Origin: Candidatus Kaiserbacteria bacterium
GTDB taxonomy: Bacteria; Patescibacteriota; Minisyncoccia; Phycocordibacterales; JABMNX01
Reading direction: 5' to 3'
Assembly (NCBI GenBank): GCA_013204405.1
Contig: JABMNX010000033.1
Span: forward strand, 1 to 33,860
Length of the DNA stretch: 33,860 nucleotides
Program-made: the position numbers and the translations under genes
Notes under the pieces: model-generated
Told to the model about the DNA's origin: nothing
The model's input: only the letters and a program-made list of their open reading frames with translations
Database searches by the model: none
Shown here: positions 1 to 33,860 of the stretch, in pieces
How positions within the stretch are numbered: position 1 is the first letter of the stretch
Layout: each line of letters starts with the position of its first letter

Positions 1-1
1 A

Positions 2-376
2 TATAGAAGTTCGTGTTACTACGAAATAAGCGCGTGGTGGAGTGCTGTGTTTAATAGAGATTATGAAAAGATAGGTGCTTTATGCGAAGAAGTTACCAAC
101 GAGGAACAACAAGAAGCGTGCTATATGGGGTTTGGTGGAGTAGCTCCTCCTTCGGCAAATTATGATGTTGATAAAACAATACACCTGTGTGAAAAAATGC
201 CAAGCTTCGATGGAGAGCTTCTGTGTCGAGCGGGGGCATCTTGGGTTTATTTTTCTATTCCAGAAAAAAGGTCACAAGCGACTCTTTTCTGTGAAGGCCT
301 CACGGAAGAGAATTCAAAGTATTGTGTACAAAAGTCAGATATTTTGGGTACTGGTGAAATTAATCTCGACATATGA
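2..376 (+). CDS. Cys-rich exported repeat protein, C-terminal part (5'-truncated by window edge)
   Basis: The frame is open from base 2 with no stop, so the gene enters from outside the window and only its last 124 residues are visible; the GTG at 47 is probably internal. The visible part has seven cysteines in short helical units spaced like those of the downstream genes (for example LCEEV then EACYMGFGG, then HLCEKM and LLCRAGASW). That pattern suggests a disulfide-linked alpha-solenoid outside the membrane. Its TGA stop overlaps the next ATG (ATGA), so it is translationally coupled to the cupredoxin gene at 373 and is the first visible member of the eight-gene + strand run. No named family is recognised. 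The function is unknown; the relation to the neighbours rests on cysteine spacing and position. Confidence 0.75.
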   Translation, partial: YRSSCYYEISAWWSAVFNRDYEKIGALCEEVTNEEQQEACYMGFGGVAPPSANYDVDKTIHLCEKMPSFDGELLCRAGASWVYFSIPEKRSQATLFCEGLTEENSKYCVQKSDILGTGEINLDI

Positions 377-1887
377 TACGTACAGTTCTAAAACACCCAT
401 TTTTTTATATTGTAGTTCTATTTATTATTGCTACTGGCTTAAGTACATTTGGTCACTCACTTTCTTCAGGCGGGTTTAATAAAAATCATACCCCAGAGTC
501 TTTTTCAGTTGAATTAAGGGATGGTGGTTTTTATCCATCTGAGCTTACAATTAAAGTTGGTGATAGTATTACATTTACCACAATAAGGGACAAAAACTTT
601 TGGCCAGCAAGTGACCCACATCCCACGCATGAATTCTTAGGGGGATTTGATCCTGCTAGGTCATTAGCTGCAGAAGAGGCTTGGACATATACATTTAATT
701 ATTCTGGTGTGTGGAGGTACCATGACCACCTCAATGTTTCTTTCCGGGGTAACGTAACGGTACTGGAACCATCTTCAAAGGTTTTTTTAAAAAGTACTTC
801 AAGTAAAGAAGAGTGCGATGGTCTGTGTTTTGATGAACGTATACGCGAAACTGTACGAAAAGAAGGAGTAGATGCTGCTTACGCTCTTTTCCAAGATGCG
901 TTTGTAGCAGGAACATTACCTCGAAGCTGTCATTGGACCGCTCACCAAATAGGGGAAGAAGCATACCAATTATTTAAAGATGGAAAGGAATTTCCTATAA
1001 CGGAGGCTACCTCACACTGTGGTTACGGTTTCTACCACGGGTTTTTAGAGGGGTTACTTCGTGAAAATCCAGATATTGAATATGCACTATCTTTTTGCAA
1101 GGAAGTAGAAGCACAGCTTGGTGATATGGGATTACAAAACTGTTACCATGGTATCGGACATGGGTTCACAGAAGATCCTCCGGACCCAGAGGTGTGGGGA
1201 GATTTTGAAGCGATGATTAAGCCAGGTATCAAAGTATGTGAGTTTCTTTTTGGAAAAGATTCCTTTCGCAACCTGAATTTATGTCTTACTGGTGTATTTA
1301 CTGTCCCTGCAGGATTTTCCGCCGATGGAGAATTTGGTTTATCTATTAATATTGACGACCCGTTTGCATTCTGTCGTACGCAACCGTATCGATACCACAA
1401 AGCATGTTATGGTGAGATTACCCCGAAGCTCGATGTAATACTTGATTGGGATCTTTCTGGTTTACCTAAATATCTCGATAACATAACCGACGATAAGACC
1501 AAGCGTTTAGTAGTATGGGTATTACCATCTGTGATGATGGCACGAGATATATTAAAAGATAATCATGATGACTATATAGTTGGTTGTCGTGAAAACTTTG
1601 AAGGAAGACTACAATATGTTTGCCTCGCGGGGACAGTGTTTGGTTTTTTCTCCCATGGAATACCAGGAGAAGAGTACCGTAAAGTACTTGAGTTTTGTGA
1701 ATCAGAAGCATTTCTTGGGAACGAGCGTGAGCTTTGTTATAGTGAGGCTCTGAGGCAAATGCGGGTGCAATATACACTTGAAAAAGTGATTAATATATGT
1801 GAACTTGTACCAGAGGCTTACAAGCCTCACTGTACGGAGACTTTACACACTCCACCGTATGACGACCCTTTGTTTGATAATATCTAA
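373..1887 (+). CDS. Membrane-anchored cupredoxin-domain protein with Cys-rich HGxGHG domain
   Basis: 504 aa. Residues 8-23 form an N-terminal hydrophobic anchor, placing the rest outside the cytoplasm. Residues about 42-132 resemble a cupredoxin beta-sandwich (GFYPSELTIKVGDSITF, a W/F-x-P strand, and a final GVWRYHDHL...GNVTV). Possible metal ligands are H83, H86, H117 and H119. There is no cysteine anywhere in this domain, so the Cys ligand of a classical blue type-1 copper site is missing. From about residue 148 the protein becomes cysteine-rich, with CHWTAHQIG, GFYHGF, and CYHGIGHG (H259, H263), then repeated C...C helical hairpins to the C-terminus. It overlaps the upstream gene by 4 nt and sits 18 nt from its paralog at 1906. 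Copper or other metal handling at the cell surface is an inference from the fold. Confidence 0.82.
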   Translation: MIRTVLKHPFFYIVVLFIIATGLSTFGHSLSSGGFNKNHTPESFSVELRDGGFYPSELTIKVGDSITFTTIRDKNFWPASDPHPTHEFLGGFDPARSLAAEEAWTYTFNYSGVWRYHDHLNVSFRGNVTVLEPSSKVFLKSTSSKEECDGLCFDERIRETVRKEGVDAAYALFQDAFVAGTLPRSCHWTAHQIGEEAYQLFKDGKEFPITEATSHCGYGFYHGFLEGLLRENPDIEYALSFCKEVEAQLGDMGLQNCYHGIGHGFTEDPPDPEVWGDFEAMIKPGIKVCEFLFGKDSFRNLNLCLTGVFTVPAGFSADGEFGLSINIDDPFAFCRTQPYRYHKACYGEITPKLDVILDWDLSGLPKYLDNITDDKTKRLVVWVLPSVMMARDILKDNHDDYIVGCRENFEGRLQYVCLAGTVFGFFSHGIPGEEYRKVLEFCESEAFLGNERELCYSEALRQMRVQYTLEKVINICELVPEAYKPHCTETLHTPPYDDPLFDNI

Positions 1888-1905
1888 GAAACCAGCACAT
1901 AACAT

Positions 1906-3408
1906 ATGGATTTTATAACAAAAAAAATAAATGTATCAAAAGCGGTTGTCGCACTTCTTTTAATAAGTATTGTAATTATTGGTTATGTACTTTATTTAAA
2001 TTCAAAAAAAGAAGGAACTCACTCTGGCGTCATTAAAGAGAATACTATTAATTTAAGTGATGAAGGCTTTTATCCACAAGAACTCACTGTATCAAAAGGC
2101 ACGACAGTCACATTTACTAATACACGCGACCATTATTTTTGGCCTGCATCAAACCTTCATCCAACACACGGTATTTACTCAGAATTTGACCCTAAAAAAC
2201 CAATTAGTCCTACAAATAGTTGGAGTTTTACTTTTATGAATGTTGGAGAGTGGGAGTTTCACGACCATCTTGCACCATATTTTACAGGGATCATAACGGT
2301 GGTGGATGGAGAAGAAACATTGGCTCAAGATAGATGTAAAGATAATAGGGGCTCTACCGAATGTTGGCAGAAACCACTTCTAAAAGCACTTGAAGAAGAC
2401 GGGCTCGAAGCCTCGCTAGATTTACTTAAGGAACTGTATAGTGATGAACCAGACTTTGATGACAACTGTCACTCAGTCACCCATAACATTGGCATTGCTG
2501 CGTACAAGAACTTTCTCAAAGACAAAGATTCTATTCTTACTCCCAAAGCTGCATATTGCGCAAGTGGATTCTATCATGGGTTTATGGAAGCGTTCTTAAG
2601 TGTCACGAGAGATGTAGAAGCAGCTCGAGAATTCTGTTTATATGTAGAGGAAAAGTTATCGGACAAATCTCCAGATGCAGGGTTTCAATGTTTCCATGGC
2701 ATAGGTCACGGGCTTATGGACTTGGCTGTCTTTACTAGTTTTGCTGACGGAGTGACTAAGGTTGATGAACACAGTTTAACAAAACCAGCCCTTGAGATGT
2801 GTGAGGTTGCTTCTGTACGTGAAGAAGAGCTCTACCGATGTACATCAGCAGTGTTTAATAGTATTGCTAACTATTATTACGAAAATGAATATGGCTTAGA
2901 GGCAGACATAAGTGATCCGCTTTGGCTTTGCAGAGAACAACCTGAAAAATATAAACAGAGCTGTTATGGTAATATGAACAGCACCCTCTCGTACGTTGCT
3001 GATAGAGATTTTTCTAGAGCCTCCTCTTTTGTAGAGAAGATGGAGGATACACAGTATGCACCAGAGACAATGCGATATCTCTCATTGACAGTTTCACTAA
3101 GTGTAAAAAATGAAGACGATGCACGTAAGGTCGTTTCTGTATGTAGGGGGTTGCGGGAATCCTTGCAAGAACCCTGCCTTTCGGGTATTGCGCACGGATT
3201 TCTTGAGCACGGCACTCCAGGTCTCGAATACCAAGATGCAATACGTTTTTGTTCATACCCCATCTTTACAGATAAAGAGAGTAGCATATGTCTCACCGCA
3301 GCTTTATCAAACCTTAGTGTGTGGTATGGGGAAGATAAGGTTAATATGATATGTAGCAATATAGAGGAAAGATATAAAAAATATTGTCGTTATACGTATG
3401 CAAATTAA
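1906..3408 (+). CDS. Membrane-anchored cupredoxin-domain protein with Cys-rich HGxGHG domain (paralog)
   Basis: 500 aa, colinear with the preceding gene. Transmembrane anchor at residues about 12-31; cupredoxin-like domain at about 45-134 with H85, H88, H119 and H121 in the same positions (LHPTH and FHDHL) and again no cysteine in that domain. The Cys-rich part starts near C144, with CHSVTHNIG, GFYHGFMEA, and CFHGIGHG at 263-270, followed by C-pair repeats such as CRGLRESLQEPCLSGIAHG. The two cupredoxin genes are therefore a tandem duplication. The domain order is conserved but the sequence has diverged, which suggests selection on the fused architecture. The next gene starts inside its last 11 nt. 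A metal-binding or redox role is inferred from the cupredoxin fold and exposed His/Cys; no enzyme family is recognised. Confidence 0.82.
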   Translation: MDFITKKINVSKAVVALLLISIVIIGYVLYLNSKKEGTHSGVIKENTINLSDEGFYPQELTVSKGTTVTFTNTRDHYFWPASNLHPTHGIYSEFDPKKPISPTNSWSFTFMNVGEWEFHDHLAPYFTGIITVVDGEETLAQDRCKDNRGSTECWQKPLLKALEEDGLEASLDLLKELYSDEPDFDDNCHSVTHNIGIAAYKNFLKDKDSILTPKAAYCASGFYHGFMEAFLSVTRDVEAAREFCLYVEEKLSDKSPDAGFQCFHGIGHGLMDLAVFTSFADGVTKVDEHSLTKPALEMCEVASVREEELYRCTSAVFNSIANYYYENEYGLEADISDPLWLCREQPEKYKQSCYGNMNSTLSYVADRDFSRASSFVEKMEDTQYAPETMRYLSLTVSLSVKNEDDARKVVSVCRGLRESLQEPCLSGIAHGFLEHGTPGLEYQDAIRFCSYPIFTDKESSICLTAALSNLSVWYGEDKVNMICSNIEERYKKYCRYTYAN

Positions 3409-4612
3409 GAACTTAAAATTTGGAAAGGAATCTATTTTTGTACTTCTGCTTTTACTCTTTATAGGAACTTTGTTGACTGTAGAAGAACCATTATTAGATC
3501 AAAACAAGGACCTGTTAATGGAATACAGTACTTCAATTCTTGAAATATGCGCTCAAGATGAGTACCGTCCCACATGTTACGACAGGGAGATTCCAAAACT
3601 TATGGATCAAGGTTTATCAATGGAGGAAGCATTTGATGTGACACGGTTTATTCAAGACAAGGACGAGGTGTATTTTTATTGTCACGTACTTGGTCATTAC
3701 TTAAGCGGGAAAGAAACCGCAAAAGACCCGTCAAAATGGAAGGATGTGATAATCCGTGTACCAAGTGGTGTATGTTCAAACGGAGGTATCCACGGTGCAT
3801 TTCAAGAACGTTTTCGTAGTGAATCGTTACCTGATGCAGATGTGGACGACCTAAAGCCTATTTTGGCAGATATATGTAGAAAGAGGGATGATTGGGACCC
3901 AACTCCTATGGAACAGGCAACGTGCACACATGCTATAGGGCATTTAACAATGTATGTTACAGATGCTGATATAGATAAATCAATCAAGCTATGTGACGAA
4001 GTGTCTATCAACGAAAGGGGCAGAGACTTTACACAGCTTTGCTACGACGGAGCATTTATGCAAATTTTTCAACCTCTTGACCCCGAAGACTTTGGACTTG
4101 TTGAGGACATACAGCCAACAAAAGAAGAACTCCATTCTTTCTGCTGGTCTTTTGAGGGTAGAAAACGGAGCTCATGCTGGAGCGAGGGGTGGCCCCTTGT
4201 TTCCGAGGAGATTAAAGAACCTGAAGGGGTTGTCGCGCACTGTTCACAAATGAGCAAAAATTTGCAAGAGGAAAACCGTTGTTACAGCGCTTTATTTTAT
4301 GTGCTTGGTGCTCAGTTCGGTTTTGATAAAGCGCGCGTTATAGATTTCTGTTCTCGTTTCCTAGAAGAAAGAAAGGGTCAGTGCTTTGCGAATGGAGCAT
4401 CGAGAATGATTGAGATTGATTGGAGTTATATAAATAAGGCGGTCAGTATTTGTACTGCGGCTGAAGAAAAGGGAGTAGGTGATGCTTGCTATGACGAACT
4501 TCTACTCTACTCAAGCTATAATTTCATAGTTGGTTCGGAATCTTTTCTTCAACTATGTGATGGGATGCCTGATCCATGGAGAAAGCAGTGTTTAGCACAA
4601 GATAGTCGATAG
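3398..4612 (+). CDS. Single-TM exported Cys/His-rich repeat protein
   Basis: 404 aa. Hydrophobic segment at residues 12-27 acts as signal anchor; the remainder is predicted extracytoplasmic. It has no cupredoxin domain but keeps the same repeat logic: CHVLGH (95-100), CSNGGIHGAF (126-135), CTHAIGH (176-182), then C-pair hairpins such as CYDGAFMQIF and CWSFEGRKRSSCW through to the C-terminus. The HGxGHG core is altered to HxxGH, so some of the putative ligands remain. It overlaps the cupredoxin gene by 11 nt, which argues for one transcript and coupled translation. The function is not recognised; it is probably a partner of, or derivative from, the two preceding proteins with the metal-binding front end removed. 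Confidence 0.78.
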   Translation: MQIKNLKFGKESIFVLLLLLFIGTLLTVEEPLLDQNKDLLMEYSTSILEICAQDEYRPTCYDREIPKLMDQGLSMEEAFDVTRFIQDKDEVYFYCHVLGHYLSGKETAKDPSKWKDVIIRVPSGVCSNGGIHGAFQERFRSESLPDADVDDLKPILADICRKRDDWDPTPMEQATCTHAIGHLTMYVTDADIDKSIKLCDEVSINERGRDFTQLCYDGAFMQIFQPLDPEDFGLVEDIQPTKEELHSFCWSFEGRKRSSCWSEGWPLVSEEIKEPEGVVAHCSQMSKNLQEENRCYSALFYVLGAQFGFDKARVIDFCSRFLEERKGQCFANGASRMIEIDWSYINKAVSICTAAEEKGVGDACYDELLLYSSYNFIVGSESFLQLCDGMPDPWRKQCLAQDSR

Positions 4613-4643
4613 AGATATTTAAACACGTAAGATCGCTAATAAT

Positions 4644-5699
4644 GTGAATGGAATATTTAAGAGTATAGCTATAGGTATCTCCATAATATTTATTATTGTA
4701 GGATATTATGTTGTATCTACAATAGGAACAAATGAGTACAATATTCCGAGATTTGTTAAATATAAACTACAGTCTTGCAACGAGTTGGTTAGTTTAGAAA
4801 AAGATAAGTGTGTTCAAGATATCGCAGATAGAATATTGTATAAAGACGGTATCCTTTCTGCTTTTGAGTTTCTTAAAACTGCGTTTCAATACGAAAAATT
4901 TACAGCGCGTGGGTGTTTTTGGGATACAGGAGTTTTAGCTCAGTATAAAGAAGAGCTACTCAAAGAGACTACGGTAGGGGAAGTTGGATTTGAAAAAGTA
5001 TTACCAAGGGCTGTATACAACTGTTATTTTTTAATAGGAAAAATAGTAGCTGCGGAACCTCTTCTGGGGTCTAGTCCTCAAGGTATTGAAAAAATACTAG
5101 AGAATACGTTACCTCTTTGCGCTCTTATTTCGAAAGAAATACGAGAACAAAATGAGTGTGAAGAAGGTGTGTATAGTTTAGCAATAGAGCATATGGGTGA
5201 AAATAATATTCAGGACGATTTATTCTCTCTCTGTAGAAGTCAGCCTGATCAATACAAGCCTCAATGTTTTTACGAATTTGCAAGAACTGCTGATATTAAG
5301 AAGGGAGATTTTTTTAGAATGCACAGCGTTATTATGCAGGCACCTACAGAGTCTCTCAGAGAATCAGTAACAAAAGCTATAGTATCAACAGGTACGAGAG
5401 GAGAAGTAAGGAGCGATAATTTTGAAAAAACTGTGAATGGATGTCGTAGTTTTCAGACTCAAGGAGTCAGAGAGGCTTGTGTAAGAGCTCTTGTTGTGGG
5501 AGTCTGGGAAGCAAGTGATATTGGGGAGGAATACCAACAAGGGGACATATTCTGCTCAAATAATTTTTTGACGCAGGTGGAGAAGCAGAGCTGTTATAAG
5601 ACTCTTTTTGGTGAGCTTTCAGTTATTTACAGTATCCCTAAAATGCAGAAAGTGTGCAATAAATTTTCACAGGAATATCAGCACATATGCGTTCTATAA
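4644..5699 (+). CDS. Single-TM exported Cys-rich protein, divergent member
   Basis: 351 aa from a GTG start (the overlapping ATG at 4642 is followed at once by TGA). Residues about 5-27 form the signal anchor. Cysteine pairs recur (SCNELVSLEKDKC, CFWDTG, NCYFLIG, CRSQPDQYKPQC, CRSFQTQGVREAC), which is the spacing of the family, but the HGxGHG motif is absent: the equivalent positions read CFWDTG and CYFLIG. It may be a structural member without the presumed His site. The 31-nt gap upstream and 13-nt overlap with the next gene keep it within the same + strand run. Family membership rests on cysteine spacing, length and context; no enzymatic function can be proposed. Confidence 0.72.
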   Translation: MNGIFKSIAIGISIIFIIVGYYVVSTIGTNEYNIPRFVKYKLQSCNELVSLEKDKCVQDIADRILYKDGILSAFEFLKTAFQYEKFTARGCFWDTGVLAQYKEELLKETTVGEVGFEKVLPRAVYNCYFLIGKIVAAEPLLGSSPQGIEKILENTLPLCALISKEIREQNECEEGVYSLAIEHMGENNIQDDLFSLCRSQPDQYKPQCFYEFARTADIKKGDFFRMHSVIMQAPTESLRESVTKAIVSTGTRGEVRSDNFEKTVNGCRSFQTQGVREACVRALVVGVWEASDIGEEYQQGDIFCSNNFLTQVEKQSCYKTLFGELSVIYSIPKMQKVCNKFSQEYQHICVL

Positions 5700-6748
5700 A
5701 AAGATATATGATAAATTTAAAAAACAAAGAAGGTATAGTACTGTTACTTGTCAGTATAATAATTATATTTTTTTTATTTATTGTAAACTCTCCTCAAGAT
5801 TTTAAACTAGACACTAGCATTAGTGATTATTCAAAACTAGAGTCTACTTTTGAAAAACGAATGGAAGATGTTGGTGGTAAAAAACTTTTTGAAGAAATAA
5901 TTTTCTTTGCAGAACTTCTTGATCCAAGTATCAAACATCTTTACGGACACATATTTGGTAAAGTGCTTTATGAAAAGGAAGGACTCGGTTCTTTTTTAAT
6001 ATGTGACTCACGCCTACAACAAGGGTGTATCCATGAATTTATTGGTAATGCTATAGTTGATTTAGGTATTGAATCAGTGACTATCTTAAATGACACATGT
6101 TTAGGGTTACAGGGAAGACAAGAGGTTCAAGCTTGTCAGCATGGAATAGGGCATGGGCTTGTGTCTCACTTTGGATATTCAGAATCCGATCTTTTGCGCG
6201 CATTGAGTGTGTGTAGAACACTCCCCACTCATGATAGTGGCCAAATGTTCGGTTGTTACGGAGGGGTTTTTATGGAACATAATGTTAAGACAATGCTTGC
6301 TGAGGAAACAGACATCCGTCACTCAGAAGATCTTTTTGAGCCATGCCGCTCTTTAGATGATGTTTACAAATCAGCGTGTTCATTTTGGCAACCGCAGTGG
6401 TGGAGACAAGAACATTTGAGTCACTTAGACCCATTGAGTGCCTATGCCCGTATGGGTTCTTACTGCTCTGATCTCAGCAAGGAACCACATCTCATTAATG
6501 TATGCTTTTTAGGTATGGGTAATCTTTTACCTATAGATGCTAACTTAGACTCAGCGCTTGCGGTTCGTATGTGCGACGCGGGTTCAGATGTCTTTGATTA
6601 TAGAATGAGTTGTAGGAAACGTGCTGGAAGAGATTTTAGTGAAGAAAGGCATACTTCAAAACTAGAGTTAGTTTGTGCAGAAATGAGTGATACAGACTAC
6701 AGACGTTGCGTTTCTTGGCTTGAGGGCAGTGTTAATGATGCGAATTAA
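5687..6748 (+). CDS. 14-Cys HGxGHG membrane-anchored exported protein (paralog 1 of 4)
   Basis: 353 aa. Transmembrane anchor at residues about 17-34, then a Cys-rich ectodomain. Fourteen cysteines occur at positions shared with the paralogs at 6754, 7805 and 10811, enough for seven disulfides. Conserved landmarks are CDS...GCIHEFIG (106-120), CQHGIGHG (150-157), GYSESDLL, GCYGGVFMEHN (189-199), CSFWQPQWWR (231-240) and CFLGMGN. The H152 and H156 pair plus H116 could bind a metal, but this is inference. ATG at 5687 overlaps the preceding gene by 13 nt; the alternative ATG at residue 8 would also retain the anchor. Helical hairpins closed by C-pairs recall Sel1-like cysteine-rich proteins in general design, though I do not claim homology. 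Confidence 0.82.
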   Translation: MRSIKRYMINLKNKEGIVLLLVSIIIIFFLFIVNSPQDFKLDTSISDYSKLESTFEKRMEDVGGKKLFEEIIFFAELLDPSIKHLYGHIFGKVLYEKEGLGSFLICDSRLQQGCIHEFIGNAIVDLGIESVTILNDTCLGLQGRQEVQACQHGIGHGLVSHFGYSESDLLRALSVCRTLPTHDSGQMFGCYGGVFMEHNVKTMLAEETDIRHSEDLFEPCRSLDDVYKSACSFWQPQWWRQEHLSHLDPLSAYARMGSYCSDLSKEPHLINVCFLGMGNLLPIDANLDSALAVRMCDAGSDVFDYRMSCRKRAGRDFSEERHTSKLELVCAEMSDTDYRRCVSWLEGSVNDAN

Positions 6749-6753
6749 AAAAT

Positions 6754-7803
6754 ATGAAAGAATTTTTAAATAAAAAGAGAGTAGTTATCGCAATGTGTAT
6801 AACAGCATTTTTCTTTTCATTAGTTTTTTTTGCTGGTTTTATTGATACTAGTTACGGTACAGATAGTATGGAAAATAAGACGCAGTCTGAAATCGAGTCG
6901 TATTGGCGTGCAAGTGTTAGTAATGTTGGTGGAGATGAGGCATACAAGAAATTTTCAAATATAGTGACTTTACTGGATATTGATACTCAGCATCGCTATG
7001 CACATATCTTTGGTGGGGTGCTGTATGAGGAAGAAGGAATAAATTCTTTTTCTGTCTGTGATTCAAATTTTTTGTATGGCTGTGTGCATGAATTTGTTGG
7101 AGAGGCTTTATTTGATTCAGGTGTTCAGATTTCAGATGACTTAAATTTTAACTGCATTGAGAAACTAGGAGAAAGTTCTCGTTTTTGTCAGCACGGGATA
7201 GGGCATGGTCTCATAGCGTACTTTGGATACTCTGAAGAATCTCTTAAGCAAGCACTTAACATCTGTGCACAATTGCCGACATTAGACGGAAACAAAATTG
7301 GAGGTTGTTATGGAGGGGTTTTTATGGAATATAATTTACAAAGTATGTTAGCTGACGATGGCAGTGTTCGTATTTCAGAAAATTATCTTGAGCCGTGCGC
7401 TAGTATAGATGATGAATACATGTCTTCTTGTATATACTGGCAGCCTCAGTGGTGGAGAAACGGCCCATTGAGCAGTTTTGGAACTGATGGTGAGGTGTTT
7501 AAAGAAATGGGAAAATACTGTTATGAAATTACAACCAAACGAAATTTAATTGATATTTGCTTCCAGGGTATAGGAAATATTATTGCTCCTGGGGTTGATT
7601 TTGATACAGATTTATCTATACATATGTGTAAAGAGGCAACCAGTTCAGAGAGAGATAATACTATCTGTCGTATTGCAGCAGCCAAACGAACTGTGGATGG
7701 CCCAGGTGCACAAGTAGCAAATCAAATATGTGTTGGTTTACTGGAGTATGATTTTAAGGATTGCTTTTCACAAGTAGAAATAAATAGTAATAATAAGAAC
7801 TAG
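6754..7803 (+). CDS. 14-Cys HGxGHG membrane-anchored exported protein (paralog 2 of 4)
   Basis: 349 aa, 5 nt after the previous gene. Hydrophobic anchor at residues about 11-30, then the same ectodomain with 14 cysteines in register: SVCDSNFLYGCVHEFVG, CQHGIGHGLIAYFGYS, GGCYGGVFMEYN, CIYWQPQWWR and CFQGIGN. It is the closest relative of the 7805 product, and also strongly similar to 5687 and 10811. A conserved pre-domain (VGGDEAYKKF...HRYAHIFGGVLYEEEG) adds further shared histidines. Tandem duplication with conservation of every extracellular cysteine points to a folded, secreted module under selection. No known family name is recognised. Promoter and terminator elements are not seen between these genes, so they are most likely cotranscribed. 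Confidence 0.82.
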   Translation: MKEFLNKKRVVIAMCITAFFFSLVFFAGFIDTSYGTDSMENKTQSEIESYWRASVSNVGGDEAYKKFSNIVTLLDIDTQHRYAHIFGGVLYEEEGINSFSVCDSNFLYGCVHEFVGEALFDSGVQISDDLNFNCIEKLGESSRFCQHGIGHGLIAYFGYSEESLKQALNICAQLPTLDGNKIGGCYGGVFMEYNLQSMLADDGSVRISENYLEPCASIDDEYMSSCIYWQPQWWRNGPLSSFGTDGEVFKEMGKYCYEITTKRNLIDICFQGIGNIIAPGVDFDTDLSIHMCKEATSSERDNTICRIAAAKRTVDGPGAQVANQICVGLLEYDFKDCFSQVEINSNNKN

Positions 7804-7804
7804 T

Positions 7805-8842
7805 ATGAATAAAAATATAGACACATCATATTTTTTTGTTTTACTTTTACTGTTTGTTGGTTTGTTTGCAGTGGGGTATATATATAATATTCAAAATACC
7901 GAGCGAGACAAAGAAACATTATTGTTTTCAGAGTTTCATTGGGAAGAACGTGTCACAACCGTTGGTCCAGATAGGGCATATGATGAACTTATACAGTCAG
8001 CAAAAAATCTTCCTTTGGGAAAACAGCACGAACTAGTTCATGTGTTTGGAGCAGCACTATATAATGGGAAAGATTTAAATCTTCTTCTTGTATGTGATGA
8101 ACAGTTTTTGTATGGGTGCTTTCATGAATTTATTGGCAGTACTATTGCTGAACATGGTCTCCATGTTATAGAAGAGATAGATGCTATATGTAGTAAAGCG
8201 GAAGGTGGTAACAAAACTGTATGCCATCACGGAGTTGGGCACGGTATTCAAACCTATTTGGGCTATAAAGAAGAAGACTTAGTTTCTGCGTTGAAGGTCT
8301 GTGATGGTTTTCCTTTAAGTGACCCAATAGGCGGGTGTTACGGAGGGGTTTTTATGGAATATAACTTACGTACCATGCTGGGAGGTGACGATGAGATACG
8401 TTCGTTGACGGAGAATATATTATCTCCCTGTGACCATATTGAAGAGAAGTATCAAGCGTCATGTATGTTCAGGCTGCCACAATGGTGGAGACATCACCTA
8501 TCCGAGAATGTTTCTAAGGAAATAACATCACAGTTGGGTGAAATGTGCTCTACGGCGATTTTACCCAATATGGTGTCACCATGTTTTCAAGGTATAGGAA
8601 ATATTGTTGCGGTAAATGTTAATTTTGATATGGCTCAAATAATTCCCCTATGTGATGCTAGTACGTCAGATTTAGATTACACAGTAGCATGTAGAATACA
8701 GGCTCTTGTCACCAAAGGTTTTGCCAGTGGAATTTCTGTTCAAGATACTTCTAGGGTATGTCGGGCACTGCCTTTAGAAAACAAAAAAACCTGCGAGACG
8801 CAGGTTAACATAGTTGTCACTAGTTTAAAAGACCCTAAGTAA
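7805..8842 (+). CDS. 14-Cys HGxGHG membrane-anchored exported protein (paralog 3 of 4)
   Basis: 345 aa, starting 1 nt after the previous stop codon. Anchor at residues about 9-27. All 14 family cysteines are present (LVCDEQFLYGCFHEFIG, CHHGVGHG, GGCYGGVFMEYN, CMFRLPQWWR, CFQGIGN). The HGxGHG core reads HHGVGHG, and the WQPQWWR motif becomes RLPQWWR, so the WW pair is the better conserved part. This is the last gene of the + strand run. Its 3' end contains a perfect hairpin (8788-8806) that works as a terminator for the opposing minus-strand genes, so its C-terminal codons (around NKKTCETQ) are constrained by two functions. Confidence 0.82.
   Translation: MNKNIDTSYFFVLLLLFVGLFAVGYIYNIQNTERDKETLLFSEFHWEERVTTVGPDRAYDELIQSAKNLPLGKQHELVHVFGAALYNGKDLNLLLVCDEQFLYGCFHEFIGSTIAEHGLHVIEEIDAICSKAEGGNKTVCHHGVGHGIQTYLGYKEEDLVSALKVCDGFPLSDPIGGCYGGVFMEYNLRTMLGGDDEIRSLTENILSPCDHIEEKYQASCMFRLPQWWRHHLSENVSKEITSQLGEMCSTAILPNMVSPCFQGIGNIVAVNVNFDMAQIIPLCDASTSDLDYTVACRIQALVTKGFASGISVQDTSRVCRALPLENKKTCETQVNIVVTSLKDPK
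8783..8806 (-). terminator. Rho-independent terminator of the minus-strand peptide/family X genes
   Basis: Perfect 8-bp stem AACCTGCG/CGCAGGTT with a 3-nt loop, followed on the minus strand by seven T (the A run at 8783-8789 on the + strand). It lies 56 nt beyond the stop of the FVGCGGFF peptide gene. It is inside the coding sequence of the convergent + strand gene, which is unusual but possible because the hairpin encodes acceptable residues. Confidence 0.75.
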
Positions 8843-8861
8843 CCGACTGTTTCTGTGTGTT

Positions 8862-9083
8862 TTAAAAAAAACCACCGCACCCTACAAAATATACATTATC
8901 TTTTGCTGCTTCATCTGATACTGATACTTCTGAAGTACATTGTTTAGATGCCACTGTATTACTAGAAAGTCCTAATAGTGTATTAGGGGAATTTTTCACA
9001 AAAACAATAATGGCAACAGTAGTTATGACTACCGTAACGATAATCGCAGTTATAAGCTGTTTTGCTGAGTAACTAGTATTCAT
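8862..9083 (-). CDS. Small single-TM peptide with C-terminal FVGCGGFF tail
   Basis: 73 aa from the ATG at 9081-9083 (an in-frame ATG two codons upstream at 9087-9089 sits directly on the -10 element, so the inner start is preferred). Residues about 9-29 form one hydrophobic helix; then comes a polar Ser/Thr/Asn-rich linker with one cysteine (KQCTSE), and the protein ends in NVYFVGCGGFF. The second peptide in this window (16464-16682) has an unrelated TM and linker but the same end, N-I-H-L-FVGCGGF-LE, so the tail is the conserved functional part. The gene is downstream of, and on the same strand as, a family X gene (48 nt away) but has its own extended -10. The function is unknown: precursor peptide, surface anchor signal or signalling peptide are all possible. 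Confidence 0.8.
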   Translation of the reverse strand: MNTSYSAKQLITAIIVTVVITTVAIIVFVKNSPNTLLGLSSNTVASKQCTSEVSVSDEAAKDNVYFVGCGGFF

Positions 9084-9089
9084 AAACAT

Positions 9090-9098
9090 ATTGTAGCA
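9090..9098 (-). promoter_or_regulatory. Extended -10 of the FVGCGGFF peptide gene
   Basis: On the minus strand this reads TGCTACAAT, an extended -10 (TGn plus TACAAT). It ends 6 nt before the preferred ATG, so the mRNA would be leaderless or nearly so. The second peptide gene has TGCTATACT in the same place. No good -35 is evident, as expected for extended -10 promoters. Confidence 0.5.
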
Positions 9099-9131
9099 TA
9101 TAAAATATTAAAATAGTAAATTATCCACATA

Positions 9132-10718
9132 TTAACGTTTAAATCTGTCATTAAATAGCTCTGGTGTCATAATAAGGTTAACACGCAATCCTGAGTCATT
9201 AATGAACTTAGGCAACTCCTGCGGTGGTATTTTGTGAATAAGGTCATTGTTATAGCTCCGTAGATAGAATTTCTCTAAAGAAACATTCTCTCTTTTTTGT
9301 GTTAATAAAATGGGGGCTTCTACTATAGTTTCGTTCGAGAGAAAGAAAAGGGTGCTAATGTATGAGCGCGTTAAGAAAAGCGCAGTGAGGGGGATTTCTT
9401 GATGTCGGGATACGTTAATGGTAGCAAGTGTCATGTCATCAATATTTCCAATAATATATTCAATCCATGCGCCCTTGCTCTTCCAAAGGGTGTTAAATGA
9501 ATAAAGTCGAGATAATTTTTCTTTCCCTAGATTTTGTATTAACGCATGCTCTTCATATGTTTCTAACAATAACTGCACATCTTTCATAAATGCAGTAATT
9601 TTATATGATTGTAATATAGGGTGTGACAAACGTATCTTCTGTTCTAGATTTTTAAGTTTAGTAAACACAACATCTTCGTCAGAAACTATATCAAATATTG
9701 GATGAGTAATTATTTCATTTTGTATGTAATAAGATGAGAGCGTTAATCCTATATCGTGTCCAAAGTCCGGACACAAATAAGGGTTCAGGGGTTGATATTG
9801 GTATCCAATACCAGCTTCACGTAGTGTTTCGTAGTACGCACCTTCTATAGTTCTAAGGTCGTAGAACAAGAGGTCATTGACTGGAGTTATTCTTATAATA
9901 TCTGAATTACTTATACGAGACGTGCTCCACCAAAACATCATAACTGGCGGTGCAGTAAAATAACGACACGCCCCGTTACCTAACTGTACAGCAGGGAGAT
10001 CATCAATAGATTCTGTGGTTTTAGATATAGCTGGGCGGGCATATTCTCGTATCATTGCCTCTGTAAGAATATCTTTATTTCGGACTAAAATGTTTTTCGG
10101 AGTGTTTGTTCCATTTTCTTGACGTTCATATTCTATCTCTATATCGGTTACCTTGGTGGTACATACTTTACGTAATCCAAAGAGGCATCTAAACCGGTTT
10201 TTTTCTTCCAATCTCCGTCGCTCTACATTTTGCAGTGCAAGGTTAAGTTGTGATGCATAAAAATTTACATCCGTGTATCCATTCAAAAAAGCTGTTTGGT
10301 TTTTATCAAACGTATTAAGGATATGTATTATATTTTTTATATCACGTGTATATGCTGTAATAGTTTTACGTAAATTAATGTGATATGTAATGGCAGTTAC
10401 TAAAGATGGTGATGTGAGAAACGTAAGGCGAGACCCTTCTGTGCTAGAGATAGTGCTTAGAAAACGTATTGGGTACAGACCCTTTAAGGTATATTTTTGG
10501 GAATCAGTAGGTAGATAGTTGGCGGATAAATGAATACTACGCGTTAAGTTTTCAACAGCATACTTTAGTGCAACTGGGTCAGTTCCTTCAAACGCAAATA
10601 GTGGAGTATCTCTATGGGACTCATAATATCCTTGTAGAGCCGCGCGAGATGGAGTATGTAACCCAAAGAGTATGAGTGTAGTGAGTAAAATGATAAGCGA
10701 TGTAGCTGTAGGTCGCAT
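9132..10718 (-). CDS. Exported 'family X' protein (unrecognised), copy 1
   Basis: 528 aa with a typical signal peptide (residues 1-26, ending SRA). The mature part begins with PLFAFEGTDP (39-48) and contains VNFYASQL (151-158), a charged helix 165-176, C178/C186, then a strongly conserved block: GNGACRYF (248-254), MFWWSTSRIS (261-270), VNDLLF (280-285), YYETL, and QPLNPYLCPDFGHD (309-322). It ends with FLTRSYISTLFFLSNE and a Y/F-rich tail. The 526-aa protein at 20313 is alike throughout, and the 441-aa protein at 15090 shares the start, the YxYQP block and the end. I do not recognise the family. The CPDFGHD motif and the two-Cys block could bind metal or be catalytic, but this is a guess. 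Downstream on the same strand is the FVGCGGFF peptide. Confidence 0.78.
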   Translation of the reverse strand: MRPTATSLIILLTTLILFGLHTPSRAALQGYYESHRDTPLFAFEGTDPVALKYAVENLTRSIHLSANYLPTDSQKYTLKGLYPIRFLSTISSTEGSRLTFLTSPSLVTAITYHINLRKTITAYTRDIKNIIHILNTFDKNQTAFLNGYTDVNFYASQLNLALQNVERRRLEEKNRFRCLFGLRKVCTTKVTDIEIEYERQENGTNTPKNILVRNKDILTEAMIREYARPAISKTTESIDDLPAVQLGNGACRYFTAPPVMMFWWSTSRISNSDIIRITPVNDLLFYDLRTIEGAYYETLREAGIGYQYQPLNPYLCPDFGHDIGLTLSSYYIQNEIITHPIFDIVSDEDVVFTKLKNLEQKIRLSHPILQSYKITAFMKDVQLLLETYEEHALIQNLGKEKLSRLYSFNTLWKSKGAWIEYIIGNIDDMTLATINVSRHQEIPLTALFLTRSYISTLFFLSNETIVEAPILLTQKRENVSLEKFYLRSYNNDLIHKIPPQELPKFINDSGLRVNLIMTPELFNDRFKR

Positions 10719-10727
10719 AATATACGC

Positions 10728-10748
10728 ATAGTATCACAGATTTGATAC
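10728..10748 (-). promoter_or_regulatory. Extended -10 overlapping a palindromic operator upstream of family X copy 1
   Basis: On the minus strand TGATACTAT (10736-10728) is an extended -10 that ends 9 nt before the ATG at 10718. It overlaps the inverted repeat GTATCA-N6-TGATAC (10731-10748), so a repressor bound there would block the promoter. The regulator is unknown. Confidence 0.45.
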
Positions 10749-10774
10749 ACACTCTGGGCATGTTTTTACCAAAA

Positions 10775-10801
10775 TTGACGGTTTAATTATTGTGGTATTA
10801 T
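10775..10801 (+). promoter_or_regulatory. Putative sigma70 promoter of the isolated 14-Cys gene
   Basis: TTGACG (10775-10780) and TATTAT (10796-10801) with a short 15-nt spacer; the -10 ends 9 nt before the ATG at 10811. The short spacer lowers confidence. Confidence 0.4.
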
Positions 10802-10810
10802 GCGTGTACC

Positions 10811-11962
10811 ATGAAGAATCTTAGGTTATATAGTAGAAAAATCCTGATAGGGATTTTACTATGTTGCTGTGTGATATTGTTTTTCAGTATCTTACTTTTT
10901 AGTGATAGAAATGACACTTCTGCTGATGAAGATATAGCTCATCAAGCCCAGTTTCTCTTAAAGCTCTCTGATGTTGATGCGGAGATATATTGGAGTGCGC
11001 GCATAGCAGAGGTTGGAGACAATGAAGCGTATAGGGAATTTGTAGATATTGAAACATACATGCCGGATGGTTCTGAACATAAACGAGCCCATATGTTTGG
11101 AGGAGCTCTCTATCAGCAAAGAGGAATCGATTCATTTACCGTATGTGATTCATCTTTTCATTACGGATGCTTTCATGAATTTATCGGCCGAGCTGTATTT
11201 GAGTACGGTAAAGACATACTCGAAGTAGCAAGTAGTAAATGTGTCGATGCTCTTGGTACAGAAGGAGTGTTGTGTCAGCATGGTGTTGGGCACAGCGCAT
11301 TGGCATATTATGGATATACACAAGAAGATCTTAAGCGTGCCCTAAACACATGCAGAAGTCTTGATGAAGATGGTGGTAATGATCCAATACGAGGATGTGA
11401 AGGTGGGGCATATATGGAGTTTAATATGCGGACTATGCTTGATGAAGAGGATGAAGTAAGACCATATGGTGACCAATTTTTACCATGCACGAATGTTTCG
11501 GAGAGCTATCACTTGGGATGTATATTTTGGCAAACACAGTGGTGGCAGGAAATATTTATGAGAGATAGTGCACACAAATACTCATCAAGTATATATACTC
11601 AAATGGGAGAAAATTGTAGAGAATTCACAAAAGATTCTTCGTTGCTACAAGCCTGCTTTGCAGGTATCGGTAACTTTGGTGCTGGTGGTGTTGATTATGT
11701 GATACCAAGCATTGTGAGTCTGTGTGATAGTGCTGCTGATAACCAAGAGCATAGTTTGTTTTGTCGACTGCGTGCGTTAAAGAAGACACCTGCGCAGAAG
11801 TTAGATACGCAAACACCGCTTGAAATATGTACTGGGCTTAGCGGGAATATTAAAAAATACTGCAGCGCTTTTACCCGTAACGAATCCGATACTCACTTCA
11901 CCACAGACGAGGGTGTTCGTGTTGATATGTCAGAACTTTTATACTTTAGGTCATTACGATAA
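10811..11962 (+). CDS. 14-Cys HGxGHG membrane-anchored exported protein (paralog 4 of 4)
   Basis: 383 aa from the ATG at 10811; a TTG seven codons upstream is in frame but lies upstream of the -10-like TATTAT, so ATG is preferred. Anchor at residues about 9-28 (with three membrane cysteines, CCC), then an ectodomain carrying all 14 family cysteines: TVCDSSFHYGCFHEFIG, CQHGVGHSALAYYGYT, GCEGGAYMEFN, CIFWQTQWWQ and CFAGIGN. Here the core reads HGVGHS and the WWR arginine is glutamine, so it is the most diverged of the four. It also has a C-terminal extension of about 20 residues. It is separated from the array at 5687-8842 by the minus-strand family X and peptide genes and is followed 17 nt later by the PaaK-like pair, linking the Cys-rich family to those enzymes. 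Confidence 0.8.
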   Translation: MKNLRLYSRKILIGILLCCCVILFFSILLFSDRNDTSADEDIAHQAQFLLKLSDVDAEIYWSARIAEVGDNEAYREFVDIETYMPDGSEHKRAHMFGGALYQQRGIDSFTVCDSSFHYGCFHEFIGRAVFEYGKDILEVASSKCVDALGTEGVLCQHGVGHSALAYYGYTQEDLKRALNTCRSLDEDGGNDPIRGCEGGAYMEFNMRTMLDEEDEVRPYGDQFLPCTNVSESYHLGCIFWQTQWWQEIFMRDSAHKYSSSIYTQMGENCREFTKDSSLLQACFAGIGNFGAGGVDYVIPSIVSLCDSAADNQEHSLFCRLRALKKTPAQKLDTQTPLEICTGLSGNIKKYCSAFTRNESDTHFTTDEGVRVDMSELLYFRSLR

Positions 11963-11979
11963 GATATATATTACTTTTT

Positions 11980-12804
11980 ATGCAAAAAATTATTAGATTA
12001 CAAAACCTTCTTACATTTGTTACAGAAAGCTCACATTCAAGTTTTTATAAGAAGCATTTTGGTACCTCAATGAATCATAAGGAAGTACGTACATATGAAG
12101 ATTTAGCACTTCTTCCAAGTATCTCTAAAAATGACTTGTTACAGACTCCACTTAGTGACCGATTATATATACCAACGGGGAGGGGATTGGTGAAAGTGGT
12201 TGATTCAGGGACACATTCTTTTCTTATAAAACGTGTATTGTCTGAGTTGCGGGAAGAACAGTTTGGCAATCTCGGAGAGCGTCCCACAGTCTTGTTTAGC
12301 AATGGGCACGAATCACTAGAAAAAAGCCTATGGTGTTATGAGCAAAATACTCTCCCGATGATTGGTGAGTCGACCAATATTCCTATTACTGAATATTTCG
12401 TTCATCGTTATGAGAGTGACTCATTTTTAGGAGATATAAAAACACTTGAGTCTATTTTTGAACAAAGTAAAGACGCCTTTCTTCCTGGAAGCCAATTTAC
12501 ATTATGCGAGGGTGGATTTGATCTTGTGCGGATAAAGAAACATGTTCCACTTGATTCTACTACCTTAATTCTTTCGTTTCCTGAAGTAGGAGCATGTGCT
12601 CACTCCTGTCCATATCATCTAAAAAATAATCGGTTAGTTTTTCATCCAGATAAGAATAGTATTATCGAACATGATACTAACCTTACGGTTACAAAATTAA
12701 TAGCAATGCCGACGCCAATAATTCGTTACATAACAGATGTACCTTCAAAAACAGAAGAGTATTCATGTGACTGTAAGGAAGAGGTAAGTTTTTCTCTTAC
12801 ATAA
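11980..12804 (+). CDS. 'Half' PaaK-like protein (adenylate-forming fold without ATP loop)
   Basis: 274 aa. The N-terminus has the PaaK/COG1541 signature of a leading helix (SSFYKKHF), then LPSISKNDLL and a RLYIP strand, and the C-terminus keeps PIIRYITDV, corresponding to the family's LIRYRTGD. The Ser/Thr/Gly ATP loop is lost (SGTHSFL instead of TSGTSGK), the GD of RYxTGD is lost, and the C-terminal lid domain is absent. It is therefore probably a catalytically inactive partner. Related half proteins occur at 16796 and 26408, each next to a full-length PaaK-like gene; here the partner starts 17 nt downstream. It likely forms a heteromer with the full enzyme; this is inference from repeated co-occurrence. 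Confidence 0.7.
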   Translation: MQKIIRLQNLLTFVTESSHSSFYKKHFGTSMNHKEVRTYEDLALLPSISKNDLLQTPLSDRLYIPTGRGLVKVVDSGTHSFLIKRVLSELREEQFGNLGERPTVLFSNGHESLEKSLWCYEQNTLPMIGESTNIPITEYFVHRYESDSFLGDIKTLESIFEQSKDAFLPGSQFTLCEGGFDLVRIKKHVPLDSTTLILSFPEVGACAHSCPYHLKNNRLVFHPDKNSIIEHDTNLTVTKLIAMPTPIIRYITDVPSKTEEYSCDCKEEVSFSLT

Positions 12805-12821
12805 TCTAGTAACCTAATTAT

Positions 12822-13574
12822 ATGACCGACAAAGAAAAATTAGACAGTTACGGACTTAAGCCTCTTGAGGACATGAAAAAGAGTGGTTGTTCTAAGGACT
12901 ACATGATAAGAGTCTCTTCTGGTACTTCTGGAAAGAAACCAGTTTTTATGATACAGAACAAGAGTCGTGATCTAGGGAAGGAGCCACTATTTTCAAATCA
13001 ATTTAAAGATGTCCGACGTATTGTTTTTTTTGGCGGTATGCTCAATGCACGGCTTTCATCCGCCGCACGATTCCTTTTTTATCTAGGTGAAGATGAGTAC
13101 ACAATACTTGCTGTCGATAACGTCGACATGAATAGTAGTCTTGAGGGTTTGTTTCGTGATTTTAAACCAGAGGGATTTATTGGGTTCCCTTCGTTTATTG
13201 CGAGAGCACTTTCTTTTGTTAACGATAAGCGTGTACTTGAACACGTGAAAGCGGTACGTTTTTCTGGTGAGATGATTAGTGATGCGCAAAAGGAATTATT
13301 TCACGATAAAATTCCTCAGGCTACATTAGAAAATATCTATGCCTCAGCAGAGGTGGGGTATATGTCAGGGGTATCGTGTAGTCATTTAAAGGAAAGTCAG
13401 TACCATCCGTACGAACGAGTAAACATAGAAATAATAAACCAAGATGAAGACGGGGTAGGTGATTTGGTGGTTTCGTATAATCTGAGTCCTTCCATTTATA
13501 TTAATCAATATGTAACAGGGGACACAGCACGTTTTTTGAAATCTCCTTGTGTGTGGAGACACCATAACATTTGA
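12822..13574 (+). CDS. PaaK-like adenylate-forming enzyme, N-terminal fragment (frameshifted)
   Basis: 250 codons before a premature TGA. Contains the ATP loop SSGTSGKKP (residues 33-41), FIGFPSFIA, the FSGE motif, NIYASAEVGY (the A5-like acidic motif) and a YVTGDTARF motif near the end, all in PaaK-family order. The N-terminal helical part is shorter than in the paralogs. The frame breaks right after SPCV within a (TG)4 repeat at 13548-13555. Adding one TG unit would give SPCVCGD and join the frame at 13549 (+1/-2 shift), restoring a protein of about 374 aa with the expected Cys-rich turn. It is therefore a recently broken, phase-variable or mis-sequenced gene. The family converts a carboxylate to an acyl-adenylate; the substrate is unknown. 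Confidence 0.75.
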   Translation: MTDKEKLDSYGLKPLEDMKKSGCSKDYMIRVSSGTSGKKPVFMIQNKSRDLGKEPLFSNQFKDVRRIVFFGGMLNARLSSAARFLFYLGEDEYTILAVDNVDMNSSLEGLFRDFKPEGFIGFPSFIARALSFVNDKRVLEHVKAVRFSGEMISDAQKELFHDKIPQATLENIYASAEVGYMSGVSCSHLKESQYHPYERVNIEIINQDEDGVGDLVVSYNLSPSIYINQYVTGDTARFLKSPCVWRHHNI

Positions 13575-13944
13575 ATTACTTGGACGGAGGGATTTTGATT
13601 TTATTAAATTTCTTGGCACTACACTGAGACAGGAGGAGTTTGAAAGGGTAGCAACTGAATTAGAGGAATATATTGTTGATTTTCGTGGAGAAGTTCGTGA
13701 GGTTAAAGAAGCAGATGAGCTTAAGGGAGAAATTACATTAAAAATAGTAGGGACTCCTAAGTTACAAAAAATGAAGAATCCAGAAGGGTTTATATCTAAT
13801 GAAATCTCTCAAAGACTTTTTGTGACGTCTAGTAAGACCATAGAAGATATGGTTTCAAAAGAAATTTATTTACCATTAAAAATTCAATTTGTAGATAATT
13901 TTGAGTACCAGAACAAACCAATTAAACTAAAACGAACACTTTAA
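13549..13944 (+). pseudogene. PaaK-like enzyme, C-terminal fragment after the TG-repeat frameshift
   Basis: Continues the previous entry in the +1 frame. It starts with CGDTITFELLGRRDFDFIKF, matching the family's Cys-Gly turn and the GR-D hinge that opens the C-terminal lid domain, and runs to the stop at 13942-13944. It has no start of its own with a recognisable ribosome site. Unless frameshifting occurs, it is not translated as part of the enzyme, and the adenylating protein would lack its lid. Confidence 0.7.
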
Positions 13945-13962
13945 ACACGCGTTTGTACAGTG

Positions 13963-13968
13963 TATAAT
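13963..13968 (+). promoter_or_regulatory. -10 element upstream of the SSS-like transporter
   Basis: TATAAT, 25 nt upstream of the ATG at 13994, in the short gap after the broken PaaK-like gene. The -35 region is weak (TTTAAA-like near 13940). Suggests a separate transcript for the transporter/family X pair. Confidence 0.4.
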
Positions 13969-13993
13969 AAACCGAATTCATCTAATATAAACC

Positions 13994-15087
13994 ATGTTTC
14001 TTATGAAGTTTCTCAAAAAATTATTTAGCCACGAAAAAGATGTAGACAACATTAGTGACTATTCCAACTGGAGAGTTGGGTTAAGTTGTGCTGCAAGTTG
14101 GAGTTGGGGGGGGTTAGCATAGCAGTCGGCATAGCCATTATGCACTCAAAAGGCGTATTGGCTTTTCTTGTGTGGACATTTGGAAATATATTAGCCCTTC
14201 CTTTGTTTGGATTAGTTTTAAGATATTTACCGGCGAGTAGAGGATGGTTAAAATTTACACCACTGTTCTTTATATTTCTTTATGTTGAGTATTTTGCAAT
14301 AACTTTAAACTTACAAGCTATTAAGAGCGCTCTAGGAGGCGGGATTGATATATCCAGCTTTGTATTTGTAAAAGGTGATTTGATTACCCCTATAGTAATT
14401 ATCACTGGATTAGCTATTGTATTTTTTATTAATAAGTACGGACTCAAAGGAAGTATGTTAACAGACATAGGACAATATGCAGTGCAGTTAGTGGGTGTTG
14501 TTACCCTTGCTGGTGCTGGATATCTTTTAGGGGAAAGAATGGACCTTTTATGGTTGACACCAGATGGAAGGGATTGGTTACTTTTTGGTTTCTTAGGGAT
14601 TATTACCGGAGCTCTAGGTACAGGGCATCAGTGGCAGAGATTTTCAGCGTTTGAAGGAAGAGATGTCCTTAGAATAGGGCTCTGGGGTGGCTTGTTCTTT
14701 GGTATATATATGTTTTTTGTATATCTATCTGGTTTATTTTTCACGCAAAATATAATTCTTGGTGTAATATTTCTCATAATAATCCTAAGTGTTGCAACAA
14801 GTACTATAGACAGCGCTGTTGCTGGATTACAATTCATCGCAAGAAAGTTTAAACTAGACCCAAGAGCAGGGTCTCTCGTTGCTATTATCGCTGTTATGGT
14901 TTGGCCGTTTTTATCAGAAAAAGGACTTACTAATTTGTGGGGGATTATGGTACAGGTTCGGTACCCTACTGTTTTAATCGCTGTTGGTTTAACGGCGATG
15001 TATCATATATTTAAACCAAATTCTAAAATAAGAACTCAGGCAACTGGGGTCCTTCAGAAATATTTAATTATGTTTAAAGGAGAGTAA
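13994..15087 (+). CDS. SSS-like multi-pass membrane transporter (frameshift in G8 tract)
   Basis: Two frames together make one protein of about 364 aa. The ATG at 13994 (or 14003) opens a charged N-terminus followed by ...VGLSCAASWSWGG and then stops. The frame beginning near 14086 continues with VSIAVGIA and about nine hydrophobic segments. The join is a run of eight G at 14106-14113: one extra G (or a -1 slip) fuses the frames. GTGHQWQRFSAFEG and VATSTIDSAVAG resemble conserved sodium:solute symporter motifs (helices 8-9 region). The protein is shorter than the usual 450-500 aa of SSS transporters, so identification as LeuT-fold/SSS-like is moderate. The next gene, a family X member, follows after 2 nt with a good AAGGAG site, so the two are cotranscribed. 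Confidence 0.6.
15076..15084 (+). promoter_or_regulatory. Strong Shine-Dalgarno for the cytosolic family X gene
   Basis: AAAGGAGAG ending 5 nt before the ATG at 15090. It stands out because most genes here have no recognisable ribosome site, and it confirms that start. Confidence 0.7.
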
Positions 15088-15089
15088 CA

Positions 15090-16415
15090 ATGAGTGATAT
15101 CGGTTTAATTAATTTTATAAGTACCGTAAAGAAAGACCCTCTTTTTGCTGCAGAGGGTCTTGATTTAGATAATGCCCGGAAAGCATTACTAGGATTAGGA
15201 AATTCAGTTGATGAACTTGAAGAAGCCTGGGGTGGGATAATTTCAAAACTATTTTTTATAAAACACCCTCCAAGAGAGTCTCTACATCCAATAGAGTTTT
15301 TAGAGAATTTTATTGAAAGTGAGTACGCTAGGCGAGTGTTTTTGAAAAGCGGAAGTAAAGAAGATGCTGATGCACTCCTAAATCAATGGAGAGAAACACA
15401 AAAATCTTATACAAAAAACCTTTTTTCTTATAAGAAGGCATTATTGGAAATACTAAAGATAGAAGAAATAGACCCTAATGCAAAGATTGATTACTTTAGT
15501 CTCGTTGGTTCTATTGGTGAGTTACTCAGCTGGGTTGATAGGTTATTAGAGAATGCTGAAGAGTTAGACTCGGAAATTAAGAAATTGGGGGGTATATTAA
15601 AAGGCGAAGAACAAATCTTCCGAAAGAGTAACGATAACAGGGATAAGTTAATTATTGAGAAGGCTGACCTACCAAAACTTCCTCAAATAGACTCCAATCT
15701 AGAGGAATTGGTCAGAGTGGCGACTATATATACTGAAAAGAAAAAAGCCTTTGGGCCTATTGTGTACTGGTTGGGCCATTTTAATGAAGGTAAAATAACT
15801 CCACATCGTTTTCTTGTCTACATAGGAACCAGTAAACACACCAACTGCAAGATGGTCACTATTCTACTTGCTGATGATATGTATTTTTTGAACCTTAAGC
15901 GTGATCACTTTATGGACTTATCAATATATGAGCCAGTAATGAAGAAGGGACTTAATTACTGGTACCAACCTGCTGCGGCAATTTATAATACATTAGATGC
16001 ATCTTACTGGGCCGATATTGTTACGATTGCAGACATTAAAGACAGAAAATTTATAAATGAAGAACAGGTGCTACAACAACGGTCGAGTTTGTTAGATTTG
16101 CTAATTGGTGCCGGAGTTTCTGCTGGGGTCACATTTACTAAACTTATTAAGATAGTTTCGCATCATAAAGAATCGGCAAAGCTTAGTTACTTGTATGCAG
16201 CGCGAGCATATCCAACGCTCTACTTTCTTTCATTCAACCAGAGTGTCTGGAGGATTGAGGAAAGTCCTTATTTATTTGGAACGCGTTTTGCAAAAGAATC
16301 ACATTATGAGAGTTATACTGACCTTAAAGACAAGGTTCCATTTGATGTTCTTAGAGACATTGTGGAAACTTCAGTTATGCGTACTGAATATTTTAAGAAA
16401 AAACTTGGAGTCTAA
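15090..16415 (+). CDS. 'Family X' protein without signal peptide (unrecognised), copy 2
   Basis: 441 aa, no signal peptide or TM. It is a remote homolog of the two exported family X proteins. DPLFAAEGLDLDNARKAL aligns with their PLFAFEGxDP start, SLHPIEFLENF with PIEFLETL, YEPVMKKGLNYWYQP with YYETLxxxGxxYQxQP, and AARAYPTLYFLSFNQSVW with the FLTRSYxxTLFFLSNE block near the C-terminus. The double-Cys central block and the CPDFGHD motif are missing, so those probably belong to the extracellular role. It is coupled to the SSS-like transporter upstream and converges on the second FVGCGGF peptide gene, 48 nt away. The function is unknown. Confidence 0.7.
   Translation: MSDIGLINFISTVKKDPLFAAEGLDLDNARKALLGLGNSVDELEEAWGGIISKLFFIKHPPRESLHPIEFLENFIESEYARRVFLKSGSKEDADALLNQWRETQKSYTKNLFSYKKALLEILKIEEIDPNAKIDYFSLVGSIGELLSWVDRLLENAEELDSEIKKLGGILKGEEQIFRKSNDNRDKLIIEKADLPKLPQIDSNLEELVRVATIYTEKKKAFGPIVYWLGHFNEGKITPHRFLVYIGTSKHTNCKMVTILLADDMYFLNLKRDHFMDLSIYEPVMKKGLNYWYQPAAAIYNTLDASYWADIVTIADIKDRKFINEEQVLQQRSSLLDLLIGAGVSAGVTFTKLIKIVSHHKESAKLSYLYAARAYPTLYFLSFNQSVWRIEESPYLFGTRFAKESHYESYTDLKDKVPFDVLRDIVETSVMRTEYFKKKLGV
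15133..15161. other. Intragenic 9-bp hairpin near the start of family X copy 2
   Basis: AAGACCCTC and GAGGGTCTT form a perfect inverted repeat with an 11-nt loop, about 40 nt inside the coding region. There is no T-run directly after it on either strand, so a terminator is not claimed; it could tune translation or be chance. Confidence 0.4.
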
Positions 16416-16463
16416 ATAATTTGTTTAATTCCTAGTCTAGAGGGTTTAGATTTTATGGTCTTT

Positions 16464-16682
16464 TTATTCTAAGAAACCACCACATCCAACAAAAAGGTGG
16501 ATATTTGGGTTTTTCCTAGGTTGATTTTTGTCCAGACTAGAATTACCACTGCTTTTTTTCTTGGTAACAATGGTTTTTACGAGTGTAGTTACTTGAATTG
16601 TTAGTTTGTATAAAAAGAGGAGTAGGGTAGCAATCCAAACAGCACCCATTGAGGCAATTGTTATATTTCGTGATTTCCTCAT
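16464..16682 (-). CDS. Small single-TM peptide with C-terminal FVGCGGFLE tail
   Basis: 72 aa from the ATG at 16680-16682, chosen because the extended -10 TGCTATACT lies just upstream and would be inside the gene with the longer start at 16718. Residues about 8-26 form a hydrophobic helix, residues 36-62 a Lys/Ser/Asn/Pro-rich linker, and the end is NIHLFVGCGGFLE. Its TM and linker do not resemble those of the peptide at 8862-9083, but the tail NxxxFVGCGGF is almost the same, and both are 72-73 aa. It is convergent with family X copy 2 and divergent from the half-PaaK gene at 16796. The single Cys is in the tail. The function is unknown. Confidence 0.8.
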   Translation of the reverse strand: MRKSRNITIASMGAVWIATLLLFLYKLTIQVTTLVKTIVTKKKSSGNSSLDKNQPRKNPNIHLFVGCGGFLE

Positions 16683-16692
16683 AATTATAGAT

Positions 16693-16701
16693 AGTATAGC
16701 A
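16693..16701 (-). promoter_or_regulatory. Extended -10 of the second FVGCGGF peptide gene
   Basis: Minus strand TGCTATACT, ending 10 nt before the ATG; the same TGCTA core is found before the first peptide gene. A TATAAT directly abutting the ATG is too close to serve as its -10. Confidence 0.5.
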
Positions 16702-16760
16702 AAGGAATTTTGTAACAAAAAACTATCTGGTGGAAAAAGAAAATCTCTCTCAAAATCACT

Positions 16761-16789
16761 TTGACCGTCATTATGCTAGACTATATAAT
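16761..16789 (+). promoter_or_regulatory. Sigma70 promoter of the half-PaaK/PaaK/PaaK cluster
   Basis: TTGACC (16761-16766), 17-nt spacer, TATAAT (16784-16789). The -10 ends 6 nt before the ATG at 16796. This is the clearest promoter in the window, and it sets the start of the next gene, which would be translated from a leaderless mRNA. Confidence 0.75.
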
Positions 16790-16795
16790 ACACAC

Positions 16796-17647
16796 ATGAA
16801 AATCTCCGACACAGTAAAAGAACAACTCGCCTCGGTTTTAGAACACATAAATGATAACGAATACTGTAATTTGTATAAGTATGTGCCGAGTATAAAAAAG
16901 GAAGAAATAGGGACGGTTTTTAACACAATTCCTGCTATTACGAAAGAGGTTTTACGTTCCCACTCTGGGAATCTTTCTCATTATCCAGAAAGTAAGGTTC
17001 GTTATTTGTCTTCTGAGTTTGACCCAGAGTATGCCAACCGATTATTCCTTTTTCCACAACTGTTAGATGCTCCATGGATGTTATTAAATGAACTACTTAA
17101 AAAAAGAGATGCGGTCGTTGCTATTCTCTCAATTCCACTATTCTGGCAGGTTGGTCCTTTTTTTTATAACACATGTAAAAAGAATGGTGTTCCTATGTCA
17201 GTAATTTCTCCTCGTAATCTTCCACTCGCACGTCAAGTAATAAAAGAAGTCGAAGCACAAGCAGTAACAGGAACCCCTGAAGCTGCAGACAGTTTGTACG
17301 GGTTACTATCTGAAGAAAATATTGGAAACCAGATACATACATGGCATCTTATAGTTCCTTTTGGTGAGAATCCTGAAATCCCAATACTTCCAGGAAATGT
17401 GCTTATTGAGTACCATGTATTTCCTGGGGTACCTATAGGGCATACATCTCCGGAGTTATTAAGAGAAAATCCTTACAGTTTTATCCCTTCACCAGAGTAC
17501 TTTTTTGAGATTGATAATGGCACGTGTTTTATAACAAGCCTTGAATCTCATGCATTACCTTTTATACGGTTAGAAATAGGAAGAAATGCGGAAAAGATAA
17601 CACGTGAAGGAAAAGAGATTGTTTCAATAAAAGAATATGTCTCCTGA
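16796..17647 (+). CDS. 'Half' PaaK-like pseudoenzyme
   Basis: 283 aa from the ATG at 16796. A GTG 22 codons upstream is in frame, but it lies upstream of the promoter, and the shorter form matches the 274- and 286-aa homologs. Shared with the protein at 26408 are LSHYPESKVRYLSSEFD, PLFWQVGPFFYNTCKK, SVISPRN, FPGVPIGH, PSPEYFFEI and a degraded PFIRLEIG in place of LIRYRTGD. No Ser/Gly-rich ATP loop and no C-terminal lid domain, so ATP-dependent activation is unlikely. The stop overlaps the next PaaK gene by 11 nt; the homologous pair at 26415 overlaps too, implying equimolar synthesis of a complex. A structural or substrate-binding subunit is the best inference. Confidence 0.75.
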   Translation: MKISDTVKEQLASVLEHINDNEYCNLYKYVPSIKKEEIGTVFNTIPAITKEVLRSHSGNLSHYPESKVRYLSSEFDPEYANRLFLFPQLLDAPWMLLNELLKKRDAVVAILSIPLFWQVGPFFYNTCKKNGVPMSVISPRNLPLARQVIKEVEAQAVTGTPEAADSLYGLLSEENIGNQIHTWHLIVPFGENPEIPILPGNVLIEYHVFPGVPIGHTSPELLRENPYSFIPSPEYFFEIDNGTCFITSLESHALPFIRLEIGRNAEKITREGKEIVSIKEYVS

Positions 17648-18548
17648 GAAACAAAAAAAAGCAGCTATTGATGTCTTAAAAAAAGTACTTGTAAGTGAAC
17701 ATAGTGGCTTTTATAGAGAAAAATATAGTGCTCACATAGATACGGTGGATGCGATTATCAAAGGAAGTGAAGAGTGGGAAGCACTACCGTTTCTTACTCG
17801 TGATGACATACAAAATTCTTTATACAGTGACCGTCTCTACATACCGTTTAATGACGTTAGACTTGTGCGTGCCACGTCAGGGACCTCTGGCCTTGGTATT
17901 CTTACTATTCCAAGAGTACGACTCCATCCAGCTCCACTATTCGACAAACAATATCTTCAGCCTGATTCAATCAAACGTGCTGTAACATTTAGTGGAGCAC
18001 ATTGCGTCTACGCCGATAACTTTAGGAAGAGGTTCAATCTTGATTCTATTTATCTTGACCCAGGAGATGTGAACATTTCGTCCCGTCTTTTTAGTATTTA
18101 TAAACCTGATATTTTGTTTGGATTTCCATATGCAGTGGCATCACTTTTGCCGCATATTAATGATAAAGAATTATTAAAATCAGTCAAAGTGGTATCTCTT
18201 TTCGGAGAATGGTGTTCAGAGCTTCAGTGGAAAAATTTTGAAAAGCATTTCCCCAACGCTTTGATAATTTCAGAGTATGCAAGTGTTGAGAGTCAGTCCA
18301 CGTTGTGTGGACCGTGTTCTGAAATTATTAAAAATAAAGAACGGTTTGTACACCCATTCCCAGATAGTGTATATGCTGAGCTGATAGATCCAGCCACTAA
18401 TTCAGTTATCACAGAGGAAGGAGTGTCAGGCGAACTGGTTGTCACTGTGTTGCGTAACCCTGCTTTTCCGCTTATTCGGTATAAAACAGGTGACTCCGCT
18501 CGTATAATCCGGTCTTCGTGTTCTTGTGGTATAGGTACTTCTGTATAA
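17637..18548 (+). CDS. PaaK-like adenylate-forming enzyme, N-terminal 303 aa (gene broken by a 175-bp inversion)
   Basis: Contains the SGFYREKY helix, FLTRDDI, RLYIP, the ATP loop ATSGTSGLG, YADNFRKRFNLDS, DILFGFPYA, LFGEWCSE, SEYASVESQ, FPLIRYKTGD and the CSCG turn, in the order of the protein at 25123-26415. The frame then ends prematurely because the next 175 bp are in inverted orientation (next entry). With that piece reversed the gene would run unbroken from 17637 to 18923 (428 aa), the same size as the 430-, 434- and 441-aa homologs. As written, the product lacks the lid domain needed for the adenylate-forming cycle and is probably inactive. Product class: carboxylate activation, substrate unknown. 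Confidence 0.8.
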   Translation: MSPEKQKKAAIDVLKKVLVSEHSGFYREKYSAHIDTVDAIIKGSEEWEALPFLTRDDIQNSLYSDRLYIPFNDVRLVRATSGTSGLGILTIPRVRLHPAPLFDKQYLQPDSIKRAVTFSGAHCVYADNFRKRFNLDSIYLDPGDVNISSRLFSIYKPDILFGFPYAVASLLPHINDKELLKSVKVVSLFGEWCSELQWKNFEKHFPNALIISEYASVESQSTLCGPCSEIIKNKERFVHPFPDSVYAELIDPATNSVITEEGVSGELVVTVLRNPAFPLIRYKTGDSARIIRSSCSCGIGTSV

Positions 18549-18720
18549 TCTTTGATTTCACTATGCTGTCAGGGTGAAAAACCTCTGAATATTTTACATT
18601 AAACTCTACTCCAGTGATATATTGCTGATGCTCTACAAGAACGCGATCTATTTCTGCAAGATTAATTTCTCCTTTTGGAATACGTAAACGGTCAATTGAA
18701 ATCCTGCCGTCGATGGAGTA
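18546..18720 (-). other. Inverted 175-bp segment of the PaaK-like gene (lid domain)
   Basis: Read on the minus strand, the segment encodes YSIDGRISIDRLRIPKGE followed by about 40 more residues to VKSKI, which aligns with LSIDGRLDIDRLRFRKGE and onward in the 25123 product. The left end joins codon-exact to TSV (18545) and the right end to IIELSWNKE (18720 onward), restoring one frame. Both breakpoints lie in a TATA (18544-18547 and 18719-18722), a 4-bp self-complementary core. No long flanking inverted repeats and no recombinase gene are visible. Confidence 0.85.
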
Positions 18721-18923
18721 TAATAGAGCTCTCTTGGAATAAAGAAATGATAAATGCCCAAGAAATAGCGGGGTCGATAGCGCAGGTGCTTCGAGTGGCA
18801 CCAAGCTATACATATGCACAAGGGGTTATGGATGGAATATATGAACCGCTTACTGTTGAGTACCGTGAGCCAAGTAAAGCTATAGAAAAGAACTTAAGAA
18901 TCACTCATACTATTAAACAGTAG
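18721..18923 (+). pseudogene. PaaK-like enzyme, C-terminal fragment after the inversion
   Basis: The frame IELSWNKEMINAQ...RVAPSYTYAQGVMDGIYEP matches the end of the lid domain of the 25123 (RIAPDRVYADGVEENIYMS) and 18949 (FPTYTYAQGVEDGIYLP) products. In the present orientation it has no suitable start and would be silent unless the upstream 175 bp flip back. Confidence 0.8.
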
Positions 18924-18948
18924 TAGAGTTGTCTAATAAAGTATAATT

Positions 18949-20274
18949 ATGTTTCTGTCCTCATTCCACAAAATAAAACTTGAAGAAGTTTTAAAATCAG
19001 TTCTTGAAAACAAACACTCATCTTTCTATGCAGACCGTTTTTTAGACAGAGCAATACGTCAACCATTAACATTTAAGTCATGGGGGAACATCCCTTTTGC
19101 AACTCGAGCCGAGATTACAGCTACACCATTTTGGGAACGAGTATTTGTCCCACGAGCCGAAGTTCCTGTAATTCGACATACATACGGAACAAGCGGAAAG
19201 AGAATCTTAATAACTCCGCGTTCAAGTTACGGTGATTATCAGGAGCCATATATAAACACTGGTATGAGTCGACTCATGTGTTTTTTTGCATCTGGTCATA
19301 ATGAATGCCCACGTGAAAGTATAGACATCCAGGTATGGTTTGGTGATGTTGGTAATCTTGAGATGTCAGCAAAAATTGCAGCAGAAGGAAGAGTTGATAG
19401 TCTATCCATTACACCATATACCGCACTTAATTTTGCTAAAGAACTTGAGAAGTACGATGCGGTGAAAAATATCAAGACAGTAATGCTTATTGGGGAACGA
19501 TGCTCTCCACTACAGCTTAAAAGAATTAATAGTCTATATCCAGACGCAGATGTATATGGAGTCTTTGCAAGTTCGGAGACACGAGAGGTAGTAGCACTTC
19601 CTTGTGTACATACTCGAAAATCTGCACCACTTGTACTTGAGCAGGTAAAGGAAATGTACTGTGAAATTATTGATCCAAACACAGGATCAGTCATTAATGA
19701 ATACGATGTGGTTGGAGAGTTGGTGATTACCACTTTAACTCTTGGGATACCATTTCCACTTATACGGTACCGCACAGGAGACATTGCTAAATATACAAAA
19801 CGTTCATGTTTGTGCGAGGAGGGAGGTCGTGGGTTTGAGGTTCTTGGAAGATCGACAGTTTTTCCCGTGAGGATGGCTAAAGGAGAATTAACAATAGATG
19901 CGGTGGAGAAGGCATTAAATGAGATACCAGATATTAATCCTAGATATTTTGAGGCACATTACTTTGAGATTGATAATAAGGATAAAAGGGTGCTACCTTG
20001 TATTCGAATGGTGTTAGTAACAGGTTCTGAAGACGAATCTAAAAATAAAGAATTAGCACAACAGATAGAACTTAAACTTTTTGTGTTTCCAACGTACACA
20101 TACGCACAAGGAGTGGAAGATGGAATCTATTTACCCATTGAAGTTTCATGCATACGCTCTGTTCCCGAAAGTTCTCCAGGAAAGCAGAGACCATCGGTCG
20201 TTGTGCGCCACATTTCCGGATCTCAATCAAATGAAGGGTATTATACTTCGGTGAGCGAAACCCGGTCATTGTAG
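18949..20274 (+). CDS. PaaK-like adenylate-forming enzyme (type A)
   Basis: 441 aa, complete. SSFYADRF helix, FATRAEI, the ATP loop HTYGTSGKR, TPYTAL, LIGERCSPLQ, VYGVFASSETRE (A5-like acidic motif), FPLIRYRTGDIA, a CLCEEGGRG turn, VLGRS hinge, then the lid domain with KGELTIDAVEKAL and FPTYTYAQGVEDGIY. A Ser/Gly/Tyr-rich 40-residue tail is unique to this copy. Its closest match in the window is the 27270 product, so a 'type A' and a 'type C' enzyme plus a half protein occur in both PaaK clusters. The family activates carboxylates with ATP (phenylacetate-CoA ligase/coenzyme F390 synthetase group); the actual substrate is unknown. It starts 25 nt after the previous gene fragment. Confidence 0.8.
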   Translation: MFLSSFHKIKLEEVLKSVLENKHSSFYADRFLDRAIRQPLTFKSWGNIPFATRAEITATPFWERVFVPRAEVPVIRHTYGTSGKRILITPRSSYGDYQEPYINTGMSRLMCFFASGHNECPRESIDIQVWFGDVGNLEMSAKIAAEGRVDSLSITPYTALNFAKELEKYDAVKNIKTVMLIGERCSPLQLKRINSLYPDADVYGVFASSETREVVALPCVHTRKSAPLVLEQVKEMYCEIIDPNTGSVINEYDVVGELVITTLTLGIPFPLIRYRTGDIAKYTKRSCLCEEGGRGFEVLGRSTVFPVRMAKGELTIDAVEKALNEIPDINPRYFEAHYFEIDNKDKRVLPCIRMVLVTGSEDESKNKELAQQIELKLFVFPTYTYAQGVEDGIYLPIEVSCIRSVPESSPGKQRPSVVVRHISGSQSNEGYYTSVSETRSL

Positions 20275-20312
20275 GGTGTATGAGTAAGTAGTCTAAGATA
20301 GTGTTATTAAAA

Positions 20313-21893
20313 TTATTCACTTAAATAGAACTCTGGTGACATTATTAAATTAACCTTTAATCTAGTATCACTGATAAACTCGGCAGCATCTTGTGGCGGT
20401 ATTTGTGAAATGAGATCATCGTTGTAACTTCGGAAGTGAAAATTTTTAATAGGAGCAAGTCCCCTTTTTTCAGTTAACAAGAGTGGAAAGTCTACGATAG
20501 TTTCATTTGATAGAAAGAAAAGAGTGTCAATGTATGAACGTGTTAAAAAAAGTGCATAGAGTGGTATTTCTTGTTTTCGTGATACATTCACTGCAGTAAG
20601 TCCCATGTCGTCGATATTGCCAATAAGATGTTCTGACCATGCACTTTTTCCTTTCCATACTGTAACAAGGGAGAAGAGTCTATCCACGTTCTTGTTTCCA
20701 AATGTTAGTGTGAGGGTGTCAGGATTAGATGTCTCTAAGAGTAATTTCACTTTTTCTATAAAACCTTCAACTATTCTTGTGTCTAAGAATGATGTAGATG
20801 AAATAATATTTTTTTCTAGTGATGCTAGTTCTGTAAGAAGAATATCAGTGTCTTTAGCTGCCACACTAAAAAGTGGAGAATGCATTAAATCATTTTGTAT
20901 GTAGTGTGAAGTGAGCACTAAACTAGCGTCATGCCCAAAATCTGGGCATAGGTATGGATTAAGTGGTTGGTGTTGATATTTTAGACCTGATTTATTGAGC
21001 GTTTCGTAATAATTACCATTAGCTTCTGATAAATCATTAAATAGTAGGTCATTAATTGGGTTTATTCGAATAGTTTCAGAGTCGCTTATGCGGGACGAAC
21101 TCCACCAGAACATTATGGCAGGAATATCATTTGAGTAACGACAAATGCCGTCATTAAGAAATATTGTTGGCAAACTGCCTATAGATTTAGTTGTTTTAGA
21201 AAAAGCGGTGAATTTATTTACCACAGATTGAGCTATAATATTCTTATTTTGCGACAGTATCTCTCTTGGGGTACTTTCTTTATCTTCCACATGTATTTTA
21301 TCTGTTGGTATATCTTTTGGTTCAATTCGACAAGAAGATGATATTTTTAATAAACATTTAAATCGTCTTTTCTCCTCCTCTCCGCGCTTATTTGCCATCT
21401 GGATAGCCAACTTTAATTGTGTAGAGTAAAAATTTACATTAGTTGAGCCGTTAAGAAAGAATAGATCATGATTATCTAACGAGTCTAATACATAGACCAT
21501 ATCTTGTGCATTCTTTTTGTATATATATATGGTTTTAAGTAAACTGAAGTGGTATTTTTTAGCTTCTATGAGTGACGGTTTTGTTGAAAGCTGGACACGT
21601 AACATCTCGGTCATTGGCAAAGTTTCAAGAAACTCAATAGGGAACAATATTTTTCGTGTATATTGCTTTGTTTCTTCTGGAAAATATGAAATCGATAAAG
21701 AAAGACTTTTTTTAAGGTTTTTTATTGAATGTTCAAGCTCACTGGGGTCACTTCCTTCAAATGCAAACAAAGGTTTTGCTTGGTGTTGTGATATGTAATA
21801 TTCCAGCTCAGTGGAGCCCGGACCTTTATTTTCAAGTGCAAACAGAGATAGTATAAGCACAGTGAGTAGCAAAATTACTGTAGAGAGCCTCAT
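20313..21893 (-). CDS. Exported 'family X' protein (unrecognised), copy 3
   Basis: 526 aa, N-terminal signal segment (residues 4-20), then PLFAFEGSDP, VNFYSTQL, a charged helix with GEEEKRRFKC, NDGICRYSND, IMFWWSSSRISDS, INDLLFNDL, YYETLNKSG, QPLNPYLCPDFGHD and FLTRSYIDTLFFLSNE. It is alike over its full length to copy 1 (9132-10718), including every cysteine of the central block. Unlike copies 1 and 2 it has no FVGCGGF peptide gene beside it. It is convergent with the type A PaaK-like gene, 38 nt away, so it may have moved together with that cluster. The function is unknown. Confidence 0.78.
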   Translation of the reverse strand: MRLSTVILLLTVLILSLFALENKGPGSTELEYYISQHQAKPLFAFEGSDPSELEHSIKNLKKSLSLSISYFPEETKQYTRKILFPIEFLETLPMTEMLRVQLSTKPSLIEAKKYHFSLLKTIYIYKKNAQDMVYVLDSLDNHDLFFLNGSTNVNFYSTQLKLAIQMANKRGEEEKRRFKCLLKISSSCRIEPKDIPTDKIHVEDKESTPREILSQNKNIIAQSVVNKFTAFSKTTKSIGSLPTIFLNDGICRYSNDIPAIMFWWSSSRISDSETIRINPINDLLFNDLSEANGNYYETLNKSGLKYQHQPLNPYLCPDFGHDASLVLTSHYIQNDLMHSPLFSVAAKDTDILLTELASLEKNIISSTSFLDTRIVEGFIEKVKLLLETSNPDTLTLTFGNKNVDRLFSLVTVWKGKSAWSEHLIGNIDDMGLTAVNVSRKQEIPLYALFLTRSYIDTLFFLSNETIVDFPLLLTEKRGLAPIKNFHFRSYNDDLISQIPPQDAAEFISDTRLKVNLIMSPEFYLSE

Positions 21894-21895
21894 GG

Positions 21896-21910
21896 ATGGT
21901 ATCGTACCAT
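21896..21910. promoter_or_regulatory. Palindrome upstream of family X copy 3
   Basis: ATGGTA-TCG-TACCAT, a perfect 6-bp inverted repeat directly upstream of the minus-strand ATG (21891-21893). It overlaps a possible extended -10 (TGGTACGAT on the minus strand), the same arrangement as before copy 1. Confidence 0.4.
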
Positions 21911-22083
21911 ATCTTTATTGTAGTTTCAGCACAAGCTTTATTTTACATATGTTTATACTCACCAACCTTTAAACTTATGCAAACCTAAAAGAAGTGGTAT
22001 TATCTTATGAAAGTGACAATGCTGTAATATACAAAGTGTGTACATATTTGTAACTGTGTTTATAAAAAAAGTATCTTTATTGT

Positions 22084-23529
22084 ATGTATAAAAATATTAA
22101 AGTAGTAAATGTTGGTTATTTAATTCTTATTGTACTAGGTGTGTTGTTGGTATTTTCTACTGTTTTTTCTGGGAAGAACAGAGGGGATGGAACTCAATAC
22201 CTTTCTGAAAATGATCTAAGTTGTGAAGGTTGTAACGTGCTAGTTATAGGGTTTGATGCACTACAGGCAAATCATGTGAGTCACCTTGGATACAAAAAGA
22301 TAACAACTCCTACGTTGGACACGTTAGCATCTAATGGAGTAAGTTTTTCTCGTAATTTTAGTGTTGCTTCTTGGACAGTCCCATCTTTTATGTCTTATTT
22401 TACTTCATTGTATCCGTCTGAGCACGGGGTGGTTAATAAGTTTGTAACATTCACTGAGAATGAAAAAGTTATATCAAACCTCAAAAAGATTTCTCCTCAA
22501 GTTTTAACACTAGCAGATGCATTCAAAAGTGCTGGCTACATAACAGGAGGCTTTACAGGGGACGCTGGTGTTAATAGTATTTTTGGGTATGGGCAAGGTT
22601 TTGATACATACACGGATGAGACGACATTTGGCTCTATTGAAGGAAGTGCAAGTCACGCCCTTTCATGGCTTGATGAACATCAAGGGGAAAAATTCTTTAT
22701 GTTTCTACACGGGTATGATGCACACGGGCAATTTAGTGGCGTAGGTCCTGACTACAAACCAACTTTCGCCCATGGAGCTGATGAACAGTATGAAATTACC
22801 CCAGAGCGACAAAGGGAACTTAGGGAAAAGGGTCTTAGTGACGGTGATTTGTTGCTAGATAAGGGAGAGGTCAGTGCGTGGAATGCTTGGTACGACAGTA
22901 AGATATTTGATGCAGATGCACGGATTGGGGTATTTTTATCAGAACTTGAAAAACGTAACTTACTTGAATCATTGGTGGTGGTTGTAATTTCAGACCATGG
23001 GACTGAAATATATGAGCACAGGCGCTTTGATCATGGATATAGCTTGTACAATGAGCTTATACGTGTCCCTCTTGTTATATCAGTTCCTAACCAAGAGAAT
23101 TCATTTATATCTGATGTTCAGGTCCGTTCCATTGATCTCGCCCCAACACTTTTTGACATCACAGGCATTACTATTAATGATGATTGGAAGAATCAGATTC
23201 GTGGCTCAAGCCTTGTCCCAGTACTGACCGGAGAAGAAAAAAATAACCGTCCCGTATTTTCTTCAACTGATTATAGAAATTATACTCATAAGCGTTCTTA
23301 TATAGATGATGGTAGTTGGAAACTTATTTACACGCTTGAGACAGGTGAATCAGAACTCTACAATCTTAAAGATGATTTAAGTGAGTACAAAGATCTTGCT
23401 ACAATATTTCCAGATCGGGTTGAGAATATGAAGAATATTTTATTTGAACAGCTCCTACGTACAGGAGAGAATGTTGATGGAAAATGGGAGATAGGGTGCC
23501 TCCCTGTTTATAATGATCAGTGTATTTAA
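22084..23529 (+). CDS. Membrane-anchored alkaline-phosphatase/sulfatase-superfamily protein (Thr at nucleophile site)
   Basis: 481 aa. TM anchor at residues 11-29; the catalytic domain is extracytoplasmic. NVLVIGFDAL (D58) is the first metal-binding strand; WTVPSF (T98) is the nucleophile segment; FLHGYDAHG, VISDHGTEIYEHRRFDHG and VPLVISVP follow in sulfatase order, and a C-terminal subdomain ends with ELYNLKDDLSEYKDLA, typical of sulfatases. The nucleophile position is Thr instead of Cys/Ser, so formylglycine cannot form. A phospho- or alkyl-transferase/hydrolase is more likely than a true sulfatase. It is convergent with a second such gene, 14 nt away. Its upstream region (21911-22083) holds a weak TTATGC/TATTAT promoter candidate and nothing else I can support. 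Confidence 0.8.
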   Translation: MYKNIKVVNVGYLILIVLGVLLVFSTVFSGKNRGDGTQYLSENDLSCEGCNVLVIGFDALQANHVSHLGYKKITTPTLDTLASNGVSFSRNFSVASWTVPSFMSYFTSLYPSEHGVVNKFVTFTENEKVISNLKKISPQVLTLADAFKSAGYITGGFTGDAGVNSIFGYGQGFDTYTDETTFGSIEGSASHALSWLDEHQGEKFFMFLHGYDAHGQFSGVGPDYKPTFAHGADEQYEITPERQRELREKGLSDGDLLLDKGEVSAWNAWYDSKIFDADARIGVFLSELEKRNLLESLVVVVISDHGTEIYEHRRFDHGYSLYNELIRVPLVISVPNQENSFISDVQVRSIDLAPTLFDITGITINDDWKNQIRGSSLVPVLTGEEKNNRPVFSSTDYRNYTHKRSYIDDGSWKLIYTLETGESELYNLKDDLSEYKDLATIFPDRVENMKNILFEQLLRTGENVDGKWEIGCLPVYNDQCI

Positions 23530-23543
23530 GTAATAGAGATATT

Positions 23544-25133
23544 TTAGAAATACGGCTGGATGGTACCTTCTATAACAGGTTCACTGTTCCTTGTTTGTTG
23601 AGTTTTTTCCCACCAAATATCAAGCTTATTTTTTAACTCTTTAGCAACCTCTTCTTCTTTGTTATACACATTACGTAGCTCATTTGGGTCTTCCTTAAGA
23701 TTGTAGAGCTCATACAAATCTCTAATCGTATCGCGCTGTGTGATAAGATTCCACCAACCATATTGTGCTTCCTGTAGTCTTGCCTTTCTCCAGATAAGCT
23801 TCCATTCTTTCGTTCGAATCGCTACATCAAATATTGCATCTTTCTTATCAAGCTCATCAAAAGATGTCAGAGAGTCTTGTATTTTTTGATATACACTTTC
23901 TTCATTCTGAATAAATCCATTACTCGTTTGAATTGCATGTTCCCACAGTGGCACACGTACTGAAAAAGTTTCATTGCGGATACTAGAAGTAGATTTTTCA
24001 ATAAGTGGACGTAGGCTTATTCCTTCAGCTTGATTTAAAGGGGGTTCTTGTATGTAGTCAAGAATTGTAGGAAGAACATCGAAGGAATTAACCAATGAGT
24101 CTATCCGTTGCGGTTTTTCTCCTGGGATATAAATAATGAGTGGTGTGTGTATAGTGGCGTCATATATGTCGTAATGGGCATAGTAACCATGCTCTCCCAT
24201 TTCCTCACCGTGTTCTGAATGAAGTATTACAATAGTATTTTCTGCAATAACACTTCTTTTGAATGCTTTAAAAAACTTACCCAAAAATTCATCTGTGGCA
24301 CGTATATTGCTGAGATACCCCTCTTTTATATATCTACTGTCTTCATCGGTTAGTGGAGTTATTGTTGTACCAAGTTCATCAAGGGACCATATATTTCCTT
24401 CATATATAGTCCTTAAATGATCCCACCAATCTAGTTTATTTTCATCTTTTAGTGGGCCATTGTATTCTTGTTGATATGAAAATGGATAACGTCCATATGG
24501 CCAGTGAGCTGTGCCGAGAGTTAACCAGAGAAAGAATTTATCATCTGGGGGATTTTTAATCCAAGAAAGGGGATTGTTCGATAGAGCCCTACCAGACCTA
24601 AAATAAGTACGAGACTCGATTGGTGGCACCTGGAATTCTTTATAATATTCGTCAAAGCCCCTGCTAAAGCTTTCACGAAGTGCATATGAAAAGTCAAAAA
24701 ATTCGGGAGAGGAACCCATTGCCACAGTGTAATATCCACTTGACTGTAATACTTGCGCCAGAGTAATAAACTTATTATTTAAGACAGAATCAAATCGGAC
24801 TACACCACTGTTTAGGGGCGAGAGTGATGTGTGCAGGGACATTTCAGTTATTGGAGTTAAATACGATGGAGTGATGTAGTCTTCAAACACAATTGATTTC
24901 TCAGCCCAGCTATCTATTGAAGGAGTGGGGCTTTCTATTATGTTTTCATTGTACGTGCCAACATAATTCGAACCTAAGCTGTCAATAGAGATAAGAATTA
25001 TATTGCATTTTTTTTCACACGGGAGTTTGTTAATTGTCGCAAGAAAGTGTAAAGAAAAAAAACACGCGAGTAGAAAACTAAGCACGCATAGTTTATAGAT
25101 AACTTTTACTGATTGAGGATTTCTACTTATCAT
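23544..25133 (-). CDS. Membrane-anchored sulfatase/alkaline-phosphatase-superfamily protein
   Basis: 529 aa from the ATG at 25131-25133, which overlaps the stop of the upstream PaaK-like gene; longer in-frame starts lie inside that gene. TM at residues 14-34, NIILISIDSLG (D51), TPSYLTPITEMS at the nucleophile region (T93-P94, no Cys), FLWLTLGTAHWPYG, VILHSEHGEEMGEHGYY, HTPLIIYIPG and the C-terminal ELYNLKEDPNELRNVY of sulfatases. The usual D-H-G metal motif is E-H-G. It is probably the last gene of a four-gene transcript with the PaaK cluster, which suggests that its extracellular reaction concerns the same product. The substrate cannot be predicted. Confidence 0.8.
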   Translation of the reverse strand: MISRNPQSVKVIYKLCVLSFLLACFFSLHFLATINKLPCEKKCNIILISIDSLGSNYVGTYNENIIESPTPSIDSWAEKSIVFEDYITPSYLTPITEMSLHTSLSPLNSGVVRFDSVLNNKFITLAQVLQSSGYYTVAMGSSPEFFDFSYALRESFSRGFDEYYKEFQVPPIESRTYFRSGRALSNNPLSWIKNPPDDKFFLWLTLGTAHWPYGRYPFSYQQEYNGPLKDENKLDWWDHLRTIYEGNIWSLDELGTTITPLTDEDSRYIKEGYLSNIRATDEFLGKFFKAFKRSVIAENTIVILHSEHGEEMGEHGYYAHYDIYDATIHTPLIIYIPGEKPQRIDSLVNSFDVLPTILDYIQEPPLNQAEGISLRPLIEKSTSSIRNETFSVRVPLWEHAIQTSNGFIQNEESVYQKIQDSLTSFDELDKKDAIFDVAIRTKEWKLIWRKARLQEAQYGWWNLITQRDTIRDLYELYNLKEDPNELRNVYNKEEEVAKELKNKLDIWWEKTQQTRNSEPVIEGTIQPYF

Positions 25134-26415
25134 CTCGAAATATCTTTTTCTTTTTACCAGTAGAGGCTTTAGTATGAACCAGTGGCACAATTTCAAGAGA
25201 CATATATATATTTTCTTCGACTCCATCTGCATAAACACGGTCTGGAGCAATACGTAGAGATTTTGATAGAGCCTCTTTTAAAGTGCTTGTGCTTTTATCT
25301 GGAGAAATAAGAGAAAGATGTATTGATATCTGTGGTTTAAACACACCGTCTTCATCTACAATTTCTTTGTAATGGACCTCAAAGTCTCCACTATTTAGAT
25401 AATCACTATGTAGTGAAATAACTCGATCAACCTCTGATAAGTTAAGTTCTCCTTTTCTAAAACGTAGACGGTCTATATCTAACCTACCGTCAATTGAGAG
25501 GACTGGTGTTGTTATTCCACATTCACATTCATGACGGATTATTTGTGCTAAATCTCCTGTTCGATATCGTATAAGTGGGAAAGCAACAGGGCGGATTGTT
25601 GTTATTACTAGCTCTCCACCGACTCCATTTTCTTTAATAATTTCTTCAGATATTGGGTTAATAATTTCTGTATACACATATTCAGGGACAGGGTGTACGT
25701 ATTGTTTGTGTTCATTAATTGCAATACTGCATGGGACTGCCACAGATGTTTGTGACTCAATACTCGCGTACTCGGAAACTATTTTTGCGTTTGGGAATAA
25801 CCTTTGGAATTCATTCCACTGGAATTGAGAACACCATTCACCAAATACTTGTATTGCTTTTACTTTCTTTCGGACGTTTGTCGGTAGATTTTCTGACAAA
25901 GCTCCAAGAGCATACACGGGCCCTGCAAGCATGTCTGGCATGTAAAGCGTAATGAGGTGTGCCGCTAATGGAATATCACCAGGGTCAACGTTTATTGAAT
26001 CGATTCCTGCTAGTCTTCGAAACGATGGACTATAATAAAATTGAGCACCGCTAAATGTAGCAAGGCGGTGTACATTAAGAGAAACAAACAACCTATAGTT
26101 TAAAGGCAGTTTATTTCCTTCATGGGACATTGTGCGTGGTACTGGGAGAATACCTGCTCCTGATGTTCCAGAAGTGGGTCGGATTATCTCTACATCTTTT
26201 TCGTCAACATATAAGCGTTCGTGCATCGGAAATTTTTGTATCTCCCCACGTGATAAAAATGGTATGTCCTCCCACGCAGTTTCGTCTCCTTCAAGAAATG
26301 ATTGCACAGATGTTTCTCCGAAGTATTTTTCTCGGTAGAAGTTGCTCTTGGAGCTTTTTGTTACTTCTTTTAGCACTGTAGCTAGTGCCGAGTATGGAAA
26401 ATTCAAATTATTCAT
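25123..26415 (-). CDS. PaaK-like adenylate-forming enzyme (type C)
   Basis: 430 aa from the ATG at 26413-26415, which overlaps the upstream stop (ATGAATAA); the in-frame TTG two codons earlier is less likely. Motifs: SNFYREKYF, FLSRGEIQ, RLYVDEKD, the ATP loop PTSGTSGAG, YYSPSFRRLAGIDS, VFGEWCSQ, SEYASIESQ, FPLIRYRTGDLA, the CECG turn, SIDGRLDIDRLRFRKGE hinge/lid and RVYADGVEENIY. All active-site segments of the PaaK family are intact, so this copy is likely active. It is the intact reference showing that the 17637 gene contains an inverted piece. The gene is coupled to the half protein upstream and the sulfatase-like gene downstream. Confidence 0.82.
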   Translation of the reverse strand: MNNLNFPYSALATVLKEVTKSSKSNFYREKYFGETSVQSFLEGDETAWEDIPFLSRGEIQKFPMHERLYVDEKDVEIIRPTSGTSGAGILPVPRTMSHEGNKLPLNYRLFVSLNVHRLATFSGAQFYYSPSFRRLAGIDSINVDPGDIPLAAHLITLYMPDMLAGPVYALGALSENLPTNVRKKVKAIQVFGEWCSQFQWNEFQRLFPNAKIVSEYASIESQTSVAVPCSIAINEHKQYVHPVPEYVYTEIINPISEEIIKENGVGGELVITTIRPVAFPLIRYRTGDLAQIIRHECECGITTPVLSIDGRLDIDRLRFRKGELNLSEVDRVISLHSDYLNSGDFEVHYKEIVDEDGVFKPQISIHLSLISPDKSTSTLKEALSKSLRIAPDRVYADGVEENIYMSLEIVPLVHTKASTGKKKKIFRDDK

Positions 26416-27268
26416 GTCCAATTGTTATATGTCCATCTTGGTCTACAGAGGTATTTGTAGAGATAGCAAAACGAATAAGCGGTATTGTATGGCACTTAAG
26501 ACTAGTTATGTAGCAACAGTCGTTAATAACTTCAAAGAAATATTCTGGAGAAGGTAGAAAACTTAAAGAATCCTGTTTTGATGAAGGGTTTGTGTACCCG
26601 ATTGGTATTCCTGGGAAAAGATGGTACTCAATAGATGTGTCGCCACTGAGTTGTGGTATAGTCACTTTTTTATTAAGTGGAGCAACGATGTGCCACAACC
26701 GCACTTGTTCCTGTAAACCTTCAGATTTTAAGATATTAAATACATCTTCTGCGACATCTGATGTCGCAACAACCATTTGCGCTTCCGTTTCTTTGATTAA
26801 TTGCGTAATCAGTGGTGGGTTGCGTGGGGAAAGTACTGATACTGGTACATTCTTTTTCCTACATGTTTTGTAGAACATTGGACCAAGTTGCCATGAGAGC
26901 GGTACGGTCATTATAGCAACTCGTGGTGTGTACGCTGCAACTTCATCGGCAACTGTGTCCCATTCCGCATCTATGTTTTGAGCGTATAAAAATAAGTCCT
27001 TCCAATTATCTAAATCAAATTCAGATACAAGATATCGAATATCTTTTTCTGGGTAGTGAATTAACTTTTCTTTATGCTTAATTAATTCAGTAGCAGACAC
27101 CGTTGGTATTTTTTGTAACTCCTCAAGAAACGTTTCTTGAGAGCCCGAAACTATCGGTAAGTCCGCGTACAGGTCGCTTAAAGTGTTCTCTCGGGCGAAA
27201 TCTAAAACCGTGTGGATATCGTGTATGATTTCTTTACTGATAGGTGTGTGCCAATCTTTTGTGCTCAT
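26408..27268 (-). CDS. 'Half' PaaK-like pseudoenzyme
   Basis: 286 aa. Colinear with the 16796 product: LIHYPEKDIRYLVSEFD, PLSWQLGPMFYKTCRKK, SVLSPRNPPLI, ETEAQM, FPGIPIGYTNP, FLPSPEYFFEV, YITSLKCHTIPLIRFAIS. The PaaK ATP loop is not present, and the RYRTGD motif is reduced to RFAIS; the lid domain is missing. Its ATG is 1 nt past the stop of the type A gene, and its stop overlaps the type C start, so the three are translated as a unit. Conservation of a non-catalytic partner in three clusters suggests a required subunit. Confidence 0.75.
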   Translation of the reverse strand: MSTKDWHTPISKEIIHDIHTVLDFARENTLSDLYADLPIVSGSQETFLEELQKIPTVSATELIKHKEKLIHYPEKDIRYLVSEFDLDNWKDLFLYAQNIDAEWDTVADEVAAYTPRVAIMTVPLSWQLGPMFYKTCRKKNVPVSVLSPRNPPLITQLIKETEAQMVVATSDVAEDVFNILKSEGLQEQVRLWHIVAPLNKKVTIPQLSGDTSIEYHLFPGIPIGYTNPSSKQDSLSFLPSPEYFFEVINDCCYITSLKCHTIPLIRFAISTNTSVDQDGHITIGHE

Positions 27269-27269
27269 A

Positions 27270-28574
27270 TTATTTGTTTAGGTGGTGAAATAAACGCACT
27301 TTTTTCTCTGCTTTGGTTGGTGTAGGTTCGGTTAGTATGTCAATTATCATTGGGAGAAAGAAGTTTCTTTTTACTCCGTCAGCATACGTGACATGGCTGT
27401 TTATGTAAATGTGCTCGGATAAACACTTGGCTATAGTGCTTAAACGTACGTTCTTAGAGACTGGCCTGACACGTATCTTTAAATAAGGACGGGCTATACT
27501 GTCTGGATTTTCATCCGCATTTCCTTCAAAATAATGGGCTTCAAAGTCATTTTCTATATATGTACTACATGCAGCGACCCCTTCTTCTATCCAGAGAATC
27601 GAAAATTCTCCACTCATAAAACGTATTCTGTCAGCAACAGTTCTCCCAACCATCTCAAAGAGAGGACCACGTCCACATGGACAGTGGTCTTTTTCAATAA
27701 GAAACAAATCTCCAGTACGATATCTAATGAGAGGGAATGGTTGTTCTGTGGTGCGCGATGATACTACTAGCTCAGCTGGTTCATGTGGATCTTTTTGTTT
27801 TCCTGTATCAGGGTCTATAAATTCACTAAGGAACTTTTTGTCATCAATATGGAACGATATTAGATTATGTTCTTTAGCGTATGAACATGAGATTCCAAAG
27901 ATTCCAGCAACTTCAGATGAAGAATAGTTCTGGAAGATAAGAGGATTTTTATATAATGCCTTAATGCTATCTCGTTGAGCACGGGAACACCTGTCCCCGT
28001 ACATCTCCACTGTCTTTATTTCTTCAAGGTATCCTTCATTCCTTAAATACGGTGCGAGTTGGATTACGAGGTGAGGGAATGCCGAAATACTTTCAGCCTT
28101 AAATAAAAAAATCATACGTGCTGCATACTTAAAATCATCAACCGTTTCTGGATAGGACATATTCATGAGTATCGCACCCGCGTTTCTTCTGCTTAATTCT
28201 GACATGTACCACGCACTCATAAAAGATACTTGTCTTTTGATTCCAGCCTTACTTGGTGCGTCCCCATAATTTCCTGCAGTACGACGTGGAGCAATAATTG
28301 GTTTCTTAGAAGATGTTGAGCTTGTGGAACGGATAGCTTCTACTTCGGTTTGTGGAATAAATGTTCTATTCCACACAGACACAGCTGTCATTTCCTCTCT
28401 GTTTAGAAAGGGTAGAGTACGCCAACTCAATATGCTGTCGGGAAATGTATTGTTGGTAGTGCTTTGTGCTAAGTGGTTACGATAAAAATCTGAGTACTCA
28501 CTCTGTAAAACATGTTTTAAGACATTTTGTAGCTCGTCGAGGACAGGTTCGGTGTCAGTTGGTATAGTCAACAT
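27270..28574 (-). CDS. PaaK-like adenylate-forming enzyme (type A) with altered ATP loop
   Basis: 434 aa. SDFYRNHL, FLNREEM, TFIPQTEVEAIR, ATP loop STSSTSSKKP, MYGDRCSRAQ, FQNYSSSEVAG, FPLIRYRTGDLF, the CPCGRGP turn, MVGRTVADRIRFMSGE and YADGVKRNFFLP. Both glycines of the canonical TSGTSG loop are serine, so nucleotide binding may be weakened or specialised; the other motifs are intact. It is closest to the 18949 product and heads the minus-strand cluster of type A, half, type C and sulfatase-like genes. The upstream gap contains three palindromes shared with the divergent HTTM gene. Confidence 0.8.
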   Translation of the reverse strand: MLTIPTDTEPVLDELQNVLKHVLQSEYSDFYRNHLAQSTTNNTFPDSILSWRTLPFLNREEMTAVSVWNRTFIPQTEVEAIRSTSSTSSKKPIIAPRRTAGNYGDAPSKAGIKRQVSFMSAWYMSELSRRNAGAILMNMSYPETVDDFKYAARMIFLFKAESISAFPHLVIQLAPYLRNEGYLEEIKTVEMYGDRCSRAQRDSIKALYKNPLIFQNYSSSEVAGIFGISCSYAKEHNLISFHIDDKKFLSEFIDPDTGKQKDPHEPAELVVSSRTTEQPFPLIRYRTGDLFLIEKDHCPCGRGPLFEMVGRTVADRIRFMSGEFSILWIEEGVAACSTYIENDFEAHYFEGNADENPDSIARPYLKIRVRPVSKNVRLSTIAKCLSEHIYINSHVTYADGVKRNFFLPMIIDILTEPTPTKAEKKVRLFHHLNK

Positions 28575-28584
28575 AAAGATGTGG

Positions 28585-28644
28585 CACTTTAAGGAAAGTG
28601 ATAATACAATGTATTATAGCTTCTATTCACTTAAATTTTAAGTG
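28585..28644. promoter_or_regulatory. Divergent control region with three palindromes
   Basis: Between the type A PaaK gene (-) and the HTTM gene (+) lie CACTTT-AAGG-AAAGTG (28585-28600), ATAATACA-A-TGTATTAT (28601-28617) and CACTTAAA-T-TTTAAGTG (28628-28644). The first and third share CACTT...AAGTG half-sites. The middle one contains -10-like TATTAT on both strands. This is a likely shared operator for both transcripts. Confidence 0.5.
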
Positions 28645-28677
28645 TAGATATTATAAAGAGATTTTTGACTATTGACG

Positions 28678-29961
28678 ATGGATATAATAAAAAACAAATC
28701 AAGAATAGCTGTGTGGTATAGAGATTTCTTTCACATAAACGAGGTAGAAAAATCTGAAACACTTAAGATTGTGGCATGGGCGCTCTTGTTGGGGTGGTTT
28801 CTCGAATTTTCTACGTGGTTTAAATTTTCAGATTTTACTATTAATGCTGTCGAGGAGGGTAGACAGCTGTGTTGGCCATTCTTTCAAAGTTGTGGAGATT
28901 GGTACTTTTTGACACTAGAACCTATTGGGAACACTCACGTGCTTATGTACGGTATTTTGTTTGGACTTCTTATTACCACCGCATACACATTAATACGTGG
29001 TATGTACACCAGGGCACACGTTCTCTTTTTATGTCTCTTCTTGTGGGAAATGACAGTACTACTTATGTCTATGCGACTAGCCGTGAACTATTGGTATTTT
29101 CACGTGTTTTATGTAGCACTATTCCTTTTTCCAGTAGGAAAATTAATGTTCTTACGACTAGGTGCGGTGTTTTTATATTTTTTTTCTGGGATTCTAAAAC
29201 TTGATGATGGTTGGTTAACTGGAAGTTATTTTAAGGCACTTTCTGAAGGCCTTTACTTTATACCTGATACATTAATCCCAGTTGCCACAAATGCTGTTAT
29301 TTTTATCGAGATAGTGCTTGTTTGGTTCTTGTTGAGCAGTAAAAGAGGATTCCGTATGCCGGTGCTTGTTATATTGTTCATCTTCCATGTGTACTCTGTA
29401 TTGTTCGTTGGGTATACATACCCGACCATTGCGTTATCAATGGTGCTTGTACTCTTCCTGTCCAACGAAGGTTATGTGTCCTTAATGCAAACATTCAAGA
29501 AGAGTGTTACCGGAATAGGTATATTCACTTTCTTTATAATTGTACACTTTATCCCATACACAATTCCTGGAGATTCGCGCATAACAGGGGAAGGGAATAA
29601 GTTTGGGATGTATATGTTTGATGCAAATTACCAATGTAATTCAAAAGCAATTTTTCATCAAAAAGATGGACAGGTTACCGAGAGAGAATCCAAGTCTTTT
29701 TTCGCAATACAACGTTGTGACCCATACTCTCACCTCTTCTATCTTAAAAATCTCTGCAGTATAGATAGTGATATTGAAAGAGTGGAATGGGCGTTTGATA
29801 TTTCAGTTAATGGTAGTCCACTACAACGAATTGTTGATGAGGAAAATGCTTGTAATCTCTCATACAGGACACTTTCTCATAATGAGTGGATTAAAATTCC
29901 TGGAGTAGACGAAGTGTCAGTAATTGGACCAGTAAGTAAAAATAGCTATCGTCCTATCTAG
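28678..29961 (+). CDS. HTTM-domain (vitamin K-dependent carboxylase-like) membrane protein
   Basis: 427 aa from the ATG at 28678 (a TTG two codons upstream is less likely). About eight hydrophobic segments between residues 30 and 300, with a charged RDFFHINEVEK N-terminus; the signature FFSGILKLDDGWLTG (about residues 163-177) resembles the K...W motif of HTTM proteins. After the last TM comes an extracytoplasmic tail of about 130 residues with four cysteines (YQCN, RCDPY, LCSID, ACNLS). HTTM proteins include vitamin-K carboxylases and the bacterial SdpB, which matures the SdpC peptide. Its divergence from the PaaK cluster, and the presence of short peptides in the window, make a role in peptide maturation possible but unproven. 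Confidence 0.65.
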   Translation: MDIIKNKSRIAVWYRDFFHINEVEKSETLKIVAWALLLGWFLEFSTWFKFSDFTINAVEEGRQLCWPFFQSCGDWYFLTLEPIGNTHVLMYGILFGLLITTAYTLIRGMYTRAHVLFLCLFLWEMTVLLMSMRLAVNYWYFHVFYVALFLFPVGKLMFLRLGAVFLYFFSGILKLDDGWLTGSYFKALSEGLYFIPDTLIPVATNAVIFIEIVLVWFLLSSKRGFRMPVLVILFIFHVYSVLFVGYTYPTIALSMVLVLFLSNEGYVSLMQTFKKSVTGIGIFTFFIIVHFIPYTIPGDSRITGEGNKFGMYMFDANYQCNSKAIFHQKDGQVTERESKSFFAIQRCDPYSHLFYLKNLCSIDSDIERVEWAFDISVNGSPLQRIVDEENACNLSYRTLSHNEWIKIPGVDEVSVIGPVSKNSYRPI

Positions 29962-29982
29962 ATTTCGTATTTCGTCCATTTT

Positions 29983-30750
29983 CTATATCTTAGGATAAGG
30001 GTCTCCAAGAGTGATAAGTGTTGCAGTAAGGCGGTCGTTCGATACATCGTATGTGATATATACCGCCTGTCCTTCTCTGATTGAGTTTAAGTTACTTGAT
30101 ACAGAAGCACTTTGTGAGTACACTATCCCGTCCTCTTGTAAGAAAACATTTTTCCCCACATGTGTATCTTCATTAAAATATATCCTTACTTTCTGTGTTT
30201 CACTTTGTGCATAGCCAGGCCTATAGACTAAAATAAAATATCTAGCCTCTTTATTAATAGAGTAGATAGTCCCCTTTATTTTACTATTAGAACTATTGGT
30301 AGCGGTAACATACTCACTATCACCAGTTCCTTGTGGGTAGCTTATATCCCTGACATTTATCTTTTTTATACCATCATCACCAACAATATCCACATGGTCT
30401 CCGGGTCGCATATCTGTGTATGTACCACCGGAAGTATTCCACCATGAGTACGATATGTTATCTTCAGCCTTATAAAACCTCTCTTTAAAATTTGTCGAGT
30501 CGTTAAAATAAACATCGACTTTATTAATTGAGCTTAGTCCATATTCGTCAGGGTAATTTAACGTTAATATTTTTTTATCGAAGTTGATTGAATCGATAGT
30601 GCCTCGCACACGTTTAGATGTTTCTAGTCGAATCTTTTCTATAGTTAATGGGATAATTTCCTGAGTGACATCTTGGTGAGTGGGTAAAGTAACTGACCCT
30701 AGAGTGATCCCTAGTGCAAAACCTATAAACATAATTACAATTTTTTTCAT
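29983..30750 (-). CDS. Secreted or anchored protein with two beta-rich (DUF5666-like) repeats
   Basis: 255 aa, N-terminal hydrophobic segment (residues 3-21) as signal anchor. Two similar units: RVRGTIDSINFDKKILTL...DVYFNDST...PGDHVDIV and IKGTIYSINKEARYFILV...RIYFNEDT...EGQAVYITYD. Each has the GTIxSI start, an internal hydrophobic strand, an FNxxT turn and a final hydrophobic strand, as in small OB/DUF5666-like beta domains. The neighbour at 30765 has a single such unit. Fourteen nt separate the two genes, so they are probably cotranscribed. The function is unknown; it is probably a surface protein. Confidence 0.6.
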   Translation of the reverse strand: MKKIVIMFIGFALGITLGSVTLPTHQDVTQEIIPLTIEKIRLETSKRVRGTIDSINFDKKILTLNYPDEYGLSSINKVDVYFNDSTNFKERFYKAEDNISYSWWNTSGGTYTDMRPGDHVDIVGDDGIKKINVRDISYPQGTGDSEYVTATNSSNSKIKGTIYSINKEARYFILVYRPGYAQSETQKVRIYFNEDTHVGKNVFLQEDGIVYSQSASVSSNLNSIREGQAVYITYDVSNDRLTATLITLGDPYPKI

Positions 30751-30764
30751 AAGCTATAAATTAC

Positions 30765-31232
30765 TTAGTTCTGGACATGTTCTCCTAAAATGTTCTCAAA
30801 CCGTAAATAAATTGCCACGAATTTATCATTCTCGACTTTATATTTTAAATATATCTTTGAACCCACTGGTATGTCAGTTATTGACTTCATCTGTATGTAG
30901 CTACTATTATATTCTACTCCCCAATTTCTCAAGAACCCTACCTCATCAACGATAGTTTCTTTGTTAAAGTTGATTCTTATTTTGTAGATATCATCGGTAT
31001 ATCCAGTAGTGTGGGAGATAATAAGAAAGTTATTTATTATATCTAATGAGTCGACCGTTCCTTTTAGTTCTAATACACTCGTTCCTTGAGTGCTGGCAGG
31101 GGTCTTACTGCTTGTCATATAAAAAAATAATACGTAGCCAAACAGAAATGGTACAGTAAAGGCTAGTACCCCTAGAGCAATTTTTTTCCACACAGTAGTA
31201 CTTATTTCTATATTATAATCGGAGTCCTCCAT
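30765..31232 (-). CDS. Small membrane-anchored protein with one beta-rich (DUF5666-like) repeat
   Basis: 155 aa. Cytoplasmic N-terminus (residues 1-17), TM at about 18-39, then one unit LKGTVDSLDIINNFLIISH...RINFNKETIV...VGSKIYLKYKVENDKFVAI that matches the repeats of the downstream protein. It is a single-repeat relative, perhaps the ancestor or partner of the two-repeat protein. The minus-strand upstream region has a TATACAAT -10-like element about 11 nt from the ATG, divergent from the gene at 31316. Confidence 0.6.
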   Translation of the reverse strand: MEDSDYNIEISTTVWKKIALGVLAFTVPFLFGYVLFFYMTSSKTPASTQGTSVLELKGTVDSLDIINNFLIISHTTGYTDDIYKIRINFNKETIVDEVGFLRNWGVEYNSSYIQMKSITDIPVGSKIYLKYKVENDKFVAIYLRFENILGEHVQN

Positions 31233-31265
31233 AACGTTTCTTTATTGTATACCACAATAGTAAGT

Positions 31266-31276
31266 ATGCTAAAATA
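31266..31276 (+). promoter_or_regulatory. Possible extended -10 of the O-antigen ligase-like gene
   Basis: TATGCTAAAAT, with TGC before TAAAAT, about 40 nt upstream of the ATG at 31316. No convincing -35. The only candidate in the gap between the divergent genes. Confidence 0.3.
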
Positions 31277-31315
31277 AAGTACTTGATAATCTTTTAACAA
31301 TCAGTATTCAGCCTT

Positions 31316-33277
31316 ATGGAGCATGAGATACGTCACAAACACACACCGGGTGTAGCCAGCAATGTGAGCTTTATTTTTTTATGTTTGATGGCATTTTTGT
31401 TGCCCATTTTTACATTACCCTGGTTAGGCATATCGATTGACACAGCAAAAAATTTCGCTTTTGTCTTTTCTGTAATAGCCCTGGTGGTTGTATCTTTAGT
31501 TTTTGGTTTCAGATATAGAAAAGATATTTTGATACCAGGAGGAGTACTATTTTTGACATGGGTACTCACCATAAGCACTCTTGTTGTGTCGACTATGTTA
31601 TCTTCAGTTCCAACAGTTTCATTAACGGGACTGGGGTACGAGGCTGGAACCACAACGGTACTTGTTTTGTTTTTTGTTCTTCTTTTAATTTCCTCAATTA
31701 TCTTACAGAAAAAGGGAAGACTCCTTATTCTTTACATGTTAATAGTCACTTCTTCATTTATTGTATTTTTATTTGAATTAATAAATATACTAGGAGGTGG
31801 TTCTTTATTATCAGAAACAGAGACCTTGATAGGGAACTCATTCAATCTGGCGATTTTTGCTGGGTTTGTTGTGGTACTTACCCTTACGATTGTCACGAAC
31901 CCATTGTTTGGTAAAATACTACGTCTTTTTTCTTCGGCTGTGCTTGCTCTTGCGCTTATTATACTTGCCTTACTTTCGTTCAAATTAACTTGGGTTACCG
32001 TAGCTGTTTTTTCTTTTATCGCTCTTTTTTCACATAAATTTATAGTATTAAGTTCTACTAAAACAAGTGTTATAGGGAGTCTTTCAAAAACCGCAACTCT
32101 TGTATTGGTGATTGCAGTTTTTTTTATTAGCTTTGGTGGGACAGTTACTAACATCACGAGTAAGGTCTTTAATATTTCACCAGTAACAGACATACGACCG
32201 ACGTGGGTTCAGACATATACCATCTTAAGTAATACATCTATCAAGGACACAAAAAGCTCTTTATTTGGAAGTGGGCCAAACACTTTTTCTTATCAGTGGG
32301 ATAGGTATAAACCCATATCTAGTAACAGTAGTCCTTTTTGGAGAGTTACCCCCGAGATGGGCTGGGGGTTCTTACCAACACTTGTTGTGACTACTGGGTT
32401 ACTTGGCATATTTGTTTTAGCAACTTTCATATACGTATTGTTTTCCAATGGACTACGCACACTTTTTGTTCAGATGCGCAACAATGAGGATTCATATTTT
32501 CTAGCATCAGCCATATTATGTTCACTTTATGGGTGGTTGTGGGCTCTGTTGTACCCAATTAATGTCGTTATACTTATGCTTATTGCAGTCACTAACGGTG
32601 GGTTACTCGCATTACTTATACAAAGAAATAAGATACCAACTTTTCCACTGGGGAGGATATTTGAATTTAGGAGACTGTTTATGATGTTTGTGGTAGTTTC
32701 TGTTTTGTGTGGTGTGTGGGGGCTGTACAAAGTTGCTAATAGGTTTGTTTCAATTGTATATTATGAAAAGACACTTGTATCTGCAAATCAAGCTGGAGGG
32801 GTTTCAAATGCAGAGAAATACGCACTAAAAGCACTGGAGTATTCTAACCAAGCTTCTTTTTACCGGACTCTATCTGAAATACAACAAGAACAAATGAGGG
32901 TGTTACTTTCTCAAAGGGGAGAACTTTCTTCTAAAGAACTACAGAAGAATTTCGAAGAACTTGAACTCAAGTCAAGGGAGAATGCTCGTAGGGCAACACA
33001 GCTAGATAAGGAGAATTACTTAAATTGGGTTGTGTTCGGGAACCACTACTTTAATTTAGTGTATTTTTCTATTCCTGAAGCTCACACTGAGGGGGATTTA
33101 AATTATGAAATAGCTGCAAAACTAAATCCAAACAATCCAGTTATTCCATTTCTCCGTGCACGTTTGGCACTTTCTGGAAAAGATATACCCAAAGCAGTCT
33201 CTTTTCTAGAGAGGGCAGTCTTATTAAAACCGGATTATGTTGAGGCTCGTACACTTCTCTCCCAACTTAGAACGTAG
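31316..33277 (+). CDS. O-antigen ligase/polymerase-like (Wzy/WaaL-type) protein with C-terminal TPR
   Basis: 653 aa. About twelve TM segments in residues 15-470, a long extracellular loop containing the GSGPNTFSYQWDRYKP block (about 320-335) that is typical of O-antigen ligase family members, and GWGFLPTLVVTTGLLG. After the membrane part, residues about 490-653 form TPR-like helices (YALKALEYSNQA, ENARRATQLDKENYLNWVVFG, AAKLNPNNPVIPFLRARLAL and a final repeat). Such ligase-TPR fusions are common in Patescibacteria, where they are thought to attach glycans to lipids or proteins; that role is inferred from family. It probably belongs to the envelope theme of this region but is not coupled to the neighbours. 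Confidence 0.8.
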   Translation: MEHEIRHKHTPGVASNVSFIFLCLMAFLLPIFTLPWLGISIDTAKNFAFVFSVIALVVVSLVFGFRYRKDILIPGGVLFLTWVLTISTLVVSTMLSSVPTVSLTGLGYEAGTTTVLVLFFVLLLISSIILQKKGRLLILYMLIVTSSFIVFLFELINILGGGSLLSETETLIGNSFNLAIFAGFVVVLTLTIVTNPLFGKILRLFSSAVLALALIILALLSFKLTWVTVAVFSFIALFSHKFIVLSSTKTSVIGSLSKTATLVLVIAVFFISFGGTVTNITSKVFNISPVTDIRPTWVQTYTILSNTSIKDTKSSLFGSGPNTFSYQWDRYKPISSNSSPFWRVTPEMGWGFLPTLVVTTGLLGIFVLATFIYVLFSNGLRTLFVQMRNNEDSYFLASAILCSLYGWLWALLYPINVVILMLIAVTNGGLLALLIQRNKIPTFPLGRIFEFRRLFMMFVVVSVLCGVWGLYKVANRFVSIVYYEKTLVSANQAGGVSNAEKYALKALEYSNQASFYRTLSEIQQEQMRVLLSQRGELSSKELQKNFEELELKSRENARRATQLDKENYLNWVVFGNHYFNLVYFSIPEAHTEGDLNYEIAAKLNPNNPVIPFLRARLALSGKDIPKAVSFLERAVLLKPDYVEARTLLSQLRT

Positions 33278-33293
33278 CTAGATACTAGCAGTA

Positions 33294-33325
33294 TTACATT
33301 TGAAAATAGTGTACAGTAAATGTAA
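33294..33325. promoter_or_regulatory. Inverted repeat upstream of the ArsR-type gene
   Basis: TTACATTT (33294-33301) and AAATGTAA (33318-33325), perfect 8-bp arms 16 nt apart, ending 5 nt before the ATG at 33331. It could be an operator for autoregulation or a stem-loop at the 5' end. Confidence 0.4.
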
Positions 33326-33330
33326 ACAAT

Positions 33331-33704
33331 ATGAATAAAATAAATAAAAAGACCGTTATTAAAAAAGAAATCAAAAAAAGAAGGTAAAAAAACCTTCTGA
33401 CTTATCACCATTTCCAAAATCAACATATGAGCGAAATGCCATAATCTACAAAACACTCAGTAACCCAAAGCGATTAGAGATTTTAAATACCATCAAGAAT
33501 AGGGAATTAACAGCTGGAGAACTTATGGAGGTGCTCCAAGTTCGTAAAGCAAACCTATCACAACATCTAACTATTCTTCGTAATCATCGTTTGGTAAAAA
33601 CTCGACGACAAGGAACAAACATCTACTACAGTATCATGGACCCACGTATAGTTGAGCCCTGTAAAATTTTACACGAGTTTTGGGGAGGAAAATCTAAAAG
33701 TTAG
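33331..33704 (+). CDS. ArsR-type winged-helix regulator (frameshift in A-rich 5' end)
   Basis: The ATG at 33331 opens a Lys-rich N-terminus that stops at 33385-33387. The -1 frame encodes a full ArsR/HTH_5 domain: YKTLSNPKRLEILNTI, LTAGELMEVLQ, KANLSQHLTILRNHRLV, TRRQGTNIYYSI, then HEFWGGKSKS. That frame has no ATG, GTG or TTG before the domain, so it needs the ATG at 33331. The shift must occur in or near the A7 run at 33373-33379; one additional A would fuse the frames into about 124 aa. Metal-binding ELCVCD is not present, so it is not a classic arsenic sensor. It probably regulates itself or the operator-bearing gene that follows. Confidence 0.65.
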
Positions 33705-33749
33705 AACCTATTCAGAAATTTGTCAGTTAAGGTCTAAATGTAATTGTTA

Positions 33750-33821
33750 TCAACAAAATATGCTTTGTTGAAGGGAGTCTTGTTGATATAATAGTTTCAT
33801 AGGTTCGCAACTATGAAACTA
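33750..33821 (+). promoter_or_regulatory. Promoter with two palindromic operators before the last gene
   Basis: TTTGTT (33764-33769), a 17-nt spacer and TATAAT (33787-33792) form a promoter. TCAACAAA-N6-TTTGTTGA (33750-33771) covers the -35. TAGTTTCATAG-N8-CTATGAAACTA (33792-33821) covers the transcription start and the ATG at 33813. This is a typical repressor-controlled layout. Confidence 0.6.
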
Positions 33822-33860
33822 ATAGAAGAACAAAGTGAAGTAAAAATAAGCAGAAGACAT
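33813..33860 (+). CDS. Start of a gene truncated by the window edge
   Basis: The ATG at 33813 begins MKLIEEQSEVKISRRH and the frame is open to the last base. The start lies in the right arm of an 11-bp inverted repeat and follows the TATAAT by 20 nt. The 16 visible residues are too few to identify the family; a self-regulating transcription factor would fit the operator but is only a guess. Confidence 0.5.
   Translation, partial: MKLIEEQSEVKISRRH

What the first reader, a model, noticed from the sequence alone, without database searches (positions are those of the whole stretch)
8862..9083. Small membrane peptide whose only conserved part is a C-terminal FVGCGGF tail (copy 1)
The 73-aa protein has one TM helix, a low-complexity linker and ends NVYFVGCGGFF. 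A second gene in the window (16464-16682) has the same length, a different TM and linker, and ends NIHLFVGCGGFLE. Conservation confined to the last 8-10 residues points to recognition of the tail by another factor: cleavage, anchoring, thiol chemistry or adenylation at the C-terminus. GG followed by one or two hydrophobic residues recalls processed Gly-Gly tails, but that parallel is only suggestive.
Basis: partly seen in the sequence, partly recalled or inferred. Interest (0 to 1): 0.85.

Follow-up and report, generated by a model that had tools for sequence, protein, structure and literature searches.

The report
Small proteins sharing a cysteine tail
In a scattered set of ultra-small bacteria (Paceibacteria/Patescibacteria), tiny, otherwise variable proteins all end in the same short cysteine-glycine-hydrophobic tail and always sit in a gene module with an undescribed protein family and ATP-using ligase-like enzymes, which points to a new kind of tail-recognising system whose chemistry is still unknown.

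Summary
The two peptides (73 and 72 aa, both on the minus strand) belong to a family of 20 short proteins that I found in 13 Patescibacteria genomes spanning several families of one class. The bodies do not align. The end does: hydrophobic-x-[VIL]-[GSNW]-C-x-G-hydrophobic-hydrophobic(-E/Q/S)-stop. Only Cys and the second Gly are invariant (CGG, but also CNG, CSG, CAG, CFG), so the 'Gly-Gly tail' reading is too narrow. The tail is encoded with different synonymous codons, and strong -10 boxes sit just upstream of many starts. The peptides occur only with two other partners: an undescribed protein family (F530 secreted, F441 cytosolic) and paired phenylacetate-CoA-ligase-like (PaaK) proteins, one with and one without the adenylation motif. 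13 of 14 genomes with F plus PaaK have the peptide; 0 of 11 PaaK loci without F do. Best reading: the tail is the recognised, reactive end of a three-part module. Most likely the PaaK pair activates a small carboxylate and the tail Cys is the thiol acceptor or carrier. The module is solid; the chemistry is inference. No library searched describes the peptide or F.

The parts
8862..9083 (-). Peptide copy 1 (type A tail): TM, Cys (SKQC), linker, VYFVGCGGFF-stop; alternative ATG at 9089
8862..8891 (-). Codons of the tail YFVGCGGFF-stop
9132..10718 (-). F530 partner (528 aa, signal peptide, 4 Cys); its stop lies 42 bp upstream of the peptide's first ATG, same strand
   Evidence: no Pfam/NCBIfam/PDB match
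20313..21893 (-). Second F530 paralogue (526 aa, 48% identical to the first); no third tail peptide found beside it
15090..16415 (+). F441: signal-less, cytosolic-clade member of the same family, beside copy 2
   Evidence: clade 100/99
16464..16682 (-). Peptide copy 2 (type B tail): TM, K-rich linker without the extra Cys, HLFVGCGGFLE-stop; TATACT 10 nt before its ATG
11980..12804 (+). splitA: degenerate PaaK-like protein (no A3 motif)
12822..13944 (+). PaaK-like protein with the A3 motif SSGTSGKKP, read in two overlapping frames (frameshift near 13549-13574)
14086..15087 (+). Transporter-like membrane protein; by inspection resembles the sodium:solute symporters found beside relatives, but gave no Pfam match itself
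   Evidence: no match; relatives L061 and L096 match PF00474
16730..17647 (+). PaaKN: degenerate PaaK-like partner, starts beside copy 2
18949..20274 (+). PaaK-like ligase, A7 motif RYRTGD (A3 region YGTSGK)
25123..26421 (-). PaaK-like ligase with A3 (TSGTSG) and A7 motifs
26408..27268 (-). PaaKN: degenerate partner of the preceding
27270..28574 (-). PaaK-like ligase

Best explanation
The peptides are the small, membrane-tethered third member of a conserved module: tail peptide + F530/F441 protein + a PaaK-superfamily pair (one adenylation-competent, one degenerate). The C-terminal CxG-hydrophobic-hydrophobic tail is bound by the module's own proteins and its invariant Cys is the reactive group. 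Most likely mechanism: the PaaK-like enzyme activates a small carboxylate as acyl-AMP, and the tail Cys, not CoA, takes or carries the acyl group, with F530/F441 as the docking partner that receives the tail. Shown: the gene family, tail conservation, and the fixed partners. Shown by sequence only: the PaaK fold and motifs, N-terminal TM, absence of CoaE, uptake genes beside several modules. Inferred: tail binding, acyl transfer, the carboxylate substrate, the role of F. In modules with a secreted F530 the peptide also has a second Cys, so there the tail Cys may be held as a disulfide outside the cell.
For: Tail conserved on 20 peptides in 13 genomes while bodies differ. 13 of 14 genomes with intact F plus PaaK have a tail peptide; 0 of 11 other PaaK loci do. 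Direct neighbours in compact operons, e.g. PaaK-PaaK-pep-pep-F-F-F in L025 and PaaKN-PaaK-pep-F-F in L026. PaaK superfamily by Pfam, NCBIfam and PDB sequence match (2y27, E 7e-12); A3 motif in one and not the other protein of the pair. Several modules adjoin uptake genes for small organic acids: SSF, TctC, NMT1, DctP, plus a UbiD and a TPP enzyme. CoaE is above cut-off in 0 of 10 module genomes against 10 of 14 controls, ACPS absent in 7 of 10, so a CoA acceptor is not obviously home-made. The tail Cys is invariant also in peptides beside the cytosolic F441 clade, where a stable disulfide is unlikely. Tail ending (type A or B) follows the F clade: 3 changes, shuffled mean 5.5, 11-15 of 500 shuffles as low.
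Against: Positive-inside reasoning puts the tail of most type A peptides outside the cell, whereas PaaK proteins are cytosolic; acyl transfer would then have to precede export. No catalytic signature is recognisable in F, and two AlphaFold runs gave no usable model (pLDDT 45 and 40). Missing CoA synthesis is common in Patescibacteria (general knowledge) and CoA may be scavenged. Uptake genes adjoin only some modules; the window's copy 1 sits among HG-family, F530 and sulfatase genes instead. Nothing tests a covalent intermediate.
Confidence: 0.27

Rival explanations
1. Docking tail: the last ~10 residues are a non-covalent ligand (added strand or hydrophobic C-terminal hook) of F530/F441, tethering F to the membrane. 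Outside the cell the tail Cys pairs with the upstream Cys or with one of F530's four Cys. PaaK works on something else.
For: Secretion state of F and the second Cys go together: 10 of 11 peptides beside a secreted F have it, 1 of 4 beside a signal-less F (Fisher p 0.03). Four Cys of F530 are invariant and F441 has none conserved. Tail type follows the F clade.
Against: The tail Cys is kept where no disulfide is expected (window copy 2, L090, L092, L096). A pure hook would not need an invariant Cys-x-Gly. Three peptides lie next to PaaK or other genes but 7-10 kb from F (L056, L057, L058).
Confidence: 0.25
2. Precursor peptide: the C-terminal CxG-hydrophobic-aromatic is the core of a small modified product (cofactor or signal), with the variable N-terminus as a membrane leader, as the C-terminus of MftA is for mycofactocin.
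For: MftA ends in invariant Cys-Gly-Val-Tyr and its short length was read as a substrate (PMC3023750), close in look to WCGGIY and SCGGIY. A row of radical SAM-like genes adjoins the L095 peptide. Dedicated ATP-dependent enzymes accompany every peptide.
Against: No NCBIfam match to MftA. No radical SAM Pfam match among the twenty main window proteins scanned. The C-terminal residue is not constant (F, Y, E, Q, S). The peptide has a TM, unlike MftA.
Confidence: 0.15
3. Thiolactone signal: the C-terminal carboxylate is activated by the PaaK-like enzyme and closed on the Cys, giving a five-residue ring of the AgrD type (CGGFF, CGGIY, CGGLF).
For: Cys is exactly fifth from the end in all type A tails, as in Agr rings (general knowledge); adenylating enzymes are present.
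Against: Type B tails are six from Cys to end and finish in E, Q or S. No AgrB in the genome (weak control, it barely rings in the control genomes), no C-terminal recognition peptide, no receptor kinase noticed.
Confidence: 0.07
4. The short ORFs are chance or relics and the tail is a DNA-level motif.
For: Short ORFs with no domain match.
Against: Synonymous codon variation throughout the tail and TATAHT boxes 11-16 nt before the ATG in 8 of 19 (0.9% of random ATGs, 17 of 199 large ORFs); the tail is at the stop in every case; 18 against 0 in control loci.
Confidence: 0.01

Closest known systems
Mycofactocin precursor MftA (TIGR03969)
   Same: Short peptide, variable N-terminus, invariant C-terminal Cys-Gly-(V)-Tyr, always beside dedicated enzymes (PMC3023750)
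   Different: No family match; these have an N-terminal TM, a two-hydrophobic end that varies, and PaaK/F partners in place of a radical SAM maturase
Phenylacetate-CoA ligase (PaaK) superfamily; nearest NCBIfam NF045666 (DVU_1553 family AMP-dependent CoA ligase)
   Same: Sequence match, A3 and A7 adenylation motifs, CxCG motif
   Different: 84-90 bits against a cut-off of 300; occurs as active plus degenerate pairs tied to a small peptide and F; CoaE absent
AgrD/AIP thiolactone peptides
   Same: Membrane-anchored short peptide, Cys five from the C-terminal end of the ring in type A
   Different: No AgrB, no C-terminal recognition region, six-residue type B tails
Ubiquitin-like Gly-Gly modifiers and their E1 enzymes
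   Same: Gly near the C-terminus, adenylating enzymes nearby
   Different: GG is not terminal and not invariant; the enzymes are PaaK-type, not E1
LuxE-type acyl-protein synthetases
   Same: ATP-dependent activation with transfer of the acyl group to a protein Cys (general knowledge); same broad logic as the proposed mechanism
   Different: No LuxC/LuxE partner identified; acceptor here would be a separate short peptide; not tested

Membership tests
PaaK (phenylacetate-CoA ligase) superfamily, for the partner enzymes | AMP-binding domain sequence similarity | tested here: met
   PF00501 E 8e-7 (just below gathering score); PDB 2y27 E 7e-12; NF045666 84-90 bits
PaaK (phenylacetate-CoA ligase) superfamily, for the partner enzymes | A3 (TSGT[ST]G) and A7 (RYRTGD) motifs | tested here: met
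   A3 and/or A7 found in at least one PaaK-like protein of nearly all modules (simple regular expressions missed both in L089), absent from PaaKN/splitA
Named PaaK equivalogs (CoA ligases) | Score above a curated equivalog cut-off | tested here: not met
   All far below cut-off
Mycofactocin precursor (MftA) | Match to the MftA model | tested here: not met
   No match in NCBIfam for ten peptides
Mycofactocin precursor (MftA) | C-terminal Cys-Gly-Val-Tyr | tested here: not met
   Tails are C-x-G-hydrophobic-hydrophobic, none CGVY
AgrD-type autoinducing peptide | AgrB protease in the genome | tested here: not met
   No PF04647 match in G000; weak control
AgrD-type autoinducing peptide | Thiolactone ring | not testable with these tools
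   needs mass spectrometry
Ubiquitin-like modifiers | C-terminal Gly-Gly | tested here: not met
   Two or three residues follow; first G varies
C-terminal sorting tails (GlyGly-CTERM, PEP-CTERM kind) | Tripartite tail: motif, C-terminal TM, basic end | tested here: not met
   TM is N-terminal, tail is at the stop, no sorting family match

The most novel reading that the evidence does not exclude
A gene-encoded thiol carrier: in bacteria without CoA synthesis, the Cys of a ribosomally made, membrane-tethered CxG-tail peptide takes the place of CoA or acyl-carrier protein, being charged with small carboxylates by a PaaK-type heteromeric ligase and read by the F441/F530 family.
Probability: 0.15. 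Interest if true: 0.92.

Novelty: categorically new. Interest (0 to 1): 0.7.

Why it matters
It gives a compact three-gene module with a very short recognisable tag, two unannotated families, and a defined test, in a bacterial group where most genes are unexplained. If the tail Cys is an acyl acceptor, it would answer how CoA-less bacteria use CoA-ligase-like enzymes. If it is only a docking tail, it still defines a new short C-terminal recognition motif and makes the peptides findable, as gene callers easily miss them.

Tried and rejected
Relatives of the 528-aa protein in genome contigs with exact seeds: none confirmed; profile A2 too divergent to seed. F441 in viral contigs and peptide in phages: none. 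AlphaFold of F530 and F441 with window paralogues only: pLDDT 45 and 40, so no fold search was run. Sequences from genome-fetch loci were not sent to the folding tool because its stated rule does not list them. Profile searches of PDB with A2 and A4: only chance matches. Pattern hits L003, L004, and most: chance ORFs (5-61 aa, no TM). A 'third copy' in L021 at 11029-11163 (FPCGGIRKI) rejected: antisense inside an F530 gene. P0001 against F0F1 subunit A (E 4e-4, 20 bits against a cut-off of 224): rejected as far below the curated cut-off. A DNA-motif reading was rejected on synonymous codons.

Full report
Observation. Both ORFs are there, on the minus strand: 8862-9083 (73 aa, or 75 from an ATG at 9089) and 16464-16682 (72 aa). 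Each has one N-terminal hydrophobic segment. The pattern encoding GCGG[FL] occurs twice in the window (0 in shuffles) and only twice in the 595-kb genome. Two further hits in the genus and family are chance.

Relatives. The copies sit beside members of one uncharacterised family: F530 at 9132-10718 and 20313-21893, and the distant F441 at 15090-16415. I used that family to find kin: 9 of 397 genomes of the order, 6 more of the class, 1 clear one elsewhere in the phylum (G917). In the fetched neighbourhoods, short ORFs end in the same tail: L021 VYQIWCGGIY, L022 VYNIWCGGVF, L023 LLFVSCGGFLE, L025 VFFVSCGGIY and VYFVSCGGTF, L026 VFFLSCGGIF and LLFVSCFGFLE, L056 VYYVGCGGLF, L057 VYFVGCGGLF, L058 VYFMGCGGFF, L061 LLFVSCGGFIQ, L089 ELFVNCAGFLE, L090 NLFISCGGFLE, L092 HFFVSCGGFIS, L093 VLFAGCGGFF, L094 YLFVGCNGFF, L095 CFSVGCSGIF, L096 KLFISCGGFIE. 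With the window that makes 20 peptides in 13 genomes.

Is it more than chance? A tail pattern over 397 genomes of the order hit ORFs of at least 60 aa with a TM only in genomes that also have F530; the other hits that I translated were ORFs of 25 aa or fewer, and the remainder ended in TGG and not a stop. A stricter pattern over 85,000 species gave 12 hits, of which only the three Patescibacteria ones are real. With one fixed regular expression, 18 of 746 short ORFs in module loci match and 0 of 740 in control loci. That expression was written after seeing the tails, so it is a specificity check, not a blind test. The type B pattern run over 13 module genomes hit 8 peptides, one of them new, plus one chance hit with a stop inside.

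Coding evidence. The invariant Gly uses all four GGN codons and the Cys both TGY codons. A TATAHT hexamer lies 11-16 nt before the ATG in 8 of 19 peptides; the rate is 0.9% for any ATG and 17 of 199 for large ORFs. I picked the start codons before this count, but by eye. So the genes appear to carry their own promoters with very short or no leaders.

Tail anatomy. Only Cys and the Gly two residues later are invariant. Before Cys: hydrophobic-x-[VIMLA]-[GSNW], with few exceptions. After Gly: two mostly hydrophobic residues, then stop (type A, Cys fifth from the end) or one more E/Q/S (type B, Cys sixth). Most peptides have a second Cys after the TM; window copy 2, L092 and L096 do not, and L090's only other Cys lies in its TM region. 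Peptides beside a secreted F have it in 10 of 11 cases, beside a signal-less F in 1 of 4 (p 0.03; small numbers, my pairing by proximity). The signal-less F proteins form one clade (100/99). Tail type follows the F tree: 3 changes, mean 5.5 when shuffled.

Partners. Every module has PaaK-superfamily proteins, usually as a pair: one with adenylation motifs, one degenerate (PaaKN or splitA). As a control, 11 loci with PaaK-like genes but no F, in the same order, have no tail peptide and no F. Of 14 genomes with intact F plus PaaK, 13 have the peptide; the exception, G917 (L102), is the most distant and part of that region is masked as N. F has no match in Pfam, NCBIfam or PDB sequence; F530 has four invariant Cys. 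Folding was uninformative with the alignments allowed.

Surroundings. Several modules adjoin uptake genes: SSF symporters (L061, L096), TctC (L061, weak in L095), NMT1 binding proteins with ABC genes (L061, L090, L094, L102), DctP (L026), and enzymes such as UbiD (L096), a TPP enzyme (L093) and aminotransferases (L058, L102). CoaE is not above cut-off in any of ten module genomes; ACPS is absent in seven.

Reading. The joint facts (constant tail at the stop, constant Cys, obligatory PaaK pair, obligatory F) favour a tail that is recognised and probably modified inside the module. I commit to acyl transfer from a PaaK acyl-AMP to the tail Cys at 0.27, with a docking tail for F almost as likely (0.25). 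Topology is the main difficulty for the first: most type A tails should lie outside the cell. The second has trouble explaining an invariant Cys on the cytosolic side. The Gly-Gly idea fails because the first Gly varies and two or three residues follow. Thiolactone closure fits the five-residue type A ring but not type B.

Comparison. The nearest known pattern is the mycofactocin precursor, a short peptide whose C-terminal Cys-Gly-Val-Tyr is invariant beside its enzymes (PMC3023750). It works as an analogy only; no model matches. Literature searches found no description of this module, within an open-access library only.

Limits. Genomes are MAGs, sampled and unnamed; pairing of peptides to F is by distance; no expression data; no structure.

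Noticed in passing
window 17637-18923: A PaaK-like gene is broken: its N-part is on +, the next part (GRISIDRLRIPKGEINLAEIDRVL...) on the minus strand at 18472-18819, a last part on + at 18666-18923; inverted-repeat arms at 18602-18615/18917-18930 and 18516-18527/18635-18646. Either an inverted segment or decay.
   Followed up: partly
window 12822-13944: The A3-bearing PaaK-like gene of module 2 is split over two overlapping frames near 13549-13574 (frameshift, real or assembly).
   Followed up: no
window 47-8842 and 10790-11962: About nine tandem genes of a Cys-rich, HGIGHG-motif family almost without Pfam match, two with an N-terminal cupredoxin-like domain; the same family fills the type A loci in other genomes.
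   Followed up: partly
L095 10687-18299: A row of radical SAM-like genes (the first confirmed by Pfam) directly upstream of the CSGIF peptide on the same strand.
   Followed up: partly
window 29983-31232: Two adjacent genes of a small beta-domain family (b255) that recurs beside an O-antigen-ligase-like/TPR membrane protein (31316-33277) in several module genomes.
   Followed up: no
window 22084-25250: Two sulfatase-family genes (PF00884) back to back, also next to modules in L022, L024 and L058.
   Followed up: no
L102 2275-7090: Long masked run of N beside the only module where no tail peptide was found (G917), so its absence there is uncertain.
   Followed up: no
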